From positions 62,001 to 126,000 of the forward strand of contig JHWW01000010.1 of NCBI GenBank assembly GCA_000621985.1: a DNA stretch of 64,000 nt, in the 5' to 3' direction. The notes under the pieces are model-generated. The model saw only the letters and a program-made list of their open reading frames with translations. It was not told the DNA's origin and ran no database searches. Position 1 is the stretch's first letter; each line of letters starts with the position of its first letter. Shown in pieces: positions 1-64,000 of this stretch. The stretch comes from Lachnospiraceae bacterium V9D3004 (lineage in GTDB: Bacteria; Bacillota; Clostridia; Lachnospirales; Lachnospiraceae). A program made the translations under genes and the position numbers.

Positions 1-969
1 CTCGACATTAACACTTATAAATGACTGTTTTGCCGCCTGTTTGGTCCTCTTGGCAAGTTTCTTCTTCTTACCGGGTGCCTTGGATTCGATCACGAAATCA
101 CCGGGCTTTAATTCAGCCTTTTCCTTCGGGCTTTCCTGCTCCTGGTCTTCATGTAATGTAAAATCAAATCCCATCTGGTACTCTTTTGGAGTACATTCCT
201 TGACATCTATCTTAATGATTCCAGAACCGTCAACAAGCGCCTTGATCTCTTTGTCCGTCGACTGGGACTGAAGCAGCACTCTGAATCCTTCCTCAAGGAT
301 CGTATCGGCAGACTTCTCGTTAACGAGAATGTCATCCGGCGAATACAGAAGGTCTTCGGCAATGTCCTTCAGCGCATACACCGCATTGTAAGCTCTTATG
401 TTGGCCATCTCGGTGTCTTTATGATATGTAATTACAATCCTGTAGAAGTTACTTGATTCTGTAGCAACCGGAGCAATATAAAACTGCTGAGGCTGTGCGG
501 GTGCGGGAGAAGACTCTTCCTTACCTGCTTCAGCATCTTTCTTGTCTCCCTCAGATGATTCGCCTTTGATCTCGTCGAGAAAATCCGATATCTCTCTTAC
601 AAGATCACCCGAATCACCGTCAGCTTCCTCACCATCGCTTATCTTTCCGAGTTCCTCGGTTATAAAATCCGCCACTGCGAGCACATGTTCAACAAGCTGC
701 ATATGCGGAACATCATCGGAACCGTTTTCCCTGATATAATAAAAAACATCTTCAAGTTTATGGGCCACTCTTGTGATATCATCAAACATCATGATACCCG
801 AAGACCCCTTGATCGTATGCATTATACGGAATATCTCGTTGATACCATCCTCGTCAAAGCACTCTTCGTCCTTCTGCTCCAGAACTATATCCTGCAATTT
901 TTCAAGTAACTGGCTGTTTTCAAACAGGTACATGTCTAACATTCCGTCGTTACCCTGTTCACTAGACAT
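1..969 (-). CDS. cheA: Chemotaxis histidine kinase CheA, N-terminal part (runs off window)
   Basis: CheA autophosphorylates in response to chemoreceptors and passes phosphate to CheY-type regulators. The 323 visible residues start at an ATG eight bases after a GGGGGG ribosome site. They show an HPt domain with the phosphoacceptor motif HTIKGSSG (His51), an acidic, Pro/Gln-rich linker around residues 130-155, and a CheY-binding (P2)-like domain near residues 160-260. A Lys-rich linker follows and the last visible residues, SFISVNVE, match the start of the CheA dimerisation domain. Dimerisation, ATPase and CheW-like domains lie outside the window. It is the last visible gene of a five-gene minus-strand operon and follows a CheY-like gene by about 50 bases. 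The assignment is strong, though half the protein is unseen. Confidence 0.88.
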   Translation of the reverse strand, partial: MSSEQGNDGMLDMYLFENSQLLEKLQDIVLEQKDEECFDEDGINEIFRIMHTIKGSSGIMMFDDITRVAHKLEDVFYYIRENGSDDVPHMQLVEHVLAVADFITEELGKISDGEEADGDSGDLVREISDFLDEIKGESSEGDKKDAEAGKEESSPAPAQPQQFYIAPVATESSNFYRIVITYHKDTEMANIRAYNAVYALKDIAEDLLYSPDDILVNEKSADTILEEGFRVLLQSQSTDKEIKALVDGSGIIKIDVKECTPKEYQMGFDFTLHEDQEQESPKEKAELKPGDFVIESKAPGKKKKLAKRTKQAAKQSFISVNVE

Positions 970-1021
970 AATGCTGCCCCCCTTTCAAGTAAGCAGTAAT
1001 ATATACTGTATATTGGTCAGT

Positions 1022-1423
1022 TTATTTTTCTTCGATAAGTCCGAGACGCCTCAGCGCATCCTCAAACCTGTTGACATCTAACGGCTTGGCAGAGAATACC
1101 GTACATCCAAGTTCAAAGGCCATCTTAACGTGCTTCTCTTCATTAAGCACTGTTGTCATTATAATCTTAGCCATCTTCTCCGGCGGAATATTTCTCTCTT
1201 TCTCGATATCCCTTATTCCCTTGAGTGCCTGATAACCGTCCATAACAGGCATCATGACATCAAGGCAGATAAGCTCGTAGCCTTCTCCCTCCTCAAGAGC
1301 AAGCATGAATGCGTCAACAGCTTCCATTCCATCTACGGTAACATCGCAGTCGCCGTACTTTGACAGGAATTTGCTCATATATTTTCTTGTTGCAAAATCA
1401 TCTTCTGCTAATAGTATTCTCAT
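1022..1423 (-). CDS. CheY-like single-domain response regulator
   Basis: A stand-alone receiver domain of 133 residues. Counting from the chosen ATG, the acidic pair is Asp8-Asp9, the phosphoacceptor is Asp55 (LICLDVMMP), the switch Thr is near 90 and the conserved Lys is 113 (SAKPL). There is no output domain, so it probably acts by protein contact or as a phosphate sink, as CheY does. A longer reading frame begins with GTG three codons upstream, but that codon overlaps the AGGGG ribosome site, so the ATG at 1423 is preferred. It lies between cheR (19 bases upstream) and cheA. Its position suggests it is the direct partner of this CheA, which is inference. Confidence 0.85.
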   Translation of the reverse strand: MRILLAEDDFATRKYMSKFLSKYGDCDVTVDGMEAVDAFMLALEEGEGYELICLDVMMPVMDGYQALKGIRDIEKERNIPPEKMAKIIMTTVLNEEKHVKMAFELGCTVFSAKPLDVNRFEDALRRLGLIEEK

Positions 1424-1442
1424 ATTCTTCACCCCTGCTTAA

Positions 1443-2306
1443 TTATATTAACGGTTTTCTGTAAACCGCCGGCCTTACGTATTCAAACCCGGTCCGTTCG
1501 CTGTCAATACTTTCCGTCATACCTATGAACATGTATCCTCCCGGTTCAAGAATGTCGTACAGTTTCTTAAGTAACTGCACCTTAGTGTTATTATCAAAGT
1601 ATATCATAACATTCCGTATAAATACAGTATGCATTTTCTTTTTAAACAAAAATTTATCCATTAGGTTAAATCTGCTGAATGTGATCTGTTTTCTTATATT
1701 GTCGACAACCTGAAAGGAATCTCTGTCGAGCCTCTTAAAATATCTCTCGCGCCATCCGAAGGGAAGTCCCGATAACGATTCCGTCGGGTATATTCCCCGC
1801 ACCGCTGTCTGTAATGACTGTACGGATATATCGGTTGCAAGTATTCCCATATCCCACTCAAGATCGTCATTTCCAAAGTAATCATTAAGGATCATCTGAA
1901 TAGTGTAAGGTTCTTCGCCGGTGGAGGCCGCCGCGCACCATACACGCAGATCCCTTGTCCCCGCAAGTCTTGTCCTCAGTCCCGGCAACACCTTATCTTT
2001 CCAGAATTCAAAATGCTCGAATTCTCTCATGAAAAATGTATAATTTGTTGTGAGAATATCAACAAATATCTTTGCTGTTTTTCCTCCGGGATTGTTCTTT
2101 ATTTCCCTGATAATATCCGAATAATTTCCGTATCCCAGCCCGGACATCTTTCCGTCAAGCCTTCCTGCAACTACGGTGCGCTTATCCTTAAGCTCTATTC
2201 CATATCCTGAATGCATGTATTCAACTATCTGCCCGAATTCAATGTCACTCATCGGTGCGATCCTGCCATCCGGAAATAAGATATTATCTTCTGACATATG
2301 CTTCAT
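1443..2306 (-). CDS. cheR: Chemoreceptor methyltransferase CheR
   Basis: CheR uses S-adenosylmethionine to methylate glutamates on methyl-accepting receptors, setting adaptation. The 287-residue length fits the family. The N-terminal helical part (about residues 18-75) is followed by the methyltransferase fold with the signature CAAASTGEEPYTI. Further on come NVMIYFD and the C-terminal LEPGGYMFIGMTES strand-loop, both typical of CheR. No CheB methylesterase is visible in the window. It begins five bases after the REC-HD gene stops and ends 19 bases before the CheY-like gene, so it is probably cotranscribed. The start at 2306 has only a weak GGGTAG site; Met4 is a possible alternative. The hydrogenase-like receptor encoded just upstream of this operon is a natural candidate substrate (inference). 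Confidence 0.9.
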   Translation of the reverse strand: MKHMSEDNILFPDGRIAPMSDIEFGQIVEYMHSGYGIELKDKRTVVAGRLDGKMSGLGYGNYSDIIREIKNNPGGKTAKIFVDILTTNYTFFMREFEHFEFWKDKVLPGLRTRLAGTRDLRVWCAAASTGEEPYTIQMILNDYFGNDDLEWDMGILATDISVQSLQTAVRGIYPTESLSGLPFGWRERYFKRLDRDSFQVVDNIRKQITFSRFNLMDKFLFKKKMHTVFIRNVMIYFDNNTKVQLLKKLYDILEPGGYMFIGMTESIDSERTGFEYVRPAVYRKPLI

Positions 2307-2311
2307 ATATG

Positions 2312-3391
2312 CTACCCGATTCTGAGCTGATTCTTAATTTTAACGAATATATCAAATATACCGGGATCATATATTTTATTCCTGTCACTCTTCATATGCT
2401 CAATAGCGTCTTCCACACTAAGCTCGGCATTAGTGCCGTCGGTAAGCTCCTGAAATGTCATTACCAGACTTATGATCCTTGCTGATAAAGGTATCTCCTC
2501 GCCCTTAAGTCCTTTCGGGAACCCTGTACCGTCCCATCTTTCATGATGATATCTCGACAGATCCATTACCATTCCGCAGAATTCATTATTCTCGCAGTCC
2601 GGTTCTATCTCAGCGATCATATCCGCTCCGATATCGGGATGCATCCTGTATTCATCCATATCTTTTTCGGTCATTGTTCCCGCTTTGATCCTCGGAACGA
2701 TATCTTTTGATATTGCGATCATTCCGATATTGTATAACGGTGCCGCAACTTCGATATTCTCAATAAATGTATTGGATATAAGTTGCTCATATCCCGTTGA
2801 AAGCTGTAAGCTCTGGGCAAGTATCCTGCAATTATGCTTTGCATTATCGATATGCGATATCGGTATATTACTGAGCCTTGAATTGATAGCGACAAGTCCG
2901 TACAATACTTTTCTCTTCTCATTCTCTATCTGTTCGGACTGTTCATCAATAAGTCTGTTAAGCCTCTGGTTATATTCCTCACGTTCCTTCTGCATCTTCC
3001 ACATTCTGAGATGGTTTGTGATACGTACCGATACCTCTGCCGGAACAAATGGTTTGCATATATAGTCAACGCCTCCGAGTTCGAATCCTTTGACCACATC
3101 ATCTATTCCCGAGAATGCCGATATGAAAATAACGGGAATATCCCTTGTCTTTACGTCTGCTTTTAATATCCTGCACAGATCGAACCCGTCCATATCCGGC
3201 ATGGATATGTCAAGTAATATTATTCCGGGTGAAATCCCTTCTTTTAACTTCTGAATCGCTTCCTCACCACTGCTTGCAAGTACGGGATTATGATTCATTC
3301 CCGATATTATTCTCTCAAGTATCTTTCTGTTGGGAAGCATATCATCAACTACCAGTATCTGTTCCCTGCCCAGTTTTATATCGCTTATCAT
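2312..3391 (-). CDS. Response regulator with degenerate HD-GYP output domain
   Basis: A 359-residue protein with an N-terminal receiver domain (Asp16-Asp17, phosphoacceptor Asp61 in ILLDISMPDMDG, Lys113 in CKPF), a coiled-coil linker (about 130-165) and an HD-GYP-like domain (about 180-355). HD-GYP proteins normally hydrolyse cyclic di-GMP. Here the metal-binding His-Asp pair is Tyr220-Asn221 (PLYNIGMIAI), while HP251-252, HHERWDGTGFP (282-292) and GLKGEEIP are kept. The later DxYDAL motif reads MTFQEL. It therefore keeps the fold and the GYP-type loop but probably not normal catalysis; it may bind the nucleotide or partners instead. Its ATG overlaps the kinase stop codon (TAATG), indicating translational coupling. 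A GGGGAG ribosome site precedes it. Confidence 0.87.
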   Translation of the reverse strand: MISDIKLGREQILVVDDMLPNRKILERIISGMNHNPVLASSGEEAIQKLKEGISPGIILLDISMPDMDGFDLCRILKADVKTRDIPVIFISAFSGIDDVVKGFELGGVDYICKPFVPAEVSVRITNHLRMWKMQKEREEYNQRLNRLIDEQSEQIENEKRKVLYGLVAINSRLSNIPISHIDNAKHNCRILAQSLQLSTGYEQLISNTFIENIEVAAPLYNIGMIAISKDIVPRIKAGTMTEKDMDEYRMHPDIGADMIAEIEPDCENNEFCGMVMDLSRYHHERWDGTGFPKGLKGEEIPLSARIISLVMTFQELTDGTNAELSVEDAIEHMKSDRNKIYDPGIFDIFVKIKNQLRIG

Positions 3392-4827
3392 TAACTCTCT
3401 CCCCCATTTTCAAGAACCTGCGACAAATTACCGCAAGCCGTGATCGCCTTGTCGTGGTCCTCCTTACGCACTGCCATCTCCAACCTCAAGATCGGAAGTT
3501 TCAGATCTGCCGGATATCCCGTAAGTACCTGTTTCAGACTGTCAGCGAACATTTCCGCTTTCTCCCACGATTCCATCTCTACACACAGTATAAGTTTTTC
3601 CAGTATACTTTTGATCGTTTTAATATCCGCTGCTACGGAATTCTCTTTCTCTGTATCATTTCTATCCTGTTTGATCAGTTCTTTAACGGCTTCGATGGTT
3701 GTTACATTATTCTCTGCTTCGCTGTCTATCTCGCTCTCGGGCACTTTTACCTGAATTGAAAATGAGAACATGCTTCCATGTCCGTGTTGGCTCTCCACAT
3801 TGATGCTTCCGTGCATCATCTCAACTATCTGCCTGCACACCGCAAGCCCGAGTCCCGTGCCGCCGTACTTTCTTGAAACCGACGCGTCAACCTGTGAAAA
3901 ACTCTTAAACAATTTGTCCCTGTCTTCGTCTTTTATTCCGATACCGGTATCCATTACAACGAAGAATAATTCAACCAGATCCCCCTGCTGCATCGTCTTA
4001 ACTATCTGTAGCGTGATCTTCCCCATCGATGTAAATTTGATCGCATTGGATATAAGATTATTGATTATCTGGGATATATGATACGAATCTCCGATCACTT
4101 TGACCGGAACATTATCATCCATTGAGAATACGAACTTCAGTCCCTTCTCATTGATCCTTGCAATATGTGTCTCTATAATATGATCTATGAATTCCTTAAA
4201 ATCAAATTCCCTTTCCTCAAGCACAAACTTGCCGGCTTCAAGCTTGGAAAAATCAAGGATATTATCTATTATCTTATTCATATCACCGCAACAGCGTTCT
4301 ATGATGCGAAGTGTATTATTGATCTGCGGTGTAAGTTCGCCATCAAGGGCATTACGCGTATGTCCGAGTATTCCGCTAACGGGCGTGCGAAGTTCATGGG
4401 TAACGTTTGCAACAAATTCGTTACGTTCTTTCATCGCATTCTCAGCATCTCTTTTGGTCCATCTGAGTTGCTTTTTTACATCCTCGTATTCGGATATATC
4501 CATCGCAGAACAATAATACATGTTTTCACCGGGGCACTCTTTTATTGATGCCTTAACCGGAAAACATGTATGATTATTACGGTATACCGACGTATTGATT
4601 ATCTCATCAAGAGCTTCAACTTTAAGGACAACCGAATCTTCCGACATACCAAAAACACCCGGCATCACATCGGATAGGCTTATCTTTCCAAGCTCCTCAG
4701 CAGAATAACCGGTAAGCAGTTCCATCTGCCTGTTCGCCCAAACGATTTTGCCGGAGTGATCGTATATGAAAACTATATCCAAGCCATTTTTTGCCACGTC
4801 AGACAATACATTGTCCAAATTGTTCAT
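3391..4827 (-). CDS. Cytoplasmic PAS histidine kinase with degenerate HPt-like tail
   Basis: A 478-residue sensor kinase without membrane segments. A PAS domain covers about residues 8-118 (ANRQMELLTGYSAEEL). Next is the dimerisation H-box FVANVTHELRTPVSG with His144, then the ATPase domain with N-box residues around 257-261, DTGIG (293-297) and GGTGLGL (322-328). The C-terminal 70 residues are helical and resemble an HPt phosphotransfer domain, but the expected AHSLK reads ADSLK, with Asp429 where the phosphorylatable His should be. It heads the operon; the ATG follows a GGAG site and a promoter at 4863-4891. The downstream REC-HD protein is the likely partner (inference from TAATG coupling). 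What the PAS domain senses is not evident. Confidence 0.88.
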   Translation of the reverse strand: MNNLDNVLSDVAKNGLDIVFIYDHSGKIVWANRQMELLTGYSAEELGKISLSDVMPGVFGMSEDSVVLKVEALDEIINTSVYRNNHTCFPVKASIKECPGENMYYCSAMDISEYEDVKKQLRWTKRDAENAMKERNEFVANVTHELRTPVSGILGHTRNALDGELTPQINNTLRIIERCCGDMNKIIDNILDFSKLEAGKFVLEEREFDFKEFIDHIIETHIARINEKGLKFVFSMDDNVPVKVIGDSYHISQIINNLISNAIKFTSMGKITLQIVKTMQQGDLVELFFVVMDTGIGIKDEDRDKLFKSFSQVDASVSRKYGGTGLGLAVCRQIVEMMHGSINVESQHGHGSMFSFSIQVKVPESEIDSEAENNVTTIEAVKELIKQDRNDTEKENSVAADIKTIKSILEKLILCVEMESWEKAEMFADSLKQVLTGYPADLKLPILRLEMAVRKEDHDKAITACGNLSQVLENGGES

Positions 4828-4862
4828 ACATTTGCTCCATTTTTTTTATTTTATTATGAAAT

Positions 4863-4891
4863 ATTTTACTACTATTTCAATTTTTTTGCAA
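4863..4891 (-). promoter_or_regulatory. Sigma-A-type promoter of the kinase-cheR-cheA operon
   Basis: Read on the minus strand: -35 TTGCAA (4886-4891), 17-base spacer, -10 TAAAAT (4863-4868). It lies about 35 bases upstream of the kinase start codon and after the terminator of the preceding hydrogenase-like receptor gene, so the five-gene operon can be transcribed independently of that gene. Confidence 0.6.
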
Positions 4892-4943
4892 GTATTTATG
4901 CGGTTTTTATTATTAGTGGGGAACTGTGAATAGTAACATTAGC

Positions 4944-4976
4944 CATAAAAATTGGCCACGGTATAAACCGTGGCCA
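4944..4976 (-). terminator. Rho-independent terminator of the hydrogenase-like receptor gene
   Basis: A perfect 9-bp stem (GGCCACGG arms at 4954-4961 and 4968-4975, plus one flanking A-T pair) with a 6-base loop. On the minus strand it is followed by AATTTTTA. It sits about 55 bases after the stop codon of the 5032-6966 gene. Confidence 0.85.
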
Positions 4977-5031
4977 TTCATCTACGAACCTTTTACAGTC
5001 CCGCTATATTGTCTGTTATTACATCTGCACT

Positions 5032-6966
5032 CTACTTATCGTTACTAACAAGTGAATCAAGATGCTTCCTTACATCTTCGGTTACATCATATACCTGTCT
5101 GGTAGTGTCAACTATCTCATTTGAAGAACCTACGATGGTCTGGATCCTCTCTTCGGTATCGTTAACGATATTCATGAGAGATTCGGCATTCTCAAGCAAT
5201 TCATTGATCGAATTACTGATATCTTCTTTCGTCTTATTGCTTCCGCTGACTGTCTCCTTGGAGCCTTCGGCAAGCACTTTGATCTGATCAGCCACAACCG
5301 CGAATCCCTTACCTGCGTTACCTGCCCTTGCAGCCTCGATCGATGCGTTAAGAGCAAGGAGATTGGTCTTGTTGGCAATGCTTATTACATCGCTGTTATT
5401 CTGTTCCAGGTTATCAAGATAACCGCCTATCCTGCCAAGTTCTTCATGAAGCTCTCCGGAGAATCTCTTAACTTCGGCAATGGATTCCATAATGCCGTTA
5501 CAATTAGCGGCATTGTTCTCGCACTCGTCCGCCATACTGTCGAGAGAAGCATTAAGTGCTTCGAACTGTCTGCTTATATTGGCTGACATATCTTCTCTTA
5601 TCTGCTGTTCCTGTGCGTTAAGCTCTTCCATGTCTGCTATGAGAGCATCATTATTGAGTTTCTCTTCATATACGATATCCCTGTTATAATGAATACAGTT
5701 TTCCTTGAAGTTGTATCCGTTATATATTGCCACAGCCATCTGTGTACAGTTGCTGTATCCGCAGCCGCCACAGTTAAGACAACGCTTGTCTTCGGTATCT
5801 TTTCTCATGCTGATGAATATCTGATCAAGTTCTCTCTCCGAAGGTTGCTTAACTGCACATCTTGCGCTCTTATCCGTGTAATGTCTGATGAAATCTTCAA
5901 GCTTAAGATGCGCAAAACTCTGATTGAGCTTTGCAAGACGCTGAGCCGGTGTGAGAGCTCTTGCCCATGCCGACTTCTTACCGCTCTTCTTGCTTTCCTT
6001 CTTGATCTTATTCATAAAGCTGTAAGCATCGTCCACGCATCTGAGATGAGGTTCAACCGCCGGACCGTATATACAACCGCTGCGGCAGTTAAGTGCATCT
6101 ACGAACAGATAGGAATTGGCTCCGCTCTTAAGCAGTTCCTTGTTATTCTCAAGGTATTCATATACATGCTGCTCGCCTTCGATCTGTCTTATGAATACAT
6201 CTTCACCAAGAAGCCAGTATACATTCTCCTTGAGGCCACCGGGCATCGGGTATATCGAACCGAGTCCGTAATCAATCTCATCCTTGTAAGGAGTACCTTT
6301 AATGTTATTCTTTCTGACATATTCCATCAATTTGATAAATGTAACATTATATTCAACATAATTATGTGTATTGGGATCGTCTATCTCATTCTTCTTCGCA
6401 ATACAGGGACTTATGAATGCGATCTTGTCTTTAAGTCCCATATACTTCTTGGCATATATCGCTGCACACATCATGGGACTGTGAACCGGCATAAGCTTTG
6501 GAAGAAGCTGTGGAAGATGCTTCTCTATATAGCCAACCACTGCAGGACACGGCTGTGAGATTCCTCCGTAATACTTGTGAGTCTGAATATATTTTATGTA
6601 AGCCCATGTGGTAATGTCGGCACCGTAAGAAACGCTGATAACATGATTAACACCACAGGCCTTAAGTCCACCGATAACTGATTCGTATTCGTTGTAATAA
6701 TTTGCCTTGAATGCCGGAGCAAGGATAATTGATATCTTCTCACCTTTCTTAAGATCCTCAAAGAATCTGGCGGTATCATCATTATATTCTCTTGCATTAT
6801 GTTCACACGCCTCAAAACATGCTCCGCAGGCAACGCAACTGTCCGGATTAACTGTTACTTTTCCGCCTTCTTCATTACTGGCAACATTGGCTCCTTCGCA
6901 GCTGCATGCTCCGATGCAACGATTACAGCCAACACACAAATCATTGGTATACACTAATTGTCCCAT
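5032..6966 (-). CDS. Soluble chemoreceptor fused to ferredoxin and [FeFe]-hydrogenase-like domains
   Basis: A 644-residue modular protein with no membrane segment. Residues 1-60 hold two 4Fe-4S motifs (Cys11, 14, 17, 21 and Cys44, 47, 50, 54). Residues 75-330 form an [FeFe]-hydrogenase large-subunit-like domain with the four cysteines expected to hold the H-cluster: Cys140 (SQPCPA), Cys188 (SPCIAKK), Cys294 and Cys298 (NCRSGC). The cysteine that precedes the first ligand in active hydrogenases is Pro139. A further cluster motif (Cys396, 399, 402, 407) follows. Residues about 450-640 form a methyl-accepting signalling hairpin containing [28 protein letters not shown]-type sequence. This architecture is that of sensory hydrogenases, so it probably reports hydrogen or redox state to CheA (inference). 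A GGGGAGG site precedes the ATG. Confidence 0.88.
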
Positions 6967-7027
6967 AATGTAATATACCTCCCCTTGGTAAGTGTAATTA
7001 TGTCAAGTTTCATATGATAATGAGAAT

Positions 7028-7121
7028 ATTATAACACAATCGTACATAATTCGTAAAGATTAGTTTTAAATAATAAATTTTTTATTAAAAGGGTGGCTTT
7101 TCCATCTATATATGGTATAAT
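7028..7121. promoter_or_regulatory. Divergent promoter region between receptor and VanY-like genes
   Basis: The 213-base spacer holds a minus-strand extended -10 (TGTTATAAT, hexamer at 7028-7033) facing the receptor gene and a plus-strand extended -10 (TGGTATAAT, hexamer at 7116-7121) facing the peptidase gene. Neither has a good -35 box, which fits extended -10 promoters. No operator repeat was seen. Confidence 0.45.
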
Positions 7122-7179
7122 TGTCAATCGGGAGATTCAACATCTTGTTACTATAAGGATTCCCGGATTAGAGGACATT

Positions 7180-8520
7180 ATGAAAAAAATTATTACTGCC
7201 GGAGGCGGCATATTAATTATAGGACTTATACTGTTAATTTCTTCTTCATTATCACCATCACTCGCCATGGAAAACCGCGAACCGGAAGAATATGAGTATG
7301 AATATTACTATAACGATCCGGACGACGCGGAAGGCGGCAATATGACACAGGACGTGATATATACCGCAGGCCCTTTGGATCGTGTACAAACTTCTACTGC
7401 TGCCGATGATGATTCTTTTAAACTTCCTGAGGAAATAGACACCGATGAATACAGTCTGACGGTATTCGTTAACAAGGAATATTCTCTTCCTTCATCGTAT
7501 GTACCGAAAGAACTGGTCATTCCCGACATCAAATTCTACGGAAACGGACCTGAAGAAAAAAAGAATATGCGAAAAGAGGCTGCGGATGCTCTCGAGAAAA
7601 TGTTTGCTGCCGCAGAAAAAGACGGTGTGATCCTGTATGGCGTATCAGGCTACCGTTCATATGAAAGACAGACCGAGATATATAACAAGAACATCCGCAT
7701 GCGAGGGATATCCGTTACCAGCCAGATATCTGCCTATCCCGGACACAGCGAGCACCAGACCGGGCTTGCAATAGACATATCCTGTGGGCAGCTGTCGGGA
7801 GCTTTGTCTGAGAAACTTGCTTATACCGCAGAAGGTAAGTGGGTTGATGAAAACTGCCACAAATATGGTTTTATAATAAGATACCCGAAAGACAAAGAAA
7901 ATATCACCGGTTACAGCTACGAACCGTGGCATATACGTTATATCGGAACCGAGATCGCCGAATATCTGCATGACAATGATCTCACCCTGGAAGAATATTA
8001 CAATTACAAACCTTCCAAAGACATAAGTGAAGATATAATATCCGATGCAGCAACTGCCGAGAAGGTCAATACATTCCATACGCCCGCACCAAAAAAGACG
8101 GCGGCGCCTTCAAGACAGAATACAGCAGACAAAAAAACTGATGACAGTAAAAAGAATTCCGATGCTTCATCTGTCGATAAAGAAAACGTAAGCAGCAAAC
8201 ACAGCAAAACCGACACTTATGAAAATGACGAAAATTATTATGATGAGGATATGTTCGTTGAAGACGACGAAGAAGATATAAAACCGGAAAAAACAGCAAA
8301 ACCGGTCAAAACCGTAAAACCGGAAAAGACTGCAAAGCCAACAAGTGCCCCACAGACTGCGGCACCTGCAAAACCGGCAGACGAACAGACTTCTTCACAG
8401 TCATCACAGGATTCGGAGCAGACAGAACAGCAGACGGATCAACAGCCTTCACAGCCTCAGACCGATCTTTCGTCACCTGACGGTTCCGAAGGACAGGCTG
8501 AGCCCACTCCCTTGATGTAG
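7180..8520 (+). CDS. VanY-like D-alanyl-D-alanine carboxypeptidase (peptidase M15B), membrane-anchored
   Basis: A wall-remodelling zinc peptidase predicted to trim the terminal D-Ala of stem peptides. From the ATG at 7180 (GAGGA site just upstream) the 446-residue protein begins with Lys-Lys and a hydrophobic segment (about residues 5-30), a signal anchor or signal peptide. The catalytic domain (about residues 95-270) carries SGYRSYERQ, the zinc motif SEHQTGLAIDIS and EPWHIRY. The C-terminal 150 residues are disordered: acidic stretches, then Lys-Pro-Glu-Lys-Thr-type repeats and a Gln/Ser-rich end. An ORF extension upstream of 7180 overlaps the likely promoter and is not used. It is followed by plsC on the same strand. 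This is not a resistance cluster: no vanRS or vanHAX is visible. Confidence 0.88.
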   Translation: MKKIITAGGGILIIGLILLISSSLSPSLAMENREPEEYEYEYYYNDPDDAEGGNMTQDVIYTAGPLDRVQTSTAADDDSFKLPEEIDTDEYSLTVFVNKEYSLPSSYVPKELVIPDIKFYGNGPEEKKNMRKEAADALEKMFAAAEKDGVILYGVSGYRSYERQTEIYNKNIRMRGISVTSQISAYPGHSEHQTGLAIDISCGQLSGALSEKLAYTAEGKWVDENCHKYGFIIRYPKDKENITGYSYEPWHIRYIGTEIAEYLHDNDLTLEEYYNYKPSKDISEDIISDAATAEKVNTFHTPAPKKTAAPSRQNTADKKTDDSKKNSDASSVDKENVSSKHSKTDTYENDENYYDEDMFVEDDEEDIKPEKTAKPVKTVKPEKTAKPTSAPQTAAPAKPADEQTSSQSSQDSEQTEQQTDQQPSQPQTDLSSPDGSEGQAEPTPLM

Positions 8521-8636
8521 TCAGCCAAAGTACTGTGACATATCCGCTGTGACACATTTGAAAAAATACGGCGACAGACCATCTCGGCTCTCAAGATGGC
8601 CTTGCACTATATAAAATATATAAGAGGTATATTGAG

Positions 8637-9368
8637 TTGAGAACAATATTAATAATATTATCACTGATAATAGTAACCGTACTGAGTATTCCATTATGGC
8701 TCATTGAGCTGATCATACAACTGTTCAATCCAAGACTCTCCCACTCCATTGCCCAAGGCATTGTTACCGTGGTATTCAAAATGTGGGTATGGTTCTCGGG
8801 TACCGAATACAAAGTGTACGGAGTTGAAAAGGTTCCGAAAGACGAACCTGTGCTTTATATTGCCAACCATCGTTCCTTCTTTGATATACTGATAGCTTAT
8901 GCCTACGTTCCGAATCTCACTTCATTTGTATCAAAGAAAAGCATAGGATATATTCCGTGCATAGGACAGTGGATGTACTTCTTAAGCTGCGTGTTCCTTG
9001 ACAGAGACAGCATCAAAAGCGGTATGGCAATGATCAAGAAAACCACTTCGATCATCAAAGATAAAGGTTATTCGATATACATCGCTCCGGAAGGAAAGCG
9101 TAATTATTCGGATGAATTGCTTCCGTTTAAAGAAGGTTCTTTCAGAATTGCAACAATAACCAATTGCAAAATTGTTCCTATATGTTATACTAACACAGAA
9201 AAGATATTCGAGGATCATTTACCCTGGGTACGAAAAGCGAAGTCCGTTACGATGGAATTCGGCGATCCGATCGACATAAGCGATATGGACCGAAGCGAAA
9301 AGAAGCACCTTGGAGTAAAATGCCGCGATATCATCCAGAAAATGTACGATGAAAGGAGAGCACAATGA
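8637..9368 (+). CDS. plsC: 1-acyl-sn-glycerol-3-phosphate acyltransferase
   Basis: Transfers a second acyl chain to lysophosphatidic acid, giving phosphatidic acid for membrane lipids. The 243-residue protein has an N-terminal membrane helix (residues about 3-24), the acyltransferase motif NHRSFFD (the HX4D block), and APEGKRNYSDELLPFKEGSF as the substrate-binding block. The start is a TTG at 8637, preceded by AAGAGG nine bases upstream; the next Met is inside the conserved region, so TTG is the reasonable choice. The stop codon overlaps the start of the next gene (ATGA), so the two are translationally coupled. Confidence 0.88.
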   Translation: MRTILIILSLIIVTVLSIPLWLIELIIQLFNPRLSHSIAQGIVTVVFKMWVWFSGTEYKVYGVEKVPKDEPVLYIANHRSFFDILIAYAYVPNLTSFVSKKSIGYIPCIGQWMYFLSCVFLDRDSIKSGMAMIKKTTSIIKDKGYSIYIAPEGKRNYSDELLPFKEGSFRIATITNCKIVPICYTNTEKIFEDHLPWVRKAKSVTMEFGDPIDISDMDRSEKKHLGVKCRDIIQKMYDERRAQ

Positions 9369-9910
9369 TAAACCAGTCTTCATTGCCGGTTTTATTGGCG
9401 TGGAATACCGCTTTTACCGTCCTTGCGATCATCCTCGGAGTCGCATTGATAGCCATAATAGTATTGAGCATTCTCGGCAAAAGGATGCAGAAGAAACAGG
9501 CGGAAAATGAAGTTGCCATGCAACAGAGCGCCCAGACCATGTCAATGCTTGTAATTGACAAGAAAAAGATGAAACTCAAAGAATCAGGGCTTCCGCAGAT
9601 CGTTATCGATCAGACGCCGAAATACATGCGCAGAGCCAAGGTTCCAATTGTCAAAGCAAAGATCGGTCCAAAGATCATGTCACTGATGTGTGACGAGAAG
9701 ATATTCCCGCAGATACCTGTAAAAAAAGAGATAAAAGCTGTAGTAAGCGGAATATACATCATGGATGTCAGAGGTTCGCGCAACAATCTTGAAGCAGCGC
9801 CGGTCAAAAAAGGATTCATGGCAAAGATCCGTGACAAAGCCACATCAGTGGTTAACTCGGAAAAAGAAAAGTCAAAAGACGAAAAACCCAAGAGCAAAAA
9901 AAAGAAGTAA
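9365..9910 (+). CDS. Uncharacterised single-pass membrane protein, Lys-rich tail
   Basis: I do not recognise a functional family. The 181-residue product has an N-terminal transmembrane helix (about residues 15-38), a basic coiled stretch rich in Lys/Gln, and a compact central region (about 60-140) with VPIVKAKIGPKIMSLMCDEKIF and SGIYIMDVRGSRN that looks folded. The tail is Lys/Glu-rich and ends in KSKKKK, which suggests contact with membrane or nucleic acid. It overlaps plsC by four bases, so it is probably made together with it. A role at the membrane is all the sequence supports. Confidence 0.7.
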   Translation: MINQSSLPVLLAWNTAFTVLAIILGVALIAIIVLSILGKRMQKKQAENEVAMQQSAQTMSMLVIDKKKMKLKESGLPQIVIDQTPKYMRRAKVPIVKAKIGPKIMSLMCDEKIFPQIPVKKEIKAVVSGIYIMDVRGSRNNLEAAPVKKGFMAKIRDKATSVVNSEKEKSKDEKPKSKKKK

Positions 9911-9948
9911 TACAACTGGGTTGTTTTAAATTTACGGACAAAATTTTC

Positions 9949-9987
9949 GGGGACGGCCGGGACACAAAAAGTGTCTCAGCCGTCCCC
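9949..9987. terminator. Stem-loop terminator between convergent genes
   Basis: GGGGACGGC (9949-9957) pairs with GCCGTCCCC (9979-9987), and GACAC pairs with GTGTC around an AAAAA loop. It sits between the convergent plus-strand gene ending at 9910 and the minus-strand gene ending at 10008. T-tracts on both sides are short, so it may work in both directions but moderately. Confidence 0.6.
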
Positions 9988-10007
9988 TTATGTTTATCCG
10001 TGCTTTT

Positions 10008-10427
10008 TTACTGTGTCGAAACAACTTTAATATCCACGGTACATTCCGATACAAACGAATAATTGATATCTAGCATATAACGTATCTTAATAACTATCGC
10101 ATCATCGTCTTCTAGCACGATCATATCCGTTGTGGTCACTCCCATGACCAGATTGCCAAACGGTGTGTCGTAATTTGTGATGCAGTTCTTATCTTTTTCG
10201 AATACCAAGCAGAAATTCATATCGCCTTTCTTCAATATCTCAACACAGTCACCGTCAATCTTGATCATACATTCTGTAGTGTTGTTATCTTCATCCACCT
10301 CGATATACTTAATGTATGTTTTTCCATTCTTCTTGTAATATCTGCCTTTGGACAGCACTTCAACGGGGCTCTCCCCATCTAAAGACAACTGTACTCCGGA
10401 CACGGCAACCAATACATCTCTCTTCAT
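10008..10427 (-). CDS. DUF1934 (YwiB-like) calycin-fold protein
   Basis: A small beta-rich protein of 139 residues, with the pattern seen in DUF1934/YwiB: VLVAVSGVQLSLDGE near the start, YIKYIEVDE, a central TPFGNLVMGVTTTDM and a final run of alternating hydrophobic strands (IRYMLDINYSFVSECTVDIKV). The family has a lipocalin-like barrel and no established enzyme activity. The ATG at 10427 is preceded by GGCGAG; an ATG six codons upstream is less likely. It follows murI closely and is the last gene of the ddl-murI unit. Assignment is from overall pattern and is fairly confident; the function is unknown. Confidence 0.72.
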   Translation of the reverse strand: MKRDVLVAVSGVQLSLDGESPVEVLSKGRYYKKNGKTYIKYIEVDEDNNTTECMIKIDGDCVEILKKGDMNFCLVFEKDKNCITNYDTPFGNLVMGVTTTDMIVLEDDDAIVIKIRYMLDINYSFVSECTVDIKVVSTQ

Positions 10428-10456
10428 GTGACTCTCGCCTTTCAATCCATATATAA

Positions 10457-11260
10457 TCAGCTTTTCTCAATATCAACGCACTCAACCGACTCGATATCGC
10501 AGGGTAGTATATTACCCGCAAATTTGCCGAAACGAATGGCACTGTCGCTTACGAAGAATCTGTGCGATCCCCTGTTCTCATCCGACATCATATCACGCTC
10601 TCTAAGTACGCTCTCAAGCTCCTTGGCTGTCTCGTACGCCGGATTGACAAGCACCACTTCTTCCCCGACTACTTTTTGTATGGTTCTTCTTATTAGCGGA
10701 TAATGAGTGCATCCGAGGATAAGCGTATCGATATCATATGATAACAGATCATACAGATATCTGTCCGCGATCTCAAGTGTTACAGGGTCGTACAGCAAAC
10801 CTTCCTCAACAAGCGGTACGAACAGCGGACACGCCTTTGAGAACACCTGAAGTGACGGATTAAGATTCATAAGAACATTGCTGTATGTTCCGCTGCTTAC
10901 CGTTCCTTCGGTGGCAATAATGCCGATCCTTCCGTTCCTTGTAGCCTTGTCAGCGGCAATGGCTCCGGGCTCTATAACACCGATCACCGGAATGTCTGTC
11001 TCTGCAGCAACTGTCTCAAGAGCATACGCACTTGCTGTATTACATGCGATCACTATTGCCTTAACATTCTTTGTTCTGAGGAATCTTATTATCTGTCTTG
11101 AAAATGTAATGATGGTTTCCTTTGATTTGCTTCCGTAAGGAACTCTCGCAGTGTCACCAAAATACACTATGCTCTCACCGGGAAGCTGACGCATTATCTC
11201 GCCCGCAACGGTAAGTCCGCCCACACCGGAATCGAATACCCCAATAGGTGCATTATTCAT
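10457..11260 (-). CDS. murI: Glutamate racemase
   Basis: Converts L-glutamate to D-glutamate for the second position of the peptidoglycan stem peptide. The 267-residue protein begins MNNAPIGVFDSGVGGLTVA, the family hallmark. Both catalytic cysteines are present, in VIACNTASAYA and LGCTHYPLI, and YFGDTARVPYGSKS is conserved. The reading frame extends nine codons upstream, but that would overlap the ddl stop, and an AGGTAGGA ribosome site precedes the ATG at 11260. The gap to ddl is five bases, so the two D-amino-acid steps are cotranscribed. Confidence 0.94.
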   Translation of the reverse strand: MNNAPIGVFDSGVGGLTVAGEIMRQLPGESIVYFGDTARVPYGSKSKETIITFSRQIIRFLRTKNVKAIVIACNTASAYALETVAAETDIPVIGVIEPGAIAADKATRNGRIGIIATEGTVSSGTYSNVLMNLNPSLQVFSKACPLFVPLVEEGLLYDPVTLEIADRYLYDLLSYDIDTLILGCTHYPLIRRTIQKVVGEEVVLVNPAYETAKELESVLRERDMMSDENRGSHRFFVSDSAIRFGKFAGNILPCDIESVECVDIEKS

Positions 11261-11265
11261 ATGTC

Positions 11266-12330
11266 CTACCTGTCCTTTCTGACACATGCATTCTCAATAA
11301 GCAGATTGACCAGTTCTTTAACCTCTACTCCCGCATCCTTCCATATCATCGGATACATGCTTATGGAAGTAAATCCGGGCATTGTATTGATCTCATTGAA
11401 TACTATATCATTACTTCCTTTTTCCAAGAAGAAATCAACTCTTGACAGACCGTAACCGTCAATAACCTCAAATATACGGACCGCCGCTTCCATGATCTTC
11501 TCCTTAACGCCATCGGGAAGTTTGGGATTCACCACGGTTCTTGAATCCGCATTGTTATATTTTGCATCAAAGTCATAAAAATCCGCTGCCGCAAGTATCT
11601 CACCCACACCGGCTGCAACATTTTCTCCGTTCCTTGACATCACGGCGCATTCGATCTCCCGTCCGACTATCGTCTCTTCAACGAGTATCCTGCCATCATG
11701 CACCGCTGCTTCTTTTATTGCGGTAATAAGTGCCTCTCTGTCCTTAGCCTTTGATACGCCTTTTGAAGAACCGGCATTGGAAGGCTTGACAAAAACCGGA
11801 TAATCAAGCTTCGATTCGATCTTCTCCACAACCTTATCAATACATGTAAGTTCCTTGGCAAATACGGCAACGCATTCAGCCTGCCTTATATGCAATGTAT
11901 CGACAAGTCTCTTGGTAGTAAGCTTATCCATCCCGGCAGATGATGCAAGCACACCGCATCCCACATATGGAATTCCGGACAACTCGAATAATCCCTGAAT
12001 GGTTCCGTCTTCACCGTACAGACCATGAAGTATCGGGAAGATAACATCTATATATTCAACCGAATAACTGTTTCCGTCATATATCATTATTCCATGATTC
12101 TTCTTATCGGGAAGCACCGCAGCCTGAACTTTGCTGTCTCTCCACGAACCGTCTTTAATGCTTTCTCCCGAATCAACCAGAAGCCATCTGCCGTCCTTGG
12201 TAATTCCTATAAGTCTTATGTCATACTGATCCCTGTTTATGTTTTCGATTATTGTTCCCGCGGATATACATGATATATCATGCTCCGAAGATTCTCCTCC
12301 GAATACTACCGCAATTTTCTTCTTTTCCAT
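11266..12330 (-). CDS. ddl: D-alanine--D-alanine ligase
   Basis: An ATP-grasp enzyme that joins two D-alanines for peptidoglycan precursors. The 354-residue protein shows KIAVVFGGESSEHDISCISA at the start, FPILHGLYGEDGTIQG, PVFVKPSNAGSSKGVSKA for ATP binding, and NEINTMPGFTSISMYP with metal-binding Glu/Asn at the end. The frame is open 24 codons further upstream, but the promoter at 12411-12439 would begin transcription right at that codon and a GGTGA site precedes the ATG at 12330. First gene of the ddl-murI-DUF1934 operon. Confidence 0.94.
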   Translation of the reverse strand: MEKKKIAVVFGGESSEHDISCISAGTIIENINRDQYDIRLIGITKDGRWLLVDSGESIKDGSWRDSKVQAAVLPDKKNHGIMIYDGNSYSVEYIDVIFPILHGLYGEDGTIQGLFELSGIPYVGCGVLASSAGMDKLTTKRLVDTLHIRQAECVAVFAKELTCIDKVVEKIESKLDYPVFVKPSNAGSSKGVSKAKDREALITAIKEAAVHDGRILVEETIVGREIECAVMSRNGENVAAGVGEILAAADFYDFDAKYNNADSRTVVNPKLPDGVKEKIMEAAVRIFEVIDGYGLSRVDFFLEKGSNDIVFNEINTMPGFTSISMYPMIWKDAGVEVKELVNLLIENACVRKDR

Positions 12331-12410
12331 TAATTTCACCATCCGTTTTAATTCTTCACCGTAAGGAATGTCTTTTTGTGAATTCCTGACTTTAATACCC
12401 AAACATTAGA

Positions 12411-12439
12411 ATTATACTACATATCACTTAACCATTCAA
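12411..12439 (-). promoter_or_regulatory. Promoter of the ddl-murI operon
   Basis: Minus strand: -35 TTGAAT (12434-12439), 17-base spacer, -10 TATAAT (12411-12416). Expected start of transcription near 12404, about 75 bases before the chosen ddl ATG. This also argues against the longer ddl reading frame. Confidence 0.7.
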
Positions 12440-12592
12440 CTATGTATATACACATCCGTCAACTTCTGCTATACTGATTCTTGACATATTCCGAACATAT
12501 TATTCAGAACACTTTAATCATATTGGATATTGCTGCTTAATCGACAACTGTTCGCATTTGCAGTAATCAAGTTTAGACAGGAGAGATATAAC

Positions 12593-13468
12593 ATGTCATA
12601 TTCAATAAATGCATATGCAAAAATTAACATCGGACTTGATGTACTAAGAAAGAGACCGGATGGCTACCATGACCTGAAGATGATCATGCAATCCGTGGAA
12701 CTGCACGATACGCTGACATTTTGCATCTCGGAGGGTGATTCGGTCAACCTGACCTGCAGTGACCCCACACTGCCCTGCGACAGCAATAATCTTATCGTCC
12801 GCTCGGCCGAGCTTTTCCTGAAAGAGATGAATATTACCAAAAGTATTGATATTATACTTGAGAAAAATATCCCTGTGGCAGCAGGAATGGCCGGCGGAAG
12901 CACTGATGCTGCCGCAACATTTATCGCATTGAATGATATATTCGAAACCGGTCTTACAAAAGATGAACTTATGAACCTCGGTGTCACTCTCGGTGCGGAC
13001 ATTCCTTTCTGCATTATGGGAGGCACTGCCCTGTCTGAAGGAATCGGGGATATCCTCACCCCCCTCGATCCGCCGAAAGAAGCAATTGTCCTTATTGCAA
13101 AACCCGACATATCGGTATCTACAGGCTTTGTATACGGCAACCTTAAGCTTGATGGAGATGTCGTCCATCCGGACATAGATAAGATCCTTGCTTCCCTGTC
13201 AAAAAGCGTCGCAGATACCGGAAGGTTGCTCGGAAATATACTTGAATCCGTAACGATCCCGGCTTATCCGGTAATTGATGATATTAAAAAATGCATGTTA
13301 AGGCACGGAGCGCTCGGCTCTCTTATGAGCGGCAGCGGTCCGACCGTATTCGGATTATTCGATGATGATTCAAAAGCCAAAGAAGCATATGATGCATGCC
13401 TTGCCATAAGCGACAATATGTACTGCAAGCTGACAGGATACCAGAATTTTTTCCAAAATTTTCATTAA
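12593..13468 (+). CDS. ispE: 4-diphosphocytidyl-2-C-methyl-D-erythritol kinase
   Basis: Phosphorylates CDP-methylerythritol in the non-mevalonate isoprenoid pathway. A GHMP kinase of 291 residues: SINAYAKINIGLDVL at the N-terminus, the ATP-binding glycine-rich motif PVAAGMAGGSTDAAA in the middle, and the C-terminal MSGSGPTVFGLF. The ATG at 12593 follows an AGGAGAG site; 21 further codons upstream are open but lack a site. The other pathway genes are not in the window. It stands alone, followed by the independent promoter of the AbrB gene. Confidence 0.94.
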   Translation: MSYSINAYAKINIGLDVLRKRPDGYHDLKMIMQSVELHDTLTFCISEGDSVNLTCSDPTLPCDSNNLIVRSAELFLKEMNITKSIDIILEKNIPVAAGMAGGSTDAAATFIALNDIFETGLTKDELMNLGVTLGADIPFCIMGGTALSEGIGDILTPLDPPKEAIVLIAKPDISVSTGFVYGNLKLDGDVVHPDIDKILASLSKSVADTGRLLGNILESVTIPAYPVIDDIKKCMLRHGALGSLMSGSGPTVFGLFDDDSKAKEAYDACLAISDNMYCKLTGYQNFFQNFH

Positions 13469-13479
13469 TTCTGTATATA

Positions 13480-13508
13480 TTGACAATTATTTTGCCACAT
13501 GATATAAT
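13480..13508 (+). promoter_or_regulatory. Perfect consensus sigma-A promoter of the AbrB gene
   Basis: TTGACA (13480-13485), 17-base spacer, TATAAT (13503-13508): a full match to consensus, followed by an AAGGAGG ribosome site just before the gene at 13568. High expression is expected unless repressed, perhaps by AbrB itself (inference). Confidence 0.88.
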
Positions 13509-13567
13509 GTGCAAGCAGACAATACACATACATACACACGCACACTATAGAAAAGGAGGTTTCTGGT

Positions 13568-13825
13568 ATGAAGAACACAGGAATTGTTCGAAACCTTGAC
13601 AATCTTGGCAGAATTGTCATTCCAAAGGAAATGAGAAGAGTTCTTGGCATAGAAGAAAAAGATCCGATCGAGATTCTTATCGAAGACGACAGAATAGTGC
13701 TGACAAAGTATAAACCTGCAGATATTTTCACCGGAGAGACTGAAGATCTTATCGACTACTGCGACAAGAAAGTATCTAAGAATTCTGTTAAAGAGATGGC
13801 AAAGATTGCAGGAATTATTGAATAA
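13568..13825 (+). CDS. AbrB/SpoVT-type transition-state regulator
   Basis: An 85-residue DNA-binding protein. The N-terminal 45 residues are a swapped-hairpin AbrB domain: GIVRNLDNLGRIVIPKEMRRVLGI, then DPIEILIEDDRIVLTKY. The C-terminal part is short and helical with no recognisable sensor domain, as in AbrB rather than SpoVT. It has its own consensus promoter and its own terminator, so it is monocistronic. In Bacillota such proteins repress post-exponential genes. Targets cannot be read from the sequence. Confidence 0.92.
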   Translation: MKNTGIVRNLDNLGRIVIPKEMRRVLGIEEKDPIEILIEDDRIVLTKYKPADIFTGETEDLIDYCDKKVSKNSVKEMAKIAGIIE

Positions 13826-13856
13826 AAGCTAAAGCAATGTGTATTAAGGCTTAATC

Positions 13857-13917
13857 CGGCTTCATCATATATGCAGTTATAATTATCAACTAGCGTATCA
13901 GGTGAAGCCGTTTTTTT
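13857..13917 (+). terminator. Rho-independent terminator after the AbrB gene
   Basis: CGGCTTCA (13857-13864) pairs with TGAAGCCG (13903-13910), followed directly by seven T. The loop is unusually long (38 bases) and contains a partial inner palindrome. Confidence 0.75.
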
Positions 13918-13940
13918 ACTACTATCGGGAGGACACATAT

Positions 13941-15179
13941 ATGAGCATATTATACTTCGATTGTTCAAGCGGGATCAGCGGCAACATGGTCCTTGGAGCT
14001 CTTACTGAACTTACAGAAGGCAGACAATACCTTATAAATGAACTGGCAAAACTCAATCTGGATGAATATACTGTTGAATATTCAACACTGTCAAAAAACG
14101 GTATCAGAGGAACTCATGTGCATGTAGCGTTAACCGCCATGACTGATCACCGCACCCTTAAAGATATTAATGCTATAATTGATGGCAGCACACTTAATGA
14201 TAATATAAAATCACTTGCAAAACGCATATTCCTGCGGGTTGCATATGCAGAAGGAAAGATCCATTCCACTCCGGTGGAAAAGGTTCATTTTCATGAAATA
14301 GGTGCAACCGATTCCATCGTGGATATAGTCGGTACAGCAATTCTTATTGACCTGTTAAACCCGTCTCATATATATTCGGGTATTATAAATGACGGATACG
14401 GCTTCATCAACTGCGCACACGGAAAAATAAGCGTTCCGGTTCCCGCAACAAGCGAGATATTCGCGAAAGCGAATGTTCCCATAAAGCAGCTTGACATCAA
14501 CACTGAACTCGTAACACCTACGGGAGCGGCTATAATCGCAGAACTTGCCGAGTCCTTCGGTCCAATGCCGGAGATTATCCCGGAAAAGATCGGATGGGGC
14601 GCGGGAACCAAAGATTTTGATATTCCCAACATACTCAAAGTCACTATGGGCAAACCATATGATTCCCCGGTAAGCTTTGAAGAAAACCGGAGATCACCTA
14701 CTGCAAGCCACTCCGGGTCAGTTGCCACAAAGGAACCGGATATCCCTTCAAATAACAGTGTCACGGTCTTTGAGACCAATCTCGACGACTGTACCGGAGA
14801 GATACTCGGATATACGATGGACAGGTTATTTGACGCAGGCGCACTGGATATATTCTATACTCCGATATTCATGAAAAAGAACCGTCCCGCATACATGCTC
14901 ACCGTTATATGTGATAACGATATGACAGGGGCAATGCAGGATATTATATTCAGAGAGACTACTACGATCGGTATACGCATGCACACAGACAGACGTTATA
15001 TTCTTAACCGCAAGAATATTACCACCGATACACCTTATGGGCCGCTTAAAGCAAAAAAAGTAACCCACAACGGCAAAGAGTACATATATCCCGAATATGA
15101 AAGTGCAAGGGAGCTTGCCAAGAGAAATGAAACTCCTTTAAAAGAGATATATTCCCTTAAAATGGATATCAAACGTTAG
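13941..15179 (+). CDS. larC: Nickel-pincer cofactor cyclometallase LarC (uninterrupted)
   Basis: LarC inserts nickel into the pincer pyridinium cofactor used by lactate racemase and relatives. The 412-residue protein starts MSILYFDCSSGISGNMVLGAL, the DUF111 signature, and contains FHEIGATDSIVDIVG, ELVTPTGAAIIAEL and, in the C-terminal half, TNLDDCTGEILGYTMDRLF. The N- and C-terminal parts, separate ORFs joined by frameshifting in Lactobacillus plantarum, are in one frame here. A GGGAGG site precedes the ATG at 13941; the open frame upstream overlaps the preceding terminator. larB follows after 70 bases. No larE or larA is in the window. Confidence 0.92.
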   Translation: MSILYFDCSSGISGNMVLGALTELTEGRQYLINELAKLNLDEYTVEYSTLSKNGIRGTHVHVALTAMTDHRTLKDINAIIDGSTLNDNIKSLAKRIFLRVAYAEGKIHSTPVEKVHFHEIGATDSIVDIVGTAILIDLLNPSHIYSGIINDGYGFINCAHGKISVPVPATSEIFAKANVPIKQLDINTELVTPTGAAIIAELAESFGPMPEIIPEKIGWGAGTKDFDIPNILKVTMGKPYDSPVSFEENRRSPTASHSGSVATKEPDIPSNNSVTVFETNLDDCTGEILGYTMDRLFDAGALDIFYTPIFMKKNRPAYMLTVICDNDMTGAMQDIIFRETTTIGIRMHTDRRYILNRKNITTDTPYGPLKAKKVTHNGKEYIYPEYESARELAKRNETPLKEIYSLKMDIKR

Positions 15180-15249
15180 AATGTATCATCCTTATGCATG
15201 AAATAATAACCCAAGCTGTTCATAGTACAGATTAAAAGGAAGTGCTACG

Positions 15250-15996
15250 ATGGATTTACGAAAAATAATTGACGATATAGCTTCAGGGAATATATCACCC
15301 GAAGAAGCAGAAAAACTTATACAGAACTCCCGTTATGAAGATCTCGGTTATGCAAAGATCGATCATGATCGTAAAATGCGCTCCGGTAACGCAGAAGTGG
15401 TATTCTGTCAGGGAAAACCTGATGAATACCTTACCGGGATATTCACGAGCATTCTTGATACCTCGGGAGAAGTTCTCGGTACCAGAGCTACCGAGAGGCA
15501 ATACGAGCTTGTCAAAAAAACGATACCTGATATCGTCTATAACCCGGTATCAAGAATATTAAAATACGAAAAGCAAAAAGAAAAAATCGGCAATGTTGTC
15601 GTGTGTACGGGTGGAACATCAGATATTCCCGTAGCGGAAGAAGCGGCTGAAACCGCTGAATTCATGGGAAGTTACGTTGAAAGGATCTACGATGTGGGAG
15701 TAGCCGGAATACACAGACTCCTCTCCAAAAAAGAGCTTTTTGACAAAGCAAATGTAATCGTAGCCATAGCCGGCATGGAAGGAGCTTTGGCTTCCGTTGT
15801 ATGCGGACTGGTTCGCGTTCCTGTGATAGCAGTTCCCACTTCCGTTGGATACGGTGCAAGCTTCGGTGGTCTTGCCGCCCTCTTGGGAATGCTTAATTCC
15901 TGCAGTAACGGCGTAAGTGTCGTCAATATCGACAACGGCTACGGTGCGGGTTATATCGCGAACAGGATCAACCGCATGGCAGAAAGAGGCATGTAA
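15250..15996 (+). CDS. larB: Pyridinium-3,5-biscarboxylic acid mononucleotide synthase LarB
   Basis: LarB carboxylates and hydrolyses nicotinic acid adenine dinucleotide in the first step of nickel-pincer cofactor synthesis. The 248-residue protein has an N-terminal helical part (residues 1-60, including SGNISPEEAEKLI) and an AIR-carboxylase-like domain with CTGGTSDIPVAEEAAETAE, VGVAGIHRLL, AGMEGALASVVCGLV and PTSVGYGASFGGLAALLGMLNSC. An AAGGAAG site precedes the ATG. It follows larC, so the pair forms a cofactor module; LarE and the enzyme that uses the cofactor must be elsewhere. Confidence 0.92.
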   Translation: MDLRKIIDDIASGNISPEEAEKLIQNSRYEDLGYAKIDHDRKMRSGNAEVVFCQGKPDEYLTGIFTSILDTSGEVLGTRATERQYELVKKTIPDIVYNPVSRILKYEKQKEKIGNVVVCTGGTSDIPVAEEAAETAEFMGSYVERIYDVGVAGIHRLLSKKELFDKANVIVAIAGMEGALASVVCGLVRVPVIAVPTSVGYGASFGGLAALLGMLNSCSNGVSVVNIDNGYGAGYIANRINRMAERGM

Positions 15997-16018
15997 TCCG
16001 TTATTATGTAATACGTCA

Positions 16019-16858
16019 CTATTTGATCAGTTCATTATATATATCGCGTTTGGACACTCCTCTGTCCTTTGCTGCAAGTTTCATGGCTTCTTTCTTTTCA
16101 TGCCCTTTAGCCATATAATGATCAACATGTTCGGCTACCGACAATTCTTCGAACCATTTTCCTGCTTCTTCAAAGACAACATCTTTGGGGCAACCGGCGA
16201 TCGTTATCACGTATTCACCCCGGGGTTCTTCATTTTCATACATGCTTATTGCTTCATCGATCGTTGTATAGATATTCTCTTCATGCTTTTTGCTGATCTC
16301 TCTGGCAAGAGTGATAACCCTGTCTCCAAGATACTCCTTAAGTTCCTTAAGAGTCCTCTTGAGATGATGTGGCGCCTCGTACATCACTATCGTTCTCGTC
16401 TCATATTTTAACATGTCAAGAACGCCAGCACGTTCTTTCTTATCAGCCGGAAGAAATGCTTCGAATACGAATCTTCTTGTAGACATCCCCGACATAACCA
16501 GTGCCGTCACGCACGCACACGGTCCCGGAAGTGCGGTAACGGTTATTCCGGAATTCACAGCCTGTCTCACAAGCTCCTCACCGGGATCTGATATTCCCGG
16601 CATTCCGGCATCGGTGATCACCGCGATATTCAATCCGTCAAGAAGTTTCTCCACAAGAACTTCAGCCTTTGCGACCTTATTGTGTTCATGATAACTTGTA
16701 AGCGGCGTATGAATATCAAAATGAGTCATAAGCTTCATGCTGTGTCTTGTATCCTCAGCCGCGATCAGATCTACAGCTTTCAAGGTCTCCACAACCCTGT
16801 AGGTTATATCCTGAAGATTCCCTATGGGCGTGGGACACACATACAATATTCCGGCCAT
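16019..16858 (-). CDS. rsmI: 16S rRNA (cytidine(1402)-2'-O)-methyltransferase
   Basis: RsmI methylates the ribose of C1402 in the 16S decoding centre. The 279-residue tetrapyrrole-methylase-fold protein shows LYVCPTPIGNLQDITYR, the SAM-related AAEDTRHSMKLM, TDAGMPGISDPGEELV and the MYEAPHHLKRTLKEL segment. The C-terminal AKGHEKKEAMKLAAKDRGVSKRDIYNEL is the usual helix-turn-helix-like tail. A CAGGAGG site precedes the ATG. It converges with larB, 22 bases apart, and diverges from the tRNA-Leu gene. Confidence 0.94.
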   Translation of the reverse strand: MAGILYVCPTPIGNLQDITYRVVETLKAVDLIAAEDTRHSMKLMTHFDIHTPLTSYHEHNKVAKAEVLVEKLLDGLNIAVITDAGMPGISDPGEELVRQAVNSGITVTALPGPCACVTALVMSGMSTRRFVFEAFLPADKKERAGVLDMLKYETRTIVMYEAPHHLKRTLKELKEYLGDRVITLAREISKKHEENIYTTIDEAISMYENEEPRGEYVITIAGCPKDVVFEEAGKWFEELSVAEHVDHYMAKGHEKKEAMKLAAKDRGVSKRDIYNELIK

Positions 16859-16881
16859 ACGAACCTCCTGTAATTTTCCTC

Positions 16882-16909
16882 TTGCACTTTTTGGATGTTA
16901 TGGTATAAT
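16882..16909 (+). promoter_or_regulatory. Promoter of tRNA-Leu
   Basis: TTGCAC (16882-16887), 16-base spacer, TATAAT (16904-16909), 19 bases before the mature tRNA 5' end. Confidence 0.78.
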
Positions 16910-16928
16910 AGTTTAGTGTATTTGAGTT

Positions 16929-17012
16929 GCGGGTATGGTGGAATTGGTAGACACAAGAGACTTAAAATCTCTCGAGGGCAACTTCGTGCCGGTTCAAGTC
17001 CGGCTACCCGCA
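16929..17012 (+). tRNA. tRNA-Leu (anticodon UAA)
   Basis: An 84-base class II tRNA. Acceptor arms GCGGGTA and TACCCGC pair fully, with discriminator A at 17012. The anticodon stem AGAGA/TCTCT encloses loop CTTAAAA, giving anticodon TAA. A long variable arm (CGAGGGCAACTTCGTG region) is typical of leucine tRNAs, and the T-arm contains GGTTCAAGTCC. The 3' CCA is not encoded, so it must be added by CCA-adding enzyme. Confidence 0.95.
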
Positions 17013-17017
17013 CGTTA

Positions 17018-17174
17018 GCAATGAGAAGTACAAAAAACCAAGAGACACTTTATGACAAGCTTGCTTGTCGAAGAAGTGTCTCTTGGTTTTTTACACGGCG
17101 AATGCCGTGGGACAAGTGACGGATAGCGAGCTACTCGTAGCGAGCAGACGGCACTTGTATGCACTTCTCATTGC
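17018..17174. repeat. Composite palindromic element after tRNA-Leu
   Basis: An outer 12-bp inverted repeat, GCAATGAGAAGT (17018-17029) and ACTTCTCATTGC (17163-17174), encloses three stem-loops: a 19-bp terminator-like hairpin (17032-17092), CACGGC/GCCGTG with a GAAT loop (17094-17109), and an ACAAGTG/CACTTGT hairpin (17112-17158) holding GCTAC/GTAGC. The third contains GACGGAT...GTAGC...AGACGG, a core shared with the element at 24867-25000. It may be a dispersed palindromic repeat. Confidence 0.7.
17032..17092. terminator. Bidirectional terminator of tRNA-Leu and the GH13 gene
   Basis: A 19-bp arm (17032-17050, starting AAAAAACCAAGAGAC) pairs with 17074-17092 ending GGTTTTTT; an inner GACAAGC/GCTTGTC stem extends the hairpin. 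The A-tract and T-tract flank both sides, so it can end transcription in both directions. Confidence 0.88.
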
Positions 17175-17178
17175 GTGT

Positions 17179-19272
17179 TTACATCACCATATTCTTGATC
17201 ACAACCGCAGAATACGGATATAATACAATATTTATGAATCCCTGACTGACCGGATATGTCTGTGCATTCAGAGAATAACCGTTCTCTGTTGAAGTGATCA
17301 GAGAAACCATTGTTGTCTCATAATCCATTATCTCAATCTGCCATACGGGAACCGATATCTCTCTTATTGAACCGCCGCTGTTTACGGCAACAACGAACTT
17401 GTCGGTATCATCGAATCTGCCGTAGCATATCGTCTCTTCTTCCTGATTAAGGAATATGATCGAACCTGTCTTAAGCGCTTCATAATCTTTATGAATACGT
17501 ATCATCTCACGATGGAACTGAAGCATCATCATATCTTCATGCCCCCATGGGAATGTACGCCTGTTATCGGGATCCGTCCATCCGCACACGCCGGCCTCAT
17601 CACCGTAATACAGAGTAGGTGCACCCGGCCATGTCATCTGCACAATGACTGCCGCACGCATAAGTGACGGCATAATACCCTGATTTGCTTCAAACGGTCC
17701 GGATGAATTGGTACGTCCCACTTTACGGTTGGTTCTTGTTAAGAATCTTGAATGATCATGATTTGACAGTTCGTTCATGGCCACAAGAAGCGATGGCGTT
17801 GTCATATGAATCATATTCTCCCTCATCGCACCGAAAAATGCCCACGAATTGCCTCGAAGATCATCCCTGTATTCGTCGCTGTGCTTCTCCATTCCCGTAA
17901 GGAACCATGACAACGGCTCCATGAAAGCATCATAATTCATTATACTGTCCCATTCGTCGCCGCTGAGCCACGACTCAGGATTACCGTAATGCTCCGCAAG
18001 AATAAGCGCTTCGGGATTGGTTTCCTTGACACTCTTTCTGAAATCTTTCCAGAACTTGTGATTAAAATTCTCGCTTCTTCCCAGATCGGCCGCAACATCA
18101 AGTCTCCAGCCGTCTGCATTATAAGGATTTCCTACCCATTTTTTTGCAATACTCATTATATAACTGTACAACTTTTCGGAACCTTCATAATTAAGCTTCG
18201 GAAGCGTGTCATGTCCCCACCATCCGTCATAGCTTCTGTTGTCCGGCCATGCATTCTCATCGTTGAATTTGAAAAATGTTCTGTAAGGGCTGTCTGCATC
18301 CACGAATGCACCTTTTTCATAGCCCTCACTGCCTTCATATATCTTCTCGGCATCAAGCCATTTATTAAATGAACCGCAATGATTAAATACGCCGTCAAGT
18401 ATAACCTTTATTCCGCGCTTGTGCGCTTCTTCCACCAGCTTTGCAAATAACTCGTTACCTGCCTCAAGATTACGCTTATCCGTCACTCTTGTCTTGAAAC
18501 GTACAGAAGGCGCCTTATCCTTATCGTCTACAATGATCCTTCCAAAATGAGGATCTATATAATCATAATCCTGAATATCATATTTGTGGCTGGAAGGTGA
18601 TACGAACAACGGATTAAAATATATCGCATCTATTCCTAATTTCTTCAGATAATCAAGCTTGGATATAACACCGTCGAGGTCACCGCCGTAGAATTCACCT
18701 ACGTCCATTGCCGCAGGATACTGATTCCAGTCTTTGACTTTTGTCACCGGTTCGTTAATATAGACATATTCTCCGTCAAGAACATCATTATCGTGGTTTC
18801 CGTTGCAGAATCTGTCCACGAATATCTGATACATAACGGCTCCCTTGGCCCACTTCGGAGTCTTGAATCCCGGAATGATCTTAAAATCCGCATATTCCTC
18901 CCTGTGTGCAAGGACGCCTTTTCTGTTGTAGTATATTACGTAGAGTCCGCTGTATATCTCAAAGTAATAACGGACCGGATCATTGCCCACTGTGATCGTT
19001 GCTTCATATATATCAAATAATCTGTTATATTCAACAAAACTCATTTCGTACTTGACACCGTTGGCAACAAGATATATCGCTTTAACATTGGCACGCGATG
19101 TACGGCATCTTATCGTAACTTTGTCGCCCGGTTCCGGTTCTTCGGGATTCCTGTATCTGATACTGCCATCACTGAACACGGCATTGGCAATAAACGGAGA
19201 TGACTTATAGTCTGTATATAATTGAAGTTTTTTAGAATAACTGAGCTGGTTCCAGTTTATTTTAATTTCCAT
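17179..19272 (-). CDS. GH13 alpha-glucan hydrolase, neopullulanase/cyclomaltodextrinase-like (cytoplasmic)
   Basis: Hydrolyses alpha-1,4 (and possibly alpha-1,6) bonds in maltodextrins. The 697-residue protein lacks a signal peptide. An N-terminal beta-sandwich (about residues 25-130, CBM34-like) precedes the TIM barrel. Conserved blocks: ILDGVFNHCG (291-300), GWRLDVAAD with nucleophile Asp392, LILAEHYG with acid/base Glu427, and ELSNHDHSR with Asp506. The order of an N-terminal sandwich plus barrel matches the neopullulanase/maltogenic amylase group. An AAGGAGA site lies about 16 bases before the ATG, next to a strong stem-loop in the leader. It likely mobilises maltodextrins or glycogen together with the glg genes elsewhere in the window (inference). 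Confidence 0.9.
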   Translation of the reverse strand: MEIKINWNQLSYSKKLQLYTDYKSSPFIANAVFSDGSIRYRNPEEPEPGDKVTIRCRTSRANVKAIYLVANGVKYEMSFVEYNRLFDIYEATITVGNDPVRYYFEIYSGLYVIYYNRKGVLAHREEYADFKIIPGFKTPKWAKGAVMYQIFVDRFCNGNHDNDVLDGEYVYINEPVTKVKDWNQYPAAMDVGEFYGGDLDGVISKLDYLKKLGIDAIYFNPLFVSPSSHKYDIQDYDYIDPHFGRIIVDDKDKAPSVRFKTRVTDKRNLEAGNELFAKLVEEAHKRGIKVILDGVFNHCGSFNKWLDAEKIYEGSEGYEKGAFVDADSPYRTFFKFNDENAWPDNRSYDGWWGHDTLPKLNYEGSEKLYSYIMSIAKKWVGNPYNADGWRLDVAADLGRSENFNHKFWKDFRKSVKETNPEALILAEHYGNPESWLSGDEWDSIMNYDAFMEPLSWFLTGMEKHSDEYRDDLRGNSWAFFGAMRENMIHMTTPSLLVAMNELSNHDHSRFLTRTNRKVGRTNSSGPFEANQGIMPSLMRAAVIVQMTWPGAPTLYYGDEAGVCGWTDPDNRRTFPWGHEDMMMLQFHREMIRIHKDYEALKTGSIIFLNQEEETICYGRFDDTDKFVVAVNSGGSIREISVPVWQIEIMDYETTMVSLITSTENGYSLNAQTYPVSQGFINIVLYPYSAVVIKNMVM

Positions 19273-19293
19273 ACTTTATACCTTATCTCCTTC

Positions 19294-19396
19294 CCGGCAA
19301 ATGTCTGCCCATGCAAGCGTGACAATTGCTTGCCGGGCCCATGTTCTGCAAAAAAGTAAAACAGAACAGATATATGGGGGTATCTGTCCTGTTTTG
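19294..19396 (-). promoter_or_regulatory. Structured leader of the GH13 gene: terminator-like hairpin plus stem at the ribosome site
   Basis: On the minus strand a hairpin with 7-bp arms on either side of one mismatch (about 19356-19396, AAAACAG/CTGTTTT and ACAGATA/TATCTGT) is followed by ACTTTTTTG, like an intrinsic terminator. Next comes an 8-bp stem (arms 19330-19337 and 19294-19301, CCCGGCAA/TTGCCGGG) whose 3' arm abuts the AAGGAGA ribosome site. The first could simply end ftsH transcription; together they also look like an attenuator and ribosome-site control. The rest of the 391-base spacer (19397-19663) is AT-rich and shows only a possible minus-strand extended -10 (TGATATACT, hexamer 19465-19470). 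Confidence 0.5.
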
Positions 19397-19663
19397 GAGA
19401 AGGTATTTTTGTTACTTATGGGGTGTAGCAAAAACTATATAATGTATTGGGGTTTACAAGACAGAGTATATCACCCATTTTAATTTCAGTGTGCACAAAC
19501 TTTTATTTTTTTTGCAGTTTTCTTTGTCATTTTTAACTATCGTTTTTGTGCGTTTTGACAAATTCGTGCATGAATCATGTTTTTTCTAACGGTTTTATTG
19601 TCTATTATGCACAAAGCCATCATTACATCAGCATATGAGCATCCGAATTATTGTACATATTCA

Positions 19664-21499
19664 TCAATCAAACAATGCTTCAAATTCTTCTCTCGTAATG
19701 CGTTCCTTCTCAAGCAGCAGATTTGCACAACTCTCAAGTACAGACATATTCTCCTTAAGAAGTCCTGTTGCTTTCTCATAACATTCGTCAATTATTTTCT
19801 TGACTTCCGCATCTATAGTTGTGGCTGTGCTCTCACTGTATGATCTTGTATGCCCAAAATCTCTTCCTATGAATACTTCATCATCTTCACCGTAATTGAG
19901 CATTCCGATCGCATCAGAAAATCCGTACTTCGTAACCATATCTCTTGCAATACCGGTTGCCTGTCTGATATCCTGTGAAGCACCGGTTGTAATATCTTTG
20001 AATACAAGTTGTTCCGCAATCCTTCCTCCGAGAGATACGATGATATTCTGAAGCATCTTTCCACGGGTGTTGAACATCTCATCTCTTTCAGGTATAGGCA
20101 TTGTGTATCCTGCCGCACCGAGTCCGGTCGGAATAATGGATACTGTATGTACTGGTCCCACATCCGGAAGCAGATGGAACAATAACGCATGTCCCGCTTC
20201 ATGATAGGCAGTGATCTTCTTATCTTCATCGGATACGATCTTACTCTTCTTCTCAGGTCCGATCCCGACTTTGATCAATGCACCCGTGATATCTTTCTGG
20301 CTGATATAACCCGCATTACATTTTGCGGCATTGATCGCAGCTTCGTTCAACAGGTTTTCAAGGTCGGCACCTGTCATTCCGGCCGTTGATTTTGCTATGA
20401 CTCCCAGATCAACATCATCACTGAGAGGTTTATTTGCCGCATGTACTTTTAGGATCTCTTCTCTTCCCCTTATATCGGGCCTTCCCACTTCAACTCTGCG
20501 ATCAAATCTTCCCGGTCTCAGAATTGCCGGATCGAGAATGTCTACCCTGTTGGTAGCCGCCATAACGATTATTCCTTCATTTTCTCCAAATCCGTCCATC
20601 TCGACAAGCATCTGGTTAAGTGTCTGTTCTCTCTCATCATGTCCGCCGCCGAGTCCGCTTCCTCTTCTTCTGGCAACTGCATCTATCTCGTCAATGAATA
20701 CGATGCAGGGCGAGTTCTTCTTTGCATCAAGGAACAGATCTCTTACTCTCGATGCGCCGACACCGACAAACATCTCTACGAAATCAGAACCCGATATGCT
20801 GAAAAACGGTACTCCGGCCTCGCCTGCAACTGCTTTTGCAAGAAGGGTTTTTCCTGTACCCGGGGGACCTACCATAAGTATTCCTTTTGGTATTCTTGCG
20901 CCAAGTTCCGTATATTTTCTGGGACTCTTAAGGAAATCCACAACTTCCTCAAGCTGTTCTTTTTCTTCAATAAGTCCGGCAACATCTTTGAACTTCTTGC
21001 TCTTCTCATCGGGTCTGGTCATCCTTGCCCTGCTTTTTCCGAAATTCATAACCTTGCTGTTACCGCCGCCGCTGTTTTGTGAATTGAGCAGCGTGAACAG
21101 GAATATTATCATGATGAATCCAAGCACGTACGGCATTATCGTGATCCACCACGGTGTCTGTTTGATCGGATTGGTAGTATATGTGAACATGCTTCCGTAT
21201 TTTTCATCGGAAGCCAGTTCGTTAAGCTGCCTTTCGATCTCTCCCACATCGGTACAATTGAATTCGACCGATCTGGTACTCTTGGCTTTAAATGTTACGG
21301 CAACCTCTCCTGACGGAGTCTGCTGCTCCTGTGATATCTCAACCTTATCAACCTTACCGTCTTTGATGTCATTGATCAGGTTGGTCGCATTATACTGTGT
21401 AGTGTTGCTTTCATATAAAAATGTTGACAGATACAGGGAAAGAGCCAACACGATAAGTAATATCAGAAAAAAGCCGTTTCCCCTAAATTGTTTTCTCAA
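19664..21499 (-). CDS. ftsH: ATP-dependent zinc metalloprotease FtsH
   Basis: Membrane-bound AAA+ protease that degrades misfolded membrane proteins and regulators. The 611-residue protein has two membrane helices (about 9-29 and 117-139) flanking an external domain, then Walker A GPPGTGKT (211-218), Walker B IVFIDEID (Asp270/Glu271), the second-region-of-homology [21 protein letters not shown], and the zinc site HEAGH (433-437). The C-terminus is short. It follows hpt by 21 bases and closes the tilS-hpt-ftsH order conserved in Bacillota. Confidence 0.97.
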
Positions 21500-21520
21500 T
21501 TGATTGCCTCCTGTGATCTC

Positions 21521-22048
21521 TTATTCTTCAAATCGTACAATTCCTATATATGGCAAGTTGCGGTACTTCTGTGCATAATCAAGACCGAATCCCACAACAA
21601 ACTCATCCTCTATCTCAAAACCGTTATAATCCACATCTACCGGAAATTCCCTTCTTGCAGGCTTGTCAAGCAGTGTACAGACCTTAAGACTTGCCGGATT
21701 GCTGACACTTAATATCGATATGAGTCTGCAAAGCGTTCTTCCTGAATCAAGTATATCTTCAATTATGAGAACATCTTTATCTTTGATGGATGAATCAAGA
21801 TCTTTGATGATCTTAACGCTTCCCGATGTTGTTGTTCCGTCACCGTAACTTGACACCTGCATAAAATCAAGGATTACAGGTGTTGCAAGCTTCTTTGCAA
21901 GCTCGCAGGCAAAGAAAACGCTTCCCTTCAATATGCATATCATGTATATTTCCTTACCCTGATAATCTCTGTCGATCTCCTTTGCAAGCTCACCGATACG
22001 ATTCATTAGTTCTTCTTCAGGTATCATTACCTCAATCTTCTCTGACAT
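21521..22048 (-). CDS. hpt: Hypoxanthine phosphoribosyltransferase
   Basis: Salvages hypoxanthine (and usually guanine) with PRPP to give IMP/GMP. The 175-residue protein contains YMICILKGSVFFACELA near the N-terminus, the flexible loop MQVSSYGDGTTTSGSVKI and the PRPP-binding motif VLIIEDILDSGRTL. The ATG at 22048 has an AGGAGA site; a longer frame starting nine codons upstream lies deeper in tilS. It overlaps the end of tilS by 17 bases, indicating coupling. Confidence 0.95.
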   Translation of the reverse strand: MSEKIEVMIPEEELMNRIGELAKEIDRDYQGKEIYMICILKGSVFFACELAKKLATPVILDFMQVSSYGDGTTTSGSVKIIKDLDSSIKDKDVLIIEDILDSGRTLCRLISILSVSNPASLKVCTLLDKPARREFPVDVDYNGFEIEDEFVVGFGLDYAQKYRNLPYIGIVRFEE

Positions 22049-23546
22049 AAGCGCATCTCCTATCACAATCCACATTAATCTGCAGCACCTTCGTTGTAGC
22101 TTCGCTTACGTAGTAACCCATGCTGCTTCTTCCGCCGATGATCCACAATACATGATCTCCGTCAGCAATGACATATATACTGTCTCTGTACCTTCTCGGG
22201 ATCTTATTATCGATCACATATCTTGACAGCTTCTTTTTGTTGTCTTTACTGATGTATATATAATCATCCGGCCTATATTTTCGCAACACCAATTTGGTAT
22301 TAATTTTACCATAATCAAACCATTTAGTACAGTTATTTTTTGGAACCTCGTCGTGGCTGACATTATTTTCCAGTAGCGTGCAGGTCAACACCGGACCGTT
22401 ACAGTATTTTTTTTCATCAGGCAGATATACCCCTGTATCAGGAATTAATTCCATTCCTTCTTTTGCAGGAGAAATGATCATAACATATTCATTATCGTCA
22501 TCTGTCTTCCCACTATCCTTCGTTATTCGTAGATTGCCGTATTCAATCTCTGCAGTAAGCCCGTAAGGAAGACTTACACTCTTGCCGGTTCCTCCTTTGC
22601 ATAATTCATAGATCATGTCAATATGTCTCTGTTCAATATCCTTCATACTGCGCGACAATTCGCCTATCATTCTTCTGATGATCTCCGATGCCGCGATCTT
22701 TTGAATTGTACATATACAATCGGTGCTTATACTGAGTGTGCAGGTCTCATCCGTCTCATCCGATTCTCTTATCCAGTCTGAACGATAGGCTGTATCAGTC
22801 AGACCCAAGGCACAAACTACATTCTTCTCATAGTATTCCCTTATACTGTTATCATACCATTCATATATATCGGCAAGCTGTTCCGATAATGCTCCTATAT
22901 GCTGTACGGTCTTACCGTTGATCTTCAAAAGCTCCGGAATTATTATATTCCTTATCCGATTCCTGTCATAATCACTGTCTGAATTGGTGCTGTCCTCTCT
23001 ATAGTCCTGGTTTATCATTTTCAGATATTGTATTATCTCATCCTTGGTGGCACATAAAAGCGGCCTTATTATCCTGTCTCTCGAATGTGGTATTCCCATC
23101 ATTCCTTTTATGCCGGTCCCCCTGCACATACGAAACAGTACGGTTTCCGCCTGATCGTTCAAATGATGTGCAACAGCGATCTTATCCGCCGAACGACGAA
23201 AAAGCTCATCTTCAAATTCACGGTATCTTATGATCCTTCCTGCCTCTTCCTCGGTCATCTTCATTGATACGGCAAGTTCGGGGATATTATGTATAGCAAG
23301 CCTTATAGGAACATCATATTCCTTCGCAAGTTCGCTGCAGAACAATGCGTCTTCGTTTGCTTCTTCTCCCCTTATTCCATGATTGATATGAACCGCATAC
23401 AAAGTGAGCCCGTATATTTCCTTAAGGCGTAACAAAATCCTGAAAAGACATACGGAATCGGCCCCTCCGGATAATCCGATCACTATACTGTCACCATATT
23501 CTATCATTTTTTTCTCTTCAATGTATCTGCATATTTTTTCGAACAT
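22032..23546 (-). CDS. tilS: tRNA(Ile)-lysidine synthetase
   Basis: Converts the wobble cytidine of the CAU-anticodon isoleucine tRNA to lysidine so that it reads AUA; essential in bacteria. The 504-residue protein carries the PP-loop SGGADS (26-31), VHINHGIRGEEANEDA and AHHLNDQAETVLFR in the catalytic domain, then the linker and C-terminal domains including RKYRPDDYIYI and the final KKLSRYVIDNKIPRRYRDSIYVI block. GGAGAAGAG precedes the ATG at 23546; 26 upstream codons are open but unsupported. It lies in the usual cluster with hpt and ftsH. Confidence 0.93.
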   Translation of the reverse strand: MFEKICRYIEEKKMIEYGDSIVIGLSGGADSVCLFRILLRLKEIYGLTLYAVHINHGIRGEEANEDALFCSELAKEYDVPIRLAIHNIPELAVSMKMTEEEAGRIIRYREFEDELFRRSADKIAVAHHLNDQAETVLFRMCRGTGIKGMMGIPHSRDRIIRPLLCATKDEIIQYLKMINQDYREDSTNSDSDYDRNRIRNIIIPELLKINGKTVQHIGALSEQLADIYEWYDNSIREYYEKNVVCALGLTDTAYRSDWIRESDETDETCTLSISTDCICTIQKIAASEIIRRMIGELSRSMKDIEQRHIDMIYELCKGGTGKSVSLPYGLTAEIEYGNLRITKDSGKTDDDNEYVMIISPAKEGMELIPDTGVYLPDEKKYCNGPVLTCTLLENNVSHDEVPKNNCTKWFDYGKINTKLVLRKYRPDDYIYISKDNKKKLSRYVIDNKIPRRYRDSIYVIADGDHVLWIIGGRSSMGYYVSEATTKVLQINVDCDRRCAYVRED

Positions 23547-23695
23547 ATCTCTTCTCCGTAAACAACAAAACCGGCTAAACAACGATATTCTGTCTGCAGT
23601 ATATCGGCTGTCTATGCCGGTCATATATTCATTTTATTATTAACTGTCATGTCCCTTTCGGATCAGTCTTCCGCCTGACCAACCTCATTCCCCGG

Positions 23696-24007
23696 TCAGT
23701 CTTCTTCCGGTTCAAACACAACATCTCCGGGATATACAAGTCCAAGCTTTTCTCTTGCTATCCTTTCAACATTCTCATCGGACTTAACATATTTTTTGTA
23801 AGCATCTATATTCTTCTGCTCTTCTTCATATTTGCCAAGCTGCTGTTCGTATTTTACTTTCTGCTCATGAAGTTCCGCATTCTTGGCTTCAAGATTGATC
23901 TTATTATATGTGATCACAACAAATAACACCAGTACCGTAGCTATAACTACCATCAGCCCTGATTTGCTTTTTCTCTTTCTACTGTTGTTTTTCTTCATTA
24001 AATCCAT
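23696..24007 (-). CDS. divIC: Septum formation initiator family protein (DivIC/FtsB-like)
   Basis: A small bitopic division protein of 103 residues: a basic cytoplasmic end (KKNNSRKRKSKS), one membrane helix (about residues 17-35) and an external coiled coil (about 40-75), ending with the conserved EKLGLVYPGDVVF-type motif. DivIC/FtsB bridges division proteins at the septum. It lies where divIC lies in Bacillus (rqcP ... divIC ... tilS). The ATG at 24007 follows AGGTGAG; Met4 of this frame is an alternative start. Confidence 0.88.
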   Translation of the reverse strand: MDLMKKNNSRKRKSKSGLMVVIATVLVLFVVITYNKINLEAKNAELHEQKVKYEQQLGKYEEEQKNIDAYKKYVKSDENVERIAREKLGLVYPGDVVFEPEED

Positions 24008-24130
24008 ATAACTCACCTGTTTTTATTTGTAGCGCCTCTATGCATTTTACAAAAGTGCATAGTAACAGATATATTCATTCTACACCAATCGAATGCTTTT
24101 TTCAAGTGTTTTTTACAGTATTTTCTAGTT

Positions 24131-24370
24131 TCACAAATATTTAAACAACTCTTTTGCTTCATCCTTGTTATAGGTCTCCTGAACACTGAGAACTTCGACC
24201 TTAACGTTTTTATTGCCGAAGCTTATGTCAATTATATCTCCGACCTTAACATTGGCTGATGCCCTTGCAACTTTGTCGTTGATCATAACCCTTCCCGCAT
24301 CGCATGCCTCATTGGCAACTGTTCTTCTTTTGATAAGGCGGGATACCTTAAGATATTTATCCAGTCTCAT
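24131..24370 (-). CDS. rqcP: RNA-binding S4 domain protein RqcP
   Basis: A 79-residue stand-alone S4 domain: MRLDKYLKVSRLIKRRTVANEACDAGRVMINDKVA, the nucleic-acid binding hairpin, followed by a short beta strand region. RqcP (formerly YabO) assists poly-alanine tailing of stalled nascent chains on the large ribosomal subunit. Its place after hup matches the Bacillus order hup-yabO. In spore formers yabP and yabQ come between this gene and divIC; here only a 123-base spacer exists. Confidence 0.92.
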   Translation of the reverse strand: MRLDKYLKVSRLIKRRTVANEACDAGRVMINDKVARASANVKVGDIIDISFGNKNVKVEVLSVQETYNKDEAKELFKYL

Positions 24371-24402
24371 TTAAATCACCATATTCCTTTTTAAACAAAA
24401 TC

Positions 24403-24424
24403 GGGAACTGCAACTGCAGTTCCC
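24403..24424 (-). terminator. Terminator after the HU gene
   Basis: GGGAACTGC (24403-24411) and GCAGTTCCC (24416-24424) form a perfect 9-bp stem with a 4-base loop. On the minus strand GATTTTGTTT follows. It separates abundant HU mRNA from the rqcP-divIC-tilS transcript, which may arise by readthrough. Confidence 0.8.
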
Positions 24425-24460
24425 AAATATCATCATTATCTGATATGTTATTGCTCTTAA

Positions 24461-24736
24461 TTACTTGTTAACAGCATCCTTTAACGGCTTGCCTGCCTTG
24501 AACTTAGGAGCCTTGGAAGCTGCAATCTTCATTGGCTTGCCTGTAAGCGGATTCCTTCCTTCTCTTGCTGCTCTCTCTGATACTTCGAATGTACCAAATC
24601 CAACAAGCTGGATCTTCTCACCCTTCTTTAACTCATCAGTAACAACTTCTACAAAAGCCTTAAGAGCTTTTTCAGCATCTTTCTTTGATAATTCTGTTTT
24701 TGCTGCAATTGCATCTACTAACTCTGTCTTGTTCAT
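24461..24736 (-). CDS. hup: DNA-binding protein HU
   Basis: Abundant nucleoid protein of 91 residues that bends DNA as a homodimer. It starts [25 protein letters not shown], carries the signature [21 protein letters not shown] on the beta arm and ends with the usual Lys-rich stretch. It has a near-consensus promoter (24806-24834), a GAGGAGG site and its own terminator, consistent with strong separate expression. Confidence 0.96.
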
Positions 24737-24805
24737 GAAACAATTCCTCCTCGATTATGAAAAAAAATATTCGCATCACTAAATCTTTAATAATGCTATA
24801 CATTA

Positions 24806-24834
24806 TTTATACCTATAAAATAAGCATTTGTCAA
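24806..24834 (-). promoter_or_regulatory. Promoter of the HU gene
   Basis: Minus strand: TTGACA (24829-24834), 17-base spacer, TATAAA (24806-24811), about 70 bases upstream of the ATG. Confidence 0.85.
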
Positions 24835-24866
24835 GCTATTTTCCAAATTTTGCTCCCAATGTTAAT

Positions 24867-25000
24867 GTGAAGCAGTAACCGCCCCGCAGCCACAGCCGTA
24901 AGCAACGGGTGATCTGTCTTAAATTAGACTGAGCACCATTTGCGACGGATGCGTAGCAGACGGGCTGTGGCCTGCGGGGCTGTGAACACACTGGATTCAC
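24867..25000. repeat. Composite palindromic element overlapping the stop of the first giant gene
   Basis: A 17-bp stem with one bulge (GCCCCGCAGCCACAGCC at 24881-24897 with 24963-24980) is enclosed by GTGAA/TTCAC and CAGT/ACTG pairs and encloses a GGTG...GTCT/AGAC...CACC hairpin (24908-24938). It contains GACGGATGCGTAGCAGACGG (24944-24963), the core shared with 17118-17151. The giant gene's stop codon (24997-24999) lies in the right outer arm. It probably also terminates that transcript. Confidence 0.68.
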
Positions 25001-28000
25001 TTCTTTACCTTGATCGTCACGGACGCCTTAACCTTTTTGATCTTAGCGATAACTTTAACCTTACCCGGTTGTTTTGCAGTAAGCTTAGCCTTAAGCTTTC
25101 CCGTGGACTTGATAGATGCGATTTTTTTCTTATTGACGCTCCACTTCACTTTTCCGCTAATGCCCGTAAGCTTTGCTTTAAGCTGTATGGTTTTGCCGGC
25201 CTTAACGCTCTTTTTGCAGGAGATACTGATCTTCGCCTTGCCATCCTGTGTCTTATCATACTGTGTCTTACCGCCAGGTGTCGGTGTATGTTCGGAACCG
25301 GGCTGTGACGGCTGCGCGGATGAGGAAGCAGAGCTGTTACCGGATGCCTGCGCAGAAGGTGCATCGGTTGGTTTCGATTCGTCTGCAGGCGTAGGTGTAC
25401 CCGTAGGACTTGCTTCTCCGGTCGGCTTCGGAGCATCCGTCACCTTCGGTGTGGCAGTTGCCATCGGCGTATCTGTTGGTTTCGGTGTGTCTGTTGCCTT
25501 CGGCGTATCCGTTGGTTTCGGCGTACCTGTCGGCAAAGGTGACGGGTTATCGCCAAGGTCAGTTACTTCGATCGTCCTGTTAACAACCACTCCGGCGTTA
25601 TTCTCAAGTCTGACTTCATATTTTCCGTTATATTCAATACCTATGCCATTTGACCAGGTTTCGGTTATATCCTGTTCATTTCCGGAGTTGATGAGCACTA
25701 CCTTCTTAATTCCTGATACACCGGTTGTGCAAGTGATATCAAGCTTCTTGGCACCTGAATCTTTGGATAATGTCACCTCGGGTATTACCGTATCCTGCAT
25801 GACATTTACCGTACGGGTGCTCTTATTGCCTGCCTTATCTTCTGCAGATATCGCAATATTATAATTACCGTCCTCAAGTCCCTTTATCTCGAATTCTTTT
25901 GCACCCTTATATGTCTTGTCATTATAACTGTAACTTATCATATCTTCGGATATGTCAGCGAGTTCGTCACTTACCTTAACCCTGACTACAGCCTTATGAG
26001 TTGTGATCCATGAATCAAGATCGTCTTCGGAACTTACGCTTATCATTGCCGGAGTTTTATCGGCTATTATACCGTCAGTACTTATTATCAATTCATTTCC
26101 CGCCTTGTCGGTTATCTTTGCATATACTACAGCCTTTGAATCCGGTTCTATGGTTATGCTGTCATCCGACCAGTCGTTATCATTAATTGCTTTCAGTTCT
26201 TCAATACTTACGGCTTTATCTGATTTGTAATACATGATGCTGTCGATTCCGCTTATCTCATCACTCTCATTCTCTACCTCAACAACTACAGTATCATTGA
26301 AGAACAATCCGAATGTTATCGTGTTAAGGAATTGTCTCCATGCCGATTCCCCTGCCGTTATCTCGGCTTCGGGAAGCGTCTTATCGATATTTACGGTGTC
26401 GATCGTGATTTCGCTCACATTACCGTTTGCATCTTTGAAGAACAGTTTCTCAGGGTTAAGACCTGTTCCTTCTCCTGATATGATATAGGAGTCTGTATAA
26501 TCTCCGAGAGCAGTTTCCGACACGGTATAACCATCCATTGGAATAAGCGTGACATCGGATGTGTACCAACCGTTATTCTTAAGATCTCCGTCAAGAATAT
26601 ACGCATGATCTTCCGATGCTGTCTGTGTTACATTTACGATACAGCTCTTCCTTGCTTCAAGGTGATCGTCATCACCGGGAACCGTTACCGTGACCATGGC
26701 TTTTCCGGTATTTTTACCGAGTACAGTGAATGTTATTACACCGTTATCCTGATCTTTTACGATATTTTTTTCATCTATCACGGCAATATCATCGTCATCG
26801 ATTTCGATTTCTATATCATCATAATCTTTGATTCCGATCCCCCCGACATTGATCACGGTTTTGTCATTTACCGTAATGGCGTAGTATCCTTTTGCGTATG
26901 TCAATGGCTGTGCGGCCTTATCGATAATGACACGTTTTGTGACTTCTGTTTCCGTATAATATAATGAATCATCTCTTCCCACAGTAAGTCTTATATCGTA
27001 TTCACCTGCGTTACACGGCATATTTTCACTGTATTCGTCTTTATCTGCCTCGCTTGACATCACGGTTATCGTACCTTTACTGTCTGTTACAACTTCATAA
27101 TCAGCTATCGGAGATCCGTTATAAGTGTATCTGTCATTCATCTTAAGTTCACAGTCCGGATGTTTATATATCTTCACTGATACGGAATAATTATATGTCT
27201 CACCGTCATCTGTCTTTACCGTAACAACAAGTTCATTTACACCTCTTCTTGATACAGGCACAGAAAATTCCGTTGCTCCCGATGCGGATACACTGACAAT
27301 CTTATCTTCCTTATGGACGCTGTCAACAAGCGAATAAGATATCTCCGATACATTGGCACCTTCGTTATCCTTTGCCACCGTAACTTTAATATCCGCGCTG
27401 TCATCGTATGCGTTAGCTTCGCCTTCTATCGGATCACCTGAGATATCTGACGATATACCGGGCGCTTTCTTGGTATTTTTAATGTAAAATGTGCATACAT
27501 ATGGTTTGCTCTCATTATTAAGTCCTGATTTAATTATTACGGAAATGCTGTTCTCACCGTCTGACATATTGGAAAGCTTAAGTTCCGGTACCCATTCCGG
27601 ATCGCCGTTTCCTTTGTATCTGGCTATAAGCGCGTTTTCGTCAGCCGGTTTGATCGTAACACTGTCCTTAAAATACTTTATTCCGTCCACTTCTTCGCTG
27701 TCTCCGGTGATCACTATGTCATCATCCGATATCTCGCTTCTGATATGGAACTTCCTTATCGCTCCCGATGCCGTAGCGGTATCGGTTCCGGTTGTTCGTA
27801 TTACATTGGTTGCGGTTGCAAAGCAGTAAAAATCACCCGATTCATTTACATCCGGAGTCACTTTGATCGAATTGCCTTCACCTATCTTAGTGTAACCTCC
27901 CGTAGGATTACTCTTGAACCATTCTATCGTAAGCGTTCCCTTATCGGCCTCATTTGCAAATGTTGCTTCGGCAGACATGGTTACGGATTCTCCCGGATCG

Positions 28001-31000
28001 ATACTTGTTACTAAAGGTGACTCGTCCGTATAATCCGGATACCCGTCGGTATATTCGAATTCCGGAGCTATGGCATCAGTGTCCTTCACATGTTCCTTAT
28101 GTGAATCAAGAATCACATTTGCCTGATAACAGAAATCATCCGTAAGGTACAGTCTTGCGGATAGGGCCATGGTTCCTTCACCGGTTACAGTGACCTTACC
28201 GTCTTCATCGATCGCAATATCATCAGAGTTTTCATCCGAGACATTCTCAAAATCAACCATATCAGGCGGAAGTTTGGCGGCTCCACTGCTCATTTCGGCC
28301 CAGAGTGCAAGATCAACGCTCTTCTTCTCATCAATATATATTCTGTCGCCTTCTTCTACCCTCTCATCATCAACCGTAAGATATACGCCTGTGATGTCCT
28401 TGATATCTTTGTCATCTACGGTAACATCGTACTCACTTTTTCTGTGATAATCGTCCTCAACCGTTATCTTAACTTCGTGTGATAACAATGACTTGGTCTC
28501 TTCAGGAACATCCACGCTAAAGTCAAATGAACCTCCGGTGAATCCTGACTCTTCATATTCAACCTTATGCCCGTCGATCTTAATTCCCAGCGTTACTCCG
28601 TCATCTGTAATTCCCGAGATATCAATCTTTCCGGAATTGACCGAATCTCCCGTCTGTGGCTTAAATACCTGAAGAACCGGTCCTGCGGTATCCAGTCTTA
28701 TCGATTCTTCGGCAATTGATGTATCACCTGCCTGAGTCTTTCCTATGATCTTAACTTGATGTTCACCGTCATTAAGCGGATTTCCGGATGCATCCGTAAG
28801 GCTTACCAGCGGCAGCTCTGTGGCATATATCGTACTGTCGCTTACAAGCTCATCATCTACATATACCATGGCCATTACCGGTTTATCCGAAGTAACTTTG
28901 ATTCCAAGTCCTCCTTCGGGAATATTCGTATACAGCTTGCTTGTGTACGCAGTGGATTCATCTTCTTCGGACAGATATGCAGTTTCATTGATGTAACCCT
29001 CCGGCCAGGTGATGCTTATTGCTGCAGGATCGGGATAAGGCACATATACAATATCTTCTGCTTCACACTCCGCTCCCGGTGCCACATTTGCAGCGCTTAT
29101 CACCGAACCTACACCTTCATCGGTATCTGTTTCTGAAGCAAGCTTCTTATACGGTCTTACCTTTACTTTATAATTACAGCCATCCTTTGAAGTATTTACC
29201 GTGAGGATAAATGTACCGTTTGTTATACTCTCATTTTCAACATAAGTCGATGTTCCGGTATTAACATTCTCAGTGTCAGCTTCCCCGCTGCCCTCATTTT
29301 CATTCTCTTCGGTACCGGTCTGAAGTGCTTCCGTGATATCTGCGGCATCAGACATTATTTCATTGCCGTCTTCATCAACAGGAATCGCTTCGGCATATAC
29401 TCCATCCATTGAAGAAGGATCATATCCTTCCATGGATACTTTTATTCCGGCATCACCGTCTGCTACGACATTCACCCTGCTTATGACACCCGAAGGAGCC
29501 TTAGGATTGGTATAATCTATCTTATTCTCCGTAGTCTTCTCTTCATGTATATCAGCGCCGTTACTTACTCCGTCGATCATCTCGGTCACATAATACGAAC
29601 CGCTCGGAACATATCCGGGAATATCTACCGCGAGCGTACTCATATCGATCTGATACTCATCTGCAGCATTACTGCCTCCGAATATCTCATATGCGTATTT
29701 ATCATCATCTGTTCCAAGATATATAACTTTGGTGCACTTAAGACCATTTGCCGGCACAGCGCTTACACTGTCTTCCACTCTGAGTGTTCCGTCATCATTA
29801 AGCGATGCGGTAATATTATCGATCTCGGGGATCTCATCCATGCTGAACATCTCGGAATACGATACCGTAGCTTTGTCTGAATATATTGCAAGCTCCGCCG
29901 CTCCTTTAAGCTCATCTTCCTTAAATGTCATGAGTATAAATGAACCTTTGTCATCTTCACCGAATGATATATTGGCTGTTTCGACATTGGATCCGTCTTC
30001 ATTAAGCGGTCTCAGTTCATGTTCTTTTCCGTCTATTGCCGCTTCTATATCAGACGCATCAATGCCCCGAACCGTGTCCTTAAGATCATAGTACACCTTG
30101 ATAAGTCCGTCATTTCCCGTCGCACCCGGATTAATGATCCTCAATCTTCCGTCCTCATCCACCTTAACGCTTGGAAGGCCATCCGGCGAACCGAAATGAA
30201 CACTGTTGGTGCCCGAAGTTCCGTCATCTTTTTTGACAGTTGTAGCTTTTACATTGATATCACCGTCTGTTGTTCCGACAAGATTGGCGTTACTTATTCC
30301 CGTGGTTCTGTTATCTTCACCATCCGAGTGTCCCTGTGTCGGAACAACCATATCTCCAACGGATATCTTACTTCCCGAATCACTGAAAGTAATGGTGAAC
30401 GCCATTCTTACACCCATTATCGTTGTGCTTCCGTATATCTTTTCTTTGTCGCCTCCTACTTCAACACCTGTGATCGTAAGATCCCTTCCGAACAGCAGAT
30501 CGGGAAGTGTCAGATCGAGACTTCCGAACAACTCCAGATTCGGTGCTTTCTCGCCCTTTACAATAAGTTTTGCGGACAATATTCCGTTAATCACATGCAA
30601 CATATATATCCTTGCTTTAAATGAAAATGATATATCCGGATACCATGTAAAATCTCCGTCTACACTTCGAAGTATCGGAAGCTCGCATATCTCAAGCAGC
30701 TCACCGTATACAGCCGCATGCCTAACGCCTACTGTTAATCCGATCCATCCTTTCATTACATCCACAATACTGATCTGACCGCCTAACGTAATGTCCGTAC
30801 TCGGTATATTATTCTCATCTTCTCCCGGATAGAACAGACCGTATAATCCCCTTATCTGCCCTCTTCCTCCGTGAATGAACACGGCAGGAGGAATCAAAGG
30901 CGCTCCCGGTTTAAGGCCTCCCACCTGAAGATTGATGATATTAGGCACCGGAATGCTGTGCTTCTTGGAAGCGATCACTTCAACTTCAAACTTGACAGCA

Positions 31001-33603
31001 AATGTCGCAAGCCCCATGGTACCGCTGACATTCACCAGATAATCCCTGTTGATGGTATCTATCTTCAGACCTCCCACTACTTTTGCGGGAATTGCTTCGA
31101 TGTACTTTGGCACAAAAACATTGGCATCGGCAATAATTCCGATATGCCCAACCGATCCGTCTTCTTTCTCACCGAATCTTACATCATCAACATTAATATG
31201 AGAATGAATTCCATGTCTTACGCCGTCATATTTGTCGGCATACATGAAACCTAAGCTCATCCTTCCTCCGAAGGAAATCGTATTGTAATACGTATCGTTC
31301 TTTTTTATCCTGTTAAATGTTCCGAAATCAAGTTTGAACAAGAATCCCGTGATCTTCTGAACCACGTTACCCAAACCGTTCAATTCAATCTTTACCGGGT
31401 TTGACTTGCCGCTTGAAGTATCTTTTTTGTCAAGCGAATACTCTCTTCCGTCCTTAAGTTTGATGAACGATTCGTCTCCCCACAGGTCATGCGAACCGCC
31501 GAGGATTCCGGTTTCACCGTCAAGCCTTACCTGAACGCCGTCTATCTTGCCGTTCTTATCATATGTATAATCGATCGAGAAATCATTTCCGCTGTATGTT
31601 ACTATGCGGTTGATGATTATATCTTCCTCGGATGCATCACCCACGATAGGCACAGTGTAAGTGCCGTTCACATTACTTCTGTACAGATTACCCGAGAAAG
31701 TAAGAAGATATTCGTCTCCCAGTTTATCAAGTTCCGATGCATCGTTAAACATCTCTATCCTGTATCTGGTGCCGGCATCTTTTCCTTCCTTTTTGATAGC
31801 AACACCGCCTACCGGAGGATTGACAAGATTCTTATCATCACTGAATATCAGTTTCATATTATCGCTTGTTATTCTCTCCGGAAGCCCGACTTCTTCTACG
31901 GTAAGTGATGCGCCGGGCTTAATGATGAGCCTGTACTGTCCGACCGGCATCTCGTCGGCAAAGTTGATTATCATTCCCGTATAATCCGAATTGAATGTTA
32001 TACGTGAAGAATCGATCACCGAACTGTCACCTGTGGCCATATTCTCAAGGATCAGCTCCCATTCCGTCTTGTCTTTGAGAATCTCGTAGCCTTCACCCCT
32101 GATAAAAAAGTTTCTGTTGCCGTTGTAATACAGGTATTCCGGTCCGCCGGATATTATGCTCACAGCCGGTTTCTTTCCGGTATATCCCGGTGCCAGTACA
32201 CTTCCCTTTGCCGAACATAACGCCATACGGTCAAGGAATGCGTAATCATTCCCGTTATCCGATGAGCTGTATTCATACACATTCAATGCATATTTCAGAT
32301 ATCTTATACTTGGCGGAAGATGCTTTACATGTATCTTCCAGTTAATGAATTTGGTCTGTCCGACTTCAAAATTGGTTATATGTATAAGATCTTTTCCTTC
32401 ATTTTCCTCAAGAGCAAGGTGCTTACCGTTCTCATCCGTAATGTCATTATAATCAACCTGAAGGAATTCCTCATCCACCATAAGCTGAACCGCCACATTG
32501 GCGCGAAATACCGAGGCGGGCATCGTATTGCTAAGCTTCGTCTGAATATTCAGAATATTGTCCTCATAAGCCGATGATTCGCCCATGCTGTTATCTTTCA
32601 GCACGAACATATCCTTGTCAGCTTTTACGGTCATCTGCATGGTATCATTCTCTGTGACGTTATTATTGGCACTGATCCCATAGAAGAAGCTGTACTCGGC
32701 TCCGTTTCCGGGTGCTATATTGTCCTCATTCCAATACAGTGCAACGGCGCTGTCTGCAGTCTTGTAAGCGTTACTGTTGTCGACAAGCTTCATATTTTCG
32801 TCAATATCAAATTTCCACATATTGGAAGCCATGTCAAACCAATGTCCGAATACCATGGAATCCGGCTTATCAAACTTCTCATCCGGATAACCGTATGCGG
32901 CAACTCTGGGTGCATAATTGTTGTCAATCGCCCTGAATTCAGAAGCTATCTCATTCTTTCCAAACTGCGCAGCCCTCGTATACTGCTTATAGGTTCCGTT
33001 AACTCCGTTTTCCGCCATCTCGTATACAGCCCAGTCCTGTGCTCCGAGACACGTATCGAGAACCATACGAAGTCCTGCCTTAACATATTCATCTTCAGCG
33101 ATCCCCGTATTACTTATCTTGTAAGAGATCTGAACGGCTCCAAGCCTGTCATCGGCAGAATCCATCAAAAGCCTGATCTTCTGGGTTACATTCACGTTCT
33201 CTTCGGTTATCGCATAAGTCGATACAACCGTGTTGCCGTCTTCTATATGCGGTTTATTAATGAACATTCCTTCATGAACGTTACCGTATATATAATCTTT
33301 ACCGTCTATACGTATTGTTGCAAATGATGTGGCATCACCATCCGGATCATATAATAATCTCTTATTGTTATCGGTCTTTGTAAGCACATCGCCTTCGGAT
33401 GTCTTAAGAGTATATCCTCCGTTTTTCCTGCTCACCGATAAGGTTATAAAGCTGTTACCGAGCGTAACCGTATCAGCCGTCTCTTCTTTGATCCTGATAC
33501 TGTTGGTTATTCCTGCCTGCGCCACTTCAGGAAGGGAAGCAACCATAGCAAATGCCATAACACAAGCAGTTATTCTCTTATATATCTTATTCATTATTCG
33601 CAT
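24997..33603 (-). CDS. Giant secreted Ig-like repeat protein 1 (about 2868 residues), function unknown
   Basis: I recognise no catalytic family. A signal peptide (basic start, hydrophobic stretch, cleavage near VAQA) opens the protein. Residues about 40-500 form a beta-rich domain (VTLGNSFITLSVSRKNGGYTL). About 790-1110 is a Gly/hydrophobic beta-rich region. About 1400-2660 holds several Ig-like modules ending in motifs such as DKAGN. A Pro/Thr-rich linker (25270-25550) precedes a C-terminal BIG2-like Ig domain of about 76 residues, nearly all Lys/Ser/Ile/Val. There is no LPXTG motif or C-terminal membrane helix, so attachment may be non-covalent. The ATG at 33603 lies eight bases after GGGGGG; two codons upstream would be too close. 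It follows the second giant gene by 15 bases and is almost certainly cotranscribed. Likely a surface or matrix protein. Confidence 0.85.
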   Translation of the reverse strand: MRIMNKIYKRITACVMAFAMVASLPEVAQAGITNSIRIKEETADTVTLGNSFITLSVSRKNGGYTLKTSEGDVLTKTDNNKRLLYDPDGDATSFATIRIDGKDYIYGNVHEGMFINKPHIEDGNTVVSTYAITEENVNVTQKIRLLMDSADDRLGAVQISYKISNTGIAEDEYVKAGLRMVLDTCLGAQDWAVYEMAENGVNGTYKQYTRAAQFGKNEIASEFRAIDNNYAPRVAAYGYPDEKFDKPDSMVFGHWFDMASNMWKFDIDENMKLVDNSNAYKTADSAVALYWNEDNIAPGNGAEYSFFYGISANNNVTENDTMQMTVKADKDMFVLKDNSMGESSAYEDNILNIQTKLSNTMPASVFRANVAVQLMVDEEFLQVDYNDITDENGKHLALEENEGKDLIHITNFEVGQTKFINWKIHVKHLPPSIRYLKYALNVYEYSSSDNGNDYAFLDRMALCSAKGSVLAPGYTGKKPAVSIISGGPEYLYYNGNRNFFIRGEGYEILKDKTEWELILENMATGDSSVIDSSRITFNSDYTGMIINFADEMPVGQYRLIIKPGASLTVEEVGLPERITSDNMKLIFSDDKNLVNPPVGGVAIKKEGKDAGTRYRIEMFNDASELDKLGDEYLLTFSGNLYRSNVNGTYTVPIVGDASEEDIIINRIVTYSGNDFSIDYTYDKNGKIDGVQVRLDGETGILGGSHDLWGDESFIKLKDGREYSLDKKDTSSGKSNPVKIELNGLGNVVQKITGFLFKLDFGTFNRIKKNDTYYNTISFGGRMSLGFMYADKYDGVRHGIHSHINVDDVRFGEKEDGSVGHIGIIADANVFVPKYIEAIPAKVVGGLKIDTINRDYLVNVSGTMGLATFAVKFEVEVIASKKHSIPVPNIINLQVGGLKPGAPLIPPAVFIHGGRGQIRGLYGLFYPGEDENNIPSTDITLGGQISIVDVMKGWIGLTVGVRHAAVYGELLEICELPILRSVDGDFTWYPDISFSFKARIYMLHVINGILSAKLIVKGEKAPNLELFGSLDLTLPDLLFGRDLTITGVEVGGDKEKIYGSTTIMGVRMAFTITFSDSGSKISVGDMVVPTQGHSDGEDNRTTGISNANLVGTTDGDINVKATTVKKDDGTSGTNSVHFGSPDGLPSVKVDEDGRLRIINPGATGNDGLIKVYYDLKDTVRGIDASDIEAAIDGKEHELRPLNEDGSNVETANISFGEDDKGSFILMTFKEDELKGAAELAIYSDKATVSYSEMFSMDEIPEIDNITASLNDDGTLRVEDSVSAVPANGLKCTKVIYLGTDDDKYAYEIFGGSNAADEYQIDMSTLAVDIPGYVPSGSYYVTEMIDGVSNGADIHEEKTTENKIDYTNPKAPSGVISRVNVVADGDAGIKVSMEGYDPSSMDGVYAEAIPVDEDGNEIMSDAADITEALQTGTEENENEGSGEADTENVNTGTSTYVENESITNGTFILTVNTSKDGCNYKVKVRPYKKLASETDTDEGVGSVISAANVAPGAECEAEDIVYVPYPDPAAISITWPEGYINETAYLSEEDESTAYTSKLYTNIPEGGLGIKVTSDKPVMAMVYVDDELVSDSTIYATELPLVSLTDASGNPLNDGEHQVKIIGKTQAGDTSIAEESIRLDTAGPVLQVFKPQTGDSVNSGKIDISGITDDGVTLGIKIDGHKVEYEESGFTGGSFDFSVDVPEETKSLLSHEVKITVEDDYHRKSEYDVTVDDKDIKDITGVYLTVDDERVEEGDRIYIDEKKSVDLALWAEMSSGAAKLPPDMVDFENVSDENSDDIAIDEDGKVTVTGEGTMALSARLYLTDDFCYQANVILDSHKEHVKDTDAIAPEFEYTDGYPDYTDESPLVTSIDPGESVTMSAEATFANEADKGTLTIEWFKSNPTGGYTKIGEGNSIKVTPDVNESGDFYCFATATNVIRTTGTDTATASGAIRKFHIRSEISDDDIVITGDSEEVDGIKYFKDSVTIKPADENALIARYKGNGDPEWVPELKLSNMSDGENSISVIIKSGLNNESKPYVCTFYIKNTKKAPGISSDISGDPIEGEANAYDDSADIKVTVAKDNEGANVSEISYSLVDSVHKEDKIVSVSASGATEFSVPVSRRGVNELVVTVKTDDGETYNYSVSVKIYKHPDCELKMNDRYTYNGSPIADYEVVTDSKGTITVMSSEADKDEYSENMPCNAGEYDIRLTVGRDDSLYYTETEVTKRVIIDKAAQPLTYAKGYYAITVNDKTVINVGGIGIKDYDDIEIEIDDDDIAVIDEKNIVKDQDNGVITFTVLGKNTGKAMVTVTVPGDDDHLEARKSCIVNVTQTASEDHAYILDGDLKNNGWYTSDVTLIPMDGYTVSETALGDYTDSYIISGEGTGLNPEKLFFKDANGNVSEITIDTVNIDKTLPEAEITAGESAWRQFLNTITFGLFFNDTVVVEVENESDEISGIDSIMYYKSDKAVSIEELKAINDNDWSDDSITIEPDSKAVVYAKITDKAGNELIISTDGIIADKTPAMISVSSEDDLDSWITTHKAVVRVKVSDELADISEDMISYSYNDKTYKGAKEFEIKGLEDGNYNIAISAEDKAGNKSTRTVNVMQDTVIPEVTLSKDSGAKKLDITCTTGVSGIKKVVLINSGNEQDITETWSNGIGIEYNGKYEVRLENNAGVVVNRTIEVTDLGDNPSPLPTGTPKPTDTPKATDTPKPTDTPMATATPKVTDAPKPTGEASPTGTPTPADESKPTDAPSAQASGNSSASSSAQPSQPGSEHTPTPGGKTQYDKTQDGKAKISISCKKSVKAGKTIQLKAKLTGISGKVKWSVNKKKIASIKSTGKLKAKLTAKQPGKVKVIAKIKKVKASVTIKVKK
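25270..25550 (-). repeat. Pro/Thr-rich coding repeats in giant protein 1
   Basis: Imperfect 12- and 24-base units encode TPKPTD/TPKATD-type repeats, then a Ser/Pro/Gln-rich stretch. This is a typical extended wall-spanning or linker segment between the Ig-like array and the C-terminal BIG2-like domain. Confidence 0.8.
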
Positions 33604-33618
33604 GATCATTTCCCCCCT

Positions 33619-36600
33619 TTACAGTACAACCACGTGATAGATATGTATCGACAGGTCTTTCAGTTTCAGCATTATCGTGTATGTACATCCTCTTTCCGCA
33701 CTTATGCTCATTCCGTCAACCTTATTACCCTTATACTTCATCTGGGCTCCGGTGTAGTCACCCTTCGCATAATATACGGATGCCTTAGCCGGTACTCCGC
33801 CAAGTGTTAACGTTGTATCATCGGCAGAATAGTACCCGTTCTCCTTAAGAGGCGTACCGTTAACGCCGAATTCCTTAAGTTCCGGATATGTCTTGACTTC
33901 CGCTACGGTAAGTATGAATATGAATGATACTCTGCTCTTTCTTCCCGCTTTGTCATAAGCTTCGACCTGTGCGGTGTATGTTCCCTTCATAAGCATGCCG
34001 TCAGAAGTCACATATTCGGGCAGAATAATATTCTTCGTTATCTCAGAAGGAGCGCTCACATCATCGGACACTTCAAAATATCCCGCAAGTATATCTTTAA
34101 GCGATGCTGCTTTATCTTCAGTCGTACGTCCTGTAAGCTCCGCTTCTCCTACCGCAATTGTTTCACCGGGGCTTGTGATCTTTGGCGCTTCCTCATCAAG
34201 TCCGGTTACCATGATCTCCTTTTCTGTCTCATTACCGGCTGTGTCGGAAGCTTTGATCACGCATGATCCGTTCTTATCTATTGTAAGATCATACTCTTCT
34301 CCCGCTTTAACCAAACCGGTTTTATATGACATGATAACATTACCCTCATCGTCTGTTTCCACAACTTCTTCGGTGCCATTTCCCGCGTACCATATATATC
34401 CGTCTTCGGTAATGCTTGCTTTATATGCCTTGTGGGTAGCTGAACTCTTAGCTGAATCTTCGGTAATCGTAAGCTCCGGAGCCTCGGTATCAAGTGTGAT
34501 ATCCACTGATTTTTCCGTGGATCCTGCTGCCATATTATAAGCCTTAACAGAATATGTTCCGCTCTCTGCAACACAGAATGAAGCTTCTCTTGTAAGCACC
34601 ATCGTAATGGGGCCGTTATCCTTAAGGAGCTCTCCTTCATCGAATTCCACGGCATCCTTCGGCGGTTCAATATGTATATCACAATCTGCCGAATAACTTC
34701 CGGCAGGAAGCGAATCGATCGCCTTTGCGGTAATCTTATACATGTTGCTTTCAGGTACATATTCCTTTGTAAGTATCAGATCAGGCGGTTCCGGATTAGA
34801 TCTGATCTTATCCGCCGATACGGTTAGTCTTGCCTTACTGCCGTTAACCGCAGTTGCATCAAGTATTACCGTCGCATTCTTATTGAAGTTTATGCTTGCT
34901 TTCTTCTCATTTGCATATACCGTAAGGTCTGATCTCGTGCCGTCAGGATTAAGAAGTTCAACCGATTCCAAGTAAAGATTCGCGCTGATATCCACAAGCT
35001 GCGGTTCGCCCCAGTCGGGTGTTTCGGGGGTTCTTGCCTTTTCTTCAAGAATAAGCGGTTCCCTGTCGACCTCAACCTGTCTTGTAGTTATATCAGCTAT
35101 ATTACCCTTGCCATCGGTAAGTTTGAATGTAAATGTTCCGCTCTGTGTGAACAGATGATAATATTCAACCTTCTTACCCGCGTCCACTCCGGTCTTCTCC
35201 AATGTCTGAATGCCGTTCATATCCCGAAGCGAAACACCTTCGGGAAGGTCGATATATGCCTTTGTCTGCGTAAGACCGCATCTTACATATCTGACATTAC
35301 CCGTTACCAGTTGTCTGTCGGTGATATTGCTTACTGTAATATATTGTTCAACCTTTTGTCCTGACAGATCTTCTATGGTAACCTTAACCGATGCGTTTAC
35401 GGAAAATATTACAGTTAACGGATCATTCTCATCAAGAACCACTTTTTTATCGGAGACTGCTGTTGTGCTGTTGTAATCTTCCAGTGTGACCTTAAGCGGA
35501 TTAATCTCCCCCGCCGTATCAAGATCTATTGCCCGGATCTTTGCATATACCTTTGAATTGGTAAGAGGCGCTGATTCGGGCACACCGGTATTATCGGAAT
35601 ATTCGGTAATATCAATGGTCTCTGCATCATTTCTGATATAATAATTGATGCCGTCTATCACAGGCGCCGAATAATCCTCATCATCTGCTTCACGTTCCGA
35701 TATGCAGTCAACCTCTGCCGGAATATCCATTACATATCCGTCAGCATATCTTACCGTGAACTTATATGATCTGTTCTCCGTAAATGTATACGAGTCTCCG
35801 TCTGTAGACAATATCTCGGTTCCTTCAGGAATGATCAGCCGTACATCTACAGGGTCATACTTATTGGAACTGTCCGTGATTGTCTTGGTTCTTGAATATT
35901 GTAATTCATATTCATGCCCCGTTCTTGCAAAACCACCGACATCATAGGTAAAGTTGTTAATCCTTACACCGGAACCTTCATTCTCATCAGGTGAATATAT
36001 ATTGATAACAAATGAAGCATTACCGCTTGCCGTTACTTTCGCATACTTATATACGGTAACTGCGGCTTCACCTTCACCTACCGTCATCATCCTCAATTCA
36101 TCATCTGTCGGAGTGATCTCATATCCATCACCCTTAAGCGAAGCAAATGTCATTCCATAAGCATTCTTGTAACCGCTGTCAAGCTCTATCGTTACTGTGC
36201 CGTCATCATTATATGTCTTCTCGATGTCAGGCACCCATGACTTGTCAACAGCGTTAAGCAAAAGCGTCTGTTTTCCCGTATCACCTTTCAGGTCGACGTA
36301 ATTAATTGTATATTTTCCATTGTAATCGAAATATACTTTTGTTGATGTAGTATATTCTGCCGGATCATCTTCATCGTCACCGGATTCCCTTGTTATGATC
36401 TTAAGCGGTTCATTGAATACAAGAGTCTGGGCGTTGGTTCCCACAGCCGGTGTAAATGATATCCTGTTTCCGTCAGGCAGTGCAGGCACCGTATAACCTA
36501 TCGTCTTATATACATACTGGCCGGTTCCGTTACCGAATCTGAAAGTTATAACGTAATTACGGGCAACCTTGTCAGCCGGAAGAAGAATGTTAGTCTTTAC

Positions 36601-39600
36601 TGTATACCTGTCGGTATCGGTCAGACCGTCATTTGCACTGCCGGAGTATACAACGTTCACCATTCCGTTACCGGGCGCCTTATCATAAATCTCAGGTACA
36701 TATTCGGCTTCCTGCCACATACTTGTATAATCATTCTCATCTTCATCAGTATCCTCAGAATATATCTGCTTATACGTATCCGATGAAAATGCGTATTCGA
36801 CCGTAGGAATATACCCTTCGTCTCCGTTCGAATTAAGATCAAGTTCGAATCCGGGTGTGTTATTGGCATCATTTCCCTCATATATGATCGTACCGAATCC
36901 GTCATATGAATCCTGTATTGTCTTAAGACCTGCCATATCGATATCATCATTCGTTACAATTACAGGAATGTTCTCACCCATACCAGAAGAAGTTGTTACC
37001 GTGGGGGCATGAACTTCGGCATCTTCTGACAACGTGATCTCACTCTCATTACCTAGAGAATCCGCTACCGTGACAGTTAATGTATCATTCACTCCGATCC
37101 ACTTCGAATAATCTTTTAGCAGTACCGGTTCTTCAAGATCTTCAGGCGTTCCGCCGTTAACAGATTCACTTGTTACCGTTATCTCATCAATACCGCTGTG
37201 GTTATCTCTGATCTTTGCGGCTCTTACGTACTTCTTATCTGTTGCGGGATCATTCTTGTCCGGTTTCACAACAGAATAAAGTTCTGCCGAAGGGCCGACA
37301 CCGTCTATCGTATATTTCCTTACGATGAATCCCGATTCATTACCCGCAGCATCGATCACCTGTGATACAAGATATATATTATTGCAATCCTTCGGACATG
37401 CGGGAAGAGTAAGATTCTCTTCAAGTCTGTCTCCATCCCATCTGTATCCCCAGTTATTAAGAAGCGGTCTGTTATCATCATCCGTCTTAACATTAACGTA
37501 ACCTGAACCGTCGTACTTCTTCATGTATTCTTCTATTGTCAGTTCTTCGTAATCATTGACCCAGCCTTCGCCTTCAACATAATGTTGTCCGGTATAACTT
37601 TGAACGGTCGGGACAGTGATATCATCTAACATGTCACTGATGAAATTACAGTTGTCGTCAATGAATTCATCCGTAACAAATGCATATCTGAGTATTCTCC
37701 TGTTCTTTCTGTCAGTGTCCTTTATCTCAGGTTCATTCTTAAGAACATACGTTGCGATCCCGAGATATTCACCGCTTCGGTATACATCTTTTGTTTCATC
37801 TGCCCAGACGGAATATGTATATATCAGTTCATCACTGACACTTGTATAATACGAGAAATCAATACCGTTTTCCATACTCCACAGATACAAAAGGCAGTTG
37901 AATTCCACATATTCATCCTTACCCGAAGACGGTTCGGGATATGAATCCGGCATCGATTCGTGGTACTCATTGTAGCTTTCAACATAATCATCATATTTAT
38001 CTGCATAATAATTCTTCTTGTAAACCGACAACTCAGCATCAATATCGATATCATTATCTTCTTTCCACTGCTTAAGCTCTTCGTACGTAACAGTCTTTTC
38101 TTCTGTTTCACTTCCTATCGAAAGAGAAACATCCGGTGCGCTCCTGTCATAAGTATATACTGCAAGCGGCACTTCTACAGACACCATCTCATCCGCATTA
38201 TCAGTCTCGCTTCTGAAGCCGTTTTCATCCCTGTTACGATAACGACCCGAATAATGATCTTTGGAAGTTATAACAACCTGTTTGCCGTCTTTATCAGTAA
38301 GATATGTTGCAATATGAACATAAGCAGCATAGGTTCCGTCCTTCGGAAGAGTATACGATGTTATCTTCGTTACTTCATCGTCTTCATTCGTAAACTCTTC
38401 TTCCGATTCCATATATGCATTGATATCAACGGTTATTCCTTTTGTATTAACCGTGTTATCCGTACCGTCCTGATATCTTTTATAAGTAACATCCTCGAAT
38501 GAACACGGTAACGGTATTGTACGAACAGGCTTATCTCCCTTTTTTTTGTAACCGAATATCTTATCTCCTTCCACATCATCCACAGGCCATATCTCGATAT
38601 AAGAATTGGCATAATCAATATCCGTATCGGGATTAATATACTCCGATGCATTTTCTCCGAGCACGAATGTAACAGGTTCAACTATGCTGCGATGCACCGA
38701 AGAAAATGTTGAGTTCCCCTGATATGCATCATAACCGTTCAGTGAATTGTATTCTGAATCCAGTTCAAGGAACAATCTGTTTGTATTGGAATACGTGCCG
38801 TAAGTGCTTATATCACTATCCTGCAGTTCAAGATCGGGATACTTTGGTCCTCTCTTAACGAATTCCTCATCAAGTATATCAAGAGTATATCTTTTAACCG
38901 ATCCGGTTACCTCCTCACCGATCTGTTCATTGACATTCTCCGTCACCGTGTCTTCCTTAAATGATCCGTCATCGTTATATGAGATATCATGTATTAAATA
39001 TCTGGTCGTCTTTGTAGTATACGGAGCAAATATAAGATCGCATTTCCACTGCCATGAAGCTCCTCCGAACACACCGAGAGAACCGTAGCGCGGCTTGTCG
39101 GGATCCGCATACTCGTCTTTACTTACTGTATAATCACCGTTGCAGCTAAGCTTTATATATTCTTTTCCGTCAGCCTTCGTATATATGACCCCGTTCATCC
39201 TTAAAAGTTCAAGTTCATCTTCGCTAAGTCCGCCCTCAGCCGGAGTCCACAGATATTCAAGCGGAATCGCGCTCGTATCGAATACTATATCAAGCGGATC
39301 CTCTTCAGACGCTTTAAGTCTTCCTCCGATAAGTTTTCCGGCATTCGGCATTCCATCATTTCTTATAAAATTCCAATTGCCTGCATTCCAGTATATGTCC
39401 GTCGTCGATCTGATAACGAACTTATAACTGTTGGTTCTCTTAAGCCTTCCGCTTCCGTCTTCAAGGAACGAACCCGGCGCATAATCGATCTCAATATCAT
39501 CTTCATTCGCCTTTGAGTATTCAACGAACTGCTCAACGTAATGATTACCGTCTTCATCAGTGCTCTTTATCGGTCCCACATCAGAGGTATCCATATACAG

Positions 39601-42600
39601 ATCACAGTATTCGACACTGCTCAACCCGTTACTCTCATCATGATATGCCACGTATGCGATCTTATCAAAAGCCACTCTCACAGGCACGTCAAATGATACG
39701 AACATCTCATCGCAGATCTCATAATCATATATGTCCTGTTCGGGAATATATACCATTGCATGTCCATTATTACCGTAGGTAAGTTTGATATCCACATCTT
39801 TCGTCTCATTCCCCTGAAGATATCTGCATGAGACTTTATATGTCGATTCCGCATATCCTCCGTTTTCTTTTGTTGCTTCCGATGGATCATCAAGTGGCTT
39901 AAGACTGTATGCAGGCTTGCCTTTTTCCTTTAATGTGTTGTAATCTATGTTAAGTCTGTCCGATACGGTCTCTTTATCATCAAATGCAGGATCATTACTG
40001 ATAAGCAGCTCATCTTTGTTAACCTCGTCACGTTTAAGTCCCAGATCAGCGGGGTCAAGCAGATATACTTCATATTTGCCGACGTCATATGATGAACTCT
40101 TATAGCGCGGCAAAACCCGAAGCGTGATATTACCGGGCATCTGTTCTTCGGCCTGTTGGATGTATTTTCTTACTACCGGTTCCATCCTTTCCGTCGATAT
40201 CATTGTCTCAATATACGGATGCACAAGTCTCATCCATCCCGTCTTGCTGTTAATATTACCTGCCTCATCAACACCTTCCAGTGTTACCGGTACTATGACA
40301 TCTTCTTTTGTTCCCGCTTTGCTGTTATCAACCCTTTTTGCTTCCACGACAACATTACCCGAACTCCAGTACAATGGATCAAGAGTTATTACTTTTGCAT
40401 AATTACCTGTTGTCCCTGCTTCAATATTGCCTTCGAATACCGGATCATCAAGCCCCTCTGCAATTACCCTTATATGAACTTTCTCATTTACATTACCGAT
40501 CTTAAGCACTGCATCCTGCATGGGTGATGCGCAAAAATCCGTGTCATCACTGTTATTCACATAATTGATCACTGCCCTGGATGGTATATCAACGTTATCG
40601 GAATGTGAATCCTCAATGTTCATATACACGTTAGGCGCAGACTTATCATAACTTACATTGGTATTCTGCGGAATGATCGCCGACTTCCAGTCGGATATAA
40701 GCTCCAATCTGTTTGTATCTTCACTATAACTGAATACTCCGTAATTCTTTGTATGAGTCATCTCATCTCCGGCGAGATTCTTAACCGTTCCTTCAAAATA
40801 TATTGAATTAGGGTCATAAATGCCGTCATCGTCACAACATACAAGATTAACATTCTTATGCCCATACCAGCCGGTTATCGGGACGTCATAATGAATAACG
40901 GTATTCTCGGATTCCGCTTCGTTATTGATCTGCTTCATTGCCGCTTCCGAATCGGATGTTGTATTGATCTCATCGGATTCTCCGTATGTGATTATTGTAT
41001 ATTGGGGATTTCCTTCATTATCCCTGTTCGTATCATCAAGTTTTGCAACACATATATCTATAAAACCGCCGTCAAGGGCTCTGTCAAGAGTGCCGTTCTT
41101 TCCATATCTGTACAAAGCTGTGGGAAGCTTGTCAAGGTACACTTCCGTACCGTTATAGACAGTCCATCCCGAAGGATCAAACGTCTCTCCCGCATTACGT
41201 ATCTCACTGCTTTCACGAACCACTTTATAGAATGTGGTATAACCATCTCCGGATCTTGCGCCGGTAATGGTCATATAAGCCGCACCCCTTTTATTATTCT
41301 GAATTGAAGGAGTCGCTTCGTTACTTCCAAGCATGGGTTTATTGGATGCATCATTCTTATCGATCCTTAATGAAGCATTAAGCGGTACCATTCTTGCGTT
41401 GGTATATACTCCTCCGCTAACTTTGGTACTGTATTTTTTCGTTTCATCGTTAAATGTGTAATTACGTCCCACATACTGAAACGGAATAAGGTATTCATCA
41501 AGATAAAATACCGGTGTTGGAACAGATGTATCAAGCTTACAGTTGAATACGACATCTATACCGACATTATCACCTTTTTTAACATAACCGCTCTTATTAT
41601 CCGTATGAATATTGATCTCTTTTATCTTCGGATCCGAACCGTCATATACAGGCATTCGTTTCACATCATTGCCGTTGATATCTTTGCCTGCTACCGGCTG
41701 AAGCGGAAAACCTTCTTCAACAACCATTCTGTTGCCGCCCGCATCCTTAATCGCTCCTTTATACATTCTGTCCGTCTCATTAAGCTGAAGAGATTTTCTT
41801 GTGAATATTTTGTTATATGTCTCTCTCTGCTTCGGATCGAACTTCTGACATGCATTGATCCATTCCATATTACCGTCACGTCCGGTCCTTGTTACCTGCT
41901 TACCCAGTGCCGGTATTGAAAATGAAGTATGTTTCCACCTCTCATCCAGATCAAGCTTAAAAATCAGACAACTGTCTGAAACTTCCGTTCCGCTGTAATT
42001 AATACTGCTCATAGTTCCGCAGTAATCCGCAAATACGGTACTGTTCTTCGTATTCTTTTCCACTCCCGATGAATCGGTGATCGCAAGCGCAAGTCTCGGA
42101 TACGCCCTAAGATAAGACGATCTTGTATATCCGTACTTGCTCTCGCTGTAAGCCGTCAGCTCCGAATCCCTGTATAACATCTTGCCAAGCTTTACCGGCC
42201 CGTCAAATCTGAGAACTACATACATATCATCGGCGTCCGCTTTGGTATATGAGAGAATACCCCTGTGATCTTTTCCGTCTTTTGCGGTATCCCCTGCAGG
42301 AATTGGAAGATTGGTAAGATATGCCTCCTCAAGCATGGTTTCTTTGGAGGGAAGCAAAAACTTAAGAGCCGATAACCTTACTTCATCCGCCATCTTTGAA
42401 GAAAGTTCAAGATACAGATATCTGAAACCGTCACTTTTATCCTTATTGATCTTATTGATATCTATATTTCCAGACATTGTAAGAGTCTGTCCGGCTGTCG
42501 TACATATCTGTGACGCGATCTCTTTTCCTGTACTGTCTTTTAATACAACTTTAAATCCCTTCCCCGTACTCTTTCCGGAAATGCTGTCTACTTTAATTGA

Positions 42601-43263
42601 TATATTGTAATCAACGGTTTTTTTACTTCCGTCAATGAGATCGTTTACCATGACCGCTCTTGTATATTTTTCATTTTTACCAAGCTTCATGGAACCCGGA
42701 AGAAAACCGGCACCTGATTCGGATACACTGGTAGCGTCGCTTACAACGAATCCGTGTCCTCCGGCAAGATAATTCTGACTTGAGATTATCTTGCCGCCCC
42801 GGTTGAAAGACGTATATCTGCTTTTTGAATCATAAGTGATCTTATTATTACCTTTAAGCTTATTATTCAGTACGTAGATCTTATTAATGATATCTTTTTC
42901 CTGTCTTATTATATCAAGACCTTTTCGCTTATCATTGTATGTACTGCAATAATTATTCCAATAGGTATCTCCGTCATTAAACAGATATTCAAAATAATTG
43001 TGAGCAGCAGCATCCGCTCTCTCATTCTCGCCGTCAGCACTCACAATACTAAGATTAGGCATCAGATACAGATCGTCGTAATCATCGAACTTAACATTAT
43101 CCGGTTCTGCAGCCATGGCAACGCTTACGTCATCGTTACTTTCGCCTCCCGTAAATAACGTTCGGATAAGGCCTGTAACGTTCATGTCAAGCACAAGCAA
43201 TACCGCGAGCGCACATGCGATAATCCTCCTGATAAGAATAGTTGCCTTCTTCCGCTCCTTCAT
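33619..43263 (-). CDS. Giant secreted Ig-like repeat protein 2 (about 3214 residues), function unknown
   Basis: No catalytic family recognised. The chosen ATG at 43263 follows an AAGGAGG site and gives a signal peptide with a long basic n-region (MKERKKATILIRR) and hydrophobic core. The N-terminal 900 residues contain a distinct beta-rich region with many Tyr/Asn/Asp. From about residue 900 on, Ig-like modules recur, with openings such as DKSAPNVYM, DRSAPDVSL and DTEAPELTI and endings such as DAAGNES and DTAGNET. The protein is strongly acidic overall and has no LPXTG motif or C-terminal anchor. The frame is open 43 codons further upstream through a 12-bp repeat tract, but that region lacks a ribosome site and overlaps a possible promoter. 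First gene of a two-gene, 18-kb operon. A structural or adhesive surface role is inference. Confidence 0.84.
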   Translation of the reverse strand: MKERKKATILIRRIIACALAVLLVLDMNVTGLIRTLFTGGESNDDVSVAMAAEPDNVKFDDYDDLYLMPNLSIVSADGENERADAAAHNYFEYLFNDGDTYWNNYCSTYNDKRKGLDIIRQEKDIINKIYVLNNKLKGNNKITYDSKSRYTSFNRGGKIISSQNYLAGGHGFVVSDATSVSESGAGFLPGSMKLGKNEKYTRAVMVNDLIDGSKKTVDYNISIKVDSISGKSTGKGFKVVLKDSTGKEIASQICTTAGQTLTMSGNIDINKINKDKSDGFRYLYLELSSKMADEVRLSALKFLLPSKETMLEEAYLTNLPIPAGDTAKDGKDHRGILSYTKADADDMYVVLRFDGPVKLGKMLYRDSELTAYSESKYGYTRSSYLRAYPRLALAITDSSGVEKNTKNSTVFADYCGTMSSINYSGTEVSDSCLIFKLDLDERWKHTSFSIPALGKQVTRTGRDGNMEWINACQKFDPKQRETYNKIFTRKSLQLNETDRMYKGAIKDAGGNRMVVEEGFPLQPVAGKDINGNDVKRMPVYDGSDPKIKEINIHTDNKSGYVKKGDNVGIDVVFNCKLDTSVPTPVFYLDEYLIPFQYVGRNYTFNDETKKYSTKVSGGVYTNARMVPLNASLRIDKNDASNKPMLGSNEATPSIQNNKRGAAYMTITGARSGDGYTTFYKVVRESSEIRNAGETFDPSGWTVYNGTEVYLDKLPTALYRYGKNGTLDRALDGGFIDICVAKLDDTNRDNEGNPQYTIITYGESDEINTTSDSEAAMKQINNEAESENTVIHYDVPITGWYGHKNVNLVCCDDDGIYDPNSIYFEGTVKNLAGDEMTHTKNYGVFSYSEDTNRLELISDWKSAIIPQNTNVSYDKSAPNVYMNIEDSHSDNVDIPSRAVINYVNNSDDTDFCASPMQDAVLKIGNVNEKVHIRVIAEGLDDPVFEGNIEAGTTGNYAKVITLDPLYWSSGNVVVEAKRVDNSKAGTKEDVIVPVTLEGVDEAGNINSKTGWMRLVHPYIETMISTERMEPVVRKYIQQAEEQMPGNITLRVLPRYKSSSYDVGKYEVYLLDPADLGLKRDEVNKDELLISNDPAFDDKETVSDRLNIDYNTLKEKGKPAYSLKPLDDPSEATKENGGYAESTYKVSCRYLQGNETKDVDIKLTYGNNGHAMVYIPEQDIYDYEICDEMFVSFDVPVRVAFDKIAYVAYHDESNGLSSVEYCDLYMDTSDVGPIKSTDEDGNHYVEQFVEYSKANEDDIEIDYAPGSFLEDGSGRLKRTNSYKFVIRSTTDIYWNAGNWNFIRNDGMPNAGKLIGGRLKASEEDPLDIVFDTSAIPLEYLWTPAEGGLSEDELELLRMNGVIYTKADGKEYIKLSCNGDYTVSKDEYADPDKPRYGSLGVFGGASWQWKCDLIFAPYTTKTTRYLIHDISYNDDGSFKEDTVTENVNEQIGEEVTGSVKRYTLDILDEEFVKRGPKYPDLELQDSDISTYGTYSNTNRLFLELDSEYNSLNGYDAYQGNSTFSSVHRSIVEPVTFVLGENASEYINPDTDIDYANSYIEIWPVDDVEGDKIFGYKKKGDKPVRTIPLPCSFEDVTYKRYQDGTDNTVNTKGITVDINAYMESEEEFTNEDDEVTKITSYTLPKDGTYAAYVHIATYLTDKDGKQVVITSKDHYSGRYRNRDENGFRSETDNADEMVSVEVPLAVYTYDRSAPDVSLSIGSETEEKTVTYEELKQWKEDNDIDIDAELSVYKKNYYADKYDDYVESYNEYHESMPDSYPEPSSGKDEYVEFNCLLYLWSMENGIDFSYYTSVSDELIYTYSVWADETKDVYRSGEYLGIATYVLKNEPEIKDTDRKNRRILRYAFVTDEFIDDNCNFISDMLDDITVPTVQSYTGQHYVEGEGWVNDYEELTIEEYMKKYDGSGYVNVKTDDDNRPLLNNWGYRWDGDRLEENLTLPACPKDCNNIYLVSQVIDAAGNESGFIVRKYTIDGVGPSAELYSVVKPDKNDPATDKKYVRAAKIRDNHSGIDEITVTSESVNGGTPEDLEEPVLLKDYSKWIGVNDTLTVTVADSLGNESEITLSEDAEVHAPTVTTSSGMGENIPVIVTNDDIDMAGLKTIQDSYDGFGTIIYEGNDANNTPGFELDLNSNGDEGYIPTVEYAFSSDTYKQIYSEDTDEDENDYTSMWQEAEYVPEIYDKAPGNGMVNVVYSGSANDGLTDTDRYTVKTNILLPADKVARNYVITFRFGNGTGQYVYKTIGYTVPALPDGNRISFTPAVGTNAQTLVFNEPLKIITRESGDDEDDPAEYTTSTKVYFDYNGKYTINYVDLKGDTGKQTLLLNAVDKSWVPDIEKTYNDDGTVTIELDSGYKNAYGMTFASLKGDGYEITPTDDELRMMTVGEGEAAVTVYKYAKVTASGNASFVINIYSPDENEGSGVRINNFTYDVGGFARTGHEYELQYSRTKTITDSSNKYDPVDVRLIIPEGTEILSTDGDSYTFTENRSYKFTVRYADGYVMDIPAEVDCISEREADDEDYSAPVIDGINYYIRNDAETIDITEYSDNTGVPESAPLTNSKVYAKIRAIDLDTAGEINPLKVTLEDYNSTTAVSDKKVVLDENDPLTVIFSVNASVKVTIEDLSGQKVEQYITVSNITDRQLVTGNVRYVRCGLTQTKAYIDLPEGVSLRDMNGIQTLEKTGVDAGKKVEYYHLFTQSGTFTFKLTDGKGNIADITTRQVEVDREPLILEEKARTPETPDWGEPQLVDISANLYLESVELLNPDGTRSDLTVYANEKKASINFNKNATVILDATAVNGSKARLTVSADKIRSNPEPPDLILTKEYVPESNMYKITAKAIDSLPAGSYSADCDIHIEPPKDAVEFDEGELLKDNGPITMVLTREASFCVAESGTYSVKAYNMAAGSTEKSVDITLDTEAPELTITEDSAKSSATHKAYKASITEDGYIWYAGNGTEEVVETDDEGNVIMSYKTGLVKAGEEYDLTIDKNGSCVIKASDTAGNETEKEIMVTGLDEEAPKITSPGETIAVGEAELTGRTTEDKAASLKDILAGYFEVSDDVSAPSEITKNIILPEYVTSDGMLMKGTYTAQVEAYDKAGRKSRVSFIFILTVAEVKTYPELKEFGVNGTPLKENGYYSADDTTLTLGGVPAKASVYYAKGDYTGAQMKYKGNKVDGMSISAERGCTYTIMLKLKDLSIHIYHVVVL

Positions 43264-43285
43264 ATTCTTCCTCCTTGCTATATCC

Positions 43286-43357
43286 GATGCATTTTCTGAT
43301 GCTATGTTTGATTCTATGTTAGATTTTATGTTAGATCCCATATCTGATCTTATGTCA
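43286..43357 (-). repeat. Six 12-bp tandem repeats upstream of giant gene 2
   Basis: Six consecutive units of the form GAT(G/T/C)(C/T)(A/T)(T/C)... fill 43286-43357, for example GATTCTATGTTA and GATTTTATGTTA. They lie 23 bases upstream of the chosen start codon, probably in the 5' untranslated leader. Read in the frame of the gene they encode SNIx-like tetrapeptides, so a translated N-terminal extension cannot be excluded. Copy-number change would be in frame. Confidence 0.75.
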
Positions 43358-43387
43358 GTGTTTTGGATCACATAGTACATACATGTT

Positions 43388-43415
43388 ATCATACATAATA
43401 ACTGAATCTTTGTAA
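43388..43415 (-). promoter_or_regulatory. Possible promoter of the giant-protein operon
   Basis: Minus strand: TTACAA (43410-43415), 16-base spacer, TATGAT (43388-43393). Transcription would begin near 43381, inside the open frame but upstream of the 12-bp repeats, supporting the downstream start codon at 43263. Confidence 0.45.
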
Positions 43416-43454
43416 AATGTATAGTAACCCCAGGGCTACCTTTTCACATATTTA

Positions 43455-43494
43455 GAAATGAGCAGAGGTGAAAGCCTCTGCTCATTTCTTTTTG
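43455..43494. terminator. Stem-loop between the thioesterase gene and giant gene 2
   Basis: GAAATGAGCAGAGG (43455-43468) and its exact complement (43475-43488) form a 14-bp stem with a 6-base loop. The T-tract (TTTTTG) is on the plus-strand side; on the minus strand only TAAATATG follows. It most likely ends the glgC-to-thioesterase transcript, perhaps also blocking antisense transcription from the right. Confidence 0.72.
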
Positions 43495-43501
43495 TGATTC
43501 A

Positions 43502-43873
43502 TTAATTCAATTTTCCCAGAAATCTGGCACAATCAATAATAACCCTCTTATGTACGGCTTTTGCAATACATTTATCTTCATCCCAGGCCTCTGCTTCAAA
43601 TGTCAGATTCCTTCCATCAACTTCTGTAAGAGTACTTACAGCCCATACTTTTTTGTCAGGGGGAGTTGCAGCTATATGGTTTATCTCCATATATACCCCT
43701 ACCGTTGAGGATCCTTCTTCGATGTACGAAGCCACACTTTCAAAGCAAGCCTGTTCAATAAGTGCAACTACAGCCGGGGTAGCAAATACATTAAGATCAC
43801 CACTTTTCATGTTTACGGCAGTCTTGTCCGGACTTACCACTGTATCCGCCCTACCGGTTATGCCTGTCTTCAT
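43502..43873 (-). CDS. Hotdog-fold thioesterase, FlK-like
   Basis: A 123-residue single hotdog domain resembling fluoroacetyl-CoA thioesterase FlK and related acyl-CoA-binding proteins: ATPAVVALIEQACFESVA (the helix bearing Thr and Glu), STVGVYMEINHIAATP, and AEAWDEDKCIAKAVHKRVII as the last strands. Substrate is unknown; fluoroacetate itself is unlikely. AAGGAGAA precedes the ATG at 43873, two bases after the spoVG stop codon, so the two genes are coupled. An ATG two codons earlier would overlap spoVG. Confidence 0.8.
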   Translation of the reverse strand: MKTGITGRADTVVSPDKTAVNMKSGDLNVFATPAVVALIEQACFESVASYIEEGSSTVGVYMEINHIAATPPDKKVWAVSTLTEVDGRNLTFEAEAWDEDKCIAKAVHKRVIIDCARFLGKLN

Positions 43874-43875
43874 GA

Positions 43876-44142
43876 TCATTCTCCTTCTGCAAGTACTTCT
43901 TCGTATTTATCGATGATCAGTCTCTGAATCTCTTCTCTTGTTTCTGAATTAACCGGATGAGCTACATCTTTGTATTCTCCGTCTCCCATCCTTCTGCTTG
44001 GCATAGCAATGAATAAACCTTTTTCTCCCTCAATTACTTTGACATCATGTACTACAAATACATCATCGATTGTTATTGAAGCTACGGCCTTCATCTTGCT
44101 TTCTTTGTTGATCAGTCTAACTCTTACGTCTGTTATCTTCAT
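43876..44142 (-). CDS. spoVG: SpoVG-family regulator
   Basis: An 88-residue protein starting [39 protein letters not shown], followed by [22 protein letters not shown], the full SpoVG signature. SpoVG binds nucleic acids and affects septation and surface traits in many Bacillota, including non-spore-formers, so its presence does not prove sporulation. It follows glgD by about 50 bases and precedes the thioesterase gene. An AAGGGAG site lies upstream at a somewhat long distance. Confidence 0.94.
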
Positions 44143-44193
44143 AAATTATGCTTTCTCCCTTCCTGTAAATCTTAACCCCTATTTTCATTATGA

Positions 44194-45315
44194 TCAGAAT
44201 ACATATCTTTCATTCTGCTCAACAACAACTTTCACGGAATCCGGACTTCCCACGAAGGATGAGTTGGCTCTGATTGTATCCCTTGTTTCTATAATGCAAT
44301 TCTCAATGTACGTGTTATCCCCTATATAAACGTCATTAAGAATAATAGAGTTCTTGATCGTGCAGTTGTTGCCAACATACACTTCCTTAAACAGAACAGA
44401 ATCATACACCTGTCCGTTTATTATACATCCGCTTGAAACTATACTGTTGCGGACATTCGAACCCGGATTATATTTTGCGGGCGGATGATCCTCCACCTTG
44501 GAATATACATCCGGATATTCCCTGAAGAAATAATGTCTTATCTTATCATTCAGGAAATCCATATTGGTTTTGTAATATGAAGCAACCGTTGCGATATTAC
44601 TCCAGTAATCCTTGTGCTCATATGCATATATTCGTTTGATGCCTTTGTATCTGATTATGATATCTCTTACGAAATCATATCTCTCTTCTTCATCGGCGCT
44701 CTCAATAAGTTCAATAAGAAGCCTTCTTCTTATAACGTATATACCCATTGAGACCATTCCACTGTCTGCCTGAACCGGCTTCTCTTCGAATGACGTTACC
44801 CTGTTGTCATCATTCACCGTTACAACACCGAATCTGCTGGCATCATCCATATTGGACAGATTATGTGTAACTATCGTTATGTCTGCATTCTTATCAATAT
44901 GATATTCAAGCACCTTGCTGTAATCCATCTTATATACTCCGTCACCGGAAGCGATCACAACATAAGGTTCATGACTGTTCTTTAAGAAATCTATGTTCTG
45001 AGCAATGGAATCCGCGGTACCTCTGTACCAGCTTCCGTTGTCAGGTGTTATCGTAGGTGTAAATACATACAGACCGCCCTGTTTTCTTCCGAAATCCCAC
45101 CATTTTGATGAATTAAGATGTTCATTAAGTGATCTCGCATTATATTGAGTAAATACAGCCACTTTCTGTATATGTGAATTAGACATGTTACTGAGCACAA
45201 AATCTATACATCTGTAACCGCCGGCAATAGGCATGGCCGACAATGCCCGCCTGGAAGTAAGTTCCTTCATTTTGTTACTCTTGCCGCCTGCTAAAACAAT
45301 TCCAACCGCTCTCAT
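44194..45315 (-). CDS. glgD: Glucose-1-phosphate adenylyltransferase subunit GlgD
   Basis: The non-catalytic or regulatory partner of GlgC in Bacillota. The 373-residue protein has a nucleotidyltransferase fold followed by a left-handed beta-helix (hexapeptide-like repeats such as GNNCTIKNSIILNDVYIGDNTYIENCII). The usual GGxGTRL loop reads LAGGKSNKMKELTSRRALSAMP, lacking the catalytic Arg pattern, which is typical of GlgD. Its ATG overlaps the glgC stop codon (TAATG), so the two subunits are made together. Confidence 0.93.
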   Translation of the reverse strand: MRAVGIVLAGGKSNKMKELTSRRALSAMPIAGGYRCIDFVLSNMSNSHIQKVAVFTQYNARSLNEHLNSSKWWDFGRKQGGLYVFTPTITPDNGSWYRGTADSIAQNIDFLKNSHEPYVVIASGDGVYKMDYSKVLEYHIDKNADITIVTHNLSNMDDASRFGVVTVNDDNRVTSFEEKPVQADSGMVSMGIYVIRRRLLIELIESADEEERYDFVRDIIIRYKGIKRIYAYEHKDYWSNIATVASYYKTNMDFLNDKIRHYFFREYPDVYSKVEDHPPAKYNPGSNVRNSIVSSGCIINGQVYDSVLFKEVYVGNNCTIKNSIILNDVYIGDNTYIENCIIETRDTIRANSSFVGSPDSVKVVVEQNERYVF

Positions 45316-46586
45316 TATCGCTCACCTGCCTTTATAATACTCTCTCCGCTTGCAAGATTGCCGCCGGGATAATCATCACGGGTAGTTCTGCCGTATATAA
45401 CGGAATTCTTGCCGATACCCACTCCGTCAGGAATAACGCTCTTCTCACCGACAACCACAAGCCCAAACCTGTATATATCCGGCTTCCAGCTGTTAACGGC
45501 ATAATCACCGGTACCCAGTCTGCAATTAGCGCCTATCTCACAATTCTCGGCAATGATCGCCTTATCAACCACTGTGCCTTTCTTTATAATAGTTCCGTTC
45601 ATGATAATGGAATCTCTTACAACAGCGCCTTCTTCTATGATAACATCCGAACCGATGACAGAATTCCTTATCTCGCCGTACACATCGCATGCCTCACCCA
45701 TTATCGCTTTGTCGATAACGGCATTCGAGGAAATGAACTGCGGTGCGATCCTGTCACTCTTCGTATATATCTTCCAGAATTCTTCGTACAGGTTAAATAT
45801 CGGAATAAGGTCAATAAGCTCCATATTGGACTCCCAATATGAACCAAGTGTTCCTACATCTTTCCAATATCCGTTGTACTCATATGAAAATACCCTCTCG
45901 CCCTTCTTGTGACAATATGGAATAATATGCTTGCCAAAGTCACAAGCCGGCTGATCCTTAAGAGTGATAAGAGCTTCCCTGAGCACTCTCCAAGAGAATA
46001 TATATATTCCCATCGATGCAATATTACTGCTTGGATGTTCCGGTTTCTCCTCAAAGTCAAGGATCTGCTTATTGTCATCGGTTATAACAACACCGAATCT
46101 GCTTGCCTCCTCCATAGGCACGGGAATACATGCGATCGTGATATCGGCTTTCTTCGCTTTATGGAAATCAAGCATAACCTCATAATCCATCTTGTATATA
46201 TGGTCTCCTCCGAGTATAAGTACATACTCCGGATTATAATATTCCATGTACTCAAGATTCTGATAGATCGCATTAGCTGTTCCGGTATACCACTCGCTTT
46301 TCTTACTCTTCTCATATGGAGGCAGAACCGACACCCCGCCTATATTCTTATCAAGATCCCAGGGTATACCGATTCCTATGTGTGTATTAAGTCTGAGAGG
46401 CTGATACTGAGTTAGTACACCCACTGTATCTATACCTGAATTAATACAATTGCTCAGTGCAAAATCTATTATTCTGTACTTTCCCCCAAATGAGACAGCA
46501 GGCTTCGCAACGTTCGCCGTCAAAACCCCAAGACGGGAGCCTTGTCCGCCTGCAAGCAACATGGCAATCATCTCTTTTTTTATCAT
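45315..46586 (-). CDS. glgC: Glucose-1-phosphate adenylyltransferase catalytic subunit GlgC
   Basis: Makes ADP-glucose from glucose-1-phosphate and ATP, the committed step of glycogen synthesis. The 423-residue protein has the loop [57 protein letters not shown] and FEEKP, then a beta-helix C-terminal domain. GAGGTGG precedes the ATG. Promoter at 46616-46644. First gene of glgC-glgD-spoVG-thioesterase. Glycogen synthase (glgA) is not in the window. Confidence 0.95.
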
Positions 46587-46615
46587 GCTACCACCTCAAT
46601 TGTATTATTTTGATA

Positions 46616-46644
46616 ATTATATCATATTTATTAAAAAATGTGAA
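46616..46644 (-). promoter_or_regulatory. Promoter of the glgC operon
   Basis: Minus strand: TTCACA (46639-46644), 17-base spacer, TATAAT (46616-46621), about 30 bases before the glgC ATG. The 194-base spacer to the divergent murC is very AT-rich. Confidence 0.75.
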
Positions 46645-46780
46645 TATATATATCAATTCTTTTTATTTTTTTTTAAAAATTTGTACATTTAATATTGTTT
46701 TTTATATTCTTATATTTTATCATATCATATAAACACAGTTTATCGTTCAGATAAGCAAAAAGATAGGATGGTAATTCATT

Positions 46781-48163
46781 ATGTATCACATTGACTACAA
46801 CACTCCCGCCAATCTGCATTTCATCGGAATAGGCGGGATCAGCATGAGCGGTTTTGCAGAACTCCTTACAGCAAAGGGTTTCCGTATAACCGGTTCCGAT
46901 TCACACAGATCCGACATAACGGATCATCTTGAATCACTGGGTATAAAAGTATCATACGGGCAGAAAGCTTCCAATATTCCGGAAGACACGGATCTTGTTG
47001 TATATACCGCAGCAATATCCGAAGACAATCCCGAATATGTCGAAGCGAAGCGCCGCAACCTTCCAATGATGGTCCGCGCAGAGATGATCGGACAGATCAT
47101 GAAGAATTATTCAAACGCGATCGCTGTGTCCGGCACACACGGAAAGACCACCGTTACATCCATGCTGTCACACATATATATAGAGGCGGGTCTTGATCCG
47201 ACGATATCCGTAGGCGGAATACTTGATATCATCGGAGGCAATATAAGGATCGGCAATTCTCCTAACTGGATCATGGAAGCATGCGAGTACACCAACAGCT
47301 TCTTAAGCTTCTATCCCACTACTGCGATCATACTTAACATAGAAGAAGATCATCTTGATTTCTTCAAGGATATTAATGACATAAGACATTCGTTCCATTC
47401 ATTTGCAAAACTTCTTCCAAAGGACGGACTGCTTGTTATCAACAGCTCGATCGATAATTACAAAGAGATATGCGACGGTCTTGAATGTAAGGTCGTTACG
47501 TGCGGAATTGATGATCCGGATTCAATGTTCTATGCCGACAACATCGAATACGATGAAAACGGCTGCGGCTCCTACGACCTGATCATTAATGGTTCTGCAA
47601 GCGGACGTATAAAACTTAACGTGACCGGACTTCATAATATAAGCAACAGCCTCGCGGCCATTGCGGTTGCGTATACGCAGAATGTAGATGATTCATCAAT
47701 AAAAGAAGGTCTGCAATCTTTCAAGGGTGCTGACCGCAGGTTCCAGAAGAAAGGCGAGATAGCGGGAATAACGATCATTGACGATTATGCCCATCATCCG
47801 TCGGAGATCAGGGCGACTCTGACAGCGGCACAGGCATATCCCCACAGAAAATTATGGGTTGTATTCCAGCCTCACACATATACGAGAACCAAAGCATTCC
47901 TTAACGAATTTGCCGAAGCACTCACTCTTGCCGACGGTATTATAGTTACGGATATCTATGCCGCAAGAGAAAAAGATCCCGGAGACATTTCGTCGGAAGA
48001 TATAGTCAAACAGTTGGAAAAACTTGGTAAAGAGACGTTTTATATTTCTTTATTCGATGATATTGAAAATTTTATATTAAAAAACCTGGTAAACGGAGAC
48101 ATGTTAATAACTATGGGTGCCGGAGACGTTGTAACTATTGGCGAAGACCTTTTGAATTTCTAG
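46781..48163 (+). CDS. murC: UDP-N-acetylmuramate--L-alanine ligase
   Basis: Adds the first amino acid to UDP-MurNAc. The 460-residue protein begins with the Rossmann motif FIGIGGISMSGFAELL, has the ATP loop SGTHGKTTVTSM, the metal-binding LNIEEDHLDFF segment, and the C-terminal DDYAHHPSEIRATLTAA and FQPHTYTRTKAF blocks. AGGATGG precedes the ATG. It is followed by a 247-base spacer and the dnaD-dnaC-prs genes. Confidence 0.96.
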   Translation: MYHIDYNTPANLHFIGIGGISMSGFAELLTAKGFRITGSDSHRSDITDHLESLGIKVSYGQKASNIPEDTDLVVYTAAISEDNPEYVEAKRRNLPMMVRAEMIGQIMKNYSNAIAVSGTHGKTTVTSMLSHIYIEAGLDPTISVGGILDIIGGNIRIGNSPNWIMEACEYTNSFLSFYPTTAIILNIEEDHLDFFKDINDIRHSFHSFAKLLPKDGLLVINSSIDNYKEICDGLECKVVTCGIDDPDSMFYADNIEYDENGCGSYDLIINGSASGRIKLNVTGLHNISNSLAAIAVAYTQNVDDSSIKEGLQSFKGADRRFQKKGEIAGITIIDDYAHHPSEIRATLTAAQAYPHRKLWVVFQPHTYTRTKAFLNEFAEALTLADGIIVTDIYAAREKDPGDISSEDIVKQLEKLGKETFYISLFDDIENFILKNLVNGDMLITMGAGDVVTIGEDLLNF

Positions 48164-48172
48164 TTATTCACG

Positions 48173-48311
48173 TTATCCAACACTTTATATTTTCTTAAGA
48201 AATGAATAAATGTTGAATAACCTGCTCATTTATTAACCAATATATTCGGATAATTCCGAATACTTGATATAAAACATCAGTTATACAATGGGTTGTTAAC
48301 GTTATTCAACA
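48173..48311 (+). promoter_or_regulatory. Three copies of TTATYCAACA upstream of dnaD
   Basis: TTATCCAACA (48173-48182), its inverted form TGTTGAATAA (48211-48220) and TTATTCAACA (48302-48311) lie in the murC-dnaD spacer. They resemble DnaA boxes with one inserted base, but do not match the standard 9-mer. They may be operator sites for the replication genes. Confidence 0.35.
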
Positions 48312-48347
48312 TTTTTATTCTACTCTCTTCGAATCCCGAAGGGGCTA

Positions 48348-48376
48348 TTTTCAAGCCCGGAACTATGTGTTATAAT
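48348..48376 (+). promoter_or_regulatory. Extended -10 promoter of dnaD-dnaC-prs
   Basis: TGTTATAAT gives an extended -10 (hexamer 48371-48376), with a weak -35 (TTTTCA, 48348-48353) at 17 bases. The ATG at 48375 overlaps the -10 box and so cannot be the start codon of the next gene. Confidence 0.65.
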
Positions 48377-48410
48377 GCCTTTACTATCAAATTATTGGGG
48401 GGCTTCGGAA

Positions 48411-49448
48411 TTGAACAAAGGCAACACGATCTTACTTCATAATAAGACCGAATGTACATTTACCCAGGTATCAAACACATTCATTGACGAATATATGCCG
48501 GACGCAAACGGAACATATGTGAAAGTATATCTTACATTATTACGACTTATCAGCGATTCACGCGTTAACATATCAATAGAAGGTATTGCAGATGCTCTTG
48601 ATCTCACGGGAAAGCATGTCACCAAAGCTCTGTCCTATTGGGAGAAAAAAGGCCTTCTTGTTCTGTCAAGAAATGATACCGGGGATATTAAAGATATAAC
48701 ATTCAACACTCCGGTAAAGAATGCCGAAGATTGTGCTGAGGTTAAAACGGACGAACCGGCCGTAAAGGATATCAATTCATATACAGCCGAAGATATCAAT
48801 CGTATCACTTCGTCTGAAGATTTCATATGGATCACGAATATTATCGAGAAATACATGCAGCGAACGCTGACTCCGACAGACATCGACCTTGTTGTCTACC
48901 TGTATGACTCGTTAAAGTTTTCCTCTGATCTGATATTCCATCTGTATGAATATTGCATTGACAAAGGCAAGAAGAATTCCAAATACATACAGGCTGTCGC
49001 TCTCAACTGGGCAAAAGAAGGCATAGATACCGTTGACAAGGCCGTAACACATTCCACGGCTTATGACAGCAACTACATGCAGATAATGAAGACTTTCGGG
49101 CTTAACCAGCCTCCGGCTCCTGCGCAAAAAAAATATATCGATACGTGGCTTTCATACGGATACGATCCGTCCATGATATGTGAAGCATGCAGCCGTACGG
49201 TTATCGCAACAGGCGGTGCCAATTTCAAGTATGCCAACGGCATTATCGACCATTGGAAAAAGAACGGCATCAAAACACCGGAAGATCTGAAGATCGCCGA
49301 CAACATTCATTCGGTGAAAACAGAATCGGTCAGATCCGGTCCGGCACCAAAATCACAAAATGCAAAGAATTCATTTAATTCTTACGAACAGAGGAATTAT
49401 ACTACCGAAGACTACGTTTCGCTTGAGCAGAGTCTTCTGAAAAACTAG
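48411..49448 (+). CDS. dnaD: DnaD-type replication initiation protein
   Basis: A 345-residue protein with an N-terminal winged-helix domain (about residues 25-90, including ALDLTGKHVTKALSYWEKKGLL) and two DnaD C-terminal (DDBH2) repeats, about residues 135-205 (NIIEKYMQRTLTPTDIDLVV) and 230-290 (KKYIDTWLSYGYDPSMICEA). DnaD helps load the replicative helicase. The start is taken as TTG at 48411, eight bases after GGGGGG, because the upstream ATG lies inside the promoter. dnaC follows after 21 bases, matching its role as helicase-loading partner. Confidence 0.9.
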   Translation: MNKGNTILLHNKTECTFTQVSNTFIDEYMPDANGTYVKVYLTLLRLISDSRVNISIEGIADALDLTGKHVTKALSYWEKKGLLVLSRNDTGDIKDITFNTPVKNAEDCAEVKTDEPAVKDINSYTAEDINRITSSEDFIWITNIIEKYMQRTLTPTDIDLVVYLYDSLKFSSDLIFHLYEYCIDKGKKNSKYIQAVALNWAKEGIDTVDKAVTHSTAYDSNYMQIMKTFGLNQPPAPAQKKYIDTWLSYGYDPSMICEACSRTVIATGGANFKYANGIIDHWKKNGIKTPEDLKIADNIHSVKTESVRSGPAPKSQNAKNSFNSYEQRNYTTEDYVSLEQSLLKN

Positions 49449-49469
49449 CATCTTTGCGGAGGATATCTG

Positions 49470-50501
49470 ATGGATACAGCAACACTGTCCGACAGGCTTA
49501 AAAGAATATATGACCTTCGCCGGGCAAACAATGTTCATATAAGAAAACAACGCCTGGAAGAAATATACAACGCGATACCGGAATATAAAAGACTTGATGA
49601 CGCTCTTCCGGACATCGCAATGGCACAGGTAAAGTCTTTCTTCGGGAAACATGACGTTTCGGATACCGATGCTTCAACTAAAGATTCTTCCGGTTCATTT
49701 GAAAATAAACTGGATGACATAGAAAACTGCAAGAAGCTGTTGTTGGCAAAAAATGGATATTCCGAAGACTATCTTGATCCCGTATATTCGTGTCCGGACT
49801 GCAAAGATACCGGATATACAGGCACTGAAAGATGTCATTGTTACAAAACCGAATTCATGAAGATAATTCATGAAACTTCCGGTTTGAACAGGCTCACGGA
49901 TATACATAATTTTTCAAATTTCGACATAGAATACTACCCTGATTATTATATCGAAGAGGGTGCCGATTCTACCCCGCGAGATAATATCAGGCGTATTCTT
50001 AATGCGTGTAAAGAATTCATCACGCACTTTGATGATACGCCGGACAACCTTCTGATATACGGTCATTCCGGAGTAGGCAAGACTTTCCTTACACACTGTA
50101 TCGCCGGTGAGTTGATAAAGAACGGACATTCCGTCATTTACTTGACTTCATATCAGCTCTTTGATATTCTTGAGACGAAAGTTTTTCGTTCAGGCGAGTT
50201 AAGCGATATGGAAAGCGGAATATTATCAATGCTGTATGACTGCGATCTTCTTATAATTGATGATCTCGGAACCGAAAGGATCAACAAATTCACGGAAGTA
50301 CAGTTATTTGCCTTAATACAGGAAAGATTGAATGGCAGACATTCAACGATCATATCCACCAATCTGTCATTTGATGATATAAATAACAATTACAGTGAGC
50401 GCATTTTCTCAAGACTGATGGGCAATTACAGACTTATCAAGCTGATCGGCAATGACATACGCATCACAAAAGCCATAAAAGAAAACGGAGGAAGAAAATG
50501 A
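49470..50501 (+). CDS. dnaC: Helicase loader DnaC/DnaI-type ATPase
   Basis: AAA+ ATPase that places the replicative helicase on DNA. The 343-residue protein has an N-terminal helical region (1-95), a cysteine cluster CPDCKDTGYTGTERCHC (about 107-123) probably binding zinc, and the ATPase domain with Walker A GHSGVGKT, Walker B LLIIDDLGTER and STNLSFDD sensor. GCGGAGG precedes the ATG. The stop codon overlaps the prs start (ATGA). Confidence 0.92.
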   Translation: MDTATLSDRLKRIYDLRRANNVHIRKQRLEEIYNAIPEYKRLDDALPDIAMAQVKSFFGKHDVSDTDASTKDSSGSFENKLDDIENCKKLLLAKNGYSEDYLDPVYSCPDCKDTGYTGTERCHCYKTEFMKIIHETSGLNRLTDIHNFSNFDIEYYPDYYIEEGADSTPRDNIRRILNACKEFITHFDDTPDNLLIYGHSGVGKTFLTHCIAGELIKNGHSVIYLTSYQLFDILETKVFRSGELSDMESGILSMLYDCDLLIIDDLGTERINKFTEVQLFALIQERLNGRHSTIISTNLSFDDINNNYSERIFSRLMGNYRLIKLIGNDIRITKAIKENGGRK

Positions 50502-51670
50502 GTTTAGATGATTCTTATACTAAAAAAATCCCTTACGGGGAACTTGGACTGATCGCCCTTGAAAGCAGCAAGATGATCGGCAGCAAGGTTAACAACTATA
50601 TTGTTAACTGGAGAACCGACAGAGAACATGAACATGCTTCCGATGCAGCCTTCACCGGCTATAAGAAGAATTCCTATCTTGTCGAAAGCGTGTGTCCGCG
50701 TTTTGGTTCAGGTGAGGCAAAGGGCTTTATCAAAGAGTCTGTAAGAGGTATGGATATATACATTCTCGTGGACGTATGTAATTACAGTCTTACTTATTCC
50801 GTATGCGGATATGAGAATCATATGTCTCCGGACGATCATTACCAGGATCTCAAAAGAATCATTGCCGCTATCGGTGGCAAGGCAAGAAGGATCACCGTAA
50901 TAATGCCATTCCTGTACGAAGGAAGGCAACATAAGAGAAGTGCAAGAGAATCTCTTGACTGTGCGCTCGCGCTTCAGGAACTTACCGATATGGGTGTTGA
51001 GAGCATACTTACATTCGATGCCCACGACCCGAGAGTTCAGAACGCGATCCCCTTAAAGAGTTTTGAGACGGTACAACCGATATATCAGTTCATTAAAGCT
51101 CTTCTTAAAAATGTTCCTAATGTATCACTTGATTCCAGACATATGATGATCATAAGTCCGGATGAGGGAGCGATGAGCCGTGCCGTATACTTTGCAAACG
51201 TGCTCGGTATCGACGTCGGAATGTTCTATAAGAGAAGGGATTATTCAACTATAGTCAACGGCCGCAATCCTATCGTCGCTCACGAATTCCTCGGGACCGA
51301 CGTGGAAGGAAAAGACGTTATCATCATTGATGACATGATATCTTCCGGTGAAAGCGTGCTTGACGTATCAAGAGAACTTAAGAGACGTAAAGCCAACAGA
51401 ATATTCATTGCCGCAACTTTCGGTCTGTTCACCAACGGGCTCGACCTGTTCGATGAAGCATACAATAACGGACTTATATACCGTGTGCTTACAACGAACC
51501 TCGTTTACCAGACAGACACTCTTCTCTCAAAAGAGTATTATATCAATGTAGACATGAGCAAATATATCGCATTGCTGGTTGATACACTTAACCATGATGC
51601 ATCGATCAACGACCTGCTCAATCCTACCGAGAGAATCCAGAAAGTTCTCAAAAAATATAACCAGCTGTAA
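50498..51670 (+). CDS. prs: Ribose-phosphate pyrophosphokinase, long divergent form
   Basis: Makes PRPP from ribose-5-phosphate and ATP. At 390 residues it is about 70 longer than the usual enzyme. Conserved features include the FDAHDPRVQNAI metal-binding block and a PRPP loop DVIIIDDMISSGES, which differs from the common DDMIDTGGT. The RQDRK-type ATP-binding stretch reads GRQHKRSARES. Such long forms occur in Clostridia. It is translationally coupled to dnaC by a four-base overlap; a terminator follows. Probably functional, though divergence leaves room for altered regulation. Confidence 0.88.
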   Translation: MSLDDSYTKKIPYGELGLIALESSKMIGSKVNNYIVNWRTDREHEHASDAAFTGYKKNSYLVESVCPRFGSGEAKGFIKESVRGMDIYILVDVCNYSLTYSVCGYENHMSPDDHYQDLKRIIAAIGGKARRITVIMPFLYEGRQHKRSARESLDCALALQELTDMGVESILTFDAHDPRVQNAIPLKSFETVQPIYQFIKALLKNVPNVSLDSRHMMIISPDEGAMSRAVYFANVLGIDVGMFYKRRDYSTIVNGRNPIVAHEFLGTDVEGKDVIIIDDMISSGESVLDVSRELKRRKANRIFIAATFGLFTNGLDLFDEAYNNGLIYRVLTTNLVYQTDTLLSKEYYINVDMSKYIALLVDTLNHDASINDLLNPTERIQKVLKKYNQL

Positions 51671-51726
51671 ATCCTAAGCGGAACGTTTTTTACACGGGAA
51701 ATGCATTGCAATTTCATATGCAACAA

Positions 51727-51776
51727 AAGGCTGTATGGATACTTGGGGAACATCTCCCCGGCATCCATACAGCCTT
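51727..51776. terminator. Bidirectional terminator between prs and the HD-domain gene
   Basis: A 14-bp stem, AAGGCTGTATGGAT (51727-51740) with its complement (51763-51776), topped by GGGGA/TCCCC. Minus-strand side ends in TTTTG; plus-strand side in AATTATT. Located between convergent genes. Confidence 0.85.
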
Positions 51777-51821
51777 AATTATTCTTGATCATTCGTAATT
51801 GTTCTGGATCTTATGAAAATA

Positions 51822-52925
51822 TTATGATTCCTTCTCGCTATCCGTTGATGATGGCGAACCACCCATAAGCGTTTCATAATCCATCTTGATTCTGTTATCC
51901 ATCGTCTTCATGACGTCTTTTATCTGAACTTCACTGTATACGCTGTTAACAGACAGATCGTATATGTGATTGTTCTCAAAAGCAAGTACCATAGGTCTCA
52001 TGATCGAATCCTTATTCTCGGTAATTACAAGTCCCTTCTTACCGTTGGTGAGCTCTACGCAAACACCCGGATTCATGATATTGATACTCTTGATGAGTGA
52101 ATTAACAGCCTTGACGCTGTATTTTCTTTCATGGTTCATAAGTTCCCTTATAGCCATGATCTCGGAAGTAGGCTCCTTATAAGATGTCATCGCGGTAAGC
52201 TTATCATATGTATGCGCGACATACAGAACATTAAGCGCTTCGTCATCCGATACCCTGACATCTCCTTCATCCTCTTCCACAAGATAATCATGAAGCTTTA
52301 ATACATATCTCTTGAGACTCTTATCAAAATCCCCTGCCTGAAGTACATCATTTGTATATTTTCTAACCGACTGCTTCTCTTCGGTTGATAATTCGGTAAG
52401 ATGATTGAAACCTGACGGGAACATAAGCTGTCCGACATCATGTATTACAGCTGCTTTAACCACATTAAGCTGTTCGGATACGGTAATATCCATATTGTTG
52501 CAGATCATGGCTGACAGGATCGCAACATTAAGTGCATGCTTGTATACAAAATCATCCGAACTTCTGAGATTCTGAACAAAGTTGATCTTCCTGTCAAGTC
52601 TTCCGTAATTCTTGATGATCACATTCACGAGCCAGTCAAGCGTCTTAGGCTCCTTTCCCGAAGCCATAAGCTTAAGATCATCCCTTATACTGAACACGGA
52701 TACCGTCTGGAATCTCTCAAACTGGATATCGTCATCCGTCATAGGCGGAAGCGGCTCTGCCGGTTCAAGAATATACAAACCGAACAATCCGAAGTTCTTG
52801 ACACCATATATACTCTGCATGGTCAGCTTACTGTCCCTCTCATGCAGAAGTACACCGCTCTTATTATATATAGGCTTTCCGAGCCTCATTCCCGGCTTAA
52901 GATCATCAACTTTGACAAATATCAT
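51822..52925 (-). CDS. HD-domain signalling protein, HD-GYP-related without GYP motif
   Basis: A 367-residue cytoplasmic protein. The N-terminus (MIFVKVDDLKPGMRLGKPIYNKSG) is the adapter-like segment often found before HD-GYP domains. The HD part (about 110-285) keeps His130 (YKHALNVA) and His162-Asp163 (VIHDVGQLMFP), but the HHExxDGxGYP signature is replaced by KLHDYLVEEDEGDV, and the DVYDAL motif by HTYDKL. A C-terminal PilZ-unlike beta region (NPGVCVELTNGKKGLV) resembles the tail seen in related Clostridial proteins. It may be a phosphohydrolase of a different nucleotide or a sensor. Its ATG overlaps the glgB stop (ATGA), tying it to glycogen branching. Confidence 0.82.
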   Translation of the reverse strand: MIFVKVDDLKPGMRLGKPIYNKSGVLLHERDSKLTMQSIYGVKNFGLFGLYILEPAEPLPPMTDDDIQFERFQTVSVFSIRDDLKLMASGKEPKTLDWLVNVIIKNYGRLDRKINFVQNLRSSDDFVYKHALNVAILSAMICNNMDITVSEQLNVVKAAVIHDVGQLMFPSGFNHLTELSTEEKQSVRKYTNDVLQAGDFDKSLKRYVLKLHDYLVEEDEGDVRVSDDEALNVLYVAHTYDKLTAMTSYKEPTSEIMAIRELMNHERKYSVKAVNSLIKSINIMNPGVCVELTNGKKGLVITENKDSIMRPMVLAFENNHIYDLSVNSVYSEVQIKDVMKTMDNRIKMDYETLMGGSPSSTDSEKES

Positions 52926-55150
52926 TTTCTCTCCTCCTTGTAGTTGTATCTGAATATTAAAGTGGACAGCGGCGGTATTACAAGTTCGATCGAATTATCC
53001 CTGCCACCGCAGAATATCTTATCCGACTTTATATTGGCTGATACTTTTGTTCCGTCTCCACCGTATTTGACATCATCCGAATTCATTATAAGTGAATATA
53101 TTCCCTTACACGGAACCGGAATTCTGTATTTATCATGTAATACCGGAGTGAAATTACATACAAACAGTAATTGTTTCTCCGGAGTGGATCCTCTTCTGAC
53201 AAATGATACTATACTGTTACTGTTATCGTCACAGCTCATCCATTCAAATCCCATCGGGTCGTAATCATTGTAATTAAGCGCATCATAAGTGATGTAATAC
53301 TTATTGAGCTCCTTTACATATCTCTGCATGCCTTCATGTTCGGGATACTCTAACAATTCCCAGTCAAGCTGTCTTGCTTCACTCCACTCTCTTGTCTGGG
53401 CAAATTCCTGACCCATGAACAACAACTTCTTACCGGGATGACCGTACATGAAACCGTATGCGGTTCTTAGGTTCGCAAACTTGGCTCTCATGTCACCCGG
53501 CATCTTATATATCATTGATGCTTTGCCGTGAACAACTTCGTCATGTGATAATACCTGTACAAAATTCTCACTGTATGCATACATCATACTAAAGCATAAT
53601 TTGTTATGATTACCCGAACGGAAATACGGATCAGTCTTCATATACTCAAGGAAGTCATTCATCCATCCCATATTCCACTTGAACAAAAATCCGAGTCCTC
53701 CGAGTTCAACAGGAGCCGTAACACCGGCCCATGAGGTAGACTCCTCTGCGATAATATATACTCCGGGCTCTTCCTTCGGTACTATGGTGTTAAGCTTATG
53801 AAGCATCTCTATCGCATCGAGGTTCTCTTTGCTCCCGTCCGGATTGGGCAGCCATTCGCCGTCGTTCTTTCCATAATCAAGATACAGCATAGAAGCAACA
53901 GCGTCAACCCTTAATCCGTCTATATGGTATTCTCTTGCCCAGAACAGTGCATTCGCTATCAGGAAATTACTTACTTCCGTCTTTGCGTAATTGAATATAT
54001 ATGTTCCCCAGTCGGGGTGTTCTCCTCTTCTTGAATCCGGATGCTCATACAGAGCCGTTCCGTCAAATCTTCCAAGACCGTGTTCGTCTCTCGGGAAATG
54101 AGCAGGAACCCAGTCAAGTATAACTCCTATACCGAGACTGTGCATATAGTCCACAAAATACTTGAAATCATCAGGATTACCATACCTGCTCGTCGGTGCA
54201 TAATAACCCACAACCTGATATCCCCATGAACCGTCAAACGGATACTCGGCTATTCCCATAAGTTCGACATGTGTATAATTCATCTTAACAAGATAATCAC
54301 CGAGTCTGGCTGCAGTCTCCCTGTATGAATAGAAACCATCCTCTGTACCGTCATTTTTCTTGCACCACGAACCGATATGACACTCATATATGCTCATTGG
54401 CATCCGTCTTCGTTCGTTACGGTCGATGCTCCTTCTTCTCTTTATCCAGGAAGAATCTTTCCATTTGTAATTATATATATCATATACAACTGAAGCATTG
54501 CCCGGTCTTAATTCCGCATAATTGCCGTAAGGATCGGTCTTATACAGCTTGTCGCCTTTGCATGATGTGATCCTGTATTTGTATACCGCACCGCTTTTTA
54601 CTCCGGGAATGAACAGCTCATATATTCCCGAGCTTCCGTGTCTTCTCATCTGGTGCATTCTGCCGTCCCACATATTGAAGTCTCCGACAACGCTGACTCC
54701 CCTTGCATTAGGCGCCCACACCGCAAACATGGTTCCTTCAATTCCACCAAGTTTCATCGGATGAGCTCCAAGCTTCTTATATATTGAAGTATGATTGCCT
54801 TCAGCAAAAAGATATGTATCAAGCTCGCCTATCACCGGTTCAAAGTTATACGGATCAGCGAATTCAACAACATCATTATCACCGTATTCCACCTTGACGG
54901 TGTAGGACTTAATACATCCCCCAACGATGTATGCTCCGAAAAATCCGGTATCCGTTATACTGTCAAGCTCATATTCCCTGTCAGTCCTGTCATCAATGAT
55001 CCATATTCTGCGGGCACACGGACGATATACCGTAACTATCTGGTCTCCGTCACATTTATGAATGCCAAGCAGATCGTGGGGGACATCACACTCTTCAGCC
55101 ATTAAGGCATCATATATATTCCAATCGATCCATTTCTTAACTCTGTCCAA
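52922..55150 (-). CDS. glgB: 1,4-alpha-glucan branching enzyme
   Basis: Creates alpha-1,6 branches in glycogen. The protein has an N-terminal module (DALMAEECDVPHDLLGIH), a CBM48 (GTMFAVWAPNARGVSVVGDFN) and the GH13 barrel: DWVPAHFPRDEHG, GLRVDAVASMLYLDY with the nucleophile Asp, IIAEESTSWAGV with the acid/base Glu, and LSHDEVVHGK. The C-terminal beta domain ends at EERK. Start choice: an ATG at 55186 has no ribosome site, whereas AAAGGAGG lies 11 bases before a TTG at 55150; the TTG is used here, adding up to 742 residues. It overlaps the HD-domain gene by four bases and follows the phosphoglucomutase gene. Confidence 0.92.
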   Translation of the reverse strand: MDRVKKWIDWNIYDALMAEECDVPHDLLGIHKCDGDQIVTVYRPCARRIWIIDDRTDREYELDSITDTGFFGAYIVGGCIKSYTVKVEYGDNDVVEFADPYNFEPVIGELDTYLFAEGNHTSIYKKLGAHPMKLGGIEGTMFAVWAPNARGVSVVGDFNMWDGRMHQMRRHGSSGIYELFIPGVKSGAVYKYRITSCKGDKLYKTDPYGNYAELRPGNASVVYDIYNYKWKDSSWIKRRRSIDRNERRRMPMSIYECHIGSWCKKNDGTEDGFYSYRETAARLGDYLVKMNYTHVELMGIAEYPFDGSWGYQVVGYYAPTSRYGNPDDFKYFVDYMHSLGIGVILDWVPAHFPRDEHGLGRFDGTALYEHPDSRRGEHPDWGTYIFNYAKTEVSNFLIANALFWAREYHIDGLRVDAVASMLYLDYGKNDGEWLPNPDGSKENLDAIEMLHKLNTIVPKEEPGVYIIAEESTSWAGVTAPVELGGLGFLFKWNMGWMNDFLEYMKTDPYFRSGNHNKLCFSMMYAYSENFVQVLSHDEVVHGKASMIYKMPGDMRAKFANLRTAYGFMYGHPGKKLLFMGQEFAQTREWSEARQLDWELLEYPEHEGMQRYVKELNKYYITYDALNYNDYDPMGFEWMSCDDNSNSIVSFVRRGSTPEKQLLFVCNFTPVLHDKYRIPVPCKGIYSLIMNSDDVKYGGDGTKVSANIKSDKIFCGGRDNSIELVIPPLSTLIFRYNYKEERK

Positions 55151-55212
55151 ACCCCAATATACCTCCTTTATGGTAACTGTCACCATACTATGTAATCATT
55201 CAGCGTTCAGGT

Positions 55213-56949
55213 TCACTTAGATGCGTTATCTATGAGGTTCATAACTTCCCCTGCCATTGCTTCTGCCTTTGAACCTGCATCCTCCATATTCTCACCTACA
55301 ACACCAAAATAGAACTTAACCTTCGGTTCCGTTCCTGAAGGTCTTACGCAAAGCCATGCATTATCACTCATGTCATAATACAGAACATCCGATACCGGAA
55401 GTCCCGTGTCCTTTACATCTCCAGTAGCAGTGTCCGTGATCTTACCGGACTTGTAATCGCGAACTGCCGTAACCGTGTATGCACCGACTTTCTTCGGCGG
55501 TGTCTCGCGAAAACTCTTCATGATACTCTGTATCTTGAGAAGTCCTTCCCTTCCCTGGAATCCGACTGATTTTACTTCGTCTCTGTAGTAACCGTATCTG
55601 TCATACATTGCAAGCATTGCATCCCACAATGTCATATTCTTCGTCTTATAATACGCTGCTGCCTCGCACAGCTTCATAGTTGCAACTATTGCATCCTTAT
55701 CCCTTGCATGGGTTCCGACAAGGCAACCGTAGCTTTCCTCGAAACCGAACAGATAATGTCCCTTGCCCGTTGTCTCGAATCCGAGTATCTGCTGTCCGAT
55801 ATATTTGAAACCGGTGAGAACTTCAATAAGATCCACATCATAATACTTTGCGATCGCATCAGCCATATTGGTGGAAACTATAGTCTTGATCAGTTTGCCG
55901 TCTGCCGGAAGTCCTCCATTCTCTTTTCTCTGTCCTATCTCATAATCGCCTATAAGACATCCGGACATATTACCCGTAAGAGTGATATATTCGCCTGTCT
56001 TCGAATCTTTTACATATACGCCGAGTCTGTCCGCATCGGGATCGGTCGCAAGGACAAGATCGGCATCCTTTTCCTTTGCAAGCTTAAGCGCAAGTTCGAA
56101 TGCTTCCGCAGCTTCCGGATTTGGATAGCTTACCGTCGGGAAATCACCGTCCGGAAGTTCCTGTTCCGGGACAACATATACATTTGTAAATCCAAGCTCT
56201 GCAAGTATCCTTCTTACCGGAATATTACCGGTTCCATGTAACGGAGTATATACGATCTTAAGCTCTCCTCCGACTTTGTCGATACAATCCTTACGGATAA
56301 CCAGCTTCTTAAGCTCTTCCATGTAAGGATCGTCCACATTCTTACCTATGACTTCATACAGGTCTTTCGCTTCTGCTTCTTTCTTGTCCATCGTTTTGAT
56401 AGTTGAATAATCCGTGATGGCCTTGACCTTATCCATGATACCGGTGTCATGAGGCGGTGTTATCTGCGCACCGTCTTCCCAGTATACCTTGTATCCGTTA
56501 TATTCCGGCGGGTTGTGACTTGCCGTGATATTGATACCCGCGATGCATCCGAGTTTTCTGACGGCATACGATAATTCGGGAGTAGGTCTCAGGCTCTCGA
56601 ATATATATGCTTTGATCCCGTTTGCTGCAAGGCATAACGCTGCCGCATCGGCGAATTCGGGCGACATTCTTCTTGAGTCAAATGCGATAGCAACTCCTTT
56701 TTTCTGTCCGCCCTCCGATATTATGTAATCCGCAAGCCCCTGCGTGGCTTTGCCTACGGTATATATATTCATTCTGTTGGTTCCCGCGCCGATTATTCCC
56801 CTTAATCCCGCAGTACCGAATTCAAGTTCCTTATAAAAGCGTTCCTGAATCTCTTTTTCATCTTCCGCTATTCCCTTAAGCTCCGACTTCGTTGCTTCAT
56901 CAAAGCAGTCACCTGTAAGCCATTCGTTATAAATCTCCTTATAATCCAT
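55213..56949 (-). CDS. Phosphoglucomutase (alpha-D-phosphohexomutase family)
   Basis: Interconverts glucose-6-phosphate and glucose-1-phosphate, the substrate of GlgC. The 578-residue protein shows GLRGIIGAGTNRMN, the phosphoserine loop ITASHNPPEYNGYK, the metal loop ATDPDADRLGVYV, the sugar-binding GFEESYG and the phosphate-binding RPSGTEPKVKFYF. It is of the longer PgcA type common in Bacillota, which also may act on mannose phosphates. It lies directly upstream of glgB. Confidence 0.93.
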   Translation of the reverse strand: MDYKEIYNEWLTGDCFDEATKSELKGIAEDEKEIQERFYKELEFGTAGLRGIIGAGTNRMNIYTVGKATQGLADYIISEGGQKKGVAIAFDSRRMSPEFADAAALCLAANGIKAYIFESLRPTPELSYAVRKLGCIAGINITASHNPPEYNGYKVYWEDGAQITPPHDTGIMDKVKAITDYSTIKTMDKKEAEAKDLYEVIGKNVDDPYMEELKKLVIRKDCIDKVGGELKIVYTPLHGTGNIPVRRILAELGFTNVYVVPEQELPDGDFPTVSYPNPEAAEAFELALKLAKEKDADLVLATDPDADRLGVYVKDSKTGEYITLTGNMSGCLIGDYEIGQRKENGGLPADGKLIKTIVSTNMADAIAKYYDVDLIEVLTGFKYIGQQILGFETTGKGHYLFGFEESYGCLVGTHARDKDAIVATMKLCEAAAYYKTKNMTLWDAMLAMYDRYGYYRDEVKSVGFQGREGLLKIQSIMKSFRETPPKKVGAYTVTAVRDYKSGKITDTATGDVKDTGLPVSDVLYYDMSDNAWLCVRPSGTEPKVKFYFGVVGENMEDAGSKAEAMAGEVMNLIDNASK

Positions 56950-56984
56950 ATCTCAAAAACCCTCCCTTATATAATACTAATATC

Positions 56985-58448
56985 TTACTGTGTGGTCAGC
57001 TGCGGAAAGCTCCATGTGACATCCTGTCCGTCATTCGGAATAACAACCGTGTAACTCTTGGTCTGATATCCGCTGCTGCTCAGTGTAATGGTTTCATTAC
57101 CTATAACCTTCGGGAACGAGCAAGGCGCGATCCCTTTGTATTCCCCGTTAAAATATACCTCTGCCCCTGCAGGCTCCTTGACCGTTATCGTGTGGTCTTT
57201 GTCATATACAACAGACTTGTTATCCGAAGTATCCGATGAATCGGAAGAATCATTAGCCGAATCAAGCGAAGTCTTCGTCTCCGGAGCGGAAGTGACCGTC
57301 GCAGAGTTATTGTTATTATTGGTACCGTTATTACTGTTGTTATTATCTGTATTGTTATTATCTGTATTGTTATTCGCAGTATTATTGTTGCTTGTACTGT
57401 TACTTGAATTATTATCCTTATTATCTTCCGTATTATTCTCTTCCACATTGGCATTCTCTTCCGTAAGATCTATTACCACCGTGGGATTGGGAGACTTCAC
57501 GTTAAGAAGTCCCGAATACGGTTCGTATCCTATAAGTTCTACCTTGACATCATGCTTTCCGTAATTGAGCTCTATCGGTTCATTATATTCCGTCAGCTTG
57601 CCGTTAATGTACAGATCGGCACCGTAAGGTGATATATCGAATATTACATGCCCCTTATCTTCAGGCTTCTGTTTGAATTCGGACATGTCAAGCAACGATT
57701 CCCTGTTACGCAATATCTCAACCGGCTTGGTGCCTTCAAGATCCCCGTTACGCATCGTAACTTCATATGAACCTTCTGGGACGACCACCAGCATATCCTC
57801 TGTGACCGGCTGGTTGAGCGTATAACCGATATACATCGTTCCTCCGACAAAATCACTGTATGAAGAAGGACGTATGTAGCCGTGTCCTTTCTGTACTATG
57901 AGGGAATATACCTTTCTTCCGATCCCGTAAGCCTTAAGCTTATCCACTTCATTAAGGCTCATTAATTCCTGTATGGTATCTCCTTCGATAACAACAAGAT
58001 TACTGTCATATTTATATTTTTTATCACCAATCTTCATTATCGATTCTTCATCACCGAGCGACCAGTTTTCTATGTCATCATAACTCCATGAATCTTCACA
58101 GGGTTCGATCTTCATTGCGGTCATTGTAACACCGTCGTATTCCACCGAAACCAGCATTCCCGGTTCAATCGACGCCACTGTCGTCAGTGAATTGCCTGAA
58201 TTGTATATCTCTGTATCTTCCGCAATATACAGACTCATATCGCTGTTATAATTAAGATCCAGTATATTGATCGCGAGTCCGGAAGCATCTATGCTTTTAA
58301 CAACTCCGGAAAATTGTGCATCTTTTGCAACGATCTGGGAAGGCGACTTTTCAGGTTCGGCAAACTCCCCGGTATCATCACCGCAGGACGCCGCGGTAAG
58401 CATCATGCACATTATTACGGTCAATATGATTTTATATGTTTTTTTCAC
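56985..58448 (-). CDS. PEGA-domain lipoprotein
   Basis: A 487-residue exported protein. The signal sequence ends with a lipobox-like TAASC (Cys22), so it is probably lipid-anchored. The first 240 residues form a beta-rich region (VKSIDASGLAINILDLNY). A PEGA domain lies at about 263-325 (GHVIFDISPYGADLYINGKL), then an Asn/Thr-rich linker (57290-57450), then a second PEGA domain at about 420-487 (AGAEVYFNGEYKGIAPCSF). PEGA domains are surface-exposed beta modules of unclear function. It is the first gene of the operon with phosphoglucomutase, glgB and the HD-domain gene. What a lipoprotein does in that company is unknown. Confidence 0.86.
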   Translation of the reverse strand: MKKTYKIILTVIMCMMLTAASCGDDTGEFAEPEKSPSQIVAKDAQFSGVVKSIDASGLAINILDLNYNSDMSLYIAEDTEIYNSGNSLTTVASIEPGMLVSVEYDGVTMTAMKIEPCEDSWSYDDIENWSLGDEESIMKIGDKKYKYDSNLVVIEGDTIQELMSLNEVDKLKAYGIGRKVYSLIVQKGHGYIRPSSYSDFVGGTMYIGYTLNQPVTEDMLVVVPEGSYEVTMRNGDLEGTKPVEILRNRESLLDMSEFKQKPEDKGHVIFDISPYGADLYINGKLTEYNEPIELNYGKHDVKVELIGYEPYSGLLNVKSPNPTVVIDLTEENANVEENNTEDNKDNNSSNSTSNNNTANNNTDNNNTDNNNSNNGTNNNNNSATVTSAPETKTSLDSANDSSDSSDTSDNKSVVYDKDHTITVKEPAGAEVYFNGEYKGIAPCSFPKVIGNETITLSSSGYQTKSYTVVIPNDGQDVTWSFPQLTTQ

Positions 58449-58477
58449 AGATTTTCTCCTAATCCTTGTATCTTTGT

Positions 58478-58506
58478 ATTATATCAAACTTTAAGTTTTC
58501 TTTCAA
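58478..58506 (-). promoter_or_regulatory. Promoter of the PEGA-pgm-glgB-HD operon
   Basis: Minus strand: TTGAAA (58501-58506), 17-base spacer, TATAAT (58478-58483), about 30 bases before the lipoprotein ATG. Confidence 0.8.
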
Positions 58507-58529
58507 CAGTTGTTCTTCTATAAATTTGG

Positions 58530-58558
58530 TTGACTTTTACCCCGACAAAATCTATAAT
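58530..58558 (+). promoter_or_regulatory. Promoter of the PEP carboxykinase gene
   Basis: TTGACT (58530-58535), 17-base spacer, TATAAT (58553-58558). The leader is about 115 bases, AT-rich, with no strong stem-loop seen. It is back to back with the lipoprotein promoter, only 24 bases apart, so one bound regulator could affect both. Confidence 0.82.
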
Positions 58559-58679
58559 AAGGAACTAGATTGGGTGTTTGTCTATTTATTAACAATGTAT
58601 TTTTTCTTTATTAGATAAAGAATGGACAGATGCTTAGATTTATAACAGTTAATAAATATTTAAAATGGGAGGTTGTTTT

Positions 58680-60386
58680 ATGTCAACAAAAGCAAATTAT
58701 CCGATATCTGAGATCGGAGCAGGCAAAGTAGGTTTCTCAAAGACACGTTCTATTATTGAAGCTGCTTTCTATGGAAACAATGTAGTAAAGGTTGATACTC
58801 TTAAAGAGGCTTACAGACTCGCTAAGAATTCACCGGGAACAATCGTAACAGATATGCCTATATACAAAGGCGAAGAATTCGGTCTTGACAAAGATGCAAA
58901 GGTTCTTCTGTTCAATGACGGAGCAGTTACAGGCCGTTACGCAGTAGCTCGTCGTATCAAGGGTGAGCCGGGCGTAGACGACGCTAAGCTTGACAAGGTA
59001 GTTATGGATGCTATCTATAAGACCCGTTTCAAGAAGTTATATCATGCTACATGCTGCATCGGTCTTGATCCTGAATTCATGGTTAAGGCTCATCTTCTTA
59101 TTCCTGAAGGAGAAGAGAATCTTCTCTACAACTGGATGATCAACTTCCAGTACATGTCAGAGTATTATGTAAAGATGTATCGTGATTCACAGCCTGTCGG
59201 CGACGGCAAAGAGCCTGATATCTACATCTTCTCAGATCCTCAGTGGGTACCGACTCCAAGTCCTGATGTTGATTACAGCTGCTTAAGCGATGATCTTACA
59301 TGCTGCTACTTCGATACCAACCAGAACTGTGCTGCAATCCTTGGTATGAAGTACTTCGGAGAGCACAAGAAGGGAACTCTTACAATGGCTTGGGCTATTG
59401 CTAACAGAAATGGTTATGCATCATGCCACGGCGGACAGAAAGAATACACTCTTGATGATGGTTCCAAGTATGTTGCTGCTGTATTCGGTCTTTCGGGATC
59501 AGGTAAGTCAACACTTACACATGCTAAGCACGGCGACAAATATCCTGCAATCAAGGTACTTCATGATGATGCTTTCATCATCAATTCAGATACATGCTCA
59601 TCAATCGCTCTTGAGCCTACATATTTTGATAAGACAGCTGATTATCCGACAGGATGTCCTGACAATACTTTCCTTCTGTCAGCTCAGAACTGCTCGGCTA
59701 CTATGGATGAGGACGGCAAGATCCAGCTCGTAACAGAGGATATCAGAAACGGTAACGGACGTGCCATCAAGTCAAAGCTCTGGTCACCGAACCGTGTTGA
59801 CAAGATCGACGCTCCTGTTAATGCGATCTTCTGGATCATGAAGGATCCTACAATTCCGCCGATCGTTAAGCTTAAGGGATCAGCTCTTGCATCAGTTATG
59901 GGTGCTACACTTGCTACCAAGACTTCATCAGCAGAGCGTGTTAAGGCAGGAACAGATATGAACGCTATCCGTATCGTACCTTATGCTAACCCATTCAGAA
60001 CATATCCGCTCGTTAACGACTATGAGAAGTTCAAGAAGCTCGTTCAGGAGAAGAACGTTGCTTGCTACATCGTTAACACCGGTGACTTCATGGGCAAGAA
60101 GGTTCAGAAGGAAGACACACTCGGAATCCTTGAGACTATCGTTGAAGGCAAAGCTAAGTTCGAGCAGTGGGGACCATTCGAAGATATCGAGATCATGAAC
60201 GACTGGTCAGGCAAGACCGGCGACTTCACACCAAACCTTGATGATGCTGATTACAAAGCTCAGCTCAAGGCTGCTATGGAGACTCGTGTTAACGCTGTTG
60301 AAGGCTTCGCTAAGGATAAGGAAGGTTATGACAAACTTCCTGACGAGGCACTCGAAGCTCTTAAGAAGCTCGTTAACGCACTTTAA
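58680..60386 (+). CDS. pckA: Phosphoenolpyruvate carboxykinase (ATP)
   Basis: Interconverts oxaloacetate and phosphoenolpyruvate with ATP/ADP; in anaerobes often run towards oxaloacetate to capture CO2. The 568-residue protein has the ATP loop VFGLSGSGKSTLTHA (near residue 270), VLHDDAFIINSD for metal binding, and the phosphoryl-transfer RxxY-type SKLWSPNRV. GGGAGG precedes the ATG at 58680; the open frame begins five codons earlier on an ATG that overlaps this site. Codon use is strongly biased (GCT, AAG, CTT, GTT), unlike neighbours, as expected for a highly expressed gene. It has its own promoter and terminator. Confidence 0.95.
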   Translation: MSTKANYPISEIGAGKVGFSKTRSIIEAAFYGNNVVKVDTLKEAYRLAKNSPGTIVTDMPIYKGEEFGLDKDAKVLLFNDGAVTGRYAVARRIKGEPGVDDAKLDKVVMDAIYKTRFKKLYHATCCIGLDPEFMVKAHLLIPEGEENLLYNWMINFQYMSEYYVKMYRDSQPVGDGKEPDIYIFSDPQWVPTPSPDVDYSCLSDDLTCCYFDTNQNCAAILGMKYFGEHKKGTLTMAWAIANRNGYASCHGGQKEYTLDDGSKYVAAVFGLSGSGKSTLTHAKHGDKYPAIKVLHDDAFIINSDTCSSIALEPTYFDKTADYPTGCPDNTFLLSAQNCSATMDEDGKIQLVTEDIRNGNGRAIKSKLWSPNRVDKIDAPVNAIFWIMKDPTIPPIVKLKGSALASVMGATLATKTSSAERVKAGTDMNAIRIVPYANPFRTYPLVNDYEKFKKLVQEKNVACYIVNTGDFMGKKVQKEDTLGILETIVEGKAKFEQWGPFEDIEIMNDWSGKTGDFTPNLDDADYKAQLKAAMETRVNAVEGFAKDKEGYDKLPDEALEALKKLVNAL

Positions 60387-60444
60387 GATTAATTTCAATT
60401 TTCCTACAATTTTCTGTGCTTCATGCACACCATTAATATACATT

Positions 60445-60475
60445 GCAGGGACTGCTTCTTGGCAGTCCCTGCTTT
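60445..60475 (+). terminator. Terminator of the PEP carboxykinase gene
   Basis: GCAGGGACTGC (60445-60455) and GCAGTCCCTGC (60462-60472) form a perfect 11-bp stem with a 6-base loop, followed by a short TTT. Confidence 0.78.
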
Positions 60476-60509
60476 AACTGTTCAACAACTTTTTATAATG
60501 GGGAGAATA

Positions 60510-63500
60510 ATGATAACGATCAAAAAAACACTATCCGCAATTCTGTCACTTGCACTTGCAGTGTCAATGACTGCAATAATACCGGCCACGGCGGGTGCTT
60601 ATGACACATACGCAGACGACACCAACGCTTATAACACGCATGCCAATGACACTGACGCTTATGATACATATGCCGACAACACCGCGATTCATGGCACATA
60701 TGCCAATAATACTACCACTTATTATACGGTCGCAGAAAAAAAAGCCGAAGTTTCATTTACCGAAAAAGATCTCGAGAACTTCTATACTTACGAGATAATC
60801 GGCGGCTCAAGCGCCAACAAAAAAGAAGTAAGATTAAAACTGAACGATTCATTTAAAGCCGCTCTTAATGCTGCAGGCGAGGCAGACCGAACCTATACTG
60901 TAACTTTGGAGAACGGCACCTCTTACACATGGAAAGAAGGAGACGCTCTTCCCGATCCGGGGAGTGTCCATACAATAGACTGGAGAGAGCGAAAAGTTCT
61001 CTTCTATTCATCTATGTTCAATAATCTGACACATGTCAAAAAATTAGACTTAAACAACTGGGATACTTCCAATTGTCTTAGTGTTTACGGCTGTTTTTCA
61101 GGCATGTCCTCTCTCGAGGAACTCAATGTAAGCAACTGGAATACGGATAATATCGACAGCATGCAGCAGTGCTTCCGCGCAGTGAGTTCGATAAAGCGCA
61201 TCAACCTTCGCGGCTGGAATACAAGAAATGTAACCTCCATGATGCAGATGTTCGAGAACTGCACATCTCTTGAGAGTGTTGACGTATCGGGATTTCGGAT
61301 GGAAAGCGTCAAAAATGCGAGCAGCATGTTCAGAGGTTGCAAAAGCCTGAAAAAGATTGAATTCTCCGGTGAAATAAACCGCGAACTGTCAACTATGGAT
61401 TATATGTTCAACGAATGTAATTCTTTGGAGCATCTCGACCTTAGAATATTCACATTCGAAAATGTCAGCAAGACTTCAGCCCATTACGCATTTGAAAAGG
61501 CATGCCTCAATGCCTCATCCCCTGTTCAGGGAATAGTCATGAATTCTTCCATTGCTTCGGATATAGAGAATAATTCCGATGTAAGACTCGATAAAAATAA
61601 ACTTGTTTTCTCCGGGATCTATCCTAAGATCACATTCGATGCCTGCGGACATGGTGACGTATCATTTCCGGAGGATATCGAACTTATCAAAGGCGATACT
61701 CCCACAATTCCAGACACCCCAAAAGACAGCGAATATATATTCAGATATTGGAGCACAGACAAAGAAGGCAAGAATCAGTATATGTTAGGCGAACCGGTCT
61801 TATCCGACATAACACTCTATGCAAAGTGGCAAAAGAAAGATAAATTCAGTCAGTACGAGCTCGGTAACTTCTATACTTATTCCAAAAAAAGTGTCGCCGG
61901 TTCATATCTTATCGAAGCATCTTTGACTCCGAAGTTCAAAGAGGCTCTGTCTTCAGGAAGCAGTTTTACATTCACGCTTGATGACGGCGTTACCGAATAT
62001 ACATGGAATCCGACAGATCCCGTTCCTGATCCTGTGAGCAATTATGAAGGCGAAGTCGTGACCTCCTATTACAGATTATTCAGAGGTATCAATGCAAAGA
62101 GACTTGATCTGACAGAGTTAGACGCTTCTAACATCCGTAATATGGCAGCTATGTTCGAAGGTTGTGAGGAGCTCGAATCGGTGTATTTCTCCGGTTTTGA
62201 TACATCGGCTGTTACGGACATGCATTCCATGTTCAAGGGCTGCAGGCTTCTTGAATACGCGAATTTCTCCGGTTTTGATACATCGGCTGTTACGGACATG
62301 CATTCCATATTCCAAGGCTGCGAAAAGCTTGAATCTCTGAATCTTAAGAACTTTGACACTTCAAAAGTCACAGATATGAGTTATATGTTCGACGGCTGCG
62401 AGGCTCTGACAAGTGTGAACCTGATAAACTTTGATACACACAGAGTCACTGACATGAGCCATATGTTCAGTGATTGTTTCTGCCTGACATCCCCGGATCT
62501 TCGTTCATTTATAACCGGTAAGAATACCATAATGACAGACATGTTCGATAATACGTGCATGAATAACCCCGGTACGACAGGCTATGCCCGCAATATCACA
62601 ATGTCCAATGCTTTCAATAACAGTAACAGTACAGGTATTGAGCTTTCTAAGCTTCATTTTTCGACGGACTATGTTACGGTGACTCTCAATGCGAACGGCC
62701 ATGGCACCACACGCTCAGTTGTCGCAAACAGGGGCATTGCCATGAACGAACCCGACATTCCCGAAAGCTCCGATCATATATTCGAGGGATGGTATACCGA
62801 TGCTGAATGTTCCTCTCCATTCGACTTCACTGCACCGGTCAACGACAATACCGTCATGTACGCAAAATGGCGTCCAAGATTCACATGCACGATATATTAC
62901 GACATGAACGGACACGATATGAGCATCGAACCCGCAAGATATAAGGAAGGCGATATATCAGTCAGACCGGAACCGGTCATAGATGAAGACTATATGATAA
63001 AAGGCTGGTACACGGACAAGGAATGTACTTCGGAATATGTATTCGGCGCTCCCGTCACAACCAATATCACATTATATGCAAAATGGAAATACAGAAACAA
63101 AGTAAAGATCGAATTCTACGCAAACGGTGGAAAGGGAACCATGAACTCCCAGTCCGTCAAAGAGGGCGACCCCTATGAATGTCCGTCCTGCCGATTTACC
63201 GCACCCGAAGGAACATATTTCAGATACTGGGCTATACTTACAAGAGACGAATATAATGAATATATCAATACCGACATGATAGGCGGACAAACCGTCTCTT
63301 CAATGCCTTCATACAAACCCGGGGCTGAACTTATATCCAATGGGGATACGATCTTTTGCGCTGTTTACGGCAGAAAACATAACGTCGTACTTCCATTTTA
63401 CACCGGCAGATATTCTCCTGATAACCGTGAAAGGAGTTATACCGACATGTACCTTTCTTTCCTTACAAAGAAGGGCATCATCAAGGTACAACCTGCAGAT

Positions 63501-64000
63501 TATTTTTCAGGCAACATCAGTTCTGATACAAAATATACTTTTAGTAACAGTGATGGAAAGGAACTGTTCGGCGGAACATTTTCCGGAAAAGATATTGTAA
63601 TACGCGAGGATATTAATCCCGACGACAATATATGTTATACAGTAACCGATAAGGATATTAAAGATATCACCGGCAGTGCTAACGATCCGTCCAATACATT
63701 CTACACTTCAAAGGAAGCGAGATCCTCATTGGCCGAAGCGCTTAAAGAAGTGAACGATATCAAACTAATATTCAATCCGGCAAAAACATATACAGCTGAT
63801 CTGTCAACAGGATATGCCGATGATGCAGGCAATATCGACGCATTCGATGTTATCGGTCTGCTCCTTAAAAATGACATATTATACGAACTTGATGCACCAA
63901 AGGAGCACGCTTCCACCATATATGATGCTTCAACTGAAACCATGCTCTGCAAGATATATGATGACGGAAGGATTGAAGTTACGGACAACATACAGGATAA
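60510..64000 (+). CDS. BspA-like leucine-rich repeat / InlB-repeat surface protein (runs off window)
   Basis: The frame is open from ATG 60510 (GGGGAG site upstream) to the right edge, at least 1163 residues. A signal peptide (IKKTLSAILSLALAVSMTA, cleavage near TAGA) is followed by ten-residue Tyr/Asp/Thr-rich repeats (about residues 30-76). Then two copies of a larger module follow: a 65-residue domain (DLENFYTY / ELGNFYTY), BspA/DUF285 leucine-rich repeats (LDLNNWDTSN, MFENCTSLESV; FDTSAVTDMHSMFKGC), and InlB-type B-repeats (EYIFRYWSTDKEG; IFEGWYTDAECSSPF; MIKGWYTDKECTS). Two further B-repeats and an unrecognised region follow. Such proteins bind host or plant surfaces or other cells. The C-terminus and anchor are outside the window. 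Confidence 0.88.
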   Translation, partial: MITIKKTLSAILSLALAVSMTAIIPATAGAYDTYADDTNAYNTHANDTDAYDTYADNTAIHGTYANNTTTYYTVAEKKAEVSFTEKDLENFYTYEIIGGSSANKKEVRLKLNDSFKAALNAAGEADRTYTVTLENGTSYTWKEGDALPDPGSVHTIDWRERKVLFYSSMFNNLTHVKKLDLNNWDTSNCLSVYGCFSGMSSLEELNVSNWNTDNIDSMQQCFRAVSSIKRINLRGWNTRNVTSMMQMFENCTSLESVDVSGFRMESVKNASSMFRGCKSLKKIEFSGEINRELSTMDYMFNECNSLEHLDLRIFTFENVSKTSAHYAFEKACLNASSPVQGIVMNSSIASDIENNSDVRLDKNKLVFSGIYPKITFDACGHGDVSFPEDIELIKGDTPTIPDTPKDSEYIFRYWSTDKEGKNQYMLGEPVLSDITLYAKWQKKDKFSQYELGNFYTYSKKSVAGSYLIEASLTPKFKEALSSGSSFTFTLDDGVTEYTWNPTDPVPDPVSNYEGEVVTSYYRLFRGINAKRLDLTELDASNIRNMAAMFEGCEELESVYFSGFDTSAVTDMHSMFKGCRLLEYANFSGFDTSAVTDMHSIFQGCEKLESLNLKNFDTSKVTDMSYMFDGCEALTSVNLINFDTHRVTDMSHMFSDCFCLTSPDLRSFITGKNTIMTDMFDNTCMNNPGTTGYARNITMSNAFNNSNSTGIELSKLHFSTDYVTVTLNANGHGTTRSVVANRGIAMNEPDIPESSDHIFEGWYTDAECSSPFDFTAPVNDNTVMYAKWRPRFTCTIYYDMNGHDMSIEPARYKEGDISVRPEPVIDEDYMIKGWYTDKECTSEYVFGAPVTTNITLYAKWKYRNKVKIEFYANGGKGTMNSQSVKEGDPYECPSCRFTAPEGTYFRYWAILTRDEYNEYINTDMIGGQTVSSMPSYKPGAELISNGDTIFCAVYGRKHNVVLPFYTGRYSPDNRERSYTDMYLSFLTKKGIIKVQPADYFSGNISSDTKYTFSNSDGKELFGGTFSGKDIVIREDINPDDNICYTVTDKDIKDITGSANDPSNTFYTSKEARSSLAEALKEVNDIKLIFNPAKTYTADLSTGYADDAGNIDAFDVIGLLLKNDILYELDAPKEHASTIYDASTETMLCKIYDDGRIEVTDNIQD
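60598..60737 (+). repeat. Tandem ten-residue repeats after the signal peptide
   Basis: About 4.5 imperfect units of 30 bases encode AYDTYADDTN-like decapeptides (AYNTHANDTD, AYDTYADNTA, IHGTYANNTT). They begin right after the predicted signal cleavage site, and vary in sequence, so they are not a recent expansion. Confidence 0.8.
62185..62308 (+). repeat. Exact 46-bp duplication in the leucine-rich repeats
   Basis: 62185-62230 and 62263-62308 are identical over 46 bases, one repeat unit (78 bases, 26 residues) apart, encoding FSGFDTSAVTDMHS twice. Neighbouring repeats differ at many bases, so this copy is recent or was homogenised by conversion. Confidence 0.85.

Follow-up and report, generated by a model that had tools for sequence, protein, structure and literature searches.

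The locus studied here contains two very large genes lying end to end, and it raises the question of whether their products act as separate surface proteins or as parts of a single structure. Bacillota of gut and soil commonly encode giant exported proteins, which are mostly handled gene by gene. The window (the whole 64,000-nucleotide stretch of DNA that was analysed) corresponds to positions 62001-126000 of a contig from a 3.4 Mb draft genome. Open reading frame listing gave uninterrupted frames at 33619-43392 and 24997-33609, both on the minus strand, and for open frames of 9.6 kb (upstream gene, P1) and 8.6 kb (downstream gene, P2) a chance origin is excluded by far. The start of P1 at position 43263 is preferred because a ribosome binding site, AAGGAGGAAG, directly precedes that ATG. 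Nine nucleotides separate the P1 stop codon from the first P2 ATG; an alternative P2 ATG at 33603 is preceded by AGGGGGGA and would widen the gap to 15 nt, and each gene has a good ribosome site upstream. By eye, P2 begins with a standard secretion signal (ending in VASLPEVAQA, cleaved before G), and P1 with a strong hydrophobic stretch whose cleavage site is less clear, so that P1 could possibly be held by an uncleaved N-terminal anchor. The initial annotation of two adjacent minus-strand giants, each with its own signal and ribosome site, is therefore upheld, with intact frames and a gap of 9 or 15 nt. Features of the two genes are as follows.

33619..43263, minus strand: P1, the upstream giant, 3214 aa plus stop; Ig-like chain with a secretion signal; relatives found.
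43117..43263, minus strand: P1 secretion signal, about 49 aa, cleavage site uncertain; by hydropathy and by eye.
33871..34221, minus strand: P1 penultimate Ig-like domain, residues 3058-3174 of P0001; generic type.
33622..33870, minus strand: P1 terminal domain, residues 3175-3257 of P0001; diagnostic partner domain and putative docking site.
24997..33609, minus strand: P2, the downstream giant, 2870 aa plus stop, start possibly at 33603; core, Ig-like region, linker and C-terminal module.
28090..33609, minus strand: P2 conserved core, residues 1-1840; from occupancy across relatives in other genera.
32671..33462, minus strand: P2 N-terminal domain, approximately residues 50-313 with putative boundaries; galactose-mutarotase-like supersandwich by fold comparison.
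30337..31371, minus strand: P2 beta-strand run, residues 747-1091; from the predicted model and strand hydropathy.
25255..25542, minus strand: P2 Pro/Thr linker, approximately residues 2690-2785; by eye.
25006..25221, minus strand: P2 Big_2-type lysine-rich module, residues 2797-2868, C-terminal; candidate wall-attachment module.

Export and tandem Ig-like modules are both present in the pair, the signals being read by eye and the Ig-type modules from Pfam matches that are weak in the window and clearer in a P1 relative. Scanning whole window P2 against Pfam gave Big_13 and Big_2 matches below cut-off, and whole window P1 gave nothing above it. When the scan was limited to the final 260 aa of P2 the Big_2 match rose above cut-off, confirming the BIG2-like domain that had been placed behind a Pro/Thr linker, and the last 80 aa of the protein carry a net charge of +27. 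Five Ig-type families scored above cut-off in one Paenibacillus P1 relative. The initial assignment of Ig-like modules to both proteins thus holds for the end of P2 and, by way of this relative, for the P1 family, with window P1 itself remaining below cut-off. Searches of the whole window proteins against Pfam, NCBIfam and PDB sequences returned weak Ig-type matches at the C-terminal part of P2 and a match to the low-complexity linker, and a PDB profile search with the P2 core gave one chance-level match only (E 0.28). Past residue 1100 the P2 cores of 35 relatives matched Glucodextran_B (20), Big_6 (15) and fn3 (13), matches of a type seen nowhere in this part of window P2. The P1 terminal domain had no Pfam match in the P1s scanned, dockerin matches were absent from window P1 and P2, and none of the proteins scanned showed an enzyme domain. 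Neither giant contains an LPXTG match or, past its first 80 residues, a hydrophobic stretch of membrane strength, and no wall or membrane anchor was seen at the C-terminus of P1; motif and hydropathy scans accordingly agree with the earlier statement that such anchors are missing from both.

Whether P1 and P2 belong together was addressed through their distribution. Loci were drawn with two peptide patterns, and so constitute a sample; 51 were recognised by profile A1 of the P2 N-terminal region. The alignments made from them (loci plus the window) held 45 of the 51 loci in A2, 42 in A3, 38 in A4 and 34 in A5. A profile built on the final 200 aa of P1 was run against all six frames of every locus. 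In 50 of the 51 the P1 C-terminal domain closes the same-strand frame immediately preceding P2, with the match no more than 20 residues from the frame end. For 42 loci the profile was used without the locus's own row and without rows at least 60% identical to it; the other nine (eight hits and the miss) were searched with the whole 43-row profile, and close relatives may have helped those matches. The only miss (L115, Methanolobus) encodes a protein with just the first P2 domain and has no P1 end match. Between the P1 end and the point where the P2 match begins, paired loci show anything from a 16-nt overlap to a gap of 134 nt, and uninterrupted relatives measure 1177-2891 aa for P1 and 1896-3330 aa for P2. 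The window conforms to this arrangement, the P1 terminal domain ending the frame directly upstream of a full-core P2. A neighbourhood comparison had been proposed at the outset, single and scattered homologues being the outcome that would speak against a pair; partners were found together and in the same order in 50 of 51 loci. Broken frames, named as a second objection to a two-protein system, do occur in at least five of the 50 paired loci (P1 of L071; P2 of L085, L103 and L114; both genes of L102, which also contains N's), although these interruptions may be draft-assembly errors.

Whole-genome surveys gave the same picture. Among 398 phylum genomes, all of at least 90% completeness, a profile of P2 residues 32-1112 matched 102, at full length in just seven. 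In the other 95 the match nearly always fell within positions 1-400, and the proteins concerned were mostly about 650-760 aa long; matches short of the full profile are thus common (95/398) whereas the full pair is rare (7/398). The complete P1 C-terminal profile was matched in the same seven genomes at 110 bits or more; the next best match, at 71 bits, spans just the first, generic Ig domain. P1 and P2 coordinates are adjacent in all seven; five of these loci were read, and that of G398 is cut by the contig. Among 299 family genomes, chosen at nearly one per genus, a complete P1 end was present in six (at least 144 bits, next best 82, with matches listed down to E 1e-12), and single-sequence search together with locus reading placed a whole P2 core in the same six. 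In another five family genomes P2 is represented by its first 300-370 residues alone, and a complete P1 end is lacking. Partial matches into the terminal part of the P1 profile were seen in several genomes without full P2 (for example positions 15-172 in G678, 12-156 in G423 and 64-182 in G434), and the penultimate Ig-like domain type likewise matches in genomes without the pair. A single-sequence P1 search found only the window and its closest relative among the 299 genomes, hence the need for the P1 C-terminal profile. Carriers of the pair include Lachnospiraceae, Flavonifractor, Sedimentibacter, Vallitalea, Thermincola and Paenibacillus, and the P2 N-terminal domain also occurs alone, in other proteins. 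These data show that P1-P2 is a real, widely spread two-gene unit.

The explanation that we favour, and consider rather probable, is that P2 is fixed to the wall as a base, onto which P1, a long Ig-type arm, docks via its C-terminal domain. On this view a single surface structure would require both P1 and P2, each of them exported and the two probably encoded on a common transcript. The C-terminus of P2 would act as a lineage-specific attachment module, consisting of S-layer homology (SLH) repeats, a membrane or sortase-type tail, a dockerin or, in the window, the lysine-rich Big_2 module behind its Pro/Thr linker, with the N-terminal 1840 residues facing outward. P1, an unanchored Ig-like chain, would dock on the P2 core through its conserved C-terminal domain, and its variable N-terminal part would be the distal tip meeting the surroundings. 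Docking, orientation, the single transcript, an adhesive or binding function and the wall binding of the lysine-rich module are the parts of this proposal that we infer.

Conservation along the two proteins runs in opposite directions, P1 being variable at its N-terminus and best kept over its last 60 residues, and P2 being kept over approximately residues 1-1840 and variable thereafter. Occupancy in P1 lies between 0.08 and 0.69 for residues 1-1100 and reaches 0.98 in the last 50-60; in P2 it is mostly 0.73-0.98 to residue 1800 (with dips to 0.50-0.66) and mostly below 0.5 beyond. These gradients are partly an artefact, since contig ends truncate seven P1s at the 5' side and 11 P2 loci at the 3' side, and the 47 P1 rows include the unrelated L115 frame. 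This opposition would fit a chain running from the cell through the P2 anchor, P2 core and P1 end to the P1 tip. Complete P2 C-ends (alignment A6, 38 from loci plus the window, with interrupted or contig-cut P2s left out) comprised 21 with SLH repeats, 10 with a hydrophobic tail followed by K/R, two with a dockerin (L077 and L138, one by Pfam and the other by eye), three that are lysine-rich (the window Big_2, an fn3-like end in L069 and an LRR-like end in L114) and three others, although several come from close relatives (for example L083, L108, L111, L112 and L113) and the counts are therefore non-independent. The P2s of L071, L075 and L109 have no recognised attachment, and two of the 39 C-ends weakly match the LPXTG anchor family. 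A membrane-type tail was found in none of 46 P1s, and none of the 47 upstream frames scored (the 46 P1s plus the unrelated frame of L115) reaches the strength of the P2 tails. SLH repeats are absent from window P2, which carries the lysine-rich Big_2 module instead; its C-terminal tail recurs in other large proteins, 43-56% identical in the same genome and up to 65% in the genus, which fits a shared attachment module that may bind the wall. The earlier idea that one protein attaches the other is strengthened because most P2 relatives end in attachment modules and P1s do not, with contact itself, and a joint fibre or matrix, keeping the status of proposals.

A different explanation is that P1 and P2 are two separate, co-expressed surface proteins that serve one process, for example by binding the same polysaccharide, without touching each other. 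Operon-like spacing and co-inheritance require no contact, and, given the likeness of the P2 N-terminal domain to a mutarotase-like domain found in carbohydrate enzymes, P2 alone could possibly bind a ligand. However, co-occurrence was exceptionless in two surveys, the full P1 end-domain profile was matched solely in P2 genomes, and P1 shows no attachment module of its own; we consider separate action unlikely. Evolutionary distances of the P1 C-terminus correlate with those of P2 (r 0.88, 38 sequences, 0 of 2000 permutations), and for 34 sequences the terminal domain of P1 follows P2 (r 0.89) more closely than its own neighbouring Ig domain (r 0.73). The weaker value for the penultimate domain may reflect saturation, joint inheritance alone predicts a high r, and the neighbour domain is the noisier one, so the correlation is support for docking rather than proof. 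Distance correlation singled out no sub-region of P2 as the partner surface (partial r at most 0.31).

Structures were predicted for a part of each protein. An AlphaFold2 model of P2 residues 32-1112 (mean pLDDT 78.7, pTM 0.52) is almost all beta. Among its Foldseek matches at probability 1.00 are cellobiose phosphorylases, an aldose-1-epimerase-type protein, the YidC periplasmic domain and OpgG; by E-value, an Ig-domain structure of PrgB ranks first. As the Foldseek output gives no residue ranges, we infer from these matches that approximately residues 50-313 form a galactose-mutarotase-like domain, a segment common to other proteins. The remainder of the model gave scattered long-beta matches with low TM-scores; the structure search that the initial annotation suggested for the start of P2 was thus productive for the N-terminal domain and not for the rest. 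Derivation of a function from the P2 core fold was rejected, a sensible fold match existing for the N-terminal domain alone. In the model, residues 747-1091 contain 20 strands of at least six residues (mean length 10.8) in a continuous run without Ig-sized breaks; their mean hydrophobic/polar alternation is 2.94, compared with 1.8-2.4 elsewhere in the model, with three of the 20 showing little alternation (below 1.0). The last 200 aa of P1 are predicted as two small beta domains (pLDDT 93.1), the terminal one at a pLDDT of about 92-98 with a short helix at a QMK motif, and fold matches of the P1 C-terminus are to general Ig-, Rib- and cadherin-like repeats. It is conceivable, if distinctly improbable, that residues 747-1091 of P2 form an amphipathic extracellular cradle of about 20 strands, barrel- or groove-like, that holds the P1 end domain or is capped by it. 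Such a cradle with its P1 end would represent a new type of non-covalent lock for very long two-protein surface arms, spread over the Bacillota with each host supplying its own wall module.

The two proteins might alternatively build an S-layer-like or matrix coat, in which many copies of P1 and P2 make up a lattice that SLH or similar modules of P2 hold to the wall. The SLH repeats in 21 of 39 P2 C-ends are in keeping with this, as are the Sap S-layer domains among the many Ig-like fold matches of the P1 C-terminus. However, an SLH match is missing from 18 of the 39 ends, the fold matches of P1 are of a general Ig-like kind with TM-scores of at most 0.34 among the 50 matches listed, and lattice subunits are unlike P1 and P2 in size and Ig-chain build, making a coat of this kind very unlikely. 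The least probable explanation considered is one in which a partner subtilisin-like protease cuts P1 or P2 and so controls a releasable tether or delivered factor; a subtilisin-like gene does stand beside the pair in 13 of 35 loci, but not in the window or in the other 22.

In those 13 loci a short gene for a secreted protease follows P2 immediately or almost immediately; the L070 copy is split in two, and that of L086 bears SLH repeats. Its search profile was built from seven of the 13 positive loci, and the 35 loci are those with at least about 900 nt after P2, counted by hand with L102 out and L103 in. Upstream of the pair, 10 of 38 loci carry a LuxR-type regulator, which in several cases includes AAA and TPR parts; the profile was built from eight of these 10, for which the test is therefore non-independent, and each of the eight matches GerE in Pfam. 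Loci counted for the regulator have at least about 1000 nt before P1 (hand count, with L087, L103 and L107 in), and the count excludes L118, where the gene is downstream, and L097, where it resembles a response regulator. In the nearest relative with both genes complete (G176, P2 core 46-48% identical) the regulator directly precedes P1. No LuxR-type regulator adjoins the window pair, and a distant one was rejected, the sole match to the G176 regulator lying on contig C2 in surroundings without a P1 or P2 match. The four subtilase-type matches of the window genome are all on contigs other than that of the pair and fall in open frames 616-879 aa long.

A wall-bound P2 holding P1 by a terminal domain would resemble the anchoring scaffoldin of the cellulosome, an SLH-bound protein on which partners dock by cohesin-dockerin interaction, and SLH repeats on many P2 bases and dockerins at the C-ends of two P2 relatives add to the likeness. 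Unlike that system, no cohesin was found in the window proteins, in four relatives scanned or in the 39 P2 C-ends. Roughly the first 400 positions of the P2 profile are shared by secreted proteins of about 670 aa (e.g. L133), which combine the same N-terminal domain with a weak cohesin match and lack the rest of the P2 core. With the giant Ig-like (Big-domain) adhesins of Gram-positive bacteria the pair has in common a Sec-type signal, a long Ig-like chain and a wall module; it differs in being split over two co-occurring genes and in the conserved 1840-aa core of P2, which is more than Ig repeats. Sortase-assembled pili consist of backbone, tip and base, and P1-P2 would likewise be a multi-protein surface projection, with the weak LPXTG-family matches noted above as a further similarity; however, window P1 and P2 lack LPXTG, no polymer backbone was seen, and no sortase was present among those neighbour proteins of the pair that were scanned. 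The initial annotation recognised no named system of this shape. The open-access literature covered here, a scope outside which most subscription papers fall, similarly yielded no recognisable description of such a pair and no name for it, and passages of an article on huge proteins (PMC11573180) treat huge surface proteins in general terms. A pair kept together over large distances turns anonymous 'Ig-like' giants into one testable system: it offers a candidate docking domain of about 80 residues, short enough to serve as a construct for binding, together with swappable attachment ends and, in some carriers, a protease and a regulator.

Genes matching SpoVG and an FlK-type thioesterase lie upstream of the pair; downstream come a gene that looks HU-like by eye and one with an S4 domain. 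Two hairpins border the giants.

43454..43489, no strand assigned: strong hairpin between the thioesterase gene and P1.
24865..24995, minus strand: long stable RNA hairpin right after the P2 stop; z -4.8.

The T-run of the first hairpin is on the plus strand, so that a terminator role for minus-strand genes is only plausible, and no terminator-type T-run was scored for the second. Promoter-like sites numbered four against a shuffled expectation of 2.7, an excess that is not clear. A P2 search of nine other species of the genus gave no match to residues 1-1700, the matches being limited to the Ig-like part or the C-terminal tail; G002, for example, matches residues 1716-2686 at 33-41% identity. 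The junctions of G001 and G004, described below, are arranged differently, so that in the window the pair either arrived at this site or disappeared from other members of the genus, and the base composition of the window gives no hint in either direction. A mobile-element origin was dropped, since plasmids and phages gave no match to the P2 region and viral contigs contained no relative of it. All six relatives for which this stretch was retrieved have retained the genes on the thioesterase side. In G001 (L148) the thioesterase gene, a SpoVT-type gene and the HU gene follow one another within about 1.5 kb with the giant genes absent, and in G004 (L146) the junction is occupied by an AbiEii-type gene and a partner frame.

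The N-terminal domain of P2 (about residues 50-313) was also observed outside the giant protein pair. At locus L133, a protein of ~670 aa (4161-6164) carries this domain together with a cohesin match slightly under the cut-off, and a Pfam scan of its N-terminal domain produced no match. Proteins of this type are common, being present in up to 95 of the 398 phylum survey genomes. An archaeal (Methanolobus) protein of 463 aa (L115, 9830-11221) contains, of P2, the first domain only. Partial matches extending into the terminal domain of P1 were detected at G678:C6:28792-29268 and in similar cases, all in genomes without the full P2 profile, and these possibly represent distant relatives.

In a same-genus relative (L146, 9573-11182), an AbiEii-type gene and a partner frame are flanked by a thioesterase gene on one side and SpoVT-type and HU genes on the other. 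The position of the AbiEii-type gene is close to the site occupied by the giant genes in the window, and the spot beside the thioesterase may be an acceptor of insertions.

The subtilisin-like protease encoded downstream of the pair at L086 (16808-18223) bears SLH repeats. The Vallitalea locus L079 has, in addition to the LuxR-type regulator, a subtilase-type frame of greater length (3-2369) at a position two genes before P1; this frame was left out of the 13 downstream proteases.

Further giant proteins are encoded in the V9D3004 genome. The Big_2 family produced 99 matches across its 3.4 Mb, the longest open frame with such matches being 4646 aa, and several further giant frames of 4293, 3050, 2995, 2815 and 2749 aa were observed. 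The window itself contains an additional large frame:

60423-63998, still open where the window stops and carrying DUF285, BspA-type LRR and Listeria-Bacteroides repeats
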